Positions 1-64,000 of a stretch of DNA of 64,000 nt are shown here, one piece after another. The stretch is from Pseudobacteriovorax antillogorgiicola (lineage in GTDB: Bacteria; Bdellovibrionota_B; Oligoflexia; Oligoflexales; Oligoflexaceae), in contig NZ_FWZT01000005.1 in NCBI RefSeq assembly GCF_900177345.1, positions 186,001 to 250,000 of the forward strand, written 5' to 3'. Made by a program: the position numbers and the translations under genes. The notes beneath the pieces were generated by a model. That model was not told the origin of the DNA. It saw nothing but the letters and a program-made list of their open reading frames with translations, and did no database searches. Each line of letters begins with the position of its first letter. Position 1 is the first letter of the stretch.

Positions 1-249
1 GACATTGGAATCACCGAGCCAGCACAGCAACAAAAGGCCCTCACAAGCCGAATGATTACCCCCAAGAAATGTCAGGAAAGTATCGGCAAAGCTATCACTA
101 GCCAAGCCAAGAGTCTCAATATCGAGTTTTCAAATACGAAGCCGTCTCACTTGGAAAGAAACCAAGTGCAGCGCTGTATCGATAACGCCACGAATGCCGG
201 TCTTCGGATCAATCTCACGATCGCGACATTGATTGTAGATGGTGATTAA
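1..249 (+). CDS. Possible 3' end of a hypothetical gene (cut by window edge)
   Basis: A frame is open from the first base to a TAA at 247-249, giving 82 residues with no recognisable motif; the true start lies outside the window. An ATG at 52 is in frame but has no convincing ribosome binding site. A competing reverse-strand frame (130-351, TTG start) is of similar length, so the coding strand here is not settled. I do not recognise a family. Confidence 0.3.
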   Translation, partial: DIGITEPAQQQKALTSRMITPKKCQESIGKAITSQAKSLNIEFSNTKPSHLERNQVQRCIDNATNAGLRINLTIATLIVDGD

Positions 250-558
250 CCTCGCCACGGCTGACGGGTTGAAACCTTGGTGCATACCGCCAAGGTATTG
301 TACCCAAATCAAAAACAATTCCCTATCGTAGTCGCGCGATCTAGATATCAATAGCAGCGTTGCAATTATTTTCGCCGAAAATCATACCGTTCATCTTTTT
401 CAGATAAAACTAAAGTTTATTTTGATTTTCATTGGTTTGCATAAGCTTGATATTTCATTAGCCTAGCATTCTTTCTTTGCCGAACCTTGGTGACACTCAT
501 GTGAGCGAAATATCATCCGAATGGCTCGGAGAGAAAAACTTGTGTTAGAGGAACCACC
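250..558. other. Intergenic region upstream of the chemoreceptor
   Basis: About 300 bases, AT-rich between 385 and 475, with no convincing gene apart from the doubtful reverse frame discussed under rejected items. A TAAAGTTT at 411-418 equals the -35 half of a sigma-28 promoter, but no matching -10 lies 11 bases further on. The ribosome binding site of the chemoreceptor (AGAGGA) is at its right end. Confidence 0.5.
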
Positions 559-2841
559 ATGACAAGCAATTTGGCTACGAACCTGTCGATCATAGAAGAT
601 GGTTTATCGTCCTCTGTCTATTCGGGGATGTCTAATAACTCGCCGATAAACATCATCTACTGCGACAAAGATCTCAAAATCATGTATCTGAATCCGAGAA
701 GTATCGAGACTCTTGGCAAGATATCGCAGTATTTGCCGGTCCCAGTGAACCAGGTCCTTGGCTCTAACATCGATATATTCCATAAGAACCCAGCACACCA
801 AAGGCGCTTGCTGGCAGATCCTCGAAACTTACCCCATCGAACAACAATCGAATTGGGACCCGAGCGCTTGGATCTCCACGTATCAGCGATCTACGATGAG
901 CAGGGCGAGCATATTGGTTCTATGGCCACCTGGGATATTGTTACCGAGAAGCTTGCCCTAGAAGAAAAACAAGAAAAAATGGAGGCTCTAGTCTCCAATG
1001 CTAATATTAACATCATGTACGCTAATCTAGACGGGACGATCGAGTATGTGAATCCCAAAAGTTTAAAGACTCTCAAAACAATTGAGCAGTACTTGCCGGT
1101 AAGGGTCGAAGAGATCCAAGGTGGATCCTACGATATCTTCCACAAGAACCCAAGCTTTCAACGAGGTTTGTTAGCCAACGACTCAAATCTACCTCATGAA
1201 GCCCAAATTCAAGTGGGTCCTGAAATACTCAATCTCTCTGTTTCAGCCATGTATGACAGTAACAAGAACTACATCGGCCCGATGCTCAACTGGGAAGTGG
1301 TCACTGAAAAAATCGCTCTGGAAAGCCGCGTGTCTCGGATCAATTGCATGGTAGAAAGCTCACCGACAAACGTGATGTTTGCTAGTCGCGACGGTATCAT
1401 CGAATACCTCAACCCCAAGAGTTTAGAAACTCTTCGCTCAATTCAAAATGATCTTCCTGTTTCGGCTGACAAGGTGCAAGGCGGATCCTATGATGTTTTT
1501 CACAAGAATCCCTCGCACCAAAGGCAACTTCTATCCGACCCAAGGAACCTACCGCACAATACAAGAATTGAAGTTGGCTCGAACATTCTGGACCTCCTCG
1601 TAACAGCTATTTACGACAACAAAGGCGAGTACGTTGGCCCCATGGTGACATGGGATGTGGTCACTGAAAAGGTGGAGCTAGAGAAGAAAAGCGCACGAAT
1701 GAACTCAATGATCGAAAATGCACCCATCAATATCCTGATGGCAGACCTCGATTTCAACATGGTTTATATGAACCCAGCTAGTCGCAGCACGCTGACCCGC
1801 TTGCAGCACCTTCTTCCACGTCCAGTCAATCAGTTGCTCGGTCAATCAATCGATATATTCCATAAAAACCCAAGTCATCAGCGATCCCTGCTTTCAAATC
1901 CAGCGAATTTGCCTCACTCGGCGAACATCAAGCTTGGCGATGAAACACTGAACTTGGTAGTTTCAGCGATCTACGATCATGAGAACACCTACATTGGCCC
2001 CATGGTTTCCTGGTCCATCGTCACTGAGAAGCTTCGCTTGGTTGAAAGCCTCAAAGAAGCCGCTACACAGGTATCCACCGCTTCAGAAGAAGTCACAGCA
2101 ACTTCGCGAGAAATGGAAACCAATGCTCAATGTGCGAACGCCGAATCCACTCAAGCGGCATCAGCTAGTGAAGAGATTTCTGCAGGAGTTCAACAGGTAG
2201 CACACAGTTCTGAAGAACTTCGCGGATCGATCTCGGAGATCTCGCAGAACATGAATGAAACGTCTCGACTGGTCACCGATACCCTCCGCGAAGCAGAAGA
2301 AGCCGACAAGAAGATGTCCCAGCTTTCCAGCAGCAGCAAAGAGATTGGGGATGTGATCAAAGTGATCAACTCCATCGCCCAACAAACCAACCTTCTTGCT
2401 CTTAACGCAACCATTGAAGCTGCAAGAGCAGGAGATGCTGGCCGAGGATTCTCAGTTGTTGCCAATGAAGTCAAGGAGCTGGCCAACCAAACAGCTGCAG
2501 CAACCGATGAGATTACAAAGAAGATTGTCGCGATTCAAGAAGATACCAAGAGTTCCGTCGATGCCATCAAGATTATCAGTTCGAGCATCTCTAAGATCAA
2601 CGATTTTGCAAGCCAGATTTCGGCAGCAGTACAAGAGCAAAATGCTACTACAGACGAATTAACGAGGATTTCGAACGAAGCCTCGGAAGGCGTCAACGGC
2701 ATATCATCCAATATCAAGGCGGTGTCGCAATCGGTGAATCAAACAGCCACCAACTCCCAGCAGCTGGTGGATGCGGCCAAGAGTATGATGTCCCTAGCAT
2801 CGACTCTCAACCAACTTGTTCAGGAAGTTGATGACACGTGA
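559..2841 (+). CDS. Soluble methyl-accepting chemotaxis protein with four tandem PAS-like repeats
   Basis: A cytoplasmic chemoreceptor of 760 residues with no signal peptide, membrane segment or HAMP domain. Four PAS-like repeats of about 118 residues (roughly 28-142, 143-260, 261-380 and 381-500) each contain an 'IFHKNP..QR.LL..P.NLPH' block and end in '(I/V)VTEK'. The C-terminal part (about 505-760) is a helical signalling domain with the conserved hairpin tip around residues 600-640 ([18 protein letters not shown]). Such domains drive the CheA/CheW array. The last residues are EVDDT, so the NWETF-type pentapeptide that tethers CheR/CheB in enteric receptors is absent. An AGAGGA ribosome binding site precedes the ATG. 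The ligand is unknown; PAS repeats often bind haem, flavin or small molecules. The receptor class is certain, the sensory role is not. Confidence 0.93.
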
Positions 2842-2883
2842 TAAACTTATAGATAGCAAAATCAGCTCTCTATAGAGGTTCGT

Positions 2884-4395
2884 TTGTTAAAGTCATCCAA
2901 GTCTCTTATATCAGGTTTACGCTACTCGGCTATCGCTGCGAAATCCGCAGGGATAGCCTTTTTCAATAAGGATGCGGGTAAAAAATACCTGCTCGAATCC
3001 CTTGGCTCCATCCCCGGCCTCTCGGCAAAAGCTGCCCAGCTTCTCTCTATGAAGCTTGAACCCGAAAAAACGCCTGTGGTAGAGCCTATGCCTCTACCCC
3101 TTGTCAAGCAACTCATCGAAGATCGTTCTCCTCAGCTGGGGCAAGTGATTCACACCATCGATGAGCAAGCTTGGGTGGCCTCCCTGGGCCAGGTGCACAG
3201 GGCTGAACTACAAGACGGGCGCGTGGTGGCGATAAAGATTCAATATCCCGGAGTCCGGGAACAGCTTGACGAACAATTCAAAATTTTGATGTCTGCAGCC
3301 AGCTTTGGCCCTCCAAAAAAATACCAAATGGAGGTAGAGGAACTAACGTCATATTTCAAGGGATCTTTGCTAGAAGAGTTGAACTACCTTCACGAAGCTC
3401 AGCGTCAAATGGAATTCAAAAAATTGGTCCCCAAAGGCTTACCCATCGTTGTTCCTGAAGTCTTCACAGATTTGAGTAGCGACTTAATTTTGGTGCAAAC
3501 CTACGAAAATGCAATGAAACTTGATAGCATTCGTACATTTTGGCCCAAGGAAGCCCAAGGGGATTGCGCTCGTCTATTTATTGAATATCTTTTTAAGTCA
3601 AGCTTTGAAACAGGCTTGCTGCACAGTGACCCACACCCAGACAATTATGGATTCAGACCCACAGCACCAGGGACCAACTACAGCCACGAACTTGTACTTT
3701 ATGATTTTGGCTCCACTTTACATATCGAACCCAGACATCGAGCTACCTTTTATCAACTGATCCACAAACACCTCAATAAAGAAAACTATCACCCTCTTGA
3801 TTACCTTTGTTATATTGGTTTCAATCAAGAAAAACTGACTTTTATAGCCGATAAACTTCCAGCGTTGATGGATACCCTTCTGATTCCCCTTCAAAATGAA
3901 GGAGCATTCAATCTTCAGTCTTGGCAACTAAAGGAACGGGTCGACACAATTCTAGGTAATGATAAGTGGTGGTTTAGAACTGCTGGCCCCCCTTGGTTCT
4001 TGATGTTTATGCGTGCTATGCAGGGTGTACTCTACTTTATGCAGCGGATGGACCAACAGGTTCCCTTTAAAATGCTATGGGAGCGATGTGAACCGCCCCA
4101 CCAAGTGTCCGTTCCACACATTGATGCTCCATTGTCTGGCTCTACCGATAGCCTCGCACAATCTTTGCACGTAGAGGTTCGCGAAGAAGGAAGACCAATC
4201 GTCCAGCTACGGATGCCAGCTCGTTCAGTGGACGACTTGGAAAATCTAGTACCTGTCGAAACCCGACGTAGGATCGAGGAACAAAATCTCAATCTTATTA
4301 AATTGAAGAAAGGCGTTCAAAAATCAGGGTATAAGCCTCAGATGATTTTTCATTCTCAGTGTGATAATCGAGACTATAAGGTATGGCTAGAGTAG
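2884..4395 (+). CDS. ABC1/UbiB (AarF) family atypical kinase-like protein
   Basis: A 503-residue member of the ABC1/ADCK/UbiB family, atypical protein-kinase-like ATPases linked in other organisms to isoprenoid-quinone biosynthesis and lipid homeostasis. Visible family elements are a KxGQ-like motif reading KAAQ (near residue 49), the Ala-rich loop variant AWVASLGQVHRA (near 98), the ATP-binding lysine in VAIKIQYPGV, the catalytic segment HSDPHPDNYGF (near 248) and DFG (near 274). About 110 residues beyond the kinase fold have no assigned domain. The start is TTG with AGAGG eight bases upstream; no ATG fits better. It follows the chemoreceptor by 42 bases and its last 9 bases overlap the convergent response regulator. 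No ubiquinone genes adjoin it, so its pathway is inferred from family only. Confidence 0.88.
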   Translation: MLKSSKSLISGLRYSAIAAKSAGIAFFNKDAGKKYLLESLGSIPGLSAKAAQLLSMKLEPEKTPVVEPMPLPLVKQLIEDRSPQLGQVIHTIDEQAWVASLGQVHRAELQDGRVVAIKIQYPGVREQLDEQFKILMSAASFGPPKKYQMEVEELTSYFKGSLLEELNYLHEAQRQMEFKKLVPKGLPIVVPEVFTDLSSDLILVQTYENAMKLDSIRTFWPKEAQGDCARLFIEYLFKSSFETGLLHSDPHPDNYGFRPTAPGTNYSHELVLYDFGSTLHIEPRHRATFYQLIHKHLNKENYHPLDYLCYIGFNQEKLTFIADKLPALMDTLLIPLQNEGAFNLQSWQLKERVDTILGNDKWWFRTAGPPWFLMFMRAMQGVLYFMQRMDQQVPFKMLWERCEPPHQVSVPHIDAPLSGSTDSLAQSLHVEVREEGRPIVQLRMPARSVDDLENLVPVETRRRIEEQNLNLIKLKKGVQKSGYKPQMIFHSQCDNRDYKVWLE

Positions 4396-4755
4396 GCCGT
4401 TTACAATTTTGGTAATTTCCTTGACCATTCGATCAAGTTCCATCGGCTTTGAGAATAGCTTTGCCCTTTTAAAGCGTTTAGCTATCTCTTCGAATTCCTC
4501 CCGACCAGAAAAAATAAAGACAGGTGTTCTGTTACCTTTCATCTCAAGCAACTTCATCAACTCTAGTCCATTCATTTCCGGCATAGCCAAGTCTGTAACA
4601 ATCAAATCGGGCAATACCCGATTCAAAACGTTGAATCCCACCAATCCATTCTGAGCCTCATGAAAGTCAATCTCACCATTAACTCCCGCCAGAATCTTGG
4701 TTTTCAACATTTCACGGATATCGCCATCATCTTCAATAAGCAACAGAGACACCAT
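4387..4755 (-). CDS. Single-domain response regulator (CheY-like receiver)
   Basis: A 122-residue stand-alone receiver domain. The acidic pair is D9/D10, the phosphoacceptor is D55 in DLIVTDLAMPEMNG, the switch residue is S83 (FIFSG) and the conserved lysine is K103 (FSKPM). There is no output domain, so it probably works by protein contact or phosphotransfer. The ribosome binding site (GGAGGAGG) is one of the strongest in the window. It converges on the UbiB-like gene with a 9-base overlap. The cognate kinase cannot be assigned from context. Confidence 0.92.
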   Translation of the reverse strand: MVSLLLIEDDGDIREMLKTKILAGVNGEIDFHEAQNGLVGFNVLNRVLPDLIVTDLAMPEMNGLELMKLLEMKGNRTPVFIFSGREEFEEIAKRFKRAKLFSKPMELDRMVKEITKIVNGLL

Positions 4756-5080
4756 GTTGCTGACCTCCTCCTTTCCTGCCCATCGGCAGATTTCGATGAT
4801 TCTTTATAAAATCCGTTAAGATAGGCCTCTTATCTCGGCTGTATCACAGCGACCTTTGGTACTCACTAAAGGATGAATTAAACAAGTGAGAAACTGTCGA
4901 AAAATCTGACACCGATGATAAAAATTCCGACGCTTTGGGGCGGCATTTAAGAACCCAGTCAGGATTTCCCGCACTGTGAGCCATCCCGTGAGTCAGTTCC
5001 GGTGCCTCGACGCAAGATTACTGGGTATTTTTTGAGCACGAGAATTGCATAGTTTCGTACATTCTTTTAGGGGGAATTCG
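4756..5080. other. Intergenic region with a structured leader upstream of the haem lipoprotein
   Basis: 325 bases between divergently transcribed genes (response regulator on minus, haem lipoprotein on plus), so it should hold promoters for both. I found no clear promoter boxes. The part at 4953-5033 contains the inverted-repeat element described separately. Confidence 0.5.
4953..5033 (+). ncRNA. Candidate structured leader or attenuator
   Basis: ACCCAGT (4953-4959) is complementary to ACTGGGT (5020-5026), and the second arm is followed at once by ATTTTTT. About 60 bases are enclosed, with smaller possible helices (ACTG/CAGT and TGC/GCA). A closed stem plus T-run upstream of a gene is the layout of a transcription attenuator or riboswitch, but I can match it to no known class. 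The downstream gene starts at 5081. Confidence 0.3.
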
Positions 5081-5518
5081 ATGAAAACATTACTTGGCAC
5101 TCTTATGCTTTGCTTCATCTGCTGGGGCTGTCAGCAAGAGGAAATTGATTCTACAGGTACCACAGCTCCTACGAGCACACCGGTGAAAACCCAAAACAAT
5201 GACGAGCAAAGCAGTGCCAACGAAGACCCCGAGCCCTTCACCGGCGATACCTGTGAAGACCTAGAGATCCCATCTTGGGATCGCCAAATCAATAGACTCA
5301 CTGAAAATCGCTGTGTTCGTTGCCACAACGACAGCTTCGCTTGGAATGGTGTTCAGCTTCAAACCTATGAGCTGTTTATGGAAAATGCTGAAATCAGCAA
5401 AGAGCGTCTAGAAAAAGGTGAATTATCGTTCGATATCTTTATTTACGAAATACAAATGTATCTCGACTGGTTTGATGCTGGTATGCCAAAAACAGAGAGA
5501 GACTGCGCGACTAGTTAA
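5081..5518 (+). CDS. Monohaem cytochrome c-like lipoprotein
   Basis: A 145-residue exported lipoprotein. The N-terminus is a short signal peptide ending in a lipobox-like FICWGC, with Cys the likely lipidated residue, followed by a Ser/Thr/Pro-rich linker. One haem-binding CXXCH (CVRCH, within ENRCVRCHNDSF) lies near residue 83, in a context typical of planctomycete-type monohaem cytochrome domains. The ATG at 5081 is preferred over an upstream in-frame start at 5045 because AGGGGG precedes it and the signal peptide then begins correctly. It probably sits on the inner leaflet of the outer membrane or in the periplasm as an electron carrier. A related architecture occurs at 46030. Confidence 0.82.
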   Translation: MKTLLGTLMLCFICWGCQQEEIDSTGTTAPTSTPVKTQNNDEQSSANEDPEPFTGDTCEDLEIPSWDRQINRLTENRCVRCHNDSFAWNGVQLQTYELFMENAEISKERLEKGELSFDIFIYEIQMYLDWFDAGMPKTERDCATS

Positions 5519-5530
5519 AAGCCTTTACTT

Positions 5531-5558
5531 GTAAGGCTTGTAGCGATCCAAGCCTTAC
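5531..5558 (+). terminator. Terminator-like hairpin with an alternative fold
   Basis: GTAAGGCTTG (5531-5540) and CAAGCCTTAC (5549-5558) form a perfect 10-bp stem with an 8-base loop, 12 bases after the haem lipoprotein stop. The same left arm can instead pair with AAGCCTT at 5519-5525, giving two mutually exclusive hairpins. No T-run follows, so intrinsic termination is not assured. Confidence 0.45.
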
Positions 5559-5705
5559 TATGCAGTCCTCATATCTCAATAACTCTCAGTTTTCAGTCTT
5601 AAAAAACTCGCTTTTGTCCATAAGTAAAATTTAATATCTTTAGAAATGCGTGAATGTCCCGAAGCCTGTATTGTCCCTGGGGACAAGCATTTTTGGAGGT
5701 GATGA

Positions 5706-6803
5706 ATGTTCAAGTTGTTCGTAAAGTTTTTTGTATGGGGCAGCCTAGGATTCGCCATTACGGCCTATGGGCAAGAGACACGTTCGTATATTCTTAGTGT
5801 GGACTTCGGTTCCACAGACCGCCTCCAAGACTTTTGGCTGCCGTGGGGTGGCTCAGGAACACAAGCACAAATCACTCGAAATCTGCCCAATGTATTCGAT
5901 CAGGATGGAATTAATATCAAAATTGCTACTCCTTGTATTTCACCACGGGATATCGATCTCTATACTAACTGTGGCTTGGGTTTTATTGAGAACCCTAACG
6001 TCGCAGGCACACCCCTCAATATGCTCGTGAGCAACGGCCTTCGAGTTCTTGATAGTTCAGTGAACTTTGAATTTTCAGGGCTGCCCGAAGGTGTTTACGA
6101 TATCAAATTCTTCTTTCACGATTCCTCTCGCAACTCTGACAATCGCGACATCAGTGTAACGTTGATCGATGGTCGAGCACCTGGAGGCAAACTGCTTTCC
6201 AGTTCGGTTAACTACTCAACTTCAACAAATCCCATTGCTCTTTCGACTTTTAGAATTCCTGTTGAGGCCAGGGTTGGACGAACTGTCAGAATTACGTTAA
6301 GTTCGAGTAACTCAGATTTCTTATTAAATGGTTTCGAGTTCACTCAATATCGCCTTGTGGAGCAACTGCCAAGTGGCATTGAAGTCATTGGCAAAACTCG
6401 AAACACCGAAGCTTTGATCTCGGGATTTCGAAGTTCTGATGAATCTATACTCGCTTGCGCGATCCAAAGAAACGGCGACTATTACTTCGGCAGTTGGTAT
6501 GAAGGCAGCGATGAATGCCAGGCTATCATTGATCAGCAGCTGGACTTTGATACAAGCTACAAGTTTGTGAAGTTCGATCCCTTCTTTTACTGGCAGCCAG
6601 TCAGCACCCCTCAAGTTCCCAACAATGCTTTATCGTTTACAGAAACAGCAGATGGAGATACATACTATCCTTGTGCAGCACAAGAATCAGGAAATCGGTT
6701 CTTTGCGGGAGTCTACGTGCCAAGCCAGATCAATTTCTGCCAAGCTGAGGTGGAAGGCTCGATCCGCTATTACAGCCAATTTTACATTTATAGCGAGAAG
6801 TAA
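5706..6803 (+). CDS. Secreted protein with malectin-like and DM9/DUF3421-like repeats
   Basis: 365 residues with a signal peptide (cleavage likely after ITAYG). Residues about 25-215 look like a malectin/CBM-type beta-sandwich: they open with SVDFGS and contain GVYDIKFFFHD. Two C-terminal segments of about 55 residues share a pattern with paired cysteines (FGSWYEGSDEC and FAGVYVPSQINFC), recalling DM9/DUF3421 repeats, which are implicated in carbohydrate recognition in other organisms. GGAGGTGA lies just upstream of the ATG, a near-perfect anti-Shine-Dalgarno match. It is probably a periplasmic or extracellular glycan-binding protein. The domain names rest on pattern resemblance only. Confidence 0.75.
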   Translation: MFKLFVKFFVWGSLGFAITAYGQETRSYILSVDFGSTDRLQDFWLPWGGSGTQAQITRNLPNVFDQDGINIKIATPCISPRDIDLYTNCGLGFIENPNVAGTPLNMLVSNGLRVLDSSVNFEFSGLPEGVYDIKFFFHDSSRNSDNRDISVTLIDGRAPGGKLLSSSVNYSTSTNPIALSTFRIPVEARVGRTVRITLSSSNSDFLLNGFEFTQYRLVEQLPSGIEVIGKTRNTEALISGFRSSDESILACAIQRNGDYYFGSWYEGSDECQAIIDQQLDFDTSYKFVKFDPFFYWQPVSTPQVPNNALSFTETADGDTYYPCAAQESGNRFFAGVYVPSQINFCQAEVEGSIRYYSQFYIYSEK

Positions 6804-6937
6804 GAAAGAAATGACCATCAAGTTCGTTTTTCAAGAGGCTAATATGATTGAAGAAATTACTACTTTTTGGTCAAGCTAATTTCAACCCATGCCCCACCGC
6901 TATAGTAAAGCAGGAAACTTACTACGGTTAGGGACAT

Positions 6938-8149
6938 ATGAATATTTTGGCAATCCTCGCGAGGACTGCACTTTGGGGAGCTTTAGGCCTTTGCGCCTGT
7001 CATCGAGGAAGCAAGCTCTCCGAATCGATGCAAGACAACAACCTTCAACTTCACGCTCTTAGCCAGGCTAGCCTGCGCTACTGGATATCTGAACGAGTCA
7101 CTTACGACTTCTCTAAGACGCCCCAGGAAGCGACTATCACAGCACAATTAAGAGACTTAGAATCTGGCAAGAACTACTTGAAGCCTCAGGTTGAATGGCA
7201 GTGGTCGAGTCGCTATCCTAGCTCTCTTGTAACCGTTCAGGAAAAAAGTCGAAGGCCAGGGTCGATCACCCTCACGCTTTCTGGCCCCAAATATGAGCTG
7301 GTAGCTTACATCAATCAATCAACTTTAGTCGCACTGTTTGCCGATCAGGATTACAAATCGATCTCGGTCCAAGCGCAACCTAAGCTAGGCTATACAGAAA
7401 AAGGCCTTCTACTGTGGCTCGATGCTCAGGATCACTCAACATTGTTTGCTGATACTAGCTGCAAGGTTCCGACTAGTATCAGTAGGAACAAGGTCCATTG
7501 TTGGCAAGACAAGAAGAATAAATTCAGCGCACTGCAAGCAGATGGAAAATCAGCGCCAAGCTTAGTGCAAGAAGGTATTCATCGCTTTCAATCTATCGCC
7601 TTTGATGGTGTCGATGACTTCTTAAAAGGCAAAATTTCTGGCTTTCAACTTCACCATACTCCCCACACGATTGCAATGGTTATCATGGAAGACCATCAAG
7701 ACCAGCTCGCCCAACACATCCTGCGAGTTGGGAGGGATTCTGTTTCGACAACAAACAAAGAGCTACGCTTTACCTCCCTGCAGAATGGAGAAGGGAGCGA
7801 ATTTATCTATAGCTTCTCCAGAAATGATATAAAGTACCGAGGCCTACCAACGAAGAAGCCCCAGATCATTCTAGCGCACTACAACGGCGGAGAAGCATCA
7901 CCACGTAACAAGACGCTGATCATTAACGGACATCAACAAACCCATATTGATCAAGTTGGTAGGGATAACGGCGGCAACCTTAGGTTGGATCCCGACAACA
8001 TATTCTCACTTGGCTCCTTTGCGTTCGAAGACAAATTTCTTAACTCATGGAAAGGAAAGATGGGAGAGATTATGATATTCAATCGTAAGCTCACCAAAGT
8101 GGAACTAGATATGCTCCAAGAGTACTTTAGGGCCAAGTGGAATTTCTAG
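6938..8149 (+). CDS. Lipoprotein with LamG/concanavalin-like domain
   Basis: 403 residues. A signal peptide ends in the lipobox LCAC, so the mature protein starts with a lipidated Cys at about residue 21. An N-terminal region of about 130 residues is unassigned. From about residue 150 the sequence runs GLLLWLDAQD, then VHCWQDKKN, then IAFDGVDDFLKG and ends in GKMGEIMIFNRKL, the usual progression of a laminin-G-like/concanavalin A-type jelly roll as found in many surface lipoproteins. It starts with ATG after AGGG. Role inferred: surface adhesion or glycan binding. It sits between the preceding secreted protein and mtgA, all on the same strand. Confidence 0.82.
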   Translation: MNILAILARTALWGALGLCACHRGSKLSESMQDNNLQLHALSQASLRYWISERVTYDFSKTPQEATITAQLRDLESGKNYLKPQVEWQWSSRYPSSLVTVQEKSRRPGSITLTLSGPKYELVAYINQSTLVALFADQDYKSISVQAQPKLGYTEKGLLLWLDAQDHSTLFADTSCKVPTSISRNKVHCWQDKKNKFSALQADGKSAPSLVQEGIHRFQSIAFDGVDDFLKGKISGFQLHHTPHTIAMVIMEDHQDQLAQHILRVGRDSVSTTNKELRFTSLQNGEGSEFIYSFSRNDIKYRGLPTKKPQIILAHYNGGEASPRNKTLIINGHQQTHIDQVGRDNGGNLRLDPDNIFSLGSFAFEDKFLNSWKGKMGEIMIFNRKLTKVELDMLQEYFRAKWNF

Positions 8150-8202
8150 CTGAGCAAGGCTAGAATGGGGAGATCATCAATCTTCCAACTTGGATGTAGC
8201 CG

Positions 8203-9039
8203 ATGTCCCGATTCGCCAAGATCTTTCTGGTCATTATATCTTCCATAACCCTACTAGACATAGCATACCTTGCCAGCATTTGGCCCGCTTGGGAGGATCT
8301 AGCCCAAGGACCAATACCCGAATCGACTTTTATCAAGCAGTATCGAGACCATCGCCGCGAAAATCCTGACTTACCACCTTTACGGTGGACTCCAAGCCAA
8401 GAAAGCTTATCTAAGGAATTGACTATGCCATTTATCATAGCTGAAGACAGTCGCTTCTATAACCATCTCGGAGTCGATATTGAAGCGCTTGCGGATGCCG
8501 TGGAGTACAATCTGAAGCGCAAAAAGCTGGCCTTGGGCGCCAGCACCATTTCCCAGCAAACTGTAAAAAACTTGTTCCTTAGCTCTTCAAGAAGCCTACT
8601 TCGCAAGTGGCATGAGCTGATTCTAACAGCCGCTATGGAAACCCACCTTAGTAAGAAACGGATTCTTCAAATCTATCTCAATATCGCTGAGTTCGGTCAC
8701 GGGATTTTTGGAATCCATGCCGCCTCACTATACTACTTCTATAAATCGCCATCAGCCTTAACTACAGAGGAGCTGGTATCTTTGGCGGCAAGCCTACCAT
8801 CTCCAAAAAAACACAACCCCCAAACTCAGACGGAAGCCTTTGAAAAACGCAAGACTAGAATTTTATCAGTCATCAAAAAGTACCATCAAAATCTATTAAG
8901 TCCACCCGCTATAGAGGATGGTTTCGACTTGGAACTCATGGACCCTATTGAAGCTGACCTGGACGAGCCGGAGTCTGAAGCAACAGACCATGAAACAGAT
9001 CTAAGCAATGAAAATGTCGCCAAAGATTTGCCAAATTAG
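8203..9039 (+). CDS. mtgA: Monofunctional peptidoglycan glycosyltransferase (GT51)
   Basis: 278 residues. One N-terminal membrane anchor (residues 4-28) is followed by a GT51 domain that polymerises lipid II into glycan strands. Motifs in order are AEDSRFYNHLGVD with the catalytic Glu (near residue 81), GASTISQQTVKNLFL, KWHELILTAAMET and KKRILQIYLNIAEFGHGIFGI. There is no transpeptidase domain, which identifies the monofunctional MtgA form rather than a class A penicillin-binding protein. A C-terminal acidic tail of about 45 residues is an addition. Two pseudopilin genes follow on the same strand, without evident functional link. Confidence 0.93.
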   Translation: MSRFAKIFLVIISSITLLDIAYLASIWPAWEDLAQGPIPESTFIKQYRDHRRENPDLPPLRWTPSQESLSKELTMPFIIAEDSRFYNHLGVDIEALADAVEYNLKRKKLALGASTISQQTVKNLFLSSSRSLLRKWHELILTAAMETHLSKKRILQIYLNIAEFGHGIFGIHAASLYYFYKSPSALTTEELVSLAASLPSPKKHNPQTQTEAFEKRKTRILSVIKKYHQNLLSPPAIEDGFDLELMDPIEADLDEPESEATDHETDLSNENVAKDLPN

Positions 9040-9126
9040 GCCCAGTATTGAACTCGTTTTTGTGCCTAAAACTTTCAAACTTATGCCCGATAAGAAAGAA
9101 CGAGGACCAACAATACGAGTATAGAA

Positions 9127-9807
9127 ATGCACCAGAAAAAAGTATGCAACAGTCACGAAGCGGGCTTCACACTGCTGCAAGTAATTGTCATGGTGTCGCT
9201 CTTAGCTGTCGTTGCCACAATGGTATTTCGAGCTTCAGTTCAGAGCAATCAGGCGAAAAAAATCATCCGTGCTGGCCAAAATTATGAAGATATCAACCAG
9301 CTGTTTATCAACGAACTTGCTGCTGTGCTGAAGAACCCAGCCGGGACACAGTGCTTCGCACCCAACGACTTTTCTAAACCACTTAGTGCGGGATTATCTG
9401 CAAGTGAGATGAAGCACACAAAGAACATCGAAGCTGGGGTGTCAAAAGATGTCAAGGCCGCCATGAGTCGCTCCAGTAGCATTGGCAAGGCTCTCGATCG
9501 CTGTAAGGATCGGGTGCGAACCATCACGAACGGCAGCTCTGCTACAGACAACAAGCTTCACTTTTGCTTGAAGTTTGATCAGGTTGCAACTGCACCGCGC
9601 AACTCCTTCCTCAATTCGGAGCATGCTTTTGCTGAGGTTGCCATTCATCTGAAAGACTTTCACAGCGACAGCGACCTATCGTGTGCCGACTATAAAACTA
9701 GTACCGCCGCAGGGGCACAGATATTTTATTCTCTTTTTTGGACGACGGAAGTCGGTGGTAAGCTACGATACAAACGAAAAAATGGTGTATTTCACACAGG
9801 AAAGTAG
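9127..9807 (+). CDS. Pseudopilin-like protein with Gln in place of Glu5
   Basis: 226 residues with a class III (prepilin) signal: the charged leader MHQKKVCNSHEAG, then cleavage before FTLLQVIVMVSLLAVVATMVF, a hydrophobic helix. The conserved Glu at mature position 5 of type IV pilins and pseudopilins is Gln, as happens in some minor pseudopilins. The C-terminal globular part contains several cysteines and is not recognised. The gene ends 2 bases before the next pseudopilin, so the two are co-transcribed and may form a minor-pilin pair. The ribosome binding site is weak. Confidence 0.8.
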   Translation: MHQKKVCNSHEAGFTLLQVIVMVSLLAVVATMVFRASVQSNQAKKIIRAGQNYEDINQLFINELAAVLKNPAGTQCFAPNDFSKPLSAGLSASEMKHTKNIEAGVSKDVKAAMSRSSSIGKALDRCKDRVRTITNGSSATDNKLHFCLKFDQVATAPRNSFLNSEHAFAEVAIHLKDFHSDSDLSCADYKTSTAAGAQIFYSLFWTTEVGGKLRYKRKNGVFHTGK

Positions 9808-9809
9808 TT

Positions 9810-10547
9810 ATGACTCGAAATAAGTCTTCACACAACGACGGTCTCTCCCTTGTCGAAATGCTTGTAGCTCTTGGTATCATGGGAATCCTCGCGGTTGGGG
9901 TAGCGCGTTTTTCGAGTAATTTCGAAAAGTCGAAGGCTCGATCGACTGCGAAAACTCACACCAAAAATATCAACAAGCGACTTTTAAAATTTGTCGAACG
10001 AGATATGAAGTTTCAAACTGCATTTAGCGTTCAAGACAACGGCTTAACTTTAGAAATCACACGTCGTAAAACTTTTGACCAAGCCGATACCGATGCCACC
10101 TACGTGGTTCGTTATGTAACACGGTGCCAACAGATACCCAATGATATTAGATCCATACTCCGCGACCGTGTGTATGCCGTCAGTCGATTAAAGCAAGCAA
10201 TCTATTCTTCTGCTCATACCTGTTTCGATCGACTCAAGGATATTTGTAACGATAGCACCTATCCGCAGGTATTTATCGAATTCGACGATACTGATGACCG
10301 GATTCCAGTTTACAGACCCAACCTATTTCCTGACTTCGCTACCCAAACTGCCAAACGAGAATTACGCAAGGGAACTGCTGGAACTGCCATGTGCTCGGGA
10401 GAGTCAGGGGGAAAAATTCAAGTGATGGTAAACTCAGCCTACCTTCTAAGTGCGGGAGATAGTTCGGAGAGCGTCAGCGTGCTATCTGACCAAATCTTGC
10501 TGACCACTGACAATATCGCTGGGGTTACGCTTCTACCTAATGAATGA
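9810..10547 (+). CDS. Type IV prepilin/pseudopilin-like protein
   Basis: 245 residues. The leader ends in Gly before LSLVEMLVALGIMGILAVGVARF, with the conserved Glu5 present, so prepilin peptidase processing and inner-membrane helix insertion are expected. The globular domain (about 60-245) contains several Cys but no recognised domain. It starts 2 bases after the preceding pseudopilin stop. No type II secretion or pilus assembly ATPase lies in the window, so these may serve a system encoded elsewhere. Confidence 0.82.
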   Translation: MTRNKSSHNDGLSLVEMLVALGIMGILAVGVARFSSNFEKSKARSTAKTHTKNINKRLLKFVERDMKFQTAFSVQDNGLTLEITRRKTFDQADTDATYVVRYVTRCQQIPNDIRSILRDRVYAVSRLKQAIYSSAHTCFDRLKDICNDSTYPQVFIEFDDTDDRIPVYRPNLFPDFATQTAKRELRKGTAGTAMCSGESGGKIQVMVNSAYLLSAGDSSESVSVLSDQILLTTDNIAGVTLLPNE

Positions 10548-10561
10548 AAACTCCGGACGAC

Positions 10562-10771
10562 CTATTCAAATTCGCTCCAGTCTTGAGCTTCGTAGCTTTT
10601 CTTTGCTTGCTCATTCTGTACAACAGGGCGCCACTTGTTCAAGTCACGAATTACCTGGTATACGGCTTTTGAAGAGGGGTCGTAAAAAATATCAACGGTA
10701 TGACTGATCTCGTTGTCCTGCAACTCCACACTCCCCTTATATTGCAGACGCTCTATGTCAGACAACTTCAT
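10562..10771 (-). CDS. Small hypothetical protein
   Basis: A 69-residue reading starting MKLSDIERLQYKG, chosen because GGAGGT lies directly upstream of the ATG at 10771; the frame continues upstream to a TTG at 10900 and includes other possible starts (MMEGFARIW at about 10828). No signal peptide in the short form. I recognise no family. It faces the pseudopilin gene tail to tail, 14 bases away. Confidence 0.55.
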   Translation of the reverse strand: MKLSDIERLQYKGSVELQDNEISHTVDIFYDPSSKAVYQVIRDLNKWRPVVQNEQAKKSYEAQDWSEFE

Positions 10772-10978
10772 GAGACCTCCAAACATTTTTCGGACCTTAG
10801 CCCATATTCTAGCAAATCCTTCCATCATGCAGCAACTCTTCACTGTCGCATTTCCTACCTGAAGAACTTGAAACAGCAGCTTGAATTTAGTTTTAGTCAA
10901 ATAAGACCCTCGCTAGTAGTTTCCCTCAGATTTCTATTTCCCAAGATGTGCTAAAATGAATATGATCGGGAGACTATC

Positions 10979-12043
10979 ATGAGAGCCATGTTGCGAGTTG
11001 CCATAGCTTTAACTCTTTTTTGTATTCTTGCCAATTCGGCTATCGGCCAGAACTTGGACAAGCGATCGACACTTATCATCGAGCAACAATACTACAAGTT
11101 TCGAGTCACCTTACTCATGGCTCGAAGCCACTATCAAAGTCCGACTTCCGAAAAACTTGCTCGTGACACCGACCAGCAAGCCCTATCAACAATATTTCTG
11201 AATACTTTGGAGAAGAATCAAATATACCTCGGTGGGCGACCCTGTGAGTGGGGAAATCCTTCAGGTCATCTGACAGCTAATGCCATCTACCTTCAAGCCA
11301 TCGCGTTCTGTATGGATCAAACACCTTCGAGCCAGATTAGCTGGAAAATAGGTTTCCTTAAAAACCTTCCGGAAGATCATCCCGTGATTGTAAACCTCCT
11401 AGTGGGAGAGCAAATCCAGCAGATGGTTCTAAATTCTCGCGATATCTTACTCCGCTTTCACCCAGTTCCCGTGAACGAAGCATTTGTCAAAGGAATCTCG
11501 TTTATTGGCGTAAACCCCAAAGCATGGTTTGATTCATATGGCGATATAGCTCTGCCCCTGGGATTCTGGCTACTGTTCTTTAGCCTTTTTCTCGGTATTG
11601 CAGAACCAAACATGATCCGTGCGAGAAAGGTTATTTTTTACTATATCAGTTTTCTCTCCCTATCCCTGGCAACCAGCTTTCTTTGGGAATGGTCTTTACC
11701 TCAAGCCTGGGCCACTGGGGTTATTCTTGTTTCGATGGCTCAATACTATGCTACCCATTGGCTAATTCCCATCTTCTCTATGAGAATTTTATTGGTCTCT
11801 TGCGTGGGCACAATTCACGGTATTGCCGGTCTCAGCCTATTGCCATCTATCTCTGAGTACTTTGGTACCATATCGCTTTTTGCGGCCTTTCAAATCGGTG
11901 CCATAGCAGGACTGTGGCTGGGGTTGGTCATGCTTATTCCTTGTGTTCGCTGGATCAATCACGCCTTACCGTACCGAGAAACCATTCATCGCATCCTAAA
12001 GATTATCGTTTTCCTAGTGAGTGCTCTCGCTTTGATTCTGTAA
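10979..12043 (+). CDS. Polytopic membrane protein, possibly HupE/UreJ-like
   Basis: 354 residues. A signal peptide (to about ANSAIG) is followed by a periplasmic domain of about 165 residues and then six or seven hydrophobic segments from about residue 185 to the end. This layout (exported N-domain plus C-terminal helical bundle) is seen in HupE/UreJ_2-type proteins, but the His-rich metal motif of that family is not clear, so the assignment is tentative. It converges on the cytochrome peroxidase gene with a 14-base gap. Confidence 0.7.
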   Translation: MRAMLRVAIALTLFCILANSAIGQNLDKRSTLIIEQQYYKFRVTLLMARSHYQSPTSEKLARDTDQQALSTIFLNTLEKNQIYLGGRPCEWGNPSGHLTANAIYLQAIAFCMDQTPSSQISWKIGFLKNLPEDHPVIVNLLVGEQIQQMVLNSRDILLRFHPVPVNEAFVKGISFIGVNPKAWFDSYGDIALPLGFWLLFFSLFLGIAEPNMIRARKVIFYYISFLSLSLATSFLWEWSLPQAWATGVILVSMAQYYATHWLIPIFSMRILLVSCVGTIHGIAGLSLLPSISEYFGTISLFAAFQIGAIAGLWLGLVMLIPCVRWINHALPYRETIHRILKIIVFLVSALALIL

Positions 12044-12057
12044 GCCACAAGAGTAGC

Positions 12058-13473
12058 TCACAGAAATTTCAAGGGCGCTGTCAAGGATTTTAGAAACGCT
12101 TCCAAATCCTGCATTTCCTGCTGCTCCAGCTCAACGGTCTCCAGGCTTTCTGAAAGGTGGCCGATGTTGTTTAGCTTACTTGGATTGTTGTAGTGCTCGA
12201 TGACCTCTCGGAGGGTTGCAAAGGAGCCATCGTGACCGTAAGGACCAGTGCGACTCACATTCCGTAAGGTGGGAGTTTTGAAAGCTCCGATAAGCTCCAC
12301 AGCATCCCACACCAAATAAGGCTTCTCCTGACAAGAGTCTCCCTCTTTCAGCCAAGCATGGTTTTGATAGATGGGATTCTCGCAAGCAAAGCCGTCATTC
12401 TTTAACAAAGCCAAGCCTTCTGCACGGCCTAAATCCATTGAGTCATTTGGAAATCCAGCGTTGTGAAACTGCTGATCTGAAAACGCGGGCCCATGATGAC
12501 AGTTGATACAACGGCCAGGCCCCAGAAAAACCTGAAGTCCGCGAAACTCTGAGAGACCAAAATTCTTATCAAAGGCCTGCTCTAGAGGTGTTTGGGAAGT
12601 TTGCCAACGTTTCATGAACCGATCGAAGGGAGCATCATTCGCAACAACTGTTCGCTCGAATTGGGCGATAGCAATACCAGCTCTCGCAAAGACAGTGTGA
12701 ATAGCATTTCGATCCGCCTCAGAAAGACTATCGAAATTCTTGATCCAAGTAGGTTTTTGACTCCCTTGAAAAATTAGCTTTTTAGAAGCCAGCCATCGTT
12801 TACTAGCCCATTTTTTTCCACGCTGCGCTGTAGCTTTCACCGCAAGTTGCTTAGCGAGGTAAGTCTGAACTTTGGGGAAAAGAGTCACACTAAAGGTGCG
12901 AGGCATCCCATGCTCAACCTTCGCGCGGATGCTCGGAAACTTTCCCCAGATAGCCTCGTAGGCTTTTTTATAAAATGTCTCGACCACGCGATACACTTGA
13001 ATTCGGTTGCTACCGTGCTCCGCCGCATCTTCGATGGGTTTAAGTGCTTGCGAAGCTAAGTTGTCAACCCGTCCATCCCAAAAGTTCCAAGATAGTGCGA
13101 AGCTATTGATCACTGTGGGCGTATTACGTTTGCCAACTCCGATAGCTCGACCTGTTTTTTGCTTGTCAGTGAAGTAATGGATCGGATTGTGGCATGAACT
13201 GCAAGCGACGTCCCCTGTTGCCGAAATTCTAGGGTCAAAGAACAACTCTTTACCAAAGCGGGCTTGCTGAAACTCCCGCGGCGTTAGCTGAGGTGCGATA
13301 AGGGGTGATAAACTCTGAGCCTTTTTCCATATTACCTCCCGGCTGGGCTTATCGTTCGCAGCCTGGGAAATACCAGCGTTCAATAGTAAGTAGAGCAAGA
13401 CCCGGTGCATCATCATTCTCACACTTGTTGATTGCCTGAGATCTATCGGAATAAATTGGATTTTTTTAAGCAT
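12058..13473 (-). CDS. Di-haem cytochrome c peroxidase / MauG family protein
   Basis: 471 residues, exported by a signal peptide. Two haem attachment sites are visible: CSSCHNP near residue 91 and CINCHHG near 319, with the usual GKELFFDPR start of the fold and YGHDGSFATLREVIEHYN near the C-terminus. The family reduces peroxide in the periplasm or oxidises protein substrates. Compared with classical forms of about 330 residues there is an extra segment of about 50 residues, rich in Lys and Trp, between the haem domains (about 200-255). The start may instead be the ATG cluster 18 codons downstream (MMMHRVLLYLLL), which begins directly with the signal peptide. Confidence 0.9.
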   Translation of the reverse strand: MLKKIQFIPIDLRQSTSVRMMMHRVLLYLLLNAGISQAANDKPSREVIWKKAQSLSPLIAPQLTPREFQQARFGKELFFDPRISATGDVACSSCHNPIHYFTDKQKTGRAIGVGKRNTPTVINSFALSWNFWDGRVDNLASQALKPIEDAAEHGSNRIQVYRVVETFYKKAYEAIWGKFPSIRAKVEHGMPRTFSVTLFPKVQTYLAKQLAVKATAQRGKKWASKRWLASKKLIFQGSQKPTWIKNFDSLSEADRNAIHTVFARAGIAIAQFERTVVANDAPFDRFMKRWQTSQTPLEQAFDKNFGLSEFRGLQVFLGPGRCINCHHGPAFSDQQFHNAGFPNDSMDLGRAEGLALLKNDGFACENPIYQNHAWLKEGDSCQEKPYLVWDAVELIGAFKTPTLRNVSRTGPYGHDGSFATLREVIEHYNNPSKLNNIGHLSESLETVELEQQEMQDLEAFLKSLTAPLKFL

Positions 13474-13561
13474 AAAACGGTGGAATACCAGGTGAATCTG
13501 CTGAATTCCTTTACAAAATCAATTCTTGTGGTATGAAGATGGCCTGGTTTCTGTAATCGCA

Positions 13562-13607
13562 GGGTGCAACGATAAGGTATAGCGCGAGCGTTTTTTGCTA
13601 GGCACCC
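13562..13607 (+). other. Branched inverted repeat in the asparaginase-like leader
   Basis: GGGTGC (13562-13567) pairs with GCACCC (13602-13607), and inside it TAGC (13580-13583) pairs with GCTA (13597-13600). It lies 28 bases before the gene at 13635. It could be part of the terminator or leader; no known class matches. Confidence 0.25.
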
Positions 13608-13634
13608 CCTTAGAGCTTCAGGAGTTTACTTAAA

Positions 13635-14153
13635 ATGGCTGAAATGATTAAGATAATCTCTGCTGGTGGAACGATTGACAAAATTTACTTCGACGCCAAC
13701 AGTGAGTTTCAGGTGGGGGACCCTCAAATCCACCACATTCTTGCAGAAGCGAATGTAGCTCTTGATTACGAATTGGAGTCGGTTCTGAGGAAGGATAGCC
13801 TTGACTTAACCGATGATGACAGGCAATTGATTTTCAATAAGGTCCAGGTCAGCCCTCAGAAACGAATTATCGTGACTCATGGCACCGATACCATGGCAAC
13901 GACAGCGAGGGTTTTAGAAGGAATCACAGATAAAGTGATTGTATTCACGGGATCGATGGAACCAGCGAAGCTTAAGTCATCAGATGCAATTTTTAATGTG
14001 GGTTGCGCAATCACCGCTGTTCAACTTTTGCCTCCTGGGGTTTACATTGCGATGAACGGCCAAGTCCTTCATGCAGCACAGGCAAACAAGAACCTAAAAG
14101 CCAAACGCTTTGAATCCTCTGACGGTGAAGGCCCCATACTCAGCAAAGTTTAG
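13635..14153 (+). CDS. One-domain asparaginase-like protein
   Basis: 172 residues that correspond only to the N-terminal domain of asparaginase/glutaminase. The two catalytic-threonine motifs are present: SAGGTIDK (near residue 10) and VTHGTDTM (near 80). The C-terminal domain of the usual enzyme of about 330 residues is absent. Short asparaginase-domain proteins of this length occur in other proteobacteria, so this is probably a natural form and not a truncation. No signal peptide: cytoplasmic. AGGAG precedes the ATG. Confidence 0.82.
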   Translation: MAEMIKIISAGGTIDKIYFDANSEFQVGDPQIHHILAEANVALDYELESVLRKDSLDLTDDDRQLIFNKVQVSPQKRIIVTHGTDTMATTARVLEGITDKVIVFTGSMEPAKLKSSDAIFNVGCAITAVQLLPPGVYIAMNGQVLHAAQANKNLKAKRFESSDGEGPILSKV

Positions 14154-14208
14154 GACGTTGACAACTCTAAACATCAATAGCACATGCAAACAGCGCAAAT
14201 CAGACGGC

Positions 14209-14841
14209 CTAAATTTCAACGCCGTCAACGTGATCCAAAGCAATGTTGCCCCCATCGTCATAAACACGAGCTTCAATGGTCGCATCTAGAAATCGAGCGG
14301 CATGGGTTCGATCCCGGATAGCGATTCGTTTCCGCAAGCGCCATTTAATCGAGAACGGCAGATCCGATAAAACGATCTCTCTCACCCGGGCCTGGGCTCG
14401 ATACTGAAAGCGATACCTCAGCACTAAGTTGCCTTCGATTGCCTTTCGACTTTTGTTTTGGATATCGACCAGTAGCACATAGCCGTTTTGAGATTCTTTG
14501 ATACTAACCAAGTCTAGCTTAATTTTTGACGAGGGTATGATCTTCATCACATGGGCTAGCGACTCCATACCTTCCTTAGCCAACTCCCCCGTCTGCGGGG
14601 TGCTTTGGGACACATTCTCAGAAACCGCCTTCGGATTTGCAACGATCGTTGTCGGTCTATAGTCCTTTGTACGCACCTTCGGCCGATCTAAAAACTCATA
14701 GGCTGCTCCAGCCCCCATAAGAAAGCTTCCGAATGCTGTTAGGCTCAACACACTGAGAATACCGATGTAAGACGTCTTAGAAACGGATTCCTTAGGTCCA
14801 AATATTCGAAACAGTCGAAGATTCAGTAGTGATGACATCAT
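14209..14841 (-). CDS. Single-pass membrane protein of unknown function
   Basis: 210 residues with one hydrophobic segment (about 24-48) after a short positively charged cytoplasmic head. A low-complexity linker leads to a beta-rich domain (about 105-210) ending in IALDHVDGVEI. The start is supported by GAGGGGAG before two consecutive ATG codons. No family recognised; a similar layout (short head, helix, exported beta domain) is common in envelope accessory proteins. Confidence 0.7.
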   Translation of the reverse strand: MMSSLLNLRLFRIFGPKESVSKTSYIGILSVLSLTAFGSFLMGAGAAYEFLDRPKVRTKDYRPTTIVANPKAVSENVSQSTPQTGELAKEGMESLAHVMKIIPSSKIKLDLVSIKESQNGYVLLVDIQNKSRKAIEGNLVLRYRFQYRAQARVREIVLSDLPFSIKWRLRKRIAIRDRTHAARFLDATIEARVYDDGGNIALDHVDGVEI

Positions 14842-15115
14842 TAGACTCCCCTCGATGAAGTTGCCAACTTATTGTCGGTTTCTCGCAGGAGAATCTAAGA
14901 TAGATAGGGAAAGTTTTTTTTGTGCTATCATCTATGGCTTCTGAGAGCCGAACAAACATGGTGATTTTGCTAAGATCTCCATAGAACTTTTCGCAGAGTC
15001 GATAGTCTTGATGAAATCATAAACAAAACCAGAATGATCCTCCCATGCGTCATCTAAATTCGGTGAGATTTTGGATCATCATTCCCAGCAGATCAGGCGC
15101 TCTTGGGATAAAGTT

Positions 15116-15718
15116 CTAGCTACAGCTTTCGTTAACTGCTACATCAACTTTGAGGTCAACGATCTCCCAAGTTTTAGCCACTTTATCGGGGCCAGTATGC
15201 AAGTCCTTGCAAGCATCAGCGATAGCCTTGAAACTTGACATCATTCCAAATTGAGCAAAGGTCATCTGGCCTTTCAACTCGTACTTAGAGGGAGAAGATT
15301 GTTTTACGGTAAAAGGTAATGCCACCTTCTTGCCGTTCAAGTCCAGCTCTATGGTTGCCATCTTACCGTCAAACTTTTTAACCCGACCGTGAACCCAGCC
15401 AGAATTTTTTATGGGACCGAAGATAAACATGGCAAGTTTCTTATCTCGTGCCGGAAGGTTGGAGTTGATCGAAGCAGACGCTATTTTTACTTTTAAAGAG
15501 TTCATGAGGCTCTTAACACTCTTGGCTTTTTTACCCTGCTCTAAATAAACCTCGTCAAAAGAACCACTGACAGGGGCTTTTGAAGTGAACTTAAAGCCAG
15601 TCCAGGTCACCTTAAAGTCTTTCTGGGGAGCTTGGTAGTAGCAGGTCTTGCCATAGCTTACGGGAGCAAGAAACAGAGCGATAGTTGCAAATAGAAATCC
15701 TAATTTCACGGCCTTCAT
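15116..15718 (-). CDS. YceI-like periplasmic lipid-binding protein
   Basis: 200 residues with a signal peptide (cleavage after PVSYG). The mature protein has the YceI pattern: the opening strand FKVTWTGFKF, SGSFDEV, a central DKKLAMFIFG and GQMTFAQFGM. YceI proteins are periplasmic beta-barrels that bind isoprenoids or fatty acyl chains. ATG at 15718 was chosen over an upstream TTG because GGAGG is well placed and the signal peptide begins there. Confidence 0.85.
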   Translation of the reverse strand: MKAVKLGFLFATIALFLAPVSYGKTCYYQAPQKDFKVTWTGFKFTSKAPVSGSFDEVYLEQGKKAKSVKSLMNSLKVKIASASINSNLPARDKKLAMFIFGPIKNSGWVHGRVKKFDGKMATIELDLNGKKVALPFTVKQSSPSKYELKGQMTFAQFGMMSSFKAIADACKDLHTGPDKVAKTWEIVDLKVDVAVNESCS

Positions 15719-15911
15719 ATAAGTCCTCCACATCAGACTTGTGATGATTGATACATATAAAACGCCTCCATTTTGGATCTAAGATCAGTGTCTTGCAAGT
15801 CATTTCACTGGAACTGCCCTGACCGCGACAATCCCTTGAATTGCTCTGGACGAGATGATCGCCTTCTGCCATAGTGAGCCTTGGTCTATCATCGTGACTC
15901 AGGAGACATCC

Positions 15912-16298
15912 GTGAAACTTGCGGTTTTTTTAGCCCTTCTCTCACTGGCAACAGCCGGATTTGGAAAGTCATTCCACAAGGACACCACCATCGTCTTGAA
16001 GGACAAGCAAACGATCGAAGTATATGGCAAACCAAGCCTGCAGAAGAAGAAGGTCACCAGCGTCAAGCTAGTCCCGAAATCGAAAGGGATCAAGATACTA
16101 AGCTTTGATGCAGAGATGCCCGATCATGATCACGGCATGGTGGTGAAGCCCACGAAACCAAGCCCTAGCAAAGATGGCAAGGGTGTGATCATAAATGGAG
16201 TCAAGCTCCATATGCCTGGCGATTGGGTCTTAAAGGTAACCATCGAACAAAATGGAAAGACCGAGGAACTACGCCACCCCTATCTAGTAAAGCCCTAG
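15912..16298 (+). CDS. YtkA-like small exported protein
   Basis: 128 residues from a GTG start preceded by AGGAGA; the frame is open further upstream, but this start gives a clean signal peptide (KLAVFLALLSLATAGFG). The mature domain carries MPDHDHGMVV, resembling the MP.HGHGM motif of YtkA/FixH-like domains, with Met and His that could bind copper. It ends inside the convergent prmA, overlapping by 15 bases. Function probably periplasmic metal handling; inferred. Confidence 0.72.
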   Translation: MKLAVFLALLSLATAGFGKSFHKDTTIVLKDKQTIEVYGKPSLQKKKVTSVKLVPKSKGIKILSFDAEMPDHDHGMVVKPTKPSPSKDGKGVIINGVKLHMPGDWVLKVTIEQNGKTEELRHPYLVKP

Positions 16299-17186
16299 TC
16301 TCAAAATTGGCTTATCAAAAGCGCTAGCAAGCCAGCCCCGCTCGGAAACTTGTGTAGCAAAAGCGAAGCCTGCGTCTTGGGCATCTTGGTGAACTGTCGC
16401 GGCATTCGCCTCATTAAACCCAGCAAGGATAACACGCCCGCCCGGCTTTAACCTGCGGAAAAAGTCGTCCAACATATTATTAATCACCGGTGGCAGAATA
16501 TTGGATACGATCAGATCAAACTGCTGCTGACCTTCTGGCAGAGAGCCTAGGATAAGGCTAAAACTTGCATGATTCAAACTACGGTTCCCCTGAGCTGAAG
16601 CAATGGCTGTCTCTTCGATATCCGTAGCGACGACCTGCGTATACCCCAGCTTTTCAGCAGCGATAGCCAGAATCCCTGTACCCGTTCCCACATCTAAACA
16701 AGCACTGGGACTTGATGGCCTTTCTGTTTCCATGAGTCTCAGGATAGCTTTAGTCGTGGCATGCTGCCCCGAACCAAAGGCTCCTTGGGACCGAATTTTT
16801 AATATATGTTTCGCAGTCGCTGTAGGAGGAGCATCATCTACCATGACAACGAAATGATCTGTTTCGAAATTTTCTTCTTTCTCTTCCCAGGCGGTTTGCC
16901 AGATCTTGCTATCAAAATCACGGCGCTCTAAGCGCAGCGCGAGTTCGCCATCAGCTAGACACCGCTCACACTCCTGCCTGCCCTCAAGAGACTCAAAATA
17001 TAGGGTAAGAGGTAGTGAGCCTTCGCGTTCCAGCATGGTATCGATCACCGCCTCTGACCCTTGGTCGCTGAGATCTAAGGCGTCGAATGAAGCATCCACA
17101 TAGTCATCATAACCTGCAGCATCCAACATCAACTTTAGGGCAGGCTTGTCTTCACAGTAAATATTTAGTTCGTATGTTCTGGACAT
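16284..17186 (-). CDS. prmA: Ribosomal protein L11 methyltransferase
   Basis: 300 residues. The N-terminal substrate-recognition domain (about 1-110) is followed by a Rossmann methyltransferase domain: GAFGSGQHATTKA (near 130), the SAM-binding CLDVGTGTGILAIAAEKLG (near 160), acidic VVATDIEETA and the catalytic-loop-like VSNILPPVI. PrmA methylates L11. The normal motif after DLI is VANI; here VSNILPP is close. A plausible Shine-Dalgarno (AGGAAG) precedes the ATG. Confidence 0.88.
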   Translation of the reverse strand: MSRTYELNIYCEDKPALKLMLDAAGYDDYVDASFDALDLSDQGSEAVIDTMLEREGSLPLTLYFESLEGRQECERCLADGELALRLERRDFDSKIWQTAWEEKEENFETDHFVVMVDDAPPTATAKHILKIRSQGAFGSGQHATTKAILRLMETERPSSPSACLDVGTGTGILAIAAEKLGYTQVVATDIEETAIASAQGNRSLNHASFSLILGSLPEGQQQFDLIVSNILPPVINNMLDDFFRRLKPGGRVILAGFNEANAATVHQDAQDAGFAFATQVSERGWLASAFDKPILRLGLY

Positions 17187-17369
17187 CAGATTTTTCTTCC
17201 TAGTAGCAGACTTAAACGGGCGATCAAATTTATAAGTGGCACATAGTCGTTTAAAATAGCCAAGAAAATATGCTCACTGTAAACACCTTTCGTCGTAGCC
17301 TTGTTGAATCAATGTCGTAAATTTTCTATAAGTATAGTCGTCAATCGATCAACTAAGCAGGTAGTTCTT

Positions 17370-20300
17370 ATGAACCGAACGAAATGTCTCTATTTTCTTG
17401 TAATTTTACCTATTTTCTTGCTGTTCAGCGCTTGTGAAACAAAGAAAAGCTATCGAGTCACACTCCACTTTCATAACCACTTTCCAGCCGACCAGTGGCA
17501 AGTTTCTAGCATCAATGGCAGCGTCGAATCAACAGGATCTGATGATTTCGGCTACATTTTCAAGCTCAAAGCCAGTAATAAGAAGGACCTCACTATAGAA
17601 GTAAGGAATCAAAATGGCAAAACTTTACAGTACATTCTCCCAAGCAATCAGCGGGAATTCTGGACCTACGAGGCTTCCAATACCGTTTTCGAACTAGCTC
17701 CACCTGTCATTCCTAGCAAGAACCAAATGGTTGTTTTCTATAACGACCCAGATGGAGATTACACAGATTGGGGACTCCACCTGTGGGATCAGAACACCGG
17801 CACGAACTGGACAAATTGGCAGGAGCCATTTACTCAAAACTCTACTGCTCCTGAACTCGGCCTCCAGTTTACTCTCGACCTACCTCCAAATGACGGCTAC
17901 TCAGCCGCTCCACCAGCCTATGAAGCATTTCCAACAAAAATGGGGCTTGTGGTCCATCGCGGTGCGGAGAAGTCTACAGAAAACGATCTCGTCGTGTATC
18001 CCCAGCTTCAAGGTCGTTTATACTTTATTAAAAAGGGTCAGCCAGTTGTTGCCTGTAGCCCTGACTTTCAGCCTTGCCCCAATCCGCCAACCATTACAGA
18101 TGCCGCTGCTCATTGGACAGATAGGGAAACCATCCGATGGAATCTACCCGTGAACGTCGGTAGTAGCTTCGAACTACGCTATAGCCCAAGTAGTAATATC
18201 ACAGTTGATTTTTCATCCTTGGAAGTTAAAGGCGGCGAAGCGATTGCTCTTGAACCGATGTCTCTCAGTGCAGATTCAAAGTTTCCCCACCTTAATGACT
18301 TTCGAACCTTCAAGCTTAGCGCTATCACCGATGAGTCTCTCAAGCAGATCGTAAAGTCTCAGCTTGTCGCTGTCGCTCTCGATAGTAAGCAACGAGTTCT
18401 TTCTGCAACCCAAGTTCAGATGCCAGGACTTCTTGATCAAGAATTCAGCAGCCAGAAAACTCTTGGCCTTAGTATCGACAAAGGATCACCTGTTCTAAGG
18501 CTTTGGGCTCCCACCGCACAAACAGTAGAGTTGATGCTTTACAACCAAGACAAATCACTACTGGGCACCCAAGTTATGACAGAAGCTGCTGATGGAGTCT
18601 GGAGCGCGACTGGCAATACTCAATGGTTAGTAGATCGGCCTTTCTACCGCTATCGTATCCAAACCTATCATTACTTCTCAGATCAGATTGAAACCTACGA
18701 AGTTATCGATCCCTATTCTCTTAGCTTGAGCACTAATTCTAAATACTCCCAAATCGTCGACTTGAATGCTGCAGACCTTAAGCCACAAGGTTGGGACAAG
18801 ATCAAGAAACCAGGCATTCACCCCTCCGATATCAGCGTGTACGAGGTTCATATCCGCGATTTTTCCATTGCTGATTTATCGGTAGCACCTGAGCAGCGCG
18901 GGCTCTACACCGCCTTCGACGCGACAGCCCCACTAAGCGATGGTATGTCTCATCTGAAAGGCCTTGCGGATGCTGGGCTGAGCCACGTTCAAGTTCTCCC
19001 AGCTGCTGACTTTGCGACAGTCAACGAGAAACGGTCGGAGCAGGTAAACCTCGACGATCCCATTGACAAAGTTTGTGGGCCAGAGAATCCCCCAAAGCTT
19101 TGCGTCGATAATGCAGGAAAAACCTTTCGCGAGGTTTTCGCAGCAGCTAGCAAATCTAATGGCGATATCCAAGAGCTAAATGCCCTACTTCGGAACCGAG
19201 ATGGCTTCAATTGGGGTTACGACCCGATGGTTTTTGGGGCCCCTGAAGGTAGCTATTCTAGTGATCCCGACGGTCCGCAGCGTATTCTTGAGTTTCGCCG
19301 AATGGTGAAAGGGCTTTGGGACCTCGGCCTTCGCTTCTCTCTAGACGTGGTCTACAATCACACCAATGCTTCTAAGTTGTTTGAAAACAGTGTCCTGGAT
19401 AAAACGGTACCGGGCTACTATCACCGCCGTGATCCGATCAGTGGCAAGGTTGCCAATTCCAGCTGCTGCGAAAATACAGCTACAGAACACATCATGATGG
19501 AAAAGCTCATGATCGATACCCTAGAGCAATGGGCCGATCAGTATAAAGTCGATGCCTTTCGCTTCGATCTCATGGGTCATCACATGAAATCCAACCTTGT
19601 AAAAGCCCGAGAGATCCTTGGCGACCAAGTTTACCTCTATGGCGAAGGCTGGAACTTCGGCGAAGTCGCCAACAACCAAAGAGGTACCAATGCAACCCAG
19701 CTAAATATGTTCGAAACTGGAATCGGGTCGTTTAACGACCGCATGCGCGACGCCATTCGCGGCGGTGGAGCCTTTGATTGCGGCTATCTGCTTGTCCAGC
19801 AAGGTCTTGGCAACGGCTTGTTAGTGGACACCAATGAGTGGGGTGGACTGCAAGAGTCTACTGGTCTTGGCACAGACTGCTCCATTGCCGATCACTGGCA
19901 AGGAGCTCCGCAAGAGCAGCAAGTCATCGGCTATCAGGACTTGGCTGATCGGCTTCGCGTCGGACTTGCTGGTAGCATACGATCATTCCCCATTGTCGAC
20001 CGTTATGGCCAAGAGAAGCGTGCCGACGAAGTTTCATATTTTGGAGTTCCGACTGCCTATACAGCAGACCCGTTTGAAACTATCAACTATATTTCCAAGC
20101 ACGATAATCAGACTTTATGGGACATCAATCAATTGAAACTGCCTCTGGGTGCAAGCTCTGAAGAACGGGTTGCTGCTCAAAAAATCGGCTTCTCCTTCAA
20201 TCTCCTCGCTCAGGGCATTCCCTTCTTCCAGTTGGGCTCAGATCTGCTTCGCTCAAAGTCCTTAAATCGTGACAGCTTTGACTCCGGAGACTGGTTCAAC

Positions 20301-20798
20301 AAAGTGGATTACACTGGTGCTACGACGGTGTGGAATAAAGGCCTGCCTCGCGCCGATAAAGATGGCCAAAACTGGGAGTTGTTCCGCAAAGTGTTAGACG
20401 ATGTTCCAGAAGGCCCGAGCCAAGAGCAAGTCCTAGAAATGGCAGCTTATGTTAGAAAACTTTTAGCACTACGCTACGAAAGCCCACTTTTCCGGCTTCG
20501 AACTGGTGAGGATGTCAATCAGCGCGTTCGCTTCAGCAACACAGGACCGCAGCAAACCCCGGGCTTAATTGCCATGTCTATTCTCGACTCCTGTGCATTG
20601 GCAGACCTGGATAGCAATGTTGAGGAATTTCTCATCTTGTTTAACGTAGGCTCCGAGGGGCAGGACGTCGCCATGCCAAGTGGAGGTTTTAGCCTTCACA
20701 GCTTCAATCCTGATCTCAGCTTCACTAATCAACGTGTAACGGTTCCCGGGCGTAGTATAGCCGTCATGGTGAAGAAGCAACAGTCAGATTGTCGGTAG
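17370..20798 (+). CDS. pulA: Lipoprotein type I pullulanase (GH13)
   Basis: 1142 residues, starting at the ATG with an adjacent AGGTAG; a lipobox-like FLLFSAC makes it a lipoprotein. Domains: an N-terminal beta domain, a CBM41-like region (about 110-240, with DGDYTDWGLHLWDQ), a CBM48-like region (about 365-480) and the GH13 barrel from about 485. The pullulanase signature reads FNWGYDPMVF. The catalytic segments are DVVYNHT, FRFDLMGHH (nucleophile Asp), YLYGEGWNF (acid/base Glu) and ISKHDNQ (transition-state Asp). It hydrolyses alpha-1,6 bonds of pullulan, limit dextrins or glycogen at the cell surface or in the periplasm. No other starch genes adjoin it. Confidence 0.93.
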   Translation: MNRTKCLYFLVILPIFLLFSACETKKSYRVTLHFHNHFPADQWQVSSINGSVESTGSDDFGYIFKLKASNKKDLTIEVRNQNGKTLQYILPSNQREFWTYEASNTVFELAPPVIPSKNQMVVFYNDPDGDYTDWGLHLWDQNTGTNWTNWQEPFTQNSTAPELGLQFTLDLPPNDGYSAAPPAYEAFPTKMGLVVHRGAEKSTENDLVVYPQLQGRLYFIKKGQPVVACSPDFQPCPNPPTITDAAAHWTDRETIRWNLPVNVGSSFELRYSPSSNITVDFSSLEVKGGEAIALEPMSLSADSKFPHLNDFRTFKLSAITDESLKQIVKSQLVAVALDSKQRVLSATQVQMPGLLDQEFSSQKTLGLSIDKGSPVLRLWAPTAQTVELMLYNQDKSLLGTQVMTEAADGVWSATGNTQWLVDRPFYRYRIQTYHYFSDQIETYEVIDPYSLSLSTNSKYSQIVDLNAADLKPQGWDKIKKPGIHPSDISVYEVHIRDFSIADLSVAPEQRGLYTAFDATAPLSDGMSHLKGLADAGLSHVQVLPAADFATVNEKRSEQVNLDDPIDKVCGPENPPKLCVDNAGKTFREVFAAASKSNGDIQELNALLRNRDGFNWGYDPMVFGAPEGSYSSDPDGPQRILEFRRMVKGLWDLGLRFSLDVVYNHTNASKLFENSVLDKTVPGYYHRRDPISGKVANSSCCENTATEHIMMEKLMIDTLEQWADQYKVDAFRFDLMGHHMKSNLVKAREILGDQVYLYGEGWNFGEVANNQRGTNATQLNMFETGIGSFNDRMRDAIRGGGAFDCGYLLVQQGLGNGLLVDTNEWGGLQESTGLGTDCSIADHWQGAPQEQQVIGYQDLADRLRVGLAGSIRSFPIVDRYGQEKRADEVSYFGVPTAYTADPFETINYISKHDNQTLWDINQLKLPLGASSEERVAAQKIGFSFNLLAQGIPFFQLGSDLLRSKSLNRDSFDSGDWFNKVDYTGATTVWNKGLPRADKDGQNWELFRKVLDDVPEGPSQEQVLEMAAYVRKLLALRYESPLFRLRTGEDVNQRVRFSNTGPQQTPGLIAMSILDSCALADLDSNVEEFLILFNVGSEGQDVAMPSGGFSLHSFNPDLSFTNQRVTVPGRSIAVMVKKQQSDCR

Positions 20799-20845
20799 TC
20801 GACGCCTTCAATTTAGTTTAAAGTGATCATTTATACAATCGAGAC

Positions 20846-20887
20846 CGTCAGATTTGAGGGGAGAAATAAAGTTTCTCCCTGCTGACG
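20846..20887 (+). terminator. Extended hairpin between pullulanase and DsbA-like gene
   Basis: Outer arms CGTCAG (20846-20851) and CTGACG (20882-20887) enclose an inner stem GGGAGAAA (20859-20866) and TTTCTCCC (20872-20879). It lies 48 bases after the pullulanase stop and 53 before the next start. No T-run follows, so it could equally be a regulatory leader of the downstream gene. Confidence 0.4.
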
Positions 20888-20940
20888 TTCTTGCAAATTT
20901 GAGACGTAATCGCAAACAAAGTTGAAGTTGGAGTCAGAGT

Positions 20941-22026
20941 ATGAACGCTGGTCTTTTGGCGACTCTCTTGATTGGGGGTCTTGGAATCGGTGGCACAGTG
21001 GGCTATCTCGCAGGTAGCAATCAAGGAAAATCAGAAGCAGTGAAAGGGATTCAAGCCTGTGCCGAAGGCGGATCATCCCAACTTTTTATGATTGAAGGCA
21101 AGACCTATGGCCGAGACGATTTAGGTTCCGACTTTCAAAGCAAGCTATATAATGTGGAGCGGGAAAGCTTTCACAAAAAAGAAGGTATTTTAAAAGAGCA
21201 AGCCTTGAGGATTGCCTTAGCCAAGGACAAAAGCGACCTATCCAAGCTGCCACCGTTAGACGAGCTTCTACCCGAACCAACTGTATCTGATGCCGATATG
21301 AAAGCGTTCTTTGAAGAGAATAAGGCACGCCTTCCGCCTAATGCTAACTTCGAGCAGTTTAAAGACCGCATTGCTATGTTCATGAAGCAACAGAAAAAGG
21401 GCGAAGGCTTCCAAGAAAAATGGCATGACCTGGAGCACGATGGCAAGATCAAGCTTTTGGTTCGCGCGCCCATCGCACCTGTAGTTTCTATTCCAGTGGA
21501 AAAATATCCTAGCATGGGTGAGGCAAGTGCCAAGAATGTATTGGTCGAAATCTCAGACTATCTTTGTCCTCACTGTCAGCAGATCCATAGCTCTGTGAAA
21601 CAGGCAATGAAAGATCTTGGTAGCGACATTCGGCTGGTGCAGATCAACTTCGCGCTCCGCCCCGACAAGCTCAGCGGCTCTCTTATTGAAGGTGGCTTCT
21701 GTGCTGCACAGCAAGGCCAAGAGCAATTCTGGAAATACCACAATGCCGCCTTCGAAGGTAAATGGGGCTCTATGAACGACTCCGCCGACGCGGCTAAGGC
21801 GATGGAAGTCGCTAAAACTGCTGGAATTGACACAGGGAAGTTCGAAACCTGCATGGGAACTCCCGCCCCTAAAGAGTTCGTGAAGTCCACCAACGAACTG
21901 ATCGCATCACTGGGAGTCACCGGAACCCCAACGTTTTTCTTGAACAACCGCCGTATCTCTATGCCTCACGGTGGTGATGTGACAGCAGCTATCAAGGATA
22001 GCCTGAAGCAAATGTCTACAAACTAG
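20941..22026 (+). CDS. Membrane-anchored DsbA-family thioredoxin-fold protein
   Basis: 361 residues. An N-terminal hydrophobic anchor (about 5-26) carries a helical segment (about 45-175) that recalls SurA/parvulin-type N-domains, then a DsbA-like thioredoxin domain (about 195-360). The redox pair is CPHC (residues 210-213, LCPHCQQIH) and the cis-Pro loop is GVTGTPTFFLN (near 325). Such proteins act as periplasmic disulfide oxidases or isomerases. The N-terminal helical part may present or hold substrates. The window encodes many Cys-containing exported proteins as possible clients. A strong intrinsic terminator follows. Confidence 0.88.
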   Translation: MNAGLLATLLIGGLGIGGTVGYLAGSNQGKSEAVKGIQACAEGGSSQLFMIEGKTYGRDDLGSDFQSKLYNVERESFHKKEGILKEQALRIALAKDKSDLSKLPPLDELLPEPTVSDADMKAFFEENKARLPPNANFEQFKDRIAMFMKQQKKGEGFQEKWHDLEHDGKIKLLVRAPIAPVVSIPVEKYPSMGEASAKNVLVEISDYLCPHCQQIHSSVKQAMKDLGSDIRLVQINFALRPDKLSGSLIEGGFCAAQQGQEQFWKYHNAAFEGKWGSMNDSADAAKAMEVAKTAGIDTGKFETCMGTPAPKEFVKSTNELIASLGVTGTPTFFLNNRRISMPHGGDVTAAIKDSLKQMSTN

Positions 22027-22051
22027 AGGTTTAAGAATCTAATTTTATTGA

Positions 22052-22079
22052 AGAGTCCCTACTTAGGGACTCTTTTTTT
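22052..22079 (+). terminator. Rho-independent terminator
   Basis: AGAGTCCCTA (22052-22061) and TAGGGACTCT (22064-22073) are perfectly complementary around a tight loop and are followed by TTTTTT. It lies 26 bases after the DsbA-like gene. Confidence 0.92.
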
Positions 22080-22577
22080 GCGTCTTCGCAGCCTCCCACT
22101 AAGCTCGATGAGCCTCCAAATCGAATCCTATCCTCACCATTTTTTGTTAGGAATCTATGAACTTTCCCATGCTGACTTTATTTCCCTTGGGTATTGTTAG
22201 AACCTTACCGCAGAGAAATAAAAAGAGTTAAATATTTTCAATATATTAAGAAAAAGAAAAGCGATTGCTAAGCTTGCAGGGTCGTCGATCGTTACCGATG
22301 TGGCTTGGGAAACACGTCGTTATCTGCTCCCGGGCGCTCCCCTCATCGGAAATGACCAAGGAAATCTTGAGCCCCCACCTTTACGCCTAAGTCATAATTA
22401 TCACAAGAATTTAATAAGCCTCTGTAAGTGGTGACTATCCCCTACATTTATAGTACGTCTAATTTACTTGCAATAAAGAGACGATTAACATACACATCTA
22501 GAGGATATGAACAATTAGAGACGTAGTCTATCGCAGCTGGCTACCCCCATTGTAACCTCTAGGTAAGGATTCTACTT
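22080..22577. other. Long intergenic region before the exported YGWH-type protein
   Basis: About 500 bases without a credible reading frame. It is AT-rich near 22200-22260. An inverted repeat CCGATG (near 22296) with CATCGG (near 22345) encloses about 45 bases. No tRNA-like or known riboswitch motif was found. It presumably contains the promoter of the next gene. Confidence 0.5.
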
Positions 22578-23504
22578 ATGAAAGCAATTGCAGCAACTGT
22601 CATGGCAACGGCTTTGTTGTTGCAGGCTTCCGCCGCACCCCACGCATGGAGTCAATCCAAAGACTCTCAAACTTTTGGAATCCCAGGACAAGCACTGCAG
22701 CTCCTACCCGCAAGGGCATCGAATGCCTTGTCTGGCTCTGAGTTTATCCGTTCCATCCGGCATCTGTCGGGTATGGATCGAGAACGAGCAATCGTCGATC
22801 AAATAATGGCGGGGAACTTCCCAAGCTTCCTGAGAGATCTGAAACCTGTAACCTACGAACATCGCGATTGGAAGGGACGCACCTGGACCCTTACCACCTA
22901 CGTAATGCCAGACTACTTGGCAGTCGGCTCTGATCGGGATTACGTTCGAGTTCCTCTGAATCTATATAGCGCGAAGCGTATCACTAACACCTTCGATTTT
23001 ATGCTTCCCACAAGGAAGATGGTGGATACGATATACCATCAAGCCGAGATCAAATTACGACCACGTCCGATGGCACCTGGCCCTAAAATGACTTCGACCC
23101 AGTACTTTACCCAACACAACCACACCATTCAATCCCAGTTAGTTCGCCACCAGGATCAACCGGGAGAGCTAGTAGCTGGACATAAGAAAGATGTGGTTCA
23201 AACTCGCAAGCTCTATAGAAAGCCGCGGGCTATCGCCATATTTGGTTGGCATAAGCTAGAAAGCAGCCGCCCCATCCAGCCTCTAAGCACGGTGCACGGC
23301 GCTGGCTACGCAGACTATAGCCACGGTATCCGTATGGTAAGCAACTGGGCATTTCTGCAAATGGGAAATCATCGAGAGCTAGTCAACCTAAACCGCATTA
23401 TCAGCGGTCGCTATAGCTGGCGATTGATCAGCGACGAGGGCCGACTCGCTGCACCTAAAAAGCAATTTACAGCTTCCTTGCAAGGAACAAGCCCTAAAAG
23501 CTAA
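22578..23504 (+). CDS. Exported protein of an uncharacterised family (copy 1)
   Basis: 308 residues with a signal peptide (ending near ASAAPHAWS). The conserved core runs from about 85 to 270 and is shared with the protein at 31993: FPSFLRDLKPV, PDYLAVGSDRDYVRVPLN, a central LPTRKMVD, LVAGHKKDVV, AIFGWHKL, IQPLSTVHG and YADYSHGIRMV. The invariant His residues in GHKKD, GWH, VHG and YSHG, together with Asp, look like a metal site or hydrolase centre. I cannot name the family. An AAGGA ribosome binding site precedes the ATG. A hairpin follows the stop. Confidence 0.78.
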   Translation: MKAIAATVMATALLLQASAAPHAWSQSKDSQTFGIPGQALQLLPARASNALSGSEFIRSIRHLSGMDRERAIVDQIMAGNFPSFLRDLKPVTYEHRDWKGRTWTLTTYVMPDYLAVGSDRDYVRVPLNLYSAKRITNTFDFMLPTRKMVDTIYHQAEIKLRPRPMAPGPKMTSTQYFTQHNHTIQSQLVRHQDQPGELVAGHKKDVVQTRKLYRKPRAIAIFGWHKLESSRPIQPLSTVHGAGYADYSHGIRMVSNWAFLQMGNHRELVNLNRIISGRYSWRLISDEGRLAAPKKQFTASLQGTSPKS

Positions 23505-23513
23505 GAAACCACA

Positions 23514-23546
23514 ATGCCGAAGCTCCACTGATGGAGACTTCGGCAT
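23514..23546 (+). terminator. Hairpin between convergent genes
   Basis: ATGCCGAAGCTCC (23514-23526) and GGAG-A-CTTCGGCAT (23533-23546) form a 13-bp stem with one bulged base and a 6-base loop. It sits in the 53-base gap between the convergent exported protein and purL, so it may terminate both. T-runs are poor on either side. Confidence 0.6.
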
Positions 23547-23557
23547 CATAGTCCGGT

Positions 23558-26500
23558 TCAACAGTTTTCTTCACACCACTCTCGGGCGTTACGGAACAAC
23601 TTCACCCATGGGCCGTCTTCACCCCAGTTTTCAGGATGCCAAGAGTTTTGTACCGTCCGGAATACCCTTTCAGGGTGTGGCATCATGATTAAGACCCGAC
23701 CATCCTCACTACTTAACCCGGTAATTCCCGCAGGTGAACCATTGGGATTGAAGGGATAGCGTTCTGTTGTTTGGCCGTAATGGTCAACATACGATAGAGC
23801 TACATGGGCTTTGGCTTGGTTTAAATGCTGTTCATCTTCAAACTCAGCAAACCCCTCACCGTGAGCAACGGCGATGGGAATTTGAGAGCCAGCCATTCCT
23901 TTTAGGAATAGCGACGACGACTCTTCGATTTTTACTAGGCTGAATCGAGCTTCAAAACGATCCGATTGATTTTTGACAAACCGCGGCCAGTGACTTGCAC
24001 CCGGGATAATTCCCTTAAGATTAGATATCATTTGGCAACCGTTACAGATTCCAAGAGAAAACGTATCTAATCGGTGGAAGAAGCTTTGGAACTGCTCCTT
24101 CAAGCCCTGATGATACAGAATGGTTTTAGCCCATCCCTCACCTGCCCCCAGGACATCTCCATAAGAGAATCCACCACAGGCAACCAGTCCTTGAAACGTC
24201 CCGAGGGACTGACGCCCACTCAGAAGATCGCTCATATGAACATCGATAGCTTCAAAGCCCGCCCGTTCGAATGCAGCTGCCATCTCTACCTGGCCATTGA
24301 CACCCTGCTCTCTTAAGATCGCCACCCGCGGGCGCGCACTAGAATAGCTCTGGTAGTCACTAGGGTCGAAACTCACGACACAATTTAAGCCTGGATCCTT
24401 AGGATCTAGCTTAGCCTGATACTCTTGCTCAGCACTTTTAGGATTGTCTCTGTGAGATTGCATGGCCCAGCTAGTTTCAGACCATAACTTTCGAAAGACC
24501 ATCCGGTCATCAGCAAGAACTTCATCTTGACCATTTAGGAATACAATTCGATTGTCGTCGCGAAGCGAGCCGACCAGGTGACTACAAGAACTAAGCCCAT
24601 AAGCACTGATGACCGCTAAAACACGTTCCCGATCGCTGCGCTTTATCTGAATTAGGGCTCCCAGTTCCTCACTAAATAGAGCCCTCTGAACTCGATCATC
24701 TAGCTGAGATAGTTGAATGTCGAGACCTGTTGCCCCAGAAAAAGCCATCTCAAGAGCCGTTACGAACAAGCCACCATCGGAACGATCGTGAAAGGCGTGT
24801 ACCAGCCCTTGCTTATTGAGATCTTGAATTGCCAAAAACATATTTTTCAAAAGCATGGGGTCATCGATATCTGGCGGGTTTTTGCCTAGCTTGCGATAAA
24901 CTTGAGCTAGACAAGAGCCTCCAAGCCTATTCTTGCCCTGACCGAGATCAATCAATAGCAAGTCTGAAGGCTCAGAAAAGCGCTTCAATTCAGGGGTCAG
25001 AGTTTTTCTGACATCGGTGCAGGGTGCAAAAGCTGATATCACCAGTGACAAAGGAGCGGTTACGGAACGTTCCTCGCCATTTTCTTGCCAGCTAGTTTTC
25101 ATCGACATCGAATCTTTACCCACAGGTATGGTTAGCCCTAAGGCTGGGCATAGCTCCATGCCGATAGCTTGCACAGCTTCATACAGACCCGCTCCTTCCC
25201 CTGGATGATCGGTTGCAGCTTGCCAGTTCGCCGAGAGCTTGATTCGCTCTAGACCATCAATCGAAGCGCCCATAATATTCGTAATCGCTTCACCAACAGC
25301 CATCCGTGCCGAGGCACCATGATTCAATAAGGCAATCGGCGCACGCTCACCCATCGCCATCGCCTCACCGGTATAGCCTTTGTAGTCACTGACCGTCACA
25401 GCAGCATCAGCTACCGGCACCTGCCAAGGTCCTACCATTTGGTCTCTAGCTACCAAGCCTGTCACTGTTCGATCACCAATGCTGATCAAAAAGGTTTTAT
25501 CGGCAATGGTCGGCAAGCGCAAAAGGCGCTCAGCGGCTTCTTTAAGATCAACCCGCTCGCTATCGAAGGCGTCGCCACTAGCCTTCAGACGGACCACCTC
25601 GCGATTCATCTTCGGCGGCTTGCCGAATAAGACATCCATGGGTAGATCAATAGCTTGGTTTTTAAAGTGCTCGTCACTAAGGGATAGGCTGGCTTGTTCG
25701 ATCGCTTGCCCAACAATCGCGAATGGGCACCGTTCTCGTTCGCAGATAGATTGGAATGCTGCGAGGTCTTTATCTTCAATGGCTAAAACATAGCGTTCTT
25801 GGGACTCGTTGCACCAAATTTCAAGTGGCGACATTCCGGGTTCATCAGAAGGAATGCGCCGAATCTCGAAGCGACCGCCACGCTCTGCATCATGAATAAT
25901 TTCCGGCAAAGCATTGGACAAACCTCCAGCACCGACGTCGTGGATAAAGGCAATGGGGTTTGTAGAGCCAAGGGACCAGCAGCGATCGATCACTTCCTGA
26001 CAGCGCCTCTCCATCTCTGGGTTTCCCCTTTGGACCGACGCAAAGTCAAGATCCTCACTCCCCTCTCCAGAAGCCACAGATGATGCGGCACCACCACCAA
26101 GACCGATCAGCATTGCTGGTCCACCCAGAACTACAATATGAGTTCCACCAGGGAATGGCTTCTTCTGCACATGCTCGCGACGGATATTACCTAAGCCCCC
26201 AGCGATCATAATCGGCTTGTGATAGCCTCGAACTTCTAAACCGTTAGGGCCTTCAACAGCTTCTTCAAAGGTCCGAAAGTAGCCCAGAAGATTAGGGCGA
26301 CCAAATTCATTGTTGAATGCCGCAGCACCCAAGGGCCCTTCAATCATAATGTCGAAAGCTGAAACGATGCGATTGGGCTTACCAAAATCACCTTCCCAGG
26401 GCTGTGGATGATCAGGCAAGTTCAGGTTAGACACCGAAAACCCGGTGAGCCCAGCCTTTGGCTTAGCACCGCGCCCTGTAGCTCCCTCATCTCTTATTTC

Positions 26501-27436
26501 CCCACCGGACCCAGTTGCTGCTCCAGGAAATGGAGATATCGCTGTGGGGTGATTATGGGTTTCAACTTTCATGAGAATATCTATGGATTCTTCAGAATAC
26601 CCATAGGCCCCGGTTTCTGCATCCGAAAAGAAGCGCTGCCCTAGCCCACCTTCCATAACAGCTGCGTTATCCTTGTAGGCTGAAAGCACATATTCCGGGG
26701 TCACCTGATAGGTATTCTTAATCATCTGGAATAGAGAGCGCTCCTGCGCCTCGCCATCAATCGTCCACTGGGCATTAAAGATCTTATGGCGACAATGTTC
26801 TGAGTTAGCTTGCGCAAACATCATCAGCTCGACATCGCTAGGATTGCGCCCCAGCTCTAAGAACCGCTCATAGAGATAGTCTATCTCATCAGGTGCCAAT
26901 GCCAATCCTAGGCTACGATTGGCTTCCAAGAGTGCTTGTTTTCCTCGTTCTAACATATCGATGGTAGAGAGCGGCTTCGGGTCTTGATGGGTAAAAAGCA
27001 CCCGAGCATCATCAAGCTGTTCTAAGACATCTTCTACCATGCGATCATGAAGAAGCGACTTGACCTCTTGCCACTGCTCCTGATCGAGATCCGCTTCAAT
27101 GTAATAAGCGAGGCCGCGCTCGATACGTCGTACCGCAGAAAGTCCGGTATTGTGTGCGATATCGCTAGCTTTTGAAGACCAGGGTGAGATAGTTCCACGA
27201 CGGGGGACTATCAAAATCAGCTTTCCACGAGGGGTTTCGGATGCTTGGCGAGGACCGTATTTCAGGAGGTTCTCTAAGGTTGCCAAATGATCAGGTGAAA
27301 GCTCCTCCGCCACATCAACAAAGTGCACAAATTCACTATATAAGTGAGTCAATGGCAAGTCGCGACGAAGGAAACGATCCTTTAGCTTAGCCTGATCAGC
27401 CTGTGATAAGGATGGTGAACCACGTAGTACTAACAT
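23558..27436 (-). CDS. purL: Phosphoribosylformylglycinamidine synthase, long form
   Basis: 1292 residues, the single-chain (proteobacterial) FGAM synthase that converts FGAR, glutamine and ATP to FGAM in purine biosynthesis. An N-terminal PurS-like domain is followed by the two AIR-synthase-type halves ([25 protein letters not shown] near residue 290, VGKDSMSMK near 770) and a C-terminal class I glutamine amidotransferase: the nucleophile Cys is in LGICNGCQM and the His/Glu in MPHPERVFR. Length matches the family. It is monocistronic; no other pur gene adjoins. Confidence 0.97.
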
Positions 27437-27618
27437 AGTGTTTCTCTCTGCTATAGGGGCCTATAAACGTCGGTGAGTATATGCAAATAGCCACTAAAGT
27501 AAACAGGATATCAGATATATTTTATATAATTTTTAGATGTAGAATGGGATTCATGGGTTTTGACGACAAGGATTCTTAAGGTGTTTCTCGCACCCACCTG
27601 GACTGATTTTACGTGAAC
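27437..27618. promoter_or_regulatory. Upstream region of purL
   Basis: About 180 bases between purL and the next gene on the minus strand. It contains a small palindromic block around 27455-27468 (TATAGGGGCCTATA), just upstream of the purL start, and a very AT-rich stretch at 27505-27540. No PurR-like operator and no known riboswitch was recognised. Confidence 0.3.
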
Positions 27619-28053
27619 CTATTTCGATGGCTCACGAACTGATAGCACTTCTACGGAAAACTGTAAGGTCTGACCCGCTAAGGGGTGATTCATATCGAGT
27701 AGAACCTTATCTTCCTTCACTTCCTTGACCGTGACGAGAACTCTCTGGTCGTCAACGTCAGTAAAAACGGGAGTTCCCGGTTCGAGGAGATCGATTTGCG
27801 AAAACTGCGTTTTGCTCACATAGCTGGTTAGATCGGGGTCACGCTCACCATAGGCATCTTCTGGCGCTAGCACCAAGTCAAGCTTATCACCGACCTCGTG
27901 ACCCAAAAGTGCCCTTTCGACACCCTTAACCATCTGGCCATCTCCATGGGTAAAGACCCAGGGATCTTCATGACTTGAAGCATCAATGACCTGACCATCC
28001 TCAGACCGAACCTGATAGGCTATTGAAACTATTTTCCCAGCAACAATCATCAT
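27619..28053 (-). CDS. SlyD-like FKBP-type peptidyl-prolyl isomerase
   Basis: 144 residues. The FKBP core with inserted flap follows the SlyD pattern: DGQVIDASS, GDGQMVKGVERALLGHEVGDKLDLVL, PEDAYGERD, and NHPLAGQTLQF near the C-terminus. It catalyses Xaa-Pro isomerisation and acts as a chaperone in the cytoplasm. The His/Cys-rich metal-binding tail of E. coli SlyD is absent. A GAGGAG ribosome binding site precedes the ATG. Confidence 0.92.
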   Translation of the reverse strand: MMIVAGKIVSIAYQVRSEDGQVIDASSHEDPWVFTHGDGQMVKGVERALLGHEVGDKLDLVLAPEDAYGERDPDLTSYVSKTQFSQIDLLEPGTPVFTDVDDQRVLVTVKEVKEDKVLLDMNHPLAGQTLQFSVEVLSVREPSK

Positions 28054-28242
28054 AACTCCTCAATACGACCCCACTACTAGCATAGAGGTTCATTGCTGTC
28101 CACAAAGGCTGCAATAAATTCTGATTCACGAGTCTAATTCGTTCTGATTGTAAGGTCAGTTCCCAGCAGACATCATCGGAATGTATAGTGTATCGAAACT
28201 TTGTATAGCGTTCCAGGGTCTCAATGGTGTCTGTTGGGCCCT

Positions 28243-29694
28243 TTAAAATCCACGAGCAATCAACCACAGCCCGGCAATCATGATAATCAGGCTGTAACTC
28301 ATTCGATCTTTGATTGCAAAGACCAAAGGGTCGGAAGGCATTTCACCGCGAAAGGCCTTCAACCATACCCTAGATATCCAATAGAGTATGAACGGCAAAG
28401 CTCCCCATAGGACCCTAGGATTTTCATTGATATTATGGACTTCTGGAGTGCTTAGATAGAGCGCCAGGACAAGAACCGATAGGTAGCCACTGGACACCCC
28501 AAAGGCCAGTAAGAGGGGCAGATCGCTAACCAAATAACCTCGCCGTGAGTTTTTTCCCATCTTGGCCTTAGCCATCAAAATCAATTCCGAACAACGCTTC
28601 ACCAATGCCAGGCTTAAAAAGAAGAATATGGCAAAGATCACAAACCATTCTGACAATGGAATCTGGCAGGCGACTGCACCAGCAATGACACGCCATGAAT
28701 AAAGACTCGCCAAGATTAAAATATCGGCTAGAACCACTTGCTTCAGACGAAGAGAATAGGCCGTCGTAAGCACGAAGTAGCCAATAATTAACGCTAGGAA
28801 TTCTAGGGAAACCGTGGCTGAAAGAGTGATGCCCAATAGCAAAAGACTCGGAAAAAGAATCGCTCCCCACTGAAGAGGAAGGTCGCCACTTGCAAATGGC
28901 CGGTTCCTGTTATCTGGGTGTCTTCGATCCGATTCAAGATCTAACAAATCATTGAGAATGTACACGCAGGAAGATAAAGCTGAAAACGCAAAGAAGGCAT
29001 GGAGGCAGGTAGCCCAAATCCCAAGTTCAATAAAGCGATAGGACATGAACATCGGTAAAAAAATCAATATATTTTTAGCCCATTGATGAGCCCTTACCTG
29101 CTTGACTATTAGTCTTAGCAACCCCCTTGACGGTGAGAACGTCTTCTCGATATTTGCAACCTTGGCGGCACGGCGCTGGGTCTTCCGTGATGGATTTACT
29201 AAGAAAGCCTTCTCCGACCGTTGCCATACAGCAATATCTGCGGCGCTATCACCGATATAGTCGAATCCCTTCTCTCCAAACTTATCTGCAAGGAGTTGAG
29301 CCTTGGCCTCTCCCTTCAGGTTTCTTGTCTCATCTGATGCCAGTACGCTAGTAAATAAGCCCAGATACTGGGCGACATTTTCCGCAATAAGGTAGGGGCT
29401 AGCCGTAGCCAGCACCACGGGTCTGCCAGCCTCTCGTTGCTCTGATATCAAAGCAAGCACATCGGGATTGTAGGGAAGGCTCGCGGGATCCAGATCAGCA
29501 TGACGAAAAACTTGAAACTTAAAATGGAGTCGTCCCTTCAGGAGCCAACTTGGGAAAAGGAAGAGAAACAGATAGTTTTTTCGCAAGAGCACAAAAATGG
29601 CCTCAATGAGACAGTCAGTTTTAACGAGAGTTCCATCGAGGTCGACACAAAGAGGGTGGCGTTCCATCGACTTGATCAACTGGAGCTTCTTCAC
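28243..29694 (-). CDS. HAD phosphatase - UbiA prenyltransferase fusion
   Basis: 483 residues. An N-terminal HAD domain (about 10-195) has motif I VDLDGTLVKTD (D18, D20) and motif III GDSAADIAVWQ (near 145). The C-terminal UbiA-type domain (about 200-483) has about eight to nine membrane helices, the Asp-rich motif NDLLDLESDRRHPDNRNRPFASG (near 245) and a second region DILILASLYSWRVIAG. UbiA enzymes transfer prenyl groups; relatives that form decaprenyl-phosphate-ribose (DPPR synthase) pair naturally with a phosphatase, and a fusion could do both steps. The GTG start lies 2 bases after the stop of the upstream gene at 29697; an ATG at 29667 is the alternative. Confidence 0.85.
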   Translation of the reverse strand: MKKLQLIKSMERHPLCVDLDGTLVKTDCLIEAIFVLLRKNYLFLFLFPSWLLKGRLHFKFQVFRHADLDPASLPYNPDVLALISEQREAGRPVVLATASPYLIAENVAQYLGLFTSVLASDETRNLKGEAKAQLLADKFGEKGFDYIGDSAADIAVWQRSEKAFLVNPSRKTQRRAAKVANIEKTFSPSRGLLRLIVKQVRAHQWAKNILIFLPMFMSYRFIELGIWATCLHAFFAFSALSSCVYILNDLLDLESDRRHPDNRNRPFASGDLPLQWGAILFPSLLLLGITLSATVSLEFLALIIGYFVLTTAYSLRLKQVVLADILILASLYSWRVIAGAVACQIPLSEWFVIFAIFFFLSLALVKRCSELILMAKAKMGKNSRRGYLVSDLPLLLAFGVSSGYLSVLVLALYLSTPEVHNINENPRVLWGALPFILYWISRVWLKAFRGEMPSDPLVFAIKDRMSYSLIIMIAGLWLIARGF

Positions 29695-29696
29695 CC

Positions 29697-31745
29697 TTAA
29701 CCCCCACGTGGTGTGAGGTAGAAGTAGTCACGGTTATCGGGATAACCAATAAAACGCGGCACATTGCCTTTAAACCGTTGGTCGAGTACCTTCATACCCT
29801 TGACTAGCTGCTCCGGAACATTGCCCTTGGATTTATTCTGTGGATAGAGAGCCAAGTAAGTATGTTCTAGGGCATTCATATCAAGATGCATCCCATAGTC
29901 ACAGCTGTAGGCTTGAAAGATACGTGCCATGGCAGTGGGTGTTACGCTAGAGAAGTAGCCATAGATCAGAAATTGCTTATCACCCTGTCTTGTAAGACAC
30001 ATACCAGCACGCAGGGTCCTGAATTCCCGGTCTTGTGACCCCGACCAATTACCTAAGGTCCAGTTACTCACATAGTCCCCAGGCACTCCTTTCAAAGCCT
30101 CCTCATCAAACTTGATGACTGGGACTCCGTTTTGACGAGCATGTTTGATAGAGCCAAGATTCAAATTATCCGAAGACTCCCAAGTTTTCATATCGATTCG
30201 ACCATCCTGATAGATGATCATGGTTGCCAGCTGCTCTTGCATCTTGCTAAATATGACTCCATTTTGGATGAAGCCGTAGTGAGTGCCAAAGTTCTCCTTG
30301 GACAACTTACCCCACTTAAACGCGCCATGACTGCGTTTGAAGCCACCGGTAAATGTCGCCGCCACAAGCTTTCCGATCTCAGGAGGGATCAAGCCGGTAG
30401 GAGCAATAGGCTCAATGGTGTCGAAGCCATCAGGTCCGGGTATGCTAAGATCACGATCGGCCTTCCGAACTCGACCTGACCAGCCGACTCTCGGGTGTTC
30501 AGTACCGACTGCGAAGTTCAAATCAAAGCGGGTCATATCAAACGCAATTAGATAGTTGACAGCACTTTTCTCCACTGGTCCGAGGCCCTTGACATAGTGG
30601 CCATGACTTTTAAGAATCTCCTCAGAAATCGCTTCGGCTTCAAGAACACTGATAAATACTCCGCTGTGGTTTTTTGCTGGATACCACTCACCGAGTTGAA
30701 CTGCTTCTTCGGGCTTAACATTCTTGATTGCTATTCCAAGTTCTTCCGCCTGAACAAGCTTGCTTTGATATTCTGGTGCCAGCACGGCAGCCTGTGGAAT
30801 CCCGTAACCACGTTTAGCACTTGTGGCCGCCTCCGCGGTGTCACTGACCTTGGCATCAATAAGGTAGCGGTCTTTGTATAAGGTGTTCTTGACAAGCTCG
30901 GTAATGGCTTCTCCGCCCCAAACGCGATCGCGGAGAAACTCCACAACCCACTCTTTTGTGGTGCGATAGCCCTCGATTTTCTGCCTGAGATAAATCTTTT
31001 CATCACACAAAAGGGTATAGGGCTTCTTTTTAAAAGACGCCAACTTAATTTCTGCACCGTTCGAAGCCCAAAGCTCGCAAGAGTGAGTCTCTTGACCTTC
31101 AGTGATCACGATTCCATTTGGAAAGCTTGAGTCCAGGCTTAATTTCTGAATCTCAGGAGAGATAGTTTGCAGGTGATACCACTCATGGTCTTTCTGATGG
31201 GGCCAAAAAATCCTAACCAAGTACCAGAGATTCACTTTTGGATTGAGGTTGATCAACTGTACTTCACCACGGGCGTTACCCTTGCCCATGATCGTAATCT
31301 TCTCACTCTCCTGATACGGCTGGATGTCAATGATCGATAATTTCTTTCTTACCTTTCGCTCACTGGGCGCTGTTAGAACAGGAGCGCCCTGAACTGCTTG
31401 CCCCCCTAAATCTTCAAGATTACAGAAAACATCAGCGTTGCTGGGATCACATTCATTTTTTCGAGGCTTGGCTTGGGCCTTGAGTGACATTGTTCCGAAG
31501 GCTTGGTAGGTATCTGGATCGAGTCTTTCATTGGTTGGGGCGTCGGCGGGTAGGTCGTTATCTGATTCGTCCCGATTCTGAGACAGCTGGCTACTCTGCT
31601 CCAACACTACATCTGTTGAAGATGTTTCGAGCACGTCTGACTCTAGGCTCCTACCCTCTGCGAAACAGGGGAAGTTCCAACTGAAGACGTAAAACGTCAG
31701 CATGAACTCTAAGCCTATGTAACGAGACCACATGCATCTTAGCAT
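29697..31745 (-). CDS. Exported protein, possibly phosphodiester-glycosidase-like
   Basis: 682 residues with an N-terminal signal peptide after a charged start and a long low-complexity linker to about residue 110. The C-terminal part (about 380-680) contains AATFTGGFKRSHGAFKWG, a 'TMIIYQDGRIDMKTW' stretch and YGMHLDMNALEHTYLAL, which recall the NAGPA (DUF2233-type) fold used by phosphodiester glycosidases that remove or process sugars. The similarity is only by pattern. It directly precedes the HAD-UbiA fusion with a 2-base gap, so the two are likely co-transcribed, which suggests a shared role in polyprenyl-linked sugars or the cell envelope. Confidence 0.6.
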   Translation of the reverse strand: MLRCMWSRYIGLEFMLTFYVFSWNFPCFAEGRSLESDVLETSSTDVVLEQSSQLSQNRDESDNDLPADAPTNERLDPDTYQAFGTMSLKAQAKPRKNECDPSNADVFCNLEDLGGQAVQGAPVLTAPSERKVRKKLSIIDIQPYQESEKITIMGKGNARGEVQLINLNPKVNLWYLVRIFWPHQKDHEWYHLQTISPEIQKLSLDSSFPNGIVITEGQETHSCELWASNGAEIKLASFKKKPYTLLCDEKIYLRQKIEGYRTTKEWVVEFLRDRVWGGEAITELVKNTLYKDRYLIDAKVSDTAEAATSAKRGYGIPQAAVLAPEYQSKLVQAEELGIAIKNVKPEEAVQLGEWYPAKNHSGVFISVLEAEAISEEILKSHGHYVKGLGPVEKSAVNYLIAFDMTRFDLNFAVGTEHPRVGWSGRVRKADRDLSIPGPDGFDTIEPIAPTGLIPPEIGKLVAATFTGGFKRSHGAFKWGKLSKENFGTHYGFIQNGVIFSKMQEQLATMIIYQDGRIDMKTWESSDNLNLGSIKHARQNGVPVIKFDEEALKGVPGDYVSNWTLGNWSGSQDREFRTLRAGMCLTRQGDKQFLIYGYFSSVTPTAMARIFQAYSCDYGMHLDMNALEHTYLALYPQNKSKGNVPEQLVKGMKVLDQRFKGNVPRFIGYPDNRDYFYLTPRGG

Positions 31746-31992
31746 CGAATAAATCCGCTCATAAAATCTCTAGCTCGAACTTCGACGAACCACCATAAGC
31801 CCATCAAATAATTCGAAAAGGAACACCTTATTTCCTCTTCTCCAGGCCTATCGTTGGTATTCCTTCATATCTTTAGACTTACTGCATTGATTAGTTGGAA
31901 ATAAAGCGATAACCGGGCAATCCTACCCAAGATTTTTAGAAAAAAATTTTTTAGAATTGTAAACATTGTTAACTGCATTGAGGAGTGATCAG
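31746..31992. other. Divergent intergenic region
   Basis: About 250 bases between the divergent exported protein (minus) and the YGWH-type lipoprotein (plus). It is AT-rich at 31930-31975. It must hold the promoters of both; none is clear. The AGGAG of the lipoprotein gene is at 31981. Confidence 0.4.
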
Positions 31993-32865
31993 ATGGCACT
32001 CGTTCACCAGATCCTAGGATGGGTTCTACTTTCTTACATTTTATCAGGATGTGCAACGCTGGTGGGACCTCCCGTCCCGATTGCGATTCCCGACCGCGAC
32101 AGTAGCTATCCTACAGGTAAAGAATTTATCAGTCAGCTAAATGGAGTCAATGAGTATCAACGAGAAATTCGCATTTTAAGGGAACTCCGGCGAGGAAATA
32201 TTCCCAGCCACCTGAAAAACTTTGTTCCCATCGATATCAATCATCGATTAAAAACTGGTCGTACAGTTAAGGCAACCCTATGGGTGACTCCAGATTATCT
32301 TGCGGTAGGAAGCAATTCGGATTTTATCAGGGTCCCGATGAATCCAATCACAGCACAACGGGTTGCAGATCACTTTGCCTGCGTGTTGCCGACAGCCAAG
32401 ATCGTTGACCTTGTGTACCAACAAGCTGAGGTGAAATTAAAGCCGTCGACCTTCGCACCTGGAAAACACATGGTACGGACAGCTCAATTTGTGAAACACA
32501 ATGACTTAATCAAAACTCAGATGGAAGATCATAGTAAAAGCGCTCTTGTTGCTGGTCATAAAAAAGACGTGGTGATCAGCAATAAACTCAATAAGCGCAA
32601 AAAGAGAGTCGCCATTTACGGCTGGCATCGCCTCAACGGCAAGGCGATCCAACCTCTAAGTACCATCCATGGCAATTACTATTCAGACTATAGCCATGGA
32701 GTTCGATTGGTGGCTGGAATGATGGAGATTGATGGCAACATGATACCTGTGGCTGAGGTTCTCCAAGATCCCGTATTGGCGACCATCATCAGCTATGAAG
32801 GTAGCCTAAAGAATACCCGTTACCCAACGGAGGGAGCTTGGACCCGCAAGCGGTGGATGCCATAA
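31993..32865 (+). CDS. Lipoprotein of the uncharacterised YGWH family (copy 2)
   Basis: 290 residues, starting at the ATG with GAGGAG upstream rather than at the more distal TTG. The signal peptide ends in the lipobox LSGC, so this copy is a lipoprotein, unlike the soluble exported copy at 22578. Shared blocks include FVPIDINHRL, PDYLAVGSNSDFIRVPMN, LVAGHKKDVV, VAIYGWHRL, IQPLSTIHG and YSDYSHGVRLV. Core identity to the other copy looks like roughly 45 percent by eye. All the His and Asp residues noted there are conserved. Function unknown; enzymatic role inferred. Confidence 0.78.
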   Translation: MALVHQILGWVLLSYILSGCATLVGPPVPIAIPDRDSSYPTGKEFISQLNGVNEYQREIRILRELRRGNIPSHLKNFVPIDINHRLKTGRTVKATLWVTPDYLAVGSNSDFIRVPMNPITAQRVADHFACVLPTAKIVDLVYQQAEVKLKPSTFAPGKHMVRTAQFVKHNDLIKTQMEDHSKSALVAGHKKDVVISNKLNKRKKRVAIYGWHRLNGKAIQPLSTIHGNYYSDYSHGVRLVAGMMEIDGNMIPVAEVLQDPVLATIISYEGSLKNTRYPTEGAWTRKRWMP

Positions 32866-32953
32866 TAGATATTTAATTTTAGCAACTTAGAGAACAACTC
32901 TAGCAATTACCAGCCATTAGGGTTAAGACAGGCCTTCAAATGTCGGAGGAATT

Positions 32954-33253
32954 ATGTCACAAACCTTAGAAGAAAAACTAAGTGCTGAACAAGATGTGTT
33001 GCCTTGGGCCGATCTTGTTCGTCATTTCGCATTCGGCAGACTCTTTCTTGTAGCCCCAGAACTCGATCTCACACGGGCCGCAGCTGCCATAGCAAATGAC
33101 CAAGCCTCACTTATTAAGACTTGGATGGATCAGGGCCTCTTTCTTACACCGAGCGCTACACAAGTAGAATCTTGGCAGGACGCACAAACTCAGTTTCTTG
33201 TTAATATCGTATCCCCATTTGTTGTGGTTCAAGAGCAACCCTGTTGCAACTGA
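32954..33253 (+). CDS. DUF2288 family protein
   Basis: 99 residues. Matches the DUF2288 pattern: an N-terminal LxxKLxAEQDVLPWADLVRHFAFGR, LDLTRAAAAIANDQ in the middle, and PFVVVQEQ at the end. Function is unknown in all relatives. GGAGG precedes the ATG. It stands alone on the plus strand before the histidine kinase leader. Confidence 0.8.
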   Translation: MSQTLEEKLSAEQDVLPWADLVRHFAFGRLFLVAPELDLTRAAAAIANDQASLIKTWMDQGLFLTPSATQVESWQDAQTQFLVNIVSPFVVVQEQPCCN

Positions 33254-33368
33254 CGCAGAAAAACATCGGCCTTGCCTTCATGGTTATTTTCGAGAGAGTT
33301 TCTCATAGCTTAGCAGTGAGCTGATAATCCAGCTAAAAAGTTTCGATTTTTTCTGAACTTTACCTGGG

Positions 33369-33413
33369 AAAATCCGATCCTTAGATCATATATTTCGACT
33401 AAGGACGGATTTT
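33369..33413 (+). promoter_or_regulatory. Hairpin that contains the Shine-Dalgarno sequence and start of the histidine kinase
   Basis: AAAATCCG-AT-CCTTA (33369-33383) is complementary to TAAGG-A-CGGATTTT (33400-33413) around a 16-base loop. The right arm contains the AAGGA that serves the kinase and the first two T of its TTG start (33412). The same sequence reads as a stem ending in TTTT, so it might also be a terminator of the DUF2288 gene. Confidence 0.55.
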
Positions 33414-34767
33414 GCAAATCTCCTCGACCCTAAAAATTTGCGACGAGACGCGCCGATGGGAGCAGACTCAGATCCCAAGCTATAGTCGCAGCGTCGCTGT
33501 TTTCTATGCCTGCACACTAAGCCTAATTCTTACCACCCAACTTGTCGGCCTTTATGCACAACCAGGCTTTATCTGGCAGCCTTATCTGATTTGCCTTTTA
33601 ATGTGTGGCATCACTATATTGTCAAGCTATCTCACGAGGCTTCCCTATGCTAGTCGAGTCCAAGAATCGATGCTCGTGCTATTGGTGGTCTGCTGCGTAG
33701 GGTTTTCCTTGTTTAAAACACAAGCTCATAGCCAGCCTTTGCCACACTCGCTGGAAACTGTCATGTTTATCTTTATGGCCTCTTTTTCAAGCTACAAGTT
33801 TAAGAGGGCATTTGCATCTCAACTTCTAATGAACCTTTGCCTGATAGCCGCCGCATTTAGCCAGACTCAGTCGATTAGCAAAGGTAGCTTGACTCCTGCT
33901 GCAGCCATAGTCGTTTCCGGCGCCTTTGGCTTGTACCTTCGTCGGCTATTCAATGGCATCCTTCACACGAAGCTACGGCTTCAAAGGCAGCAATCCATCG
34001 TCGAAAGTCAGGCCCGAGAATTAGAAAAGACCATCCAAGAGAAATCAATTCTATTGAAGATTCTCTGTCACGATGTCACCAACCCCATTGCTGTGATTGA
34101 TTCATACGCAGAATTACTCGCCAAGCGGAACTCGTTTAAGGAAGCAAAGGTGAATGAATGGATTGCTAAAATACAGTCTGCCTGTCATTCCACACGAGAG
34201 ATTCTTGATCACATTCAAGACCTGGAAGCCCTGTACAGCGAAAAGAAGAGCTTACCACTGAAGCCAGTGCGCTTAGACCAAGCTATTGAGCAGGCCTTGC
34301 ACCTTCTGGAAGATGCAATCTCTCAAAAGAAAATTCAAGTGAACATCAAAACCATTGGAGAAAAGCAAACGGCCTTCGTTGCAGCTGAACCACGAAGTCT
34401 CGCCTACCAAGTTTTATTGAACCTTCTCGGTAATGCCATTAAGTTCAGTTTTGAAGGGGGAACCATCGATATCGAGACACAAACACTAAATACCTATGTA
34501 CTGGTTCGTATCCGCGACTATGGTGTGGGAATTCCAACTGCTGTGCGCGATCGCATTCTTGACCCTCGAAGTCAATACTCAAGCCTGGGAACTCTAGGAG
34601 AGCAGGGCAATGGATTCGGTTTAACGATCGTCAATGCCTATATCAAAAAATACGGTGGGAGCCTTGCCATTGAATCAGCTCATAATGAGGATGGTGTCAC
34701 CGGCACTACCTTCGAAATCCGATTAAGTCGAGCTGAAAACCGCGACTTGGGTTCTCTAGCTTCCTAG
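33412..34767 (+). CDS. Membrane sensor histidine kinase
   Basis: 451 residues from a TTG start; AAGGA is 6 bases upstream and no other start fits before the first helix. About six membrane helices span 30-185, with a short cytoplasmic coil and no periplasmic sensory domain. The kinase core has the phosphoacceptor in ILCHDVTNPIAVIDSY (H near 220), N box NLLGNAIKFSF, G1 box RDYGVGIP and G2 box GEQGNGFGLTIV. A HisKA-type kinase with an integral-membrane sensor; the signal is unknown. No response regulator adjoins it, so it is an orphan. Its leader is unusual (see hairpin). Confidence 0.9.
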   Translation: MQISSTLKICDETRRWEQTQIPSYSRSVAVFYACTLSLILTTQLVGLYAQPGFIWQPYLICLLMCGITILSSYLTRLPYASRVQESMLVLLVVCCVGFSLFKTQAHSQPLPHSLETVMFIFMASFSSYKFKRAFASQLLMNLCLIAAAFSQTQSISKGSLTPAAAIVVSGAFGLYLRRLFNGILHTKLRLQRQQSIVESQARELEKTIQEKSILLKILCHDVTNPIAVIDSYAELLAKRNSFKEAKVNEWIAKIQSACHSTREILDHIQDLEALYSEKKSLPLKPVRLDQAIEQALHLLEDAISQKKIQVNIKTIGEKQTAFVAAEPRSLAYQVLLNLLGNAIKFSFEGGTIDIETQTLNTYVLVRIRDYGVGIPTAVRDRILDPRSQYSSLGTLGEQGNGFGLTIVNAYIKKYGGSLAIESAHNEDGVTGTTFEIRLSRAENRDLGSLAS

Positions 34768-34776
34768 TTGAAAATT

Positions 34777-35217
34777 TCAATAGATCCAATCAACAACATG
34801 ATCTTCAAGATCCTTAACCCTCTCCTCAGAGACAACCTTCCCCTTCACCGAAGCACCTGCTTTGTGAATAGAGTGCTTGTTGCCGCTAACAAGGTGATGC
34901 CATTTTGGTAAATCTTTGCCCTCTGCAACAAGGCGGTACGCGCATGTTGCCGGCAACCAAGAAAGCCGCCTAACTTTCTTAGGTGTCAAAATCTGACAAT
35001 CTGGAACGAAACGTCGACGTTTTTGATAATTCTTGCACCGACAAGCCTGGCTATCAAAAAGCTTGCAAGCAACATTTGTAAACACCAAGTCACCTGTTTC
35101 TTCATCTTCAAGCTTATTGAGACAACATTTGCCACAGCCATCACATAAGGACTCCCACTCAGATGGGCTGAGCTGCTCAAGAGTCTTGACCTTCCAAAAT
35201 TTCTGCAATTGATCCAT
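34777..35217 (-). CDS. YcgN/UPF0260 family Cys-cluster protein
   Basis: 146 residues. The CxxCGKCC motif (CDGCGKCC near residue 25) and downstream Cys residues (ACRCKNY, PDCQIL, ATCAYRL) match the YcgN/UPF0260 family, thought to bind a metal or Fe-S cluster. Function unknown. GAGGAG precedes the ATG. It converges on the histidine kinase gene. Confidence 0.85.
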
Positions 35218-35329
35218 AGTGTCTCCTCGTTCCTGAAAAAAGAGGACTACTAGGAAGGAACAGTAATTGCAAGGTTATTACTATAAAGAAAGCCGGAATC
35301 GGCTACTAAGAACACACCGGAGAGAATAA

Positions 35330-35746
35330 GTGATTGTTATAAAAGACAATTTCTATATACCATCCCTTGAGATCGACTTTCAATTTGCGCGCAGTTCCGG
35401 GCCAGGTGGCCAGAATGTGAACAAAGTCAACAGCAAAGCCATCCTATCATGGCAGTTTAGCGAAAATCGCAACCTTCCAGAAGGTGTTCGCAAGCGGTTC
35501 GAAGAACGTTTCAGCAATCGAATTAATAGCGATGGCCAGGTGATCATTCACAGCGAAAGATATCGCGACAGACCACAGAATATAAAAGACTGTGAAGACA
35601 AACTTAAAGAGATGCTCCTTGCGGTTTGGCAACCAGCCAAAAAAAGAAAACCAACGAAACCCACAAGAGCATCAAAGGAAAAACGCCTACAGGCTAAGAA
35701 AGGTCGCTCAGAAACAAAGAAAAATAGACAGAAGATTGCCTACTAA
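35330..35746 (+). CDS. arfB: Peptidyl-tRNA hydrolase ArfB (YaeJ-like)
   Basis: 138 residues. The GGQ motif reads SSGPGGQNVNK (near residue 25), and the Lys/Arg-rich tail (KKRKPTKPTRASKEKR onward) enters the mRNA channel in homologues. There are no codon-recognition domains, which separates ArfB from true release factors. It rescues stalled ribosomes on truncated mRNA. The start is GTG after GGAGAG. Confidence 0.9.
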   Translation: MIVIKDNFYIPSLEIDFQFARSSGPGGQNVNKVNSKAILSWQFSENRNLPEGVRKRFEERFSNRINSDGQVIIHSERYRDRPQNIKDCEDKLKEMLLAVWQPAKKRKPTKPTRASKEKRLQAKKGRSETKKNRQKIAY

Positions 35747-35764
35747 ACTTTCGATTACTTTTAT

Positions 35765-35806
35765 CCCAAACCATACCTGTGCTGCCATTTAGTGTTAAGG
35801 TTTGGG
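35765..35806. repeat. Inverted repeat downstream of arfB
   Basis: CCCAAACC (35765-35772) and GGTTTGGG (35799-35806) are perfect complements 26 bases apart. It lies 20 bases after the arfB stop and about 80 before the protease gene. It may be a weak terminator; no T-run is present. Confidence 0.3.
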
Positions 35807-35885
35807 TCGCTATATAGACTTTTCCCACTTACTTCCGATATAACTATAGATACTCTTAATCCCTCCAAGTGAATCAGGAGAATCT

Positions 35886-38405
35886 ATGAATCAAAGCCAG
35901 CTTCGAAGCTGCTGCTTTTTGCTATCATTTTTTTTAGCATCTGCAGTAGCAACAGGATCGACTTTACCCAAGCAATTCCATAAACGAGATCGAAAAACAC
36001 TCAAACTTTCCTTCAACCCCACTCTAAACAAGCCAAATAAAAAAAAACTGACTGGCCAGTTGTTAGTGGAACAGTACTTGAAGGACGAAGCAAAAAACCT
36101 TGATATCCCCAAGGATCTTTCGAATCTTCGTTTAACAAAAGTCAAACAAAGTCTTACCGGCTTTCACTTTCACTTCCAACAGATGCAAGACGAGATACCT
36201 GTTGCAAAGGGAGGTATTACTGTCTCAATAAATAAACAAAAGGATAGAGTCACACAAATCTACAACAACACCTTTCCCACAAAAATTGCAAAGGCAAGGC
36301 TAAGAAGCATAATTTCCGATGAACAGGCCTATGACATTGCGTGGCAAGCTCTCAAGGTTCATGGTCAACTCATCGAACTCCCGCGAATTGAAACCATTTT
36401 TGTATGGAATCAGAATCAGCTTGAGAGACAAATAAAGGTAACCCTAACGGTAACCGCTCCATATGGTTCATGGAACGTATTTATCAACCCCTTTGATAGC
36501 AAAGTCATTTCATTTCAGGATAATCGCCTTACACGCAAGCCCAAGCAAGCTTTCAATCCAACTTTCTATCAGGGTCCGATCACTGATCGGGTGCGAGAAT
36601 TCAAAAGAATTCAAGCTTTGGAAAAGGCAAATAAACACCTAGATCGTCAGATTCTAGCAGTAGCTGACATTCCCACTAAGGTTTTTGACCCAGACCCCAG
36701 AACGACGCTAAACAATCCAGACTTAGAAGATGACTCCGATACTAGCATGTTTGATGGAGCTTACTTTGACCGGATCTTACGGGATGTGAGTTTTGATGGA
36801 AATAAATATAGCCTCAAAGGGCCCTACGTTCAAATTATCGACTACGACCCACCGACTGCAGAGCCGCACCAGACGGAGACCCCCTCATGGAACTTTAAGC
36901 GCGGCGAAAATCCGTTTAATGAGGCTATGACTTACTTTCACATCGATCAATCCCAGAGATACATTCAGTCTTTGGGCTTTAAAGGTGAAACTGGAATTCA
37001 AGAGCTTTCCGTGGAGGTCGATGCAAACGGAGCCAATGGTGATGACAATTCCTACTTTCAGCCTTCTAGCAATCGCCTATCGTTCGGCCATGGTTGCGTC
37101 GATGACAACGAAGATGCCGACGTGATCCTTCACGAATATGGTCACGCGATTCAAGCCTCGATCAATAGCGATTGGATTGGTGGAGACACAGGAGCCATGG
37201 GTGAGGGCTTTGGCGACTACTGGGCTGCTTCTTACAGCATCTCGGTAAACGAAGGCCGAGACTACTTTCCAAACCAAATTTTTACTTGGGATGGCCATGG
37301 TAATCAAAACTCATGCTGGAACGGACGAATCATGAATGCCTTGGCGGCACGTTACGATCATCAAAGAAACTATGGAGCCCATGCTACTATTGATGGAGGG
37401 TTTCAATCTGACGAGCTTTGGTCAACCCCATTATTCCAGTCACTTCTTGAATTAGTAGATCTTGGGATTCCAAGGGAGGATGTTGATAAAATTGTTCTCC
37501 AATCACATTTCGGCCTTGGAGCCGATCTTAAGATGAGGGATATGGCCCTAGCAACACTCAACGCTGCGGATAACCTTTTTCCCAATGGCCCACACCGAGA
37601 TGTCTTATACAAGCACTTTATTCGACACGAGATACTTGAGGTCCCCGCTCCCGATATTATCCTAGGTTCTGTCGCTTTAAAAGAACCCACCAATGGCTTC
37701 TTCGATCCTGGTGACACTCTAGATCTTGAATTCAACCTTATAAATCAGGGTGATCTGGAGGCCAATAATATTGAAATCTTGATTGATAGCCCTAACTCAA
37801 ATGTCTCTATTCAACACGAAGCCATAGCTTTATCGACTCTAAGCCCGGGAAGTCAAGTACCTATTACAGTACCGGTAAAAGTTGAGCTTGCTGCGGCTAT
37901 GGTTTGTGGCACCTCATTTAGGATTAACTTCAATATCAGCCATGACGGAGATATCCCAGTTCCACCTCAAGCCAAAGACTATATGGTAGGACAGCCCATC
38001 GGAGTCAACTACACCAATAGTGAAGCTATAGAGATTCCTGATAACGACCCTAACGGTGCGATCAGTACAATTACTATATCCGAGGAAGGATTCTTGACAA
38101 CTAGCAACCTTAAAGTTCGCGTCCAGATCGCTCATACCTACTCGGGAGATCTACAACTGACTCTAACCAATCCCTCTGGGGATCAAGTGATCATCCAGGA
38201 TCGTGTTGGGAGTAGCAGCGATGATATTAGAGGTACCTTTCCTGATACCCTAACCTTATCCAACCCGTGGGATCTTTTCTATGGCCAAGCTCTTCAAGGT
38301 TCTTGGACACTTAAAGTCGAGGATCAAGCACAACAGGATGTCGGTACAATTGAGTCATGGGGCTTGGAAGACATCGTACGTTATGAGTGCCAATCAAACC
38401 AATGA
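35886..38405 (+). CDS. Secreted M36-like (fungalysin) metalloprotease with P domain
   Basis: 839 residues with a signal peptide. An FTP-type propeptide (about 35-220) leads to a zinc protease with VILHEYGHAIQ (HExxH, near 415) and the downstream Glu ligand in GAMGEGFGDYWAASY, a gluzincin arrangement of the fungalysin type. A middle region (about 600-700) has an NEW3/CARDB-like beta fold, and the C-terminus is a proprotein-convertase P domain (about 720-835: HTYSGDLQLTLTNPSG, then GQALQGSWTLKVEDQA). Likely an extracellular degradative protease, matured by propeptide removal. AGGAGA precedes the ATG. Its end overlaps the convergent glycosyltransferase by 12 bases. Confidence 0.88.
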   Translation: MNQSQLRSCCFLLSFFLASAVATGSTLPKQFHKRDRKTLKLSFNPTLNKPNKKKLTGQLLVEQYLKDEAKNLDIPKDLSNLRLTKVKQSLTGFHFHFQQMQDEIPVAKGGITVSINKQKDRVTQIYNNTFPTKIAKARLRSIISDEQAYDIAWQALKVHGQLIELPRIETIFVWNQNQLERQIKVTLTVTAPYGSWNVFINPFDSKVISFQDNRLTRKPKQAFNPTFYQGPITDRVREFKRIQALEKANKHLDRQILAVADIPTKVFDPDPRTTLNNPDLEDDSDTSMFDGAYFDRILRDVSFDGNKYSLKGPYVQIIDYDPPTAEPHQTETPSWNFKRGENPFNEAMTYFHIDQSQRYIQSLGFKGETGIQELSVEVDANGANGDDNSYFQPSSNRLSFGHGCVDDNEDADVILHEYGHAIQASINSDWIGGDTGAMGEGFGDYWAASYSISVNEGRDYFPNQIFTWDGHGNQNSCWNGRIMNALAARYDHQRNYGAHATIDGGFQSDELWSTPLFQSLLELVDLGIPREDVDKIVLQSHFGLGADLKMRDMALATLNAADNLFPNGPHRDVLYKHFIRHEILEVPAPDIILGSVALKEPTNGFFDPGDTLDLEFNLINQGDLEANNIEILIDSPNSNVSIQHEAIALSTLSPGSQVPITVPVKVELAAAMVCGTSFRINFNISHDGDIPVPPQAKDYMVGQPIGVNYTNSEAIEIPDNDPNGAISTITISEEGFLTTSNLKVRVQIAHTYSGDLQLTLTNPSGDQVIIQDRVGSSSDDIRGTFPDTLTLSNPWDLFYGQALQGSWTLKVEDQAQQDVGTIESWGLEDIVRYECQSNQ

Positions 38406-39560
38406 CGTAATTACAGGAAGAGCTCGTTCTTTTACTATGCCATCCATTAGGATGGCTGAACCCAATCTGTCACGGAGTTCTTGTCCAGATGTAAAAAGCG
38501 ATCTTTGATCATGACGCCAAGTGCTAACAGCATCCAAAATATCACGACCGCTTCGATAGATCTTTAAACCGGGATGACTGATTCCTGGCAAGCCCCGAAC
38601 TCCAAATGGAGTTGAAAGCAGAGGTTTGCCAGCGGCTAAAGCCTGAAACACCTTGATGTTGCTCCCAGAGCCCCGGTTGACAGGATTCACAACAACATCA
38701 GCAGCCGCTAGGTAGGTTTCAAGTGAGTCCACAAAGCCGTGACCTTCAACAAAATCATCCTGAAAGGGATGACTCACACTACCAACCACCTTGAGTTTTA
38801 CATTCCATTCTAAACAGAGCCTTCGGTAAGACTCTAATTGGCTTTTTAGTTCGTTAAGCCCGTCAATATTCGGCCCAAAGCGACTACCAACGAAGAGAAG
38901 AACAAATTCATTTTCTTCGACCTCCAGCTCCGAACGAGCCTTTTGGTAATCTGACCAAGTTAAATCAAGCCGAGCCATGCCGTTGGGAATTTCAGTAACC
39001 TCTCCACCTACAAACCTATAGTAGTCCCGATCGCTGGGTGCACAGGCAAAGATGTGGTCGAATCCGCGCGCAGCCCTTAACTCTGCCCCTTCGACCACTG
39101 GCCGTAGCACTCTGCGCTCTAGGATATGACCTTGCTTCAATAGGTCTGCTTCAATATTGTGACTCAGCATTATCTTTGGCAAGTGGGCTGGAAATCTGCT
39201 CAGATTATAGAAGGGAAAGTCAAAGACGAGAATATCAGCCCATTGAAGGCATTCCTCAACAACTGAACTGGTGGGCCAGGGAAGCTGCGTCCAAAGCCGC
39301 GAAGCTCCTAAGCAGTTCATGACAAATTGTAATCCACCCGAGATAAAGTTCAAGTCAACCCATTCTTCGACTTGATCTTCTTGCCTAGGAATCTTCACAA
39401 TACCCTGCCGACCATAGTCGGCACGACGTCCAGCCATCGATAAGATTCGTGAATCAACTCCAGCTTTTACAAGAGATCGAGCAAACTGTAAAGTTCTTTG
39501 ATGACCGCCTGTCAGGGCAGGTTGCACCCTTGAGGCCGTAATAATTAATACGCGAGTCAT
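38394..39560 (-). CDS. GT4-type glycosyltransferase
   Basis: 388 residues, two Rossmann domains of the GT-B fold. Visible are an N-terminal GGHQRTLQFARSL block, LLFVGSRFGPNIDGLNEL at the start of the second domain and RGSGSNIKVFQALAAGKPLLSTPFG for nucleotide-sugar binding. It starts at an ATG that shares one base with the stop of the upstream lipoprotein gene (TAATG), so translation is probably coupled. Acceptor and donor unknown; the polysaccharide context fits exopolysaccharide or capsule assembly. Confidence 0.85.
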   Translation of the reverse strand: MTRVLIITASRVQPALTGGHQRTLQFARSLVKAGVDSRILSMAGRRADYGRQGIVKIPRQEDQVEEWVDLNFISGGLQFVMNCLGASRLWTQLPWPTSSVVEECLQWADILVFDFPFYNLSRFPAHLPKIMLSHNIEADLLKQGHILERRVLRPVVEGAELRAARGFDHIFACAPSDRDYYRFVGGEVTEIPNGMARLDLTWSDYQKARSELEVEENEFVLLFVGSRFGPNIDGLNELKSQLESYRRLCLEWNVKLKVVGSVSHPFQDDFVEGHGFVDSLETYLAAADVVVNPVNRGSGSNIKVFQALAAGKPLLSTPFGVRGLPGISHPGLKIYRSGRDILDAVSTWRHDQRSLFTSGQELRDRLGSAILMDGIVKERALPVITSLV

Positions 39561-41119
39561 TAGTTTATCTCATCAGCTTCGATGAGAATTTGATAGATAT
39601 CACTTTCTACCTGATTATTGTCTCGAAACTGAATATAGACGTATCGAGCCACGAGACTATCCATTTCGTAAAGATGGGTTCGTGCCGCTGGAAGCCATGC
39701 GGCATCTTCACCATTTAGGGCGATGTCATAGAGACGATACTCTGCTGCATTGGGAGGTAGAATGAATTGTATTTCCACGGTAGCGCTTGCTAGGTCCTGT
39801 GACTGGACCTGGTAATCTATGAAGCTATTGTCTTCAGGGAATAAAATAAGTTCGATACTAGCTTGATAGATACGGCTTCTATTGCCATTTTGATCGACGA
39901 ACTGGACCATCAGAGTACGTTCGCCGTTACCTTTCATATCGCTACTAAATTGATAGGTAAAATTTGTGGCGAGATCGCTATACACTAGGTCTTCACCTTC
40001 AAAATCTTCTCTGGTCTCTCCAAGTCTCATGGATACTGCACTTTCTGGAATCCCAAGCTGAATTGAAACAGATGAAGACGTGGTCGTTAGCTCACCTTCA
40101 TTGATCGTAATCGAAGCCTGCGCAGCACCAAACAGATCGACGTCTATGGTAACTTGAAAAATTTCGCTTGGATTCTCTTGGGAGGCATCCCCAAATTGGT
40201 AATACAAAGTCTTTGACCCAACACCATCAAACTGATAGCTAAGACGGGGTGCTATAGGTAACCAAGCTGCCGCTTCCACCAGGATCGCATCATCATTTCC
40301 AGTTTCATCTTGATCAATGATAATGGCATTGCTTTCCCCAGTTAGCTCCAATTCCCGAATATCCTCTGATACACGAATGAACTGGACATCTGAAGTATAA
40401 CGAACAGACAGCCAACGTTTTAAAGGATCGTCGCCGGCTAAGGCGAAGGCATCAGCGTCCTCTACAAGGACTCCAGTGGAACCTGGCTCAAGGAAAAGGG
40501 TGAGCTGCTTGAGTGATGATTGAAAATCGTCGTTATTGGTGAGTACACTCTGTGTCTGTCTTTGATATCCCGGAGCAAAAACCTCCAACGCTAGCTCTCC
40601 TTTGGGAATACCAGATAGTTTAAAAGCTCCATTGCTATCTGTTTTCGCTTGCCATCGACCTAGCCTGACATTGGCTTCCGGAATTTTAATAAGGCCTCTG
40701 TTTCGATCGACCCCAGACACCTGACCCTCAAGCTCCAGCCCCTCATCCAGGCTAAGTTTGGCCAGTTGGTAGTATCCAGAGCCTGTGAAGGGAACTTCTG
40801 GAGAGGAACCAACCAAATTTTGAGTTTCGTGGATAAAAAAGAGGCGAAACGAGCTTCGCCCCTGGCTATTTAGAACCGATTCTAATCGCCTCTTTTGCTC
40901 ATCGCTAAAGCTTATTTCAAATCGGCCGTTGAGATCGGACTTGCCGATGGTCGAGGGTTGATTCTCGACATATATATTTGTATTTGGAACTGGTAGCCCA
41001 TCTGGACCAACAAGTGATCCGACTAAGGCAAACTCCGAGCTAGAACTCGTCAAGGACTCCTTGGCACTGGGCAAACATCCGGCCCCAAGTAGTGCGACAG
41101 CAACAATCAACTTCCACAT
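39560..41119 (-). CDS. Surface lipoprotein with carboxypeptidase-regulatory and Ig-like repeats
   Basis: 519 residues; the lipobox is LLGAGC. Two carboxypeptidase-regulatory-like beta domains lie at about 30-115 (DGLPVPNTNIYV, NGRFEISF) and 130-205 (IPEANVRLG, NGAFKLSGIPKGELAL). The rest is beta-rich with three related units that end in 'YYQF..., VQF..., YIQFRDN' followed by an (I/Y)Q strand near 320, 405 and 510. Translationally coupled to the glycosyltransferase behind it. Probably a surface or periplasmic structural protein of the polysaccharide locus. Confidence 0.72.
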   Translation of the reverse strand: MWKLIVAVALLGAGCLPSAKESLTSSSSEFALVGSLVGPDGLPVPNTNIYVENQPSTIGKSDLNGRFEISFSDEQKRRLESVLNSQGRSSFRLFFIHETQNLVGSSPEVPFTGSGYYQLAKLSLDEGLELEGQVSGVDRNRGLIKIPEANVRLGRWQAKTDSNGAFKLSGIPKGELALEVFAPGYQRQTQSVLTNNDDFQSSLKQLTLFLEPGSTGVLVEDADAFALAGDDPLKRWLSVRYTSDVQFIRVSEDIRELELTGESNAIIIDQDETGNDDAILVEAAAWLPIAPRLSYQFDGVGSKTLYYQFGDASQENPSEIFQVTIDVDLFGAAQASITINEGELTTTSSSVSIQLGIPESAVSMRLGETREDFEGEDLVYSDLATNFTYQFSSDMKGNGERTLMVQFVDQNGNRSRIYQASIELILFPEDNSFIDYQVQSQDLASATVEIQFILPPNAAEYRLYDIALNGEDAAWLPAARTHLYEMDSLVARYVYIQFRDNNQVESDIYQILIEADEIN

Positions 41120-41227
41120 AACAGCTTCCTAACAGTAGGTCCAACGGGAGGCAGAGCCTTTACCCTTATCGAGCAAGTTTCTTGCCATGACCTCTCTTCA
41201 GAGTTTCATGATAAAATCAAATATTTT

Positions 41228-41255
41228 TTGAATGTTAGCTGAAAGCTGCTAAGAT
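41228..41255 (+). promoter_or_regulatory. Possible sigma-70 type promoter
   Basis: TTGAAT (41228-41233), a 16-base spacer and TAAGAT (41250-41255) match the -35 and -10 consensus four of six each. It lies upstream of the NodB-fold lipoprotein in the divergent region from the surface lipoprotein. Weak evidence. Confidence 0.3.
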
Positions 41256-41288
41256 ATTAGCATGGCCGTGTGTCTTATTTTTTGACAG

Positions 41289-42092
41289 GTGAGAGGTGCA
41301 GCTTTGAAATGCTACCTTGGAATTTGCTTGGCGTTTGGCTTCTTAGGGTGCAGTGGCTCCCTAGTTCGCGACTCTTGTATTAGTGATGCTCCGGGGATGC
41401 AAGACACGTTGATTACCGGCCAGCAATTGGCAGCCAATGAAGTGGTTTTCACAGTGATGGGTCCCGTTAACGATACTGCATTAGCCATATCCGATGTACT
41501 TGTCAGTGAAGGTATTGAAGGAGCGTTTTTTGTTTCAGGAGAGTCTATCCTAGACAGACCCTCATCAATCCTAGCTACCATCTTTAATCAGGGTCATCGA
41601 ATCGCTAATGGTAGCTACAGTGACCAATCTCTCTTATCTTCTAAGTCCCCGATTGTTGAAGTAAGACAGACCGACTATCTCATCACGCCCTTCACACGCA
41701 ACAATATATACTTGTTCCGCCCACCCAATTTAGAATTCGACCAAAGGCTGGCTTCACAGCTCAATCAAGCAGGCTTAGTTAAGTATGTTGGCCCTATTGG
41801 AAATGACCATGCCACGCAATCGGATATTGACTGCTGGTCAAACGACTTAGATTCTTCCAGTTGCGCCGATGAAATTTTTAACACTGTTGCAAGTCAAGAT
41901 CGGGGCATATTACAAATCCATTCGAGTGACAACCGAGCCCTTGCCTTAAGCCAAAGCTTGGTGACTCTATTTAAAGACAGTGGCTACAGTTTTGTAAGTA
42001 TCGATCAAGTCCCAGATATTTCATCAGCCCTCCAAGCCAATGGGGCCACCGTTGGAGATACCGAAGTGACCAATTGTAATGATTATGATTAA
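41289..42092 (+). CDS. NodB-fold lipoprotein lacking deacetylase catalytic residues
   Basis: 267 residues from a GTG; a TTG at 41304 with GAGAGG upstream would start directly at the signal peptide and is equally likely. Lipobox FLGC. The fold follows NodB polysaccharide deacetylases: VVFTVMGPVNDTALAISDVLVSEGIEGAFFVSGES corresponds to the TFDDGP...ATFFV region, RIANGSYSD to the NHTYSH region and LFRPPNLEF to FRPPYG. The catalytic Asp pair (here MG) and both metal His residues (here GSYSD) are lost. It is probably an inactive, binding-type deacetylase homologue. Confidence 0.7.
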   Translation: MRGAALKCYLGICLAFGFLGCSGSLVRDSCISDAPGMQDTLITGQQLAANEVVFTVMGPVNDTALAISDVLVSEGIEGAFFVSGESILDRPSSILATIFNQGHRIANGSYSDQSLLSSKSPIVEVRQTDYLITPFTRNNIYLFRPPNLEFDQRLASQLNQAGLVKYVGPIGNDHATQSDIDCWSNDLDSSSCADEIFNTVASQDRGILQIHSSDNRALALSQSLVTLFKDSGYSFVSIDQVPDISSALQANGATVGDTEVTNCNDYD

Positions 42093-42107
42093 GCAGGGTG
42101 CTCGCCT

Positions 42108-43598
42108 TTAGCTCCACATCTGCTTGATATTTCTCCCATACTGCAATCCAATTCCTATAGTCACGGTTCCAGCTAGGAAGGCAAACAGCAAAAGACGAAC
42201 ATACCATTGGGGTTCCAAGAACCAAATTCCGGTCGAGACAAGAACGATGGTCATGAGACTGAACGCCGTTATAATACTGACATTCCTGCTCATTATTTGT
42301 ATTGGTGTAATACGTAACATCGCCAAAAACACCATAAGTTCCGCAATGATTGTAGTGAGCGTTGCCCCAATACCAGCTCCACCCTCACCAAACTCACCAA
42401 GAAAGTAGGGTATCAATAGGAAGTTTAACCCTGTGTTCGCCATGAGGCTGACGAAAGTTATGAGGGTTAATTTCCTTCCATCACTAATCAGCCCTAGATT
42501 CGCTGAAAGAAATACATTGATATATGTAAATAGTAGAACTGGAGCTAGCAACTGCACGTGGATGGTTGCAGGCTCAAATTCTGCGCCATACAGCAGTTCG
42601 ACAAACTCCTGTCCCAATAGAATCATTGCCATCGCCATCAGCCAAGAGACCAACATGAGTACCCGATATACTAGGTAAAAAAATTCAAAATAGGCATTCT
42701 CACCTGCCGCCCGACTTTTTGAAAGCATCGGAATCACGGCTGAATAGAGCAAAGGAACACCCATAAGAAACAGGCCTTTCAATCTTTGCGCAGACCCATA
42801 CCAGCCTATCTCTGTTTCATCTGATAAAATCTCCAAGACCGCAATATCAATCTGACCGTATAAAGAGACCAGAGCCTGGTTCAGCAAAAAGGGCAGCCCA
42901 AAAATAGCTGCTGCCTTGCAAACTTGCCAATCAAACGACAATCGCAACCAACCTAATTGGAGAGCCCGAACCAGTAGTATTGTAAGAGTTATGATTTGAG
43001 AAAAGAGGAAGAAGCCTGCTGCCCACAAAACATCAGGGAAGAGCCAAACACCAACACACACAAGAAGAGCCTGTACAACTTTGGCAAAAACATCTAATCG
43101 GCTCACAAAGTTCACGTAATCTGCAGCCAAAAACATCGGTTTCACGACTTCTTGTGTGTGTTGACGAAGCCATTCAAACAGGCCAAAGACTACCACAATC
43201 AAAAATTTATCTTCTAAACCTTGCCATGTTCCATAGCTGAATAAGCCTAGCCAGAGGAGTCCACCTGTAAGAAATGTCATAAAACTCAAGCTCGGAAAAA
43301 TAGTTACAATTTTTCCAGGGTCTTGTGGGATGGTTCGGTTAATATAGGCATGAACTCCGAGTGGAGTGAGCGTAAATATAATACCAGCAATACTTTCAGC
43401 AAAATAGAGCACCCCAACTCCTTCCACACCAAGGATACGGGGAAGAAGCGCTCTCACAAGTGCCCCCAAACACATGGTTAAACCCAAAGAAACACCTAGC
43501 TTCACAAGATTTTTTGCTGTTTTATTATAGAGATTTGCCATGATACCAGGAGCCGTGATTGCTGACGATTGTTCCGACTCGATTGGCAGGAAGACCAA
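42108..43598 (-). CDS. Wzx-like polysaccharide flippase (MOP superfamily)
   Basis: 496 residues with about 12 to 14 membrane helices and the MOP/PST layout: GLTMCLGALVRALLPRILGVEGVGVLYFAES near the N-terminus and LLYSAVIPMLSKSR in the middle. It would flip lipid-linked oligosaccharide across the inner membrane. The listed start is a TTG; an ATG at 43541 (MANLYNKT) is the better biological start but neither has a strong ribosome binding site. Confidence 0.85.
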   Translation of the reverse strand: MVFLPIESEQSSAITAPGIMANLYNKTAKNLVKLGVSLGLTMCLGALVRALLPRILGVEGVGVLYFAESIAGIIFTLTPLGVHAYINRTIPQDPGKIVTIFPSLSFMTFLTGGLLWLGLFSYGTWQGLEDKFLIVVVFGLFEWLRQHTQEVVKPMFLAADYVNFVSRLDVFAKVVQALLVCVGVWLFPDVLWAAGFFLFSQIITLTILLVRALQLGWLRLSFDWQVCKAAAIFGLPFLLNQALVSLYGQIDIAVLEILSDETEIGWYGSAQRLKGLFLMGVPLLYSAVIPMLSKSRAAGENAYFEFFYLVYRVLMLVSWLMAMAMILLGQEFVELLYGAEFEPATIHVQLLAPVLLFTYINVFLSANLGLISDGRKLTLITFVSLMANTGLNFLLIPYFLGEFGEGGAGIGATLTTIIAELMVFLAMLRITPIQIMSRNVSIITAFSLMTIVLVSTGIWFLEPQWYVRLLLFAFLAGTVTIGIGLQYGRNIKQMWS

Positions 43599-43674
43599 CC
43601 TTGAGTTCGGAAATGACTTTCAGTTTACCGCGAATATGCCTAGAATCTAAAGAAGAATATAGAATCACAAAGGA

Positions 43675-45228
43675 ATGACTGTGAAATCGATCCATGGGAT
43701 ATGTTTAGCTATCGTATGGCTGTGTCGACTCCCGACAGCACTGTCGCAGCCTGAGAACTGCACGAAGGCCAAACTAAACAAAGCTATCTACCTCGTTCAA
43801 ACCCTTCAATCTGAATCGATCCCGCTGATTGAAGCATTGGCTGTTTGCCCCTCCATAAGCGTCCGCGAGCAAGCGGTATTCTGGGGCGCCTTCTACTATG
43901 CTCTAACCAAACAAGAATCCAAAACTGTGGGATTGATTGAATCGGCTTTTCCCTACAAGGCGGCAAAGACCTCACAACAACATATCTATTATCAAGCACG
44001 TCGTGGCCAGTGGCGACCCCTGAAAAGTAAGATTGAATCTGGCGACCCCTTGTATCTAGATAATCTAAACGCTCGCTTGATCCTAGCGCACAGCTTGATG
44101 TATAGCCATCGATTCGAAGATGCTATGTCCACTTTTGAGGAATACTTAAAAATAAAGCCTGATGATGACTTCATTGACGCTGAGTATCTTTTTGCGTTGA
44201 TCTGGGCTAAAAAATACGAGCTTGCTCAAGCGAGGGTCGATCGTTTAAAAACCTTCCCTCTTGGGACCTATTTGAAAAAATCTGCCGATCACGGGGAAGA
44301 CTTGTTAAAAGCTCTGCAAGGGCCCGTGAGAGACCAAGAAACGGGACAAGTTTTGTTCGGTCAGATCATAAGTTCTATCGAGCAACTTAACTTTTCCAAA
44401 GGGTCTGAGCGCCGCAGCTTGGGACTCCACTATCAAGATAAAATCAGCGGAGGCATTCAGCTTCACCAGATTGAAAGTCACTTGGATAAGCAATCCTATG
44501 ATGCAGTATCATTTAGTGGTAAGGGCGAATTAGGCGGTGAATATGGTAATATCCGGGGATCTTTATCTTATCTCAGCGCTAATGATGGCGTTATCATGGG
44601 ATTCCTAGGAGCCAGCCTAAAACTCGGCTATTGGAATTTTTCCGCTAGCATCTCACAAGATGCACTGACCCTCCTCCACCCCCTCCCTGAAGCAATTGCA
44701 GATCTTACCCGACAAACATTGACAACGTCCATCGGCAATAGCGATTGGCTGAGCTATAAATTACAACTCGCCCGGGACGATGGCCTTTCCCCTTTCGAAC
44801 GCCACCAACTCAGCTTTGCGATTCCAGTTTTTTATCGTAGCGAGTCGCATCTCTTGGCGCTAATCGTGCCTCTTGAATTTCGCTCACAACCGAAAGCGAG
44901 TCCTTACTATAGAAGCCATCCGAGAGACGGCAGTATTCTGGCCGGGGTGCGATACCGAGCTCCAATCGACTCCATGAGTCAGGCATCGGCATCGGTAGCC
45001 CTTGGGGTTCGCTATAAAAGCTCCTATCAAGAAGAAGCCAGTTACCAAACTCTTGTCGCTAGTGATATTGAGCTAGCCCTTGAGCGACGGCTATCCAAAC
45101 GTTGGCAGGTTCTAGGTAAGCTTAGCTTCGATAACACCAGCCAGGAAGAATTTGCGACCCGAGCAGAGAACCTTCTAGCTATAAGTATTGGTCTCGCCTA
45201 CGGCGTTCAAGAGGCCAACGCCCCCTAG
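43675..45228 (+). CDS. Exported TPR-containing protein with C-terminal barrel-like domain
   Basis: 517 residues, signal peptide to about residue 25 (a GTG two codons downstream is an alternative start). Residues about 30-230 are helical with TPR-like repeats (ALAVCPSISVREQAVFWG, MYSHRFEDAMSTFEEYLKIKPDD). From about 245 the sequence is alternating hydrophobic beta strands with aromatic ends, likely an outer-membrane barrel. This two-part plan resembles YaiO-type proteins. It adjoins the Wza-like lipoprotein, suggesting a role in polysaccharide export, retention or modification. Family uncertain. Confidence 0.65.
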   Translation: MTVKSIHGICLAIVWLCRLPTALSQPENCTKAKLNKAIYLVQTLQSESIPLIEALAVCPSISVREQAVFWGAFYYALTKQESKTVGLIESAFPYKAAKTSQQHIYYQARRGQWRPLKSKIESGDPLYLDNLNARLILAHSLMYSHRFEDAMSTFEEYLKIKPDDDFIDAEYLFALIWAKKYELAQARVDRLKTFPLGTYLKKSADHGEDLLKALQGPVRDQETGQVLFGQIISSIEQLNFSKGSERRSLGLHYQDKISGGIQLHQIESHLDKQSYDAVSFSGKGELGGEYGNIRGSLSYLSANDGVIMGFLGASLKLGYWNFSASISQDALTLLHPLPEAIADLTRQTLTTSIGNSDWLSYKLQLARDDGLSPFERHQLSFAIPVFYRSESHLLALIVPLEFRSQPKASPYYRSHPRDGSILAGVRYRAPIDSMSQASASVALGVRYKSSYQEEASYQTLVASDIELALERRLSKRWQVLGKLSFDNTSQEEFATRAENLLAISIGLAYGVQEANAP

Positions 45229-45265
45229 CCAGTATGAATCGAATCCCTTAAAATCATTAGCTAAC

Positions 45266-45294
45266 TTTCGAATCATTCCTTTCAGAGGTATAAT
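45266..45294 (+). promoter_or_regulatory. Possible promoter of the export lipoprotein
   Basis: TATAAT (45289-45294) matches the -10 consensus fully; TTTCGA 17 bases upstream (45266-45271) matches -35 in three of six. Spacing and distance (about 35 bases) to the ATG at 45329 are appropriate. Confidence 0.4.
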
Positions 45295-45328
45295 ATCGAA
45301 GGAGAACCTGTGACCGGGAGACGAACTC

Positions 45329-45931
45329 ATGATTTATGGGACTAAACTAGGCTTCCTGATTTGGATTATACTAATCTCAAGCTGTAGCCATTACATCGAC
45401 GCTGAACCCTTAAAGAACATCCAGTCGGGAAGGACCTTTGACCGGCAAGGTACCTATCGGATCAGTCCCGGCGATCAAGTTAACGTTCTAGTTTATGGCG
45501 AGGATAAGCTATCAGGAGTTTTCACCATTTCTTCAACCGGCTTCCTGTCTGTACCTCTCATACCGCCCCTGCAAGTTTCAGGACTCACTACCCAGCAGCT
45601 AAACAGAAAGCTTGGCAATGCTCTGAGAAGTTTAATCAAAAGTCCACGAGTTTCCACATCATTGACAGGGGCTAAGAACTTTCAGGTCTACTTTACAGGG
45701 GAGGTCAATACTGTGGGCGCTGTCAACCTCACCAACGAAACAACTCTTCTGCAAGCCATCTCCTTGGCAGGTGGCCTAAATGAATTTGCCTCCGGTCGGA
45801 TTGTTCTTGTTCGTAAAATCGCAAGCAAGCAAGTGAAGCGCTATGCTACCAGCTACGAGGACATTCTGAGTGGCTCGCTTCAATTGGACCACCTGAGTCT
45901 CGAAGCCGGTGACGTAATCATTGCCGAATGA
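45329..45931 (+). CDS. Wza/OPX-type polysaccharide export lipoprotein
   Basis: 200 residues, lipobox-like ISSC. An OPX/PES domain (about 40-125; TYRISPGDQVNVLVYGED, GFLSVPLIPPLQVSGLTTQQL) is followed by one SLBB-like domain (about 130-190; YFTGEVNTVGAVNL, LLQAISLAGGLNEFA). It is shorter than Wza (about 380), which has further SLBB and barrel-helix parts, so the outer-membrane channel may be supplied by another protein. It exports exopolysaccharide with the nearby flippase and glycosyltransferase. Confidence 0.9.
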   Translation: MIYGTKLGFLIWIILISSCSHYIDAEPLKNIQSGRTFDRQGTYRISPGDQVNVLVYGEDKLSGVFTISSTGFLSVPLIPPLQVSGLTTQQLNRKLGNALRSLIKSPRVSTSLTGAKNFQVYFTGEVNTVGAVNLTNETTLLQAISLAGGLNEFASGRIVLVRKIASKQVKRYATSYEDILSGSLQLDHLSLEAGDVIIAE

Positions 45932-45973
45932 CTCTTCATATTCTTAATCATTTTGCAAGTTCCTCAAAAAAGA

Positions 45974-46000
45974 TCAAGTTTTTGTGAGCGTTGACCGATA
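45974..46000 (+). promoter_or_regulatory. Sigma-28-like promoter
   Basis: TCAAGTTT (45974-45981), 11 bases, then GACCGATA (45993-46000) match the flagellar sigma-28 consensus TAAAGTTT-N11-GCCGATAA with 13 of 16 positions and the exact spacing. It lies 29 bases upstream of the ATG at 46030. Confidence 0.45.
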
Positions 46001-46029
46001 CCTCCTTTGGATACGTAAGAGGAGTTTTC

Positions 46030-47076
46030 ATGCAACGCCACATGATATTTACCATGGTTTGGCTGCTGACATCCTGCTTCGGAAGTAAGCAGGGTGAGAT
46101 TAGCCGTCGAGAACCCGGAAAAAGCCAAACTGATCAGCCAGCAAAAGTACCAGAACCTCAAGAAGCCGACCTCGAGAATGAAGGCAGTGAACTGGAATTC
46201 AGTGGTGAAGATTACTTCGAAGGCCAGGTCGTAGCTGCCTTCAACCAATGCAAGCGGTGCCATGCGGGGCCCAAAATTCCTGTGGAACGAGATCGTGGTC
46301 CCACCACCATATTCAACTATCAAGCAATGCTGACCTTACTCGACCAAAATACTCTACTGCCTATGCTACGGGGTGAGATCAATGAACGCCCCCACCCTAG
46401 CAACGATCCCTGCCTAGCAGGCTTGAATAGCTCTCCTTGCAAGGAAGTCGCATTTTGGTGGGACATCGAGTACGGGGAAATTGCTGAAAAGGAAAACCAA
46501 AGACCCGCCGGATCGCAAGGAAATATAGTAGACATAAGTCGCGACGGGGTCATTACAGGGTGGGCCATCAATCCGAGTTCAATCAATGATACTGTAGACG
46601 TTAATCTATACATTAATAACGCTCTTGTTCAGACAATTCCAGCGAATCAAGATATTTTCGATAACGATAATCCCGGTGCTCATGGATTTCAGATGACCCT
46701 TGCTAATACCTATCGTAACGGGCAAAGTTTCAATCTAAGTGCCAGGGTCGTAATAGATGGTGATGAACTGGAGCTAGCAGGATCACCTCAAGACTTCGCT
46801 GCACTACCTAAGCAAGCTGCGGGACGGACCTATTTTGATACCAACGTTGAACCCTTAGTCGTCGCAAACTGTGGTTGTCACGGCCGAGCCCTCAGCTATG
46901 ATTACTCTTGGGATCGCTTGGCAAACCCTCTAACGACCCAGGGTGGAGGTGCTACCGACAATCGTTTTTACGATAAGGCAGCTGGTCAAGTACAGCATGC
47001 AGGGGGAAATGCCTGTAGCGGCAATCAAACTTGCGACCAGATCGTTGCCTGGTGGCAAATTGAATTTGGTGGTTAA
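46030..47076 (+). CDS. Cytochrome c-like lipoprotein with an unusual second haem motif
   Basis: 348 residues. Lipobox-like LLTSC. A canonical haem site CKRCH lies near residue 76 in the FNQCKRCHAGPK context. A central beta domain (about 165-255, containing ITGWAINPSS and AHGFQMTLAN) looks like a GWA-type Ig-like module. Near residue 280 the sequence VVANCGCHG has CxCH, one residue short of CXXCH, at the place where a second monohaem domain would be expected. ATG at 46030 follows AGAGGAG; the frame begins at 45991 but the signal peptide does not. It overlaps the next convergent gene by 4 bases. Confidence 0.78.
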   Translation: MQRHMIFTMVWLLTSCFGSKQGEISRREPGKSQTDQPAKVPEPQEADLENEGSELEFSGEDYFEGQVVAAFNQCKRCHAGPKIPVERDRGPTTIFNYQAMLTLLDQNTLLPMLRGEINERPHPSNDPCLAGLNSSPCKEVAFWWDIEYGEIAEKENQRPAGSQGNIVDISRDGVITGWAINPSSINDTVDVNLYINNALVQTIPANQDIFDNDNPGAHGFQMTLANTYRNGQSFNLSARVVIDGDELELAGSPQDFAALPKQAAGRTYFDTNVEPLVVANCGCHGRALSYDYSWDRLANPLTTQGGGATDNRFYDKAAGQVQHAGGNACSGNQTCDQIVAWWQIEFGG

Positions 47077-47498
47077 CTTTTGAAAAACGTTGGTAAGCTT
47101 TTGTCGTTGACATTGTAGATATTGCGTTCGCGCTTCTTACCTGACTCCATTTCAAGCTTCAAGCGGGTAGCTTCTTCCATTTGTTCTTCTTGGCGACGGA
47201 GCATAACCTCCAAAGCAGATTCATTGAGTCTTTGCTCTCCATGAATGGATTTAATATCCTTCCATCCGAAGGTGATCAACCGGCTTTCCCTCAGTTTATT
47301 GCGTTCCGCTCGCCGATCGACGAACCAGATCACAGCCCAAGCAATGAGTCCGAGTATGCAAGCTCCAACAAATAGTTGATAGCTAATTTTTTCCATATCG
47401 AGGTCAGGATCGTTTAAAAAGCGTGGCGTTATGGCTTCAAAGAAGCGCCCACCATGATATTCGATCCTCTCCAAGATCTGTTCGTATAATTTCGACAT
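47073..47498 (-). CDS. Small single-pass membrane protein
   Basis: 141 residues with one helix (about 41-62, QLFVGACILGLIAWAVIWFV) between a short exported or cytoplasmic N-part and a long charged coiled-coil C-part (about 95-125). No family recognised. It ends 4 bases inside the convergent cytochrome lipoprotein gene. Confidence 0.7.
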   Translation of the reverse strand: MSKLYEQILERIEYHGGRFFEAITPRFLNDPDLDMEKISYQLFVGACILGLIAWAVIWFVDRRAERNKLRESRLITFGWKDIKSIHGEQRLNESALEVMLRRQEEQMEEATRLKLEMESGKKRERNIYNVNDKSLPTFFKS

Positions 47499-47857
47499 AC
47501 TCTAAGGTCCTACAACAAGATCTAAGTTTCTGTTCGGAAAATATGAAAAAAAACTGCCAATTTTGTATATTTCTACACAAATTTAAGACCTTATATCGCT
47601 AGTTTAAACAACAAAGAATATTGTCAAATCAGGTGAAGAAGTGGCTAGGCAAGGTGGCTCTGAATAGATTCGTAACAGGCCTAGACCGGCTCTCCTTAAA
47701 CCTTACCCATCAGTAAGAATACAATTGCCATTTTTGTCATTATTTTAAGTAATTTAACTCTACTCAAACCTTTACCAATAGACTTACAGAAAGGAATGGG
47801 ATTTGCAAAAAATCGGAAAGATCGATTTGAATTTGTCTGGATATATCGCACCTGGAA
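47499..47857. other. Upstream region of the NRPS/PKS operon
   Basis: 359 bases, AT-rich at 47530-47640 and 47700-47770. It holds an inverted repeat CTAGGC/GCCTAG (47645-47650 and 47679-47684) and a short plus-strand frame 47796-47864 described separately. No promoter boxes are clear. Confidence 0.45.
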
Positions 47858-47864
47858 ATGTTGA
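47796..47864 (+). CDS. Possible 22-residue leader peptide
   Basis: An ATG at 47796 opens a 22-codon frame (MGFAKNRKDRFEFVWIYRTWKC, aromatic-rich) whose TGA (47862-47864) overlaps an ATG at 47864 that could start the NRPS. The AAGGA directly touches the ATG, which is too close for efficient initiation, so this may be chance. If real it would couple translation into the operon. Confidence 0.2.
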   Translation: MGFAKNRKDRFEFVWIYRTWKC

Positions 47865-50800
47865 TGGATTTTGAAGACTGGAAACCAGTAGAGTTTGAGA
47901 TTGAAGGCTTACATCCCTTAGATTCGTTTCGCCCCTCAACCGACGTTGAGCAAGAGGTTTGGATATCTGAGGCATTAAGCCAATCGGGTGCTGCCGTCTT
48001 CAATGAGATGCTCGCCATTGAAACAAGTCAGGTCCTCGACAGGGCAATCATCGCGTCAACCCTGGACTACCTTAGTCAGAAGCATCACTGCCTACGCACA
48101 GTATTTAGCCCCGATGGACAATGGGCTTGCATTCTTCAGTCAATGCCGTTGAAGCTGGCCAATATCTCTTGTGACAACCGTAGTGATGTTTTAGCCCACC
48201 TAGAGCAGGATGCTTCACAAGCATTTGATGTAGTGAATGGTCCCCTTGTGTCTTGGACTCTCGCTACGTGTGGCGTTACAAGTATCATTTGCCTGAAAGC
48301 CCATCATATCATCTGCGATGGGTTATCCATGAGCCGCATCATGGCAGATTTTGTTTCGATCTATGAGTGTCTTCTATCAGGTCAAGACTTGAATCTTCAA
48401 GTTCTTAGCACAACGTCTAGTGAAGAGGACTCCAAGAATTTTTGGCTTACGAAAGTGCAAGGGGTCCGAGAAACCTTGCGTTTGCCCTATAGCAAAAGCC
48501 CTCAGTATAAGGTCAGCGAATCTGCCAAACAAGTTGACTACCTAATTCCTCAAGATCAGAGCAATATCATCCTCGATCAAGCCCGTAAGCTGAAATGCAG
48601 CCCCACGGCTCTGTTTGTTGCCACAACCCAATGGGTTCTCGGTCTGATCGCCAAGCAAGATGTATTCGCACTAGGAGTCCCCGCGGTGCGAAGTGGAACG
48701 GGTGGAGATCCCGAACCTACTGGTCACCACACAAGTATGGTTCCGATTCCTGTACTTTTGTCAAAAAATACTAGCTTCCTGTCTCTCGTTCAGGAAGCCC
48801 AATCTCATTTGCTTGATGCCGCCGAACAAGGTGGTACGACTCTTGGCGCCATCCTACGGGAACACAATATTGAGCGTGAAGAGGGTCGCTTACCGCTAGT
48901 CAACTTCGTGATAAACGTTGATCCACGCATCCCGGTAACCATTCAGGGAGAGCCTTGTAACTTTATCACGATTCCCAAGGCATTTCAGGCTTTCGAGTGT
49001 TTCCTCAATATTGTCATCGAAGACGCCGGCATTACCCTAGAATGCAACTTCCAACAAGATCTTTTCGATTCCACAACGATCGAGGGTCTCATTAAAGAAG
49101 TCTCGAAATCAGCCCTTGATTTAAGTCAAAATGCAGAGCAGACTTGGCCCGAACAGCAATTGAATGAAGGGCGAGATACCCTTGGGTATTGGAAAAAAAG
49201 GCTTACTCCTCTTCCTGAGCCGATCGACATCGTCCCAGACTGGCCACGGCATCGCTCAGCAGAACAAAGCTATGAGTCACTTGATAAGGATATAGGTTCA
49301 CAATTAAAGAGTCTACTAGGTCGGTGGCATTGCCGGTCTCATCTACCAGAAAAGTTTGCATGGATCAGTGCCTACGCAAGACTACTTTCAGCCTACAGCC
49401 GCCAAGATGAATTTCTCTTGGGAGTCGAGAATGACGATCGAACCTGGGTTCCCTTGAGGATAAAAACTTATCGGAATCAGACTTTTGAAGAATTGAGCAC
49501 GTCTATCTTCAAGGAGTATGAAAGTAATTACGAATATAAGATATCTTCCACTACCGAACTTACTGACCATTTGGCTACAAACCAAGTTGCCGATCAAAAC
49601 TCTCTTTGGAGTGCAGCGTTCAGAACTTCTGCTGACAGCGATGGGATTCTACAGTGCGACCTAGAATTGACTTTAGTCAAAGATCGTATTCTACTCAGAT
49701 ATCGCTCTGATATGTATGGTCGATCAACTGCGACGGCTCTTTTAGAAGCACTCGAAACCCTAATGATAGAGTCCCTTAAAGATGAGCACCATACCCTTAC
49801 GTTTTCTTTAGGGAAGATCGAAAAGAATCTACTGAAGGAGTCACCAGACTCCTTATTGCTCGATAAGTTCAAATCTATGGTGCAATCGCAACCTGATCAC
49901 ACAGCTATGGTTTGGCAGGATTCTATACTTACTTATCGCGAACTAGACCTTAAAATCACAGGGCGAGCCTACGAGTTATCTAGATTAGGAATCAGTTGCG
50001 GGTCCCTAATCGGTATTCATCTTGAGCGCTCCGATGAGATGGTCATCACCCTATTTGCTGTTCTCAGTTTAGGAGCAGGCTATGTCCCCCTCGATCCTCT
50101 TTACCCTCGGGATCGACTTGAGTACATGACTCATCAAGGGAAGCTTGCGTGGGTGATCAGCGACAACACGGAATTGTGGGACATTCCCTTCGAAGGGCAA
50201 CTGATCAACATCAGCAGCCTATCAAAAGGCAAGCCCGAAGCTTCCGTCATTAGCTTGCCTAAACCTGATCAAACTGCTTATGTTATCTATACTTCTGGTT
50301 CCACCGGAAAACCCAAAGGGGTGGAAATCCAACACCGCGCCCTAGCCCAATTTATTGAAGGAATGCAGGATCGAGTTCCCATCGGTATCAATGACAGAGT
50401 ACTTGGGATTACAACCATATCCTTTGATATTTCGATACTGGAAATATTTATGACTCTCGCTCAAGGGGCAACGCTGGTCCTTGGCCCAGGCTCTCTAGCC
50501 ACAGACCCCGAAGCCTTACAAGCTTTGCTAATCAAGCATGATATTAGTATCCTTCAAGCTACTCCAGCAACATGGACCATGCTCCTGAATCATGGTTGGC
50601 AGGGTAAAAGCAATCTAAGAGCGATTTCTGGCGGTGAGGCCCTTAGGGACGATTTAGCTAAATTGCTAGTCTCTTGCACCCAAGAACTTTGGAATGTCTA
50701 TGGGCCCACTGAGGCTACAGTCTGGGCGACAGCATCCAAGATCACCAAGGGTATTGACGTCGATATAGGTACTGCGTTAGATGGTTATCAAATAGCAATA

Positions 50801-51595
50801 CTCGATGACAACTTAAACCCATGCCCCCGGGGTATGGCTGGGACCCTTTGGATTAGTGGCCCCGCGTTGGCAAAAGGTTATCTATATCGTCCTGATTTAA
50901 CAGCGGAACGTTTTCAGGTAGTGCCATCTATAGGATCTCGGGCATACAATACCGGTGATCTTTGCCGTATCAATAATGACGGCAAAATCCAATATCTTAG
51001 AAGGGTCGATACTCAGGTAAAAATCCGAGGCTTCCGTATCGAGCTAGGCGAGATCGAATCTCTTCTGGCTCAAGAGTCGGGAGTCAAAGAAGCTGCCGTC
51101 ATTGTGCGAGAAGACCAGCCAGGAGATCAACGACTGACAGCGTATATAACACTCAAAGCAGAAAATTCTAAATCAGGCAGTCAGTACTTTATCGATTACT
51201 TAAATCAACATCTGCCACGGTACATGATACCTAATTCAATCGAGATTCTGGAGCACTTCCCGTTGACAGATAGTGGCAAGATCGACCGAAAGTCTCTTCC
51301 TCGACCAAAACCACTTATACCACATGCTGATCAAAGTCCTTCGGACCTATCACCGATGGAGGCTCATATTGCTAGTCTTTGGCAAAAGTTGATCGGCTTT
51401 CCTGCTCCACTTCAAAAGACTGATAGTTTTTTTACTCTAGGTGGACACTCACTGCTTGCGATTCAGTTCATGAGTCACGTCAAAGAGCATTTCAATTACG
51501 AGATCAAGCTTCGCGACTTGCTCACGGCAAACCTTGGACAGATAGCTCATGCGATAGAGACGATTGCTGGCCAAAAACCCAGGAGGTCACGCTGA
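47858..51595 (+). CDS. Non-ribosomal peptide synthetase: C - half-C - A - PCP
   Basis: 1245 residues (an ATG at 47864 is an alternative start). C domain about 1-420 with an intact HHIICDG (149-155). A second C-like segment (about 435-655; begins YWKKRL) matches only the C-terminal half of a C domain and has no HHxxxDG. The A domain (about 665-1145) has YVIYTSGSTGKPKG (near 808), NVYGPTEAT (near 946), YNTGDL and DSGKIDRKSLP. The eight-plus-two pocket reads D-I-L-Q-I-G-V-V-W-K, close to the published glycine code DILQLGLIWK. The PCP has LGGHSLLAIQ with Ser near 1197. No epimerase, thioesterase or reductase. First gene of an overlapping operon. Confidence 0.93.
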   Translation: MLMDFEDWKPVEFEIEGLHPLDSFRPSTDVEQEVWISEALSQSGAAVFNEMLAIETSQVLDRAIIASTLDYLSQKHHCLRTVFSPDGQWACILQSMPLKLANISCDNRSDVLAHLEQDASQAFDVVNGPLVSWTLATCGVTSIICLKAHHIICDGLSMSRIMADFVSIYECLLSGQDLNLQVLSTTSSEEDSKNFWLTKVQGVRETLRLPYSKSPQYKVSESAKQVDYLIPQDQSNIILDQARKLKCSPTALFVATTQWVLGLIAKQDVFALGVPAVRSGTGGDPEPTGHHTSMVPIPVLLSKNTSFLSLVQEAQSHLLDAAEQGGTTLGAILREHNIEREEGRLPLVNFVINVDPRIPVTIQGEPCNFITIPKAFQAFECFLNIVIEDAGITLECNFQQDLFDSTTIEGLIKEVSKSALDLSQNAEQTWPEQQLNEGRDTLGYWKKRLTPLPEPIDIVPDWPRHRSAEQSYESLDKDIGSQLKSLLGRWHCRSHLPEKFAWISAYARLLSAYSRQDEFLLGVENDDRTWVPLRIKTYRNQTFEELSTSIFKEYESNYEYKISSTTELTDHLATNQVADQNSLWSAAFRTSADSDGILQCDLELTLVKDRILLRYRSDMYGRSTATALLEALETLMIESLKDEHHTLTFSLGKIEKNLLKESPDSLLLDKFKSMVQSQPDHTAMVWQDSILTYRELDLKITGRAYELSRLGISCGSLIGIHLERSDEMVITLFAVLSLGAGYVPLDPLYPRDRLEYMTHQGKLAWVISDNTELWDIPFEGQLINISSLSKGKPEASVISLPKPDQTAYVIYTSGSTGKPKGVEIQHRALAQFIEGMQDRVPIGINDRVLGITTISFDISILEIFMTLAQGATLVLGPGSLATDPEALQALLIKHDISILQATPATWTMLLNHGWQGKSNLRAISGGEALRDDLAKLLVSCTQELWNVYGPTEATVWATASKITKGIDVDIGTALDGYQIAILDDNLNPCPRGMAGTLWISGPALAKGYLYRPDLTAERFQVVPSIGSRAYNTGDLCRINNDGKIQYLRRVDTQVKIRGFRIELGEIESLLAQESGVKEAAVIVREDQPGDQRLTAYITLKAENSKSGSQYFIDYLNQHLPRYMIPNSIEILEHFPLTDSGKIDRKSLPRPKPLIPHADQSPSDLSPMEAHIASLWQKLIGFPAPLQKTDSFFTLGGHSLLAIQFMSHVKEHFNYEIKLRDLLTANLGQIAHAIETIAGQKPRRSR

Positions 51596-52332
51596 TGCAA
51601 CGCTTGCAAATGGAATATCTGGACTGTAACACACAGTCTCTTTTCACAATTATTGAAAAGCCAGCAACTAAGGCTAAAGGCATGATCCTACTTGTTAATC
51701 CCGCGCCCCATGAGCAGAACCGAGTCGCTTTTTTCTATCGGCAAATGTCTCTGTACATGAGTCGCTTGGGGTGGCTTGTTTGCCGTTTTGATTTTTCTGG
51801 TACTGGGGATAGTAGTGGCTCCCTTGAGACTCGCAGCTGGACCGACTGGTCACAGGAACTCTCAGAAATATTGCGCTATATCAATGATCGCTACCAGCCA
51901 GAGAATTTACAGGTTTTCGGCTGCCGGCTAGGGGCTAATCTAGTTCTTGCCTTAAATCACATGGAGAGCAACATTGATCAGGTGATTGCCATTGATCCAC
52001 TTCCTAGTAGCGAGCAGTATCTGAAAGAGCTTCAGGACATTCAATCGGCAATGCTAAGCCATCCCTTTGATGCTCCATTTGGTTCATCTCTCTCACATGA
52101 CTTTTTTGGCTTTCGATATTCAGACTCCCTATTGCGTGAAATTGAAACCCACTCGCCGGACAACAGGGATCTAAAGCCAATCATATGTCATAGCTATGGT
52201 GAAGGCTTACCCAGCTCCATGCCCCTCGACGAAGAGTTCCTTTGGACATCCTATGGTCATCTCAAGCTCCAGTTCCTAGCACAGACAATTCTAGCTAAAG
52301 CTGCAAAGTGGATAGAAGGAGGTCGATCATGA
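51595..52332 (+). CDS. Alpha/beta hydrolase resembling exosortase A-associated hydrolase 2
   Basis: 245 residues, alpha/beta-hydrolase fold. The start TGATG overlaps the NRPS stop by one base with AGGAGGT upstream. At the nucleophile elbow (GxSxG) it reads VFGCRLGANLVL, so the catalytic Ser is Arg. This G-x-R-L-G form is what I recall of the XrtA-associated hydrolase 2 family (TIGR03101), which sits in polysaccharide loci that carry exosortase. C-terminal SYGHLKLQF has a possible catalytic His. It may act as a non-classical release or editing partner for the NRPS. Family name from motif memory, not a search. Confidence 0.75.
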   Translation: MQRLQMEYLDCNTQSLFTIIEKPATKAKGMILLVNPAPHEQNRVAFFYRQMSLYMSRLGWLVCRFDFSGTGDSSGSLETRSWTDWSQELSEILRYINDRYQPENLQVFGCRLGANLVLALNHMESNIDQVIAIDPLPSSEQYLKELQDIQSAMLSHPFDAPFGSSLSHDFFGFRYSDSLLREIETHSPDNRDLKPIICHSYGEGLPSSMPLDEEFLWTSYGHLKLQFLAQTILAKAAKWIEGGRS

Positions 52333-55300
52333 AGTTGAAGCCCATGACCTTCGGTAAATTTAATCACCTGGTCGGCGTGTTGAGTGAACCCGCGACGATA
52401 GACCCTCTTAAACCATTAGTTCTAACTTGGAATGCAGGAATGAGTAGCCGACTCGGACTGCATCAAATTAATAGAGAGATCGGCCATAGGCTCGCAAATC
52501 TCGGATATAGCAGTGCTCGGTTTGATCTGTCAGGGCAAGGGGATTCTGGCCCTCGACAAGACGGACTATTGGGGCAGGAACGATGCACAGCCGATATTCG
52601 TGAAACTATGGATCATTTAGAATCTCTTGGCTACCACTCATTTATTTTGGCAGGGAACTGTTCGAGTGCTGTAGATGCTCATCATGCAACGGTTGCCGAT
52701 AAAAGAGTTGTGGGCCTTGCCATGATCGATAGCTATTGCTACCCCACACAAAAGTTCAAAGCACTATACTACACCCAGCGCCTCAAAGATCCAAAACGCT
52801 GGGCGAAACTTTTGGCTGGTAAGAATCAGGGCTCATTATCAGCCGAAACAACTCCAGATAGTATTTTCGAAACAGAGTATCCGCCACAAGATCAAGTGCA
52901 TCAGGAGCTTCAGGGATTAGTTCGTCGCGGTGTCTCGTTATTTGTTTGCTATACCGGCGGCTTCCAGGATGTGTATAACTACGAAGACCAGTTTTTTCAC
53001 ATGTTTCCTGATCCAACAATCAAAGAGCACACCAAGCTCCAGTACCTGCCAAAGTCGGATCACATGCTAACCCTCCTTGATCACCGTCAAGCATACCTCG
53101 ATCAGCTTGTTCAATGGATTGAAGCTATGAATCGATCACCAGAGACCCTTCTCGATCTCGAATTGCGATGGCAACGGTCAAACTTAAACACAGAAGCACT
53201 TATCTTAGGAGATCAGTCCTATACCTATCGGCACTTGCTAACTATGAGCGAGCGAATTGCCACCTATCTTATGGAGAAAGGTATTAAGCCTGGGGATCGA
53301 GTAGGCATTCACCTCGAACGATCACCAGCTTGCATATTTGCTATTTTAGGAGTACTTAAAGCCGGAGCATGCTATGTTCCTCTAGATCCCAGTTACCCGA
53401 TAGAGCGGCTTCGCTATATGGCAGAGCAGGCCCAACTTAAGGGCCTTCTCTCAAGCTCTAAAGATAGTGATATCCCAGCTCCTAACTTCCCTATTGAAGA
53501 AGCACTTGCGACGCCTAGTCAGGATTTCCGTACTGTACCAGTCTCAAAGGGAGACCCTGCTTACATCATCTACACCTCTGGCTCCACAGGGAAGCCAAAA
53601 GGAGTCGTTTTGAGTCATAGTGCCTTAACCAAGCTCATCCTTTGGCAGAACAAGCAGTCAACCCAAAGTAGACGTACCTTGCAGTTTAGTCCGATCAGCT
53701 TTGATGTCTCTTTTCAGGAAATTTTTTCTACTTTCTCGTCGCTTGGCACCCTTGTATTGATCAATGAGAGGGATCGCGTCAACCCCAAGAAGCTTCTAGA
53801 AATCATCGACCAACATCAGGTCGATCGTCTATTTTTACCCTTCGTAGCTCTACAGATGATCTGTCACACTGCAAATCACGATCGCCACTGGCCCCAGAGT
53901 CTCAAAGAAGTTATTACAGCTGGAGAACAGCTCCAGATAAACGATAAGGTTAGGCGATTCTTCGAGCACCTAGCTGATGCAACTCTTACTAACCAATATG
54001 GGCCATCTGAATCGCATGTGGTAACAAGCTTGGAACTCAATGGAAACCCAGAACATTGGCCGCCACTGCCATCAATCGGATCGGAGGTTGATAGCGCAAA
54101 ATTATTCCTTGTTCAAAATGGTGAAGAGGTTGAAGCAGGTCATGAGGGTGAGATCTATATATCCGGTGATTGTCTCGCCAGCGGATACTGGAATCGACCA
54201 GATGCAACAGATGAAAAATTTATCTCCTGGCAAGGCCAACGCTGCTATCGTACGGGCGATCTAGGCAAGAGACTCAGTGACGGTACTATCGCCTTCTTAG
54301 GTCGCAACGATCATCAGGTCAAGATCCGAGGTCACCGAATCGAGCTTGGTGATGTCGAAGTCGCCTTGAGTCAAGAACCTAGGCTCGATGAAGTCGTGGT
54401 GGTAGCCAGTAAGATCCAAGATCAGCTAAGCCTGATCGCGTGCTTCACCAGCTCTGAAGAGATTTCTGAACAGGATCTTCGCGACCAGCTTCGCAAAACC
54501 TTACCAGAGTACATGGTGCCTAGCCGAATCAAGCGAATCCCAAAAATTCCTAAGACACCAAGTGGTAAAATCGATCGAAAAGTGATTCCTAAGCTTATAG
54601 AAGAAGCAAAACCTAAGCCCCCAGAGAACACTGAGCTTCAAAGCCTTATTGCCAAAATTCAAAAAGTTTGTTCGGATCTGATCGGTGAATCCATAAGTCC
54701 AGATGCTAGCTTCTTTGATCACGGCGGTAACTCCTTACTGGCGATTCAGGCTGCCGAGCGGCTCCAAGATCAGTACGGTGTTACGGTATCGCCCATGGAT
54801 ATTTTTGATCAACCAAGCCCCAGGGGGCTTGCCAAGCGACTCGAAGGGGAAATTTTGGTAAGCGATGGGTTGGTATCGCCTAGCCAACCTAGAGAGCCAA
54901 TCGCAATCATTGGCATGGCCTGTCGATTTCCTGGTGCAAATAATATCCATGAATTCTGGCACAAGCTCACTTCAGGGGCAGAGCTAGGGACGACTCTTAA
55001 TAGGGACGATTTACCCCAAGACCAACAGCAGCTCTTTGAATCCGAAGACTTTGTGCCCCGAAAAGGAATCGTGGATGGCGCAGATAACTTTGACCACGAG
55101 TACTTCAATTTAAGTGTTCGAGATGCAGAACTGATGGACCCTCAGCATCGGGTGCTAATGGAAGAATCGGTCCGAGCCATGTCGGATGCAAACCTCTTTA
55201 ACACATCGAAACGCAACGTGGGAGTCTTTGCCGGTTGTGCCCATAATACCTACTTTATTCATCAGGTTTTAAAGAGCAAGAAAACAATGGATCGAGTGGG

Positions 55301-57722
55301 CCATTTCCAAGCCATGTTAGCGAATGATAAGGACTACCTGGCTAGTCGCATAGCCTACCACCTCAATCTCAAGGGTCCCGCCATTAGTATCAACACAGCT
55401 TGCTCGACCTCTCTTGTAGCCTTAGGACAAGCGGTTGATTCTTTGCGAGCTGGGCGCTGTGAGGCAGCCCTGGTCGGTGGCTCCCACATCAGCATTCCCC
55501 TAGCATCCGGGTATGAGTACCAAGAAGGGGATATTCGCTCACCAGATGGCTTATGCCGGCCTTTCGATAAGAATGCTCAAGGCACCTACTTCAGCGATGG
55601 AGTTGCAGCGATTGTTATCATGCCTTTGAGCAAGGCTCTCAAAGAAGGACATCGCATTTACAGTGTGATTGAAGGCATCGGGCTGAACAATGATGGTGGC
55701 GACAAAGCTAGCTTCTCTAGCCCATCTATTCAAGGCCAAGTAGCTAGTATCAAACAGGCCCAAGCTGATGCTCGCCTTGGCAATCAGAGCATTGACTATA
55801 TTGAATGCCATGGCACCGCGACTTTGATAGGAGACCCTATCGAAATCAAGGCCCTCGCCGAGGCTTACCCAGCCGCTAACGGGGAGCAAATCGCCTTGGG
55901 TTCTGTAAAATCCAACTTTGGCCACTTAACGGCAGCTGCTGGACTTGCTGGTCTTATCAAGACGTCCTTGTCTTTGTTTTTTGAATACCGACCTCAAACG
56001 CTCCACTTCTCCGAGGGTAATCCCCATGTACCTTGGGATTCTGTGCCTTTTGTGGTTCAAAGCAAGGGCCAAGTATGGTCCCGTGGAGAAAAACGTCGTA
56101 GGGCTGCTATCAGCTCATTTGGCATCGGGGGAACCAATGCCCACGTGATCATTGCCGAGGGCCAGGTCGCTAACAGACATGAGAATCTCTCACTTCTCTG
56201 CTATATTGCAGATAGCCAATTGGATGAAGGAATCAAGCATTCTTGGTCATCTATCCCCATGTCTTCCGGTTACTTTAGCTTTGAGACTCCCTCAGCTGAA
56301 GGTAGGGGTTATAAAATCAAGCACAAAGACTTCGAGTTGGAGAGATTCATCTCTCCCAGTAGATCTCAGCACGTAAGCTTCTTGCTTCCGGGTCAAGGAT
56401 CTCAGGCTAGCTGTATGGGACAAAGCTTGGCGAAAGACTGGCCTCGCTTTGCAAAATACTTTCAAGACTGTCTGGAGCGATTTGACGAATTACTCCCACA
56501 ACCATTGAGCAAGGCGCTCGAAACTGAGCAAATCCATCAGACCCAGTTCACACAAGCTGCCATATTTAGCGTCAGCTACTCCCTTGGAAAGGCACTCTTG
56601 GATTTAGGGGTTCAACCGAATTTGATGATTGGGCACTCCATAGGCGAAATATCAGCTGCTGCACTCAGCCAGCACCTTAGCTTAGCTGACGCCACCAACC
56701 TTGTTGCTGCCCGAGGTCGATTGATGCAAGCCCTTCCTTCTGGTGGAATGCTAGCCGTTAGAGCCCCTTGGAGTCACGTTCAAAAATTGATACCAGAAAG
56801 CCTCGACCTTGCTGCTATCAATGGTACAGACTCGATCGTCGTTGCTGGGCCTCATGAAGACTTAGACCGTGCAGTATCAACTCTCGAAACGAACTCAATA
56901 AAAACTAGACTACTAAAGACATCACACGCATTTCACTCTCGCATGATGAACTCCATGCGAGTGAAATTCGAGTCCGCGATAAGGATCATTTCACTTAAAC
57001 CTGCTCTCATATCAGTGAAATCAACTCTCGATGGCCGAGATTGGCTGGAACAACAACCTGACTTGGATTATTGGCTTGATCATGTCACAGCTCCAGTGAA
57101 CTTTTATAACGGGGTGCAAGCCATCCCCAATGGGAGCCTAGTCATTGAGCTTGGAGCTGGCAGAGTAACAGCCAACCTCGCTAAGAAGTCAGCTACCCAT
57201 GACTTACAAGTGATCACAAGCATGGGTAACTATGCTGGAAGTGATCAAGAATCCACAGATATCTGGACCTTACTTGCTGAACTTTGGATTCATGGCCTGA
57301 TTGAAAAATCAACCCTAGAGACCGAACTAGGCACCACCAAGAAGGCACTGCCTTACCCATTCCAAAGCCGACGCTGCTGGATTGAAGCCGACGATCCGTC
57401 TGGACTCCAAGCAACAGCAATCACGAGCAGTTCCGAAAATCGGGGGTCTCACGGACCTTTGGCCCCCGGAAATCTAAATGAGATTTTAGCAGCTCAACTG
57501 GATCTCATGTCGGCTCAACTCAATCTACTTCGCTCTCAAGATCAAAGTGATTCTAATCCTCCAGGTGAAGAAACAGGGACCAATTCTCTGGGGCTAGAGA
57601 GCAGCGCTTCAAAGCCCTGGCTCGGTCGTTGCCCTGAGGGTTATCCTGCATACTTTCAGGAAAACCCTGAGAAACCTGGTCAGCTGCTCATGCAGCGCAT
57701 AAAACCCAAGACGACGATCTAA
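52329..57722 (+). CDS. Fused hydrolase - A - PCP - KS - AT hybrid NRPS/PKS
   Basis: 1797 residues; start at ATG 52329 (AGGAGGT; ATGA overlap with the hydrolase). Domains: alpha/beta hydrolase (about 1-275, elbow LAGNCSSA with Cys as nucleophile, final SDHMLTLL); A domain (about 285-755, YIIYTSGSTGKPKG near 412, NQYGPSES near 555, PSGKIDRK near 744) with pocket D-V-Q-F-I-A-Q-V-V-K, near the proline code; PCP (HGGNSLLAIQ, Ser near 800); KS (about 856-1290, NTACSTS with Cys near 1025, ECHGTATLIGDPIE, KSNFGHL); AT (about 1345-1640, GHSIGEIS near 1436, HAFH suggesting malonyl). The tail has a coiled QL..M..QL repeat and a conserved GYPAYFQENPEKPG. No C domain before A, no ACP and no thioesterase. 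Confidence 0.92.
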   Translation: MKLKPMTFGKFNHLVGVLSEPATIDPLKPLVLTWNAGMSSRLGLHQINREIGHRLANLGYSSARFDLSGQGDSGPRQDGLLGQERCTADIRETMDHLESLGYHSFILAGNCSSAVDAHHATVADKRVVGLAMIDSYCYPTQKFKALYYTQRLKDPKRWAKLLAGKNQGSLSAETTPDSIFETEYPPQDQVHQELQGLVRRGVSLFVCYTGGFQDVYNYEDQFFHMFPDPTIKEHTKLQYLPKSDHMLTLLDHRQAYLDQLVQWIEAMNRSPETLLDLELRWQRSNLNTEALILGDQSYTYRHLLTMSERIATYLMEKGIKPGDRVGIHLERSPACIFAILGVLKAGACYVPLDPSYPIERLRYMAEQAQLKGLLSSSKDSDIPAPNFPIEEALATPSQDFRTVPVSKGDPAYIIYTSGSTGKPKGVVLSHSALTKLILWQNKQSTQSRRTLQFSPISFDVSFQEIFSTFSSLGTLVLINERDRVNPKKLLEIIDQHQVDRLFLPFVALQMICHTANHDRHWPQSLKEVITAGEQLQINDKVRRFFEHLADATLTNQYGPSESHVVTSLELNGNPEHWPPLPSIGSEVDSAKLFLVQNGEEVEAGHEGEIYISGDCLASGYWNRPDATDEKFISWQGQRCYRTGDLGKRLSDGTIAFLGRNDHQVKIRGHRIELGDVEVALSQEPRLDEVVVVASKIQDQLSLIACFTSSEEISEQDLRDQLRKTLPEYMVPSRIKRIPKIPKTPSGKIDRKVIPKLIEEAKPKPPENTELQSLIAKIQKVCSDLIGESISPDASFFDHGGNSLLAIQAAERLQDQYGVTVSPMDIFDQPSPRGLAKRLEGEILVSDGLVSPSQPREPIAIIGMACRFPGANNIHEFWHKLTSGAELGTTLNRDDLPQDQQQLFESEDFVPRKGIVDGADNFDHEYFNLSVRDAELMDPQHRVLMEESVRAMSDANLFNTSKRNVGVFAGCAHNTYFIHQVLKSKKTMDRVGHFQAMLANDKDYLASRIAYHLNLKGPAISINTACSTSLVALGQAVDSLRAGRCEAALVGGSHISIPLASGYEYQEGDIRSPDGLCRPFDKNAQGTYFSDGVAAIVIMPLSKALKEGHRIYSVIEGIGLNNDGGDKASFSSPSIQGQVASIKQAQADARLGNQSIDYIECHGTATLIGDPIEIKALAEAYPAANGEQIALGSVKSNFGHLTAAAGLAGLIKTSLSLFFEYRPQTLHFSEGNPHVPWDSVPFVVQSKGQVWSRGEKRRRAAISSFGIGGTNAHVIIAEGQVANRHENLSLLCYIADSQLDEGIKHSWSSIPMSSGYFSFETPSAEGRGYKIKHKDFELERFISPSRSQHVSFLLPGQGSQASCMGQSLAKDWPRFAKYFQDCLERFDELLPQPLSKALETEQIHQTQFTQAAIFSVSYSLGKALLDLGVQPNLMIGHSIGEISAAALSQHLSLADATNLVAARGRLMQALPSGGMLAVRAPWSHVQKLIPESLDLAAINGTDSIVVAGPHEDLDRAVSTLETNSIKTRLLKTSHAFHSRMMNSMRVKFESAIRIISLKPALISVKSTLDGRDWLEQQPDLDYWLDHVTAPVNFYNGVQAIPNGSLVIELGAGRVTANLAKKSATHDLQVITSMGNYAGSDQESTDIWTLLAELWIHGLIEKSTLETELGTTKKALPYPFQSRRCWIEADDPSGLQATAITSSSENRGSHGPLAPGNLNEILAAQLDLMSAQLNLLRSQDQSDSNPPGEETGTNSLGLESSASKPWLGRCPEGYPAYFQENPEKPGQLLMQRIKPKTTI

Positions 57723-57790
57723 AGAGACTCGGTTTACCGAGAGGCTCTCCTCACGTATAGTGAAAGGGAGTCCAACAAAGAGAGATCGCC

Positions 57791-59329
57791 ATGTTTTTTA
57801 GAGTCTTGGGCCTTCTGGCCTGCCTTAATCTGTCGAACTCAGCCTATAGCAAATCTGTTGATAACTTAATTCTTGTCATCGGCGATGGCATGGGACCGCA
57901 ACAGGTTTCGCTTCTCAATTACTATCTATCCAACTCGGGAATGAAGGTTCAGTCCCAATTTAAGCGCCTTAGCGACGATGGTAAAATTTTCATAGTCGAA
58001 ACCGTGCCCAAGCAAGGACTTGTTGCTGAATCTGCTTCTTCCGCAACCCAGATGGCATCTGGTGAATACAGCAGACCTGGTATGATCGGCCTTGATGTCA
58101 ATGGGAAGCCGGTAACCACCATTCTCGAAAAAGCCAAGGCGAAGGGAATCCTGACAGGACTTGTTTCCGATACCCGAATCACTCATGCAACACCCGCAGC
58201 ATTCGCGGCACATAGAATAGATCGATATGATGAGTCTGGTATTGCTGAAGACCTGATAGAAGTTGCCCCTGACCTGCTGCTTTCAGGAGGATTTGCTTAC
58301 TTCACCCCCAAAGATGTCAATGACCCCAAATCGAAGCCCTATAAAAAATATAGAGATATAGTTCCCTCAGGTATTGCCATATCATCTCTAAGAAAGGATC
58401 AAAAAGATCTATTAGCAGGTGCCAAGGCGAAGGGCTATCGATTAGTATTCGATCGTCAGTCTCTGATGAAGTCGAAGTCGCTCCCCATTCTAGGTTTATT
58501 CCACAAGGAAAGCATGCCAAGCGCTATTTATGAATCGCTCCATAAGAATGATAGAAATCGGCTTTCCCCCTCACTGGAAGAAATGACAGAGTACTCCCTA
58601 GATGTTCTCTCGAAATCGAGGAAAGGCTTCTTTCTCATGGTAGAGTCTGGGCAAATTGATTGGGCCAGTCATTCAAATGATCCAGGGTACCTACTTCATC
58701 AGATGCTTCAGATGAATCGCATTATCAAAATCGTTGTTGACTTTGCAGAGAAGCGAGAGGATACGCTCGTGGTGATTACCTCGGATCACGAGACGGGCTC
58801 ATTTTCATTCAGTTACTCCGTTCTCGATAAACCTGTTTCGGAAAACCTCAATGGTCAGGAATACAAGAGAACCCTCGATTATGGCCATCCTGAAGACATT
58901 CGCCTCTTAGCCAAGCAGAAACGAACCTGCACGGAAATCATGAAAGACTTTGACAAGCGTAAGAAAAGTGAGCAAACTCCCCAAGCTCTAGTAAAGACTG
59001 TTAAGGCGAACTACCCCTATTCCATATCAAAGCAAGATGCTGAAAAGGTACTCCAAGCTGGAGACATGGCTGACTTTCGCAAGATGAGATCCTTCGAAGA
59101 ATCCGACGGCTTCTTTGGCAAGTACTACAACTTCAAAAGTCAGCGTCAGTGCTCCGTTCTTGCAAAAATAGTCTATCGCGAAAGCAATATTATTTGGGGC
59201 ACAGCAGGCCACACCTCGACTCCAGTAATATCCTACGTAGTGGGTCCCAGCAAGGCCTCAGCGCCTTTTAAGGGAATGATGCACAACACCAAGCTAGGCC
59301 AGCTTCTTCAACAGGCCTTAGGGCTTTGA
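57791..59329 (+). CDS. phoA: Exported alkaline phosphatase (PhoA family)
   Basis: 512 residues with a signal peptide (to about AYSKS). The metal and nucleophile motifs follow the family: LVIGDGMGPQQ (first metal Asp), AESASSATQMASG (Ser nucleophile near residue 81; Glu replaces the usual Asp before it), THATPAAFAAH, VESGQIDWASHSNDP, VVITSDHETGS and TAGHTSTPV. It cleaves phosphomonoesters in the periplasm or outside. It follows the PKS gene by 68 bases on the same strand; a shared transcript is possible but no functional link is evident. No Pho box was recognised. Confidence 0.93.
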   Translation: MFFRVLGLLACLNLSNSAYSKSVDNLILVIGDGMGPQQVSLLNYYLSNSGMKVQSQFKRLSDDGKIFIVETVPKQGLVAESASSATQMASGEYSRPGMIGLDVNGKPVTTILEKAKAKGILTGLVSDTRITHATPAAFAAHRIDRYDESGIAEDLIEVAPDLLLSGGFAYFTPKDVNDPKSKPYKKYRDIVPSGIAISSLRKDQKDLLAGAKAKGYRLVFDRQSLMKSKSLPILGLFHKESMPSAIYESLHKNDRNRLSPSLEEMTEYSLDVLSKSRKGFFLMVESGQIDWASHSNDPGYLLHQMLQMNRIIKIVVDFAEKREDTLVVITSDHETGSFSFSYSVLDKPVSENLNGQEYKRTLDYGHPEDIRLLAKQKRTCTEIMKDFDKRKKSEQTPQALVKTVKANYPYSISKQDAEKVLQAGDMADFRKMRSFEESDGFFGKYYNFKSQRQCSVLAKIVYRESNIIWGTAGHTSTPVISYVVGPSKASAPFKGMMHNTKLGQLLQQALGL

Positions 59330-59356
59330 AGACAAATGAGAGAGCCGGATTTGGGT

Positions 59357-61513
59357 TCAAGCGGAGCGCGATCGACGAAGGCTTCTGGGAATCTCCACGA
59401 GAAACTCGATTTTCTGATGGCCGTCTTCCACCGGCCCATTGAATTTCACGTGAATCGAACCTCCAGCCCCGCGAAGAGTTCGCGCAACGGAATCCATTCC
59501 AATACCACGACCTGATATCTCGGTGACGGTGTCCGCAGTACTAAATCCGCTTTTGAAAATGAGATCGTTCAAAATCGTTTCCGTCAATTCCTGGGAAAGA
59601 TCAGATGTTCCAAACGCCTTGGACTTCACTGAGTCGAGGGAGATACCACGACCTGAGTCGGATAGGCTAATGACGAACGAGCGATCAGTTTCTGCAATTT
59701 TGACCCAAATAGCTCCTTCGTCTTGACCTGACTTCCGGATACCATGATCCATAGAGTTGCGTAGCATGTGGATCATACAATCTTCAATGACTTGAATAAG
59801 TTCTCTCTCGACACAACCTCCATCCCCTTCAATACTGATATGCGGGAGTTTGATGCCAAGGTCATGAGCAATTTGCCTCGCAGATACCTCAAAGAAGTTT
59901 CGGATCACTATCCCCACGTGAGTTGGACTTTGACTGACCAAAAGTTGATCCATTTTTGCAACAGCTTCTGAGTGTTTGTCTTCCATCATTAGCAATCGAA
60001 TTGAATTCAGATCTTCGTGAGGTATCGCGGAGCCTTGGTGACCCAGCTTCTGAAACCACATACGGTAGTCATTGATCACATGCTTTAGCTCATCGACTTT
60101 TCGTTCAACTTCGGAATAGTCAGATTTTTGCCCTAGGTGATGCTCCAGCTCGTGAATATGCGACGACAAGGTATGAAAGCCAAAGGTTCTAGCATTTCCT
60201 TTAACCGTGTGGAGAGCTGCTAGATCCTTCCGCACCCGCTCGTCGGACATCTGCTCCTTCTTGTACGAGCTTAAGATTGTTTCAACCTTCGTCAATGAAT
60301 CGATCATCCGATCACTTTGCCCTTGGATCAATTCATTCAAGATACTGATTTGCTTCATATTTTCTTTGATTTTTTGATCCTGTTCAACAAATAGCGAGAC
60401 GTCTCTAACAGAAACCACAAGGGCTTCGACAATGCCATCGACGCATAACGGACGCCAGGAGAAGTCAACCGTTCGAGTTCGCCCCTTGTAATTAAGCTCC
60501 AATCGATGGGGAAGCAGCTGCTCATTTGCTTCAAAAGTGAACTCAGCCTCGCCGATGGAGCTTTCGATCACAGTTCGAGCGTAGCTGATTTGCTCACGGC
60601 TCATATCGGTTTTGGCAAAGATGATGGTCTGCAAATCCCATTGGGTATGATCGTTTAGATCTAAAATTCCATAAAGGCTACTAGACACATTGGGATTGAT
60701 TTCATCGAAAGTCGACAGGGTAAAAATCCCCTCTTCTAATGTATTGAAGATTGTCTTGATTTTCTCTGTCTCTTCTCTTAACTGTTGGGTCCGCAACTCA
60801 ACAGTTTCTTCAAGTTTTTCATTCTGGACGTGAATAATATCAATCTTTTGGCGAATGGAATCTCTCATCGAGGAGAAATCTCGGGCAAGATCACCCAGCT
60901 CGTCGTTTCGGCTTTGATCAATATCGGAGTTTAGATTGCCCGACGCAATGGTGTTCGTCTCTGATCGCAGCTTTGAAATGGGCCGTTTGATCATGATCGT
61001 TCCGATCACGTAGATTGTCGTTGCTGCAAAAATCAAACACAGAATCGTTCCCACAATCAGCGTGGTAACAGATCGCCAAAATTCGTTGCTGGCGATATCG
61101 CGATTGATGACAAGTTTGATTAAGCCAATTTCCTCACCATCCTTAACAACAGGTCTTTCAAGAATAATGTGATCCATTTGCTCTAGGAATCTAAAATCCT
61201 GTGGCCAACCATCCTGAACCATGGCCTGCTCAACGGAACCTGTCTTATCCTGAACACGAACGCCTAGAATTCTTTTATCCTGCAAAACAGCTTTACTCAG
61301 GTCAGTTGTACCTGTTGTATCCATGTCCCAGAGCGCATCCTTCAGACTCAGTTCTGCGATCGTCATGAGTGACCGACCGTCATCCTCAAGTTTTTGAATC
61401 GCTTGCTGATATGTTAGATAACTAATGAGTGTCGTGAGGACTCCAAAGCAAAGTACAACAGCTCCAACCATTGCCAGATTCAATTTGAAAACTATACTGC
61501 TGTGTGTCCGCAT
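59357..61513 (-). CDS. CheA-like sensor kinase with HAMP, PAS-like, Hpt and ATPase domains
   Basis: 718 residues. Two membrane helices (about 9-34 and 150-175) flank a periplasmic sensor; HAMP about 175-230; a coiled linker; a PAS-like domain (about 260-375); Hpt domain with the phosphoacceptor in ALHTVKGNARTFGF (His near 436); HATPase with N box VIEDCMIHMLRNSMDHG (near 580), G1 DSGRGIS and G2 EISGRGIGMDSVAR (near 665). The ISGRGIGM form and Hpt place it with CheA-like kinases that lack CheW and P2 domains. No regulator gene adjoins; the receiver at 4387 is one stand-alone candidate in the window. The window end encodes a close relative. Confidence 0.9.
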   Translation of the reverse strand: MRTHSSIVFKLNLAMVGAVVLCFGVLTTLISYLTYQQAIQKLEDDGRSLMTIAELSLKDALWDMDTTGTTDLSKAVLQDKRILGVRVQDKTGSVEQAMVQDGWPQDFRFLEQMDHIILERPVVKDGEEIGLIKLVINRDIASNEFWRSVTTLIVGTILCLIFAATTIYVIGTIMIKRPISKLRSETNTIASGNLNSDIDQSRNDELGDLARDFSSMRDSIRQKIDIIHVQNEKLEETVELRTQQLREETEKIKTIFNTLEEGIFTLSTFDEINPNVSSSLYGILDLNDHTQWDLQTIIFAKTDMSREQISYARTVIESSIGEAEFTFEANEQLLPHRLELNYKGRTRTVDFSWRPLCVDGIVEALVVSVRDVSLFVEQDQKIKENMKQISILNELIQGQSDRMIDSLTKVETILSSYKKEQMSDERVRKDLAALHTVKGNARTFGFHTLSSHIHELEHHLGQKSDYSEVERKVDELKHVINDYRMWFQKLGHQGSAIPHEDLNSIRLLMMEDKHSEAVAKMDQLLVSQSPTHVGIVIRNFFEVSARQIAHDLGIKLPHISIEGDGGCVERELIQVIEDCMIHMLRNSMDHGIRKSGQDEGAIWVKIAETDRSFVISLSDSGRGISLDSVKSKAFGTSDLSQELTETILNDLIFKSGFSTADTVTEISGRGIGMDSVARTLRGAGGSIHVKFNGPVEDGHQKIEFLVEIPRSLRRSRSA

Positions 61514-61811
61514 GTATCAGAGTCCTGAGTTTAGGTACTATGGCAAGGATCGGCAGGTGATAGCTGGAATTTAGATGATTTCTAACAAGTCCTTCAAATA
61601 CTGGAATCCGCTCCGTTTAAGACGTCAGTAGCGCCAAGGGATTCCTCACTAAGATGCTAAAAACATTGTAAGTCGTCTAAAGTGCCAGGTTAGGCGGCCC
61701 ATGGCAGAGTCTGCCCCCGCGACAGCAAGCCCTCGCTTTGGTCATCATAGCCTGGCATATGATGGTAATTTTGATACAATAGTGGGAGTCACTATCTCAC
61801 TAGCGAGGAGC
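61514..61811. other. Divergent intergenic region with an inverted-repeat element
   Basis: 298 bases between the kinase (minus) and the solute-binding protein (plus). An element at 61682-61758 is bounded by GTGCCAGG and CCTGGCAT and contains GGCA-GAGTC-TGCC. An upstream in-frame ATG at 61701 would run the reading frame through this element, but the chosen start at 61812 leaves it as leader. Confidence 0.4.
61682..61758 (+). ncRNA. Candidate structured leader of the solute-binding gene
   Basis: GTGCCAGG (61682-61689) pairs over 8 positions (one G-T) with CCTGGCAT (61751-61758), enclosing about 61 bases with at least one smaller hairpin (GGCA/TGCC at 61703-61715). It ends 53 bases before the ATG at 61812. 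It resembles no riboswitch class I know. Confidence 0.25.
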
Positions 61812-62591
61812 ATGTTTGTGAGGTTATTCTGCTCTGTCTTAGCGATATTGGGGTTCAGCTCCTTCACACAGCCGCTACATGCTTCCAAGCAGCCTATCAT
61901 CATCAATGACTCTAAGTGGCCACCTTTTTTCTACGGGGTTACAGAGCTTAAAGGTCTGGGTAAGGAAGTTCTTCATTCTTGCTTGGATAATATGGGGATT
62001 CCACATAAATTTAAGTTCCATCCCATTAAACGGATGCGAGTTATGATGGAAAAGGGCCTCATCGACATCAATATCTACTCTCACAAGAAAAGCCGTGAGA
62101 AGTTTCTATACTATGGTCAAGAACCTTTATTCGTGTCTTCTTACAACCCCATCGTTCTCAAAGGGTCTGGCATAAAAATAAATAAAATCAGTGACTTTGA
62201 TAAGCACCGCCTCGGTCACCAAATTGGCTTACGATACTCGATTGAATACCATGACTACATAAAAAAACGCCAGAAGGATCGCTCTCTCGACGAGGCAAAC
62301 TCAATCGAATCAAATTTAAGGAAACTACTCCAGAAAAGAATTGATGTGTTTGTCGCAACAAAATCATCTGCTCTCCTAGTTGCGAAGGAGATGGGAATGC
62401 AAGATAAAATTGAGGCGCTCGACTACGCAGTTCAACTTTCAAAATACTACGTAGCCCTATCAAGGAAAACGTCTCGCGTGACTAACCCAAAAGAATTCCT
62501 AAAAAAAGTTGACTCTTGTATCAAGAATAAGAAAAATAACAAAGAGTATTGCAAGATTACCAGCAAATACTCTCTACCATGCTCCATATAG
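61812..62591 (+). CDS. Periplasmic solute-binding protein (family 3-like)
   Basis: 259 residues from the ATG with a nearby GAGGAG; the upstream in-frame ATG at 61701 is rejected because it would place 37 atypical residues before the signal peptide. Mature part opens IIINDSKWPPFFYG, then GLGKEVL and DINIYSHKKSREKFLYYGQEPLFVSSYNPIV, the two-lobed binding-protein pattern of the SBP_bac_3 type. No permease or ATPase adjoins, so it may be an orphan receptor or sense a ligand for the neighbouring kinases. Ligand unknown. Confidence 0.8.
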   Translation: MFVRLFCSVLAILGFSSFTQPLHASKQPIIINDSKWPPFFYGVTELKGLGKEVLHSCLDNMGIPHKFKFHPIKRMRVMMEKGLIDINIYSHKKSREKFLYYGQEPLFVSSYNPIVLKGSGIKINKISDFDKHRLGHQIGLRYSIEYHDYIKKRQKDRSLDEANSIESNLRKLLQKRIDVFVATKSSALLVAKEMGMQDKIEALDYAVQLSKYYVALSRKTSRVTNPKEFLKKVDSCIKNKKNNKEYCKITSKYSLPCSI

Positions 62592-62603
62592 CCCAGGACC
62601 TCT

Positions 62604-63554
62604 ATGAAATTTATAGGAACACATGATGGCCGCTTTCATTGCGATGAGGTTCTTGCCATTGCCCAACTTAAGATCTTACCTCAATTTCAAAGTCATGGCA
62701 TTAAGCGAACTCGGAACCTCGAAATACTGGCTAGTTGTGATGTCCTTGTCGATGTTGGAGGAGCATACGATCACCACCGAAAGAGATATGACCATCACCA
62801 ACGAGAGTTTAACACACGCTTTAGTGAAAACTATAGGATTCAGCTAAGTAGCGCGGGGCTAGTTTACCTCCATTATGGTCTAGATATTATCAAGCAACGC
62901 TACAGCTTTCTCAACCCAACCGATCAAGAATGGATTCACAAAAGACTTTACGACCGCTTCATACTAGCAATCGATGGCCTTGATAATGGTATTGATGCAG
63001 TGGATGGTACTCCTCTATACCACGATCCTAGCGGCTTACCCACTCGGGTTCACATGCTCAACTGTCATAATCGAGAAAAAGGTATAGATCTACAAAATTA
63101 CCTCTTCTTACAAGGGGTCGAAACTGCGCAAAACGAATTTCTTACTCAACTAGCATTCGTTGCGGAGCAGCTGCTACCTAGCTACAAAGAACTTCAAAAT
63201 CATGTTGCAGAGCACCAGAAAGCTATCAATAACTGGCAAATCTTAGAAATACCCCACGGAGTAGCTTGGGAGGAACATATTGATACAGTCAACCCATCTC
63301 GCAACATTGCCTACGTTTTCTGGCAGGATGAAAAGAAAATGTGGTGCATCCAGACACCCAGAGCTCATCCCAACAGCTTTAAAAGCAGGATGCCATTCCC
63401 CGAGCCTTGGAGGGGTCTGACCAATGATGACCTAGCTAAGGTTTCTGGGGTGAATGATGCCAAATTTTGCCATCGATCAGGATTTTTTGGAGTCACTTCG
63501 AGCCGTGATGCGGCGTTGATTTTTATGGAAAAGTCTATCCTTGAACAAAAGTAG
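62604..63554 (+). CDS. MYG1/UPF0160 family DHH-like nuclease
   Basis: 316 residues. Starts MKFIGTHDGRFHCDEVLAIAQLK with THDGxFHxDE, then VDVGGAYDHHRKRYDHHQ, the metal-binding DHH-type signature of the MYG1 family, whose eukaryotic member is a 3'-5' RNA exonuclease. C-terminal motifs include CHRSGFFGV. An AGGA ribosome binding site precedes the ATG 12 bases after the previous gene, so the two may be co-transcribed. Confidence 0.88.
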   Translation: MKFIGTHDGRFHCDEVLAIAQLKILPQFQSHGIKRTRNLEILASCDVLVDVGGAYDHHRKRYDHHQREFNTRFSENYRIQLSSAGLVYLHYGLDIIKQRYSFLNPTDQEWIHKRLYDRFILAIDGLDNGIDAVDGTPLYHDPSGLPTRVHMLNCHNREKGIDLQNYLFLQGVETAQNEFLTQLAFVAEQLLPSYKELQNHVAEHQKAINNWQILEIPHGVAWEEHIDTVNPSRNIAYVFWQDEKKMWCIQTPRAHPNSFKSRMPFPEPWRGLTNDDLAKVSGVNDAKFCHRSGFFGVTSSRDAALIFMEKSILEQK

Positions 63555-63676
63555 TAAGGGGAGAAAAACCCATGAGACAAGGCTTGGTTAAAAAAAGTCA
63601 GGAGATTGAACAGATCGTAGCATGACGAGTATTTTTTGGCGTAACGAAGTATCATAAGTTTTTATCCCATTAATAA

Positions 63677-64000
63677 CTAGGATGATTTTCGCTCTTCGGC
63701 GCTTACCAATGGAACTTTTATAAGAAACCGGATTCCTGTGTGGCCCTCATTGACTACTTCATGGTTATAGCAATCAATGGATGCCCCTATACTCTCAAGC
63801 TGTTCCCGGATCTCAGACATTCCAATCCCTCGACCAGATATTTCAGTGAGATGACTTGCTGAAGAAAAGCCCTTTTCGAAAATAAGGTCGCGAATCTTTT
63901 CAGGCGTTGGAGGCCGACCACCTTGATCAGCTGCGAAAAGCTGATTGTCGATGCCCTGACCGTCATCCCAATATTGGATTTTAATCTGAGTCCGTCCAAC
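63677..64000 (-). CDS. 3' end of a CheA-like kinase (ATPase domain), cut by window edge
   Basis: A 107-residue frame open from the last base to a TAG at 63677-63679, carrying IKIQYWDDGQGID (G1 box) and LTEISGRGIGMSEIREQLESIGASIDC (G2 region), then GIRFLIKVPLV. It aligns with the C-terminus of the kinase at 59357, including the DLIFEKGFSSA segment, which matches DLIFKSGFSTA there. It is a second member of the same kinase family. The N-terminus lies beyond the window. Confidence 0.85.
   Translation of the reverse strand, partial: VGRTQIKIQYWDDGQGIDNQLFAADQGGRPPTPEKIRDLIFEKGFSSASHLTEISGRGIGMSEIREQLESIGASIDCYNHEVVNEGHTGIRFLIKVPLVSAEERKSS

Follow-up and report, generated by a model that had tools for sequence, protein, structure and literature searches.

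Paired cysteine and arginine hydrolases in NRPS and polysaccharide loci suggest a little-studied way to hand a peptide to an acceptor

Exosortase A (XrtA)-associated hydrolases 1 and 2 bear names that tie them to exopolysaccharide loci in which an AMP-forming ligase is encoded, and we know of no established function for either. A hydrolase that stands alone in an NRPS cluster is commonly a type II editing enzyme, and CmaE and SyrC act through a Cys nucleophile. Aminoacyl groups are shifted between carriers by the thioesterase-like enzymes CmaE, SyrC, and LgnA (PMC8748450). In the papers searched, no text contained 'exosortase A system-associated', nor exosortase together with NRPS and 'hydrolase 1'; neither hydrolase is mentioned in the 2006 PEP-CTERM paper.

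Here, we analyzed a 64,000-nucleotide stretch of the Pseudobacteriovorax antillogorgiicola genome (contig NZ_FWZT01000005.1), called the window below, in which three intact ORFs on the plus strand (47858-51595, 51595-52332, and 52308/52329-57722) form an operon with 9.9 kb of intact overlapping reading frames (Table 1). The stop of the NRPS gene and the start of the H2 gene share the A of TGATG, and the ATG with which protein 3 starts (52329) overlaps the stop of the H2 gene in ATGA. The initial annotation had noted both overlaps, had placed the elbows G-C-R-L-G in the free hydrolase (H2) and G-N-C-S-S in the hydrolase of protein 3 (H1), and had read the genes as C - half-C - A - PCP, hydrolase, and hydrolase - A - PCP - KS - AT; ORF coordinates, elbow residues, and Pfam matches (Condensation, AMP-binding, PP-binding in protein 1; AMP-binding, PP-binding, ketoacyl-synthase, acyltransferase in protein 3) bear this description out. 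The A domain of protein 1 has the code DILQIGVVWK, which we take to be Gly-like by way of the DILQLG-type code, as had been suggested. That of protein 3, suggested to be Pro-like, has DVQFIAQVVK, one residue different from DVQFVAQVVK, which is given as a Pro code (PMC9113097). With A-PCP and KS-AT modules and the active-site motifs of C, KS, AT, and H1 in place, the operon encodes a hybrid NRPS/PKS, its KS-AT having no ACP of its own. No match to the Pfam thioesterase PF00975 was obtained in the window proteins at E 0.1.

Table 1 Features of the NRPS/PKS operon and the adjoining exopolysaccharide genes in the window. H1 and H2, hydrolases of the Cys/Arg pair.
Feature	Coordinates	Strand	Assigned by
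Glycosyltransferase (exopolysaccharide locus)	38394..39560	-	
Polysaccharide deacetylase	41289..42092	+	
Wzx-type polysaccharide flippase (PF01943)	42108..43598	-	
Signal peptide-bearing TPR/probable outer-membrane barrel protein; kept beside Wza in DT_89	43675..45228	+	
Wza-type polysaccharide export protein (Poly_export, SLBB)	45329..45931	+	
Protein 1, NRPS: C (HHIICDG) - half C (C-terminal half only) - A (Gly-like) - PCP	47858..51595	+	
H2, free-standing alpha/beta-hydrolase-fold pseudoenzyme, elbow GCRLG (Arg at nucleophile position)	51595..52332	+	Best model TIGR03101
H1, N-terminal alpha/beta-hydrolase domain of protein 3, Cys111 nucleophile (GNCSS) and His245	52329..53150	+	Best model TIGR03100
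A domain of protein 3, code DVQFIAQVVK (Pro)	53162..54601	+	Pfam and pocket code
PCP of protein 3 (GGNSL)	54654..54842	+	
KS of protein 3; ACSTS, HGT, NFGH intact	54894..56177	+	
AT of protein 3 (GHSIG, HAFHS)	56379..57233	+	
C-terminal tail of protein 3: linker (AAQLDLMSAQLNLLR) and C-terminal motif; in relatives these flank ACP and class-III aminotransferase	57348..57722	+	

The window copy is reduced. Protein 1 lacks the first A-PCP and the N-terminal half of the second C domain, both of which relatives carry at the same place, so that the half-C domain is real; protein 3 lacks an ACP and a class-III aminotransferase (AMT), with both flanking linkers kept, when compared with L043, L045, L047, L048, and L050. 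The absence of the ACP after KS-AT and the loss of the aminotransferase had gone unmentioned. Either the window line receives an ACP in trans or it makes a simpler product, and without ACP and AMT the copy may be partly non-functional.

The hydrolase pair was compared in 56 pairs from Oligoflexales and Gamma-, Beta-, and Alphaproteobacteria, the relatives being drawn from 56-58 genomes of the same phylum, 369 gammaproteobacteria, GTDB contigs, and plasmids (an operon-wide DNA search of the plasmids gave no match). Cys stands at the H1 elbow in 56/56, with the catalytic His in all 52 readable H1s; Arg stands at the H2 elbow in 56/56, and H2 has no conserved catalytic His. Gene adjacency is obligate, H2 lying directly 5' of H1 in every pair unless both are fused in one protein. 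By its Cys elbow, Arg elbow, and H2-H1 adjacency, the window pair falls within the wider Cys/Arg pair family proposed here. AlphaFold models (pLDDT 82 for H2 and 86 for H1) predict both to be alpha/beta hydrolases. Their nearest solved folds are general lipases and esterases, the thioesterases DcsB and curacin TE ranking lower in the lists; apart from these two thioesterases, searches of the PDB by sequence and by fold returned nothing beyond general alpha/beta hydrolases, lipases, and esterases, and no pair of this kind with a solved structure.

The Cys-type and Arg-type elbows had been taken as marks of XrtA-associated hydrolases 1 and 2. This kinship stands insofar as TIGR03100 and TIGR03101 are the best NCBIfam models for H1 and H2, respectively, with no other model scoring close, and the Cys/Arg pattern of the 56 pairs extends to genuine XrtA members; it does not amount to membership of the curated families. 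H1 scored 53.7 bits against TIGR03100 (cut-off 168.45) and H2 61.4 bits against TIGR03101 (cut-off 202.75), and membership was rejected on these scores. As a control, the genuine gammaproteobacterial members L111 and L128 gave 335 and 355 bits with TIGR03100 and 243 and 280 bits with TIGR03101; because genuine members score 243-355 in the same test, the window H1 and H2 are relatives, not members, of these families. Also counting against the assignment, the H1 tree places the NRPS-linked H1s in a group of their own (81/57; 29-row core 100/96), separate from the XrtA-type group (100/96) and from a fused group (95/89); within them, the window H1 is sister to that of Pseudobacteriovorax sp. DT_89 (99/87). 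Within the XrtA-type group, the TIGR cut-offs were passed only by tested members with a GLCDA elbow, and one tested GLCGG member (L116) fails; GLCGG-type H1s in L116, L121, L125, and L127 make up a further subgroup beside the XrtA clade. The window A domains scored 205 and 209 bits against the acyl-CoA ligase model TIGR03098 (cut-off 592). That no exosortase lies in the window proved true of the whole 7.28-Mb genome (PF09721, 0 matches), and an exosortase-dependent function was rejected for this reason; exosortase is also absent from 14 of 18 genome entries with the pair, some genomes being entered twice.

The initial annotation knew of no described pathway with this set of domains, and the literature searched, which was that available outside subscription, yielded neither a description of the arrangement nor anything to contradict this; the set is, however, not unique to this genome but a recurrent arrangement. 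The layout NRPS - H2 - H1-(A)-PCP-KS-AT recurs in nine regions of Oligoflexales relatives, which include DT_89, Oligoflexus sp., and Oligoflexaceae contigs; in three loci (L044, L046, L051), H1-PCP-KS-AT has neither an A domain to load that PCP nor a C domain before it. Gammaproteobacterial NRPS or PKS-NRPS lines end in the pair: in Salinisphaera shabanensis, a co-linear A-PCP-KS-AT-ACP-AMT-C-A-PCP is followed by H2 and H1; L130 and L135 have C-A-PCP-H2 in one protein and then H1. H2 is fused C-terminal to A-PCP, at the thioesterase place, in L130 and L132-L135. PF00975 was not found in the line proteins of L067, L049, L130, and L135. The A domain before the NRPS-linked pair has a Gly-like code, mostly of the DILQ[LI]G type, in most lineages. 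In L129 and Dyella L068, the pair is present, and no NRPS was detected within the stretch read. Chance co-location of NRPS, H2, and H1 was rejected, as the set recurs in many genera of several proteobacterial classes. Two side observations concern other regions: contigs C6, C9, C22, and C48 of G000 (L059-L062) hold further ketosynthase genes, several of more than 1,200 codons, with no H1/H2 pair nearby; and the whole NRPS-polysaccharide region of Endozoicomonas sp. G2_2 (L071, NZ_JAGHQU010000002.1) stays close to that of Salinisphaera, both in its gene order and in the place of its H1 in the tree, so that its genus label may be wrong or the region transferred.

Exopolysaccharide genes, also unmentioned before, adjoin the operon upstream (38.4-47.1 kb). 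In DT_89, homologues of all five neighbours listed in Table 1 precede the NRPS, joined by Wzy, a probable Wzz, and another glycosyltransferase. Between Wza and the NRPS operon lies a gene for a probable lipoprotein with CxxCH and no Pfam match (45991-47076), with no counterpart in the DT_89 stretches compared. A shared region limited to the polysaccharide-NRPS block was considered for the window and DT_89 and dropped, as their synteny begins about 30 kb further upstream; because it runs so far, the two count as one polysaccharide-linked case, in which the proximity may simply be inherited. Polysaccharide genes occur independently beside the pair in Salinisphaera and its relatives (Wzx, BBP2, sugar transferase, glycosyltransferases), Dyella silvae (Wza, Wzz, flippase), G110 (Wzy, glycosyltransferase, UDP-glucose dehydrogenase), G116 (flippase), and Variovorax paradoxus VAI-C, in which a head-to-tail series on one strand encodes NRPS, PPTase, H2, H1, Wza, a tyrosine autokinase, a sugar transferase, and glycosyltransferases. 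In the Dyella silvae locus L068 (about 9.2-10.8 kb), NRPS-type H2 and H1 sit among Wza, Wzz, BBP2, flippase, and GNAT genes, with no NRPS within about 10 kb of the pair; the genome carries no exosortase. In 20 arbitrary 20-kb stretches of the same genomes, the polysaccharide query genes were absent throughout, a comparison that is not fully even because Pfam was applied to the pair neighbourhoods as well. Polysaccharide genes are missing from the surroundings of about half of the NRPS-H2-H1 loci (L045, L047, L049, L051, L130, L132, L135, L136); a saccharide acceptor therefore cannot be general, and an exopolysaccharide role for every NRPS-linked pair was rejected.

The operons of fused H2-H1 proteins also encode an amino acid:[carrier protein] ligase, a carrier protein or PPTase, an acyl-CoA dehydrogenase-like protein, DUF1839, and GH2, and may give a function to orphan ligases of this kind. 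Such operons lie at 3303-10954 of L170 (Azospirillum oryzae NZ_CP054620) and 2841-13070 of L055; the Oligoflexales fused-pair loci have Wzx and a glycosyltransferase nearby.

Judging from domain content and gene context, we consider it about evenly poised that H1, as the catalytic partner, and H2, as a pseudoenzyme, make up a split thioesterase/acyltransferase by which a glycyl-terminated chain is offloaded, perhaps to a saccharide. What leads us to propose an acyl- or peptidyl-carrier transferase, with one partner dead, is that all three settings of the pair hold a carrier-bound (amino)acyl thioester and that most A domains preceding the NRPS-linked pair are of the DILQ[LI]G type. In the reduced hybrid line of the window, this two-part enzyme would replace the usual thioesterase. 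Pro would be loaded on H1-A-PCP-KS-AT and extended with malonyl, an ACP supplied in trans being assumed, and the Pro-malonyl chain would pass to C-A(Gly)-PCP. Cys111 of H1, with His245, would then take the Gly-ending chain from the last PCP, while the catalytically dead H2 would pair with H1 and bind or position the carrier protein. H1 would finally hand the acyl group to an acceptor, for which a (poly)saccharide is the leading candidate in the window lineage because glycosyltransferase, deacetylase, flippase, and export genes adjoin. Physical pairing, acyl transfer, the glycine substrate, the saccharide acceptor, and the order of synthesis are all what we infer from sequence.

Release by transfer, whose best hints are the terminal position, the H2 fusions, and the polysaccharide operons, and to which the ligase operons of the fused pair add another aminoacyl-carrier system, is favoured, at roughly even confidence, over three other readings; the likelihoods attached to the four overlap and need not sum to one. 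Cys-type hydrolases can also merely hydrolyse, and H1/H2 might be a type II thioesterase-like editing unit that clears stalled or wrong acyl groups from carriers, the product leaving otherwise. The alpha/beta-hydrolase fold of H1, with DcsB among its PDB fold matches, and the common editing role of stand-alone hydrolases in NRPS clusters speak for this; we nevertheless hold it rather unlikely, given that the lines examined yielded no other release domain, that several of them carry H2 as a C-terminal fusion where a thioesterase would sit, that the Cys/dead-partner pairing is invariant, and that PF00975 is not matched.

That the pair shuttles aminoacyl or peptidyl groups between carriers within the line, and not out of it, finds its best hint in L044, L046, and L051, where transfer onto the PCP is needed because no A domain loads it and no C domain precedes it; the window H1, too, occupies the place of a C domain, and CmaE, SyrC, and LgnA offer precedents (PMC8748450). 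Yet in gammaproteobacterial lines the pair comes after the final PCP, beyond which the operon encodes no carrier, and fused pairs occur in operons with only one carrier protein, which leaves shuttling unlikely. Finally, the deletions relative to L045 and L047 (first A-PCP, half C, ACP, and aminotransferase) could mean that the window copy is a decaying remnant that makes nothing; we regard this as quite improbable, since the overlapping frames are intact, the active sites of KS, AT, C, and H1 keep their motifs, and the deletions are in frame and near domain edges.

Beyond release by transfer at this locus, we tentatively entertain, as a rather doubtful extension, that a Cys hydrolase with an Arg pseudoenzyme is a general two-part glycyl/peptidyl transferase on carrier proteins, common to XrtA, ligase, and NRPS/PKS loci, which in exopolysaccharide-linked lineages attaches an assembly-line peptide to a surface polysaccharide; if so, there would be a peptide-decorated polysaccharide made by an NRPS. 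The occurrence of the pair in NRPS and polysaccharide loci suggests a little-studied way to pass a peptide on to an acceptor, which might be a sugar polymer. As the invariant pair stands beside assembly lines with readable substrate codes and carrier proteins, a glycyl-terminated thioester can be put forward as a concrete substrate guess, and the role of XrtA-associated hydrolases becomes testable in vitro through the NRPS-linked pair. Were the acceptor a saccharide, this would be a route to NRPS-decorated exopolysaccharides; were it not, it would still be an alternative release mechanism missed by annotation with PF00975.

Compared with known systems, the proposed H1 resembles the aminoacyltransferases CmaE and SyrC and the type II thioesterase LgnA in being thioesterase-like; those enzymes transfer aminoacyl groups between carriers, which H1 might also do, and it shares with CmaE and SyrC a Cys nucleophile in an alpha/beta-hydrolase fold, as judged from sequence and predicted structure; to our knowledge, none of the three has an Arg pseudoenzyme partner. 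With the type I thioesterase of NRPS/PKS (PF00975), H1/H2 share the end-of-line place and the alpha/beta-hydrolase fold, but they are two proteins instead of one domain and do not match that family. The fused H2-H1 proteins of Azospirillum oryzae (NZ_CP054620) and Oligoflexales (L053-L055) have, like the window pair, two domains with Cys and Arg elbows next to a carrier protein onto which an amino acid is loaded; they differ in being one polypeptide, in having no NRPS, in their separate clade, and in their acyl-CoA dehydrogenase-like, DUF1839, and GH2 partners. XrtA-associated hydrolases 1 and 2 share with the window pair the gene order, the Cys in hydrolase 1, and the Arg in hydrolase 2, whereas the window pair scores far under the curated cut-offs, lies in a separate group of the H1 tree, has no exosortase in its genome, has a GxCS[GSA] elbow in H1 instead of the GLCDA of XrtA hydrolase 1, and stands beside full NRPS A domains and KS-AT where XrtA loci have a ligase.
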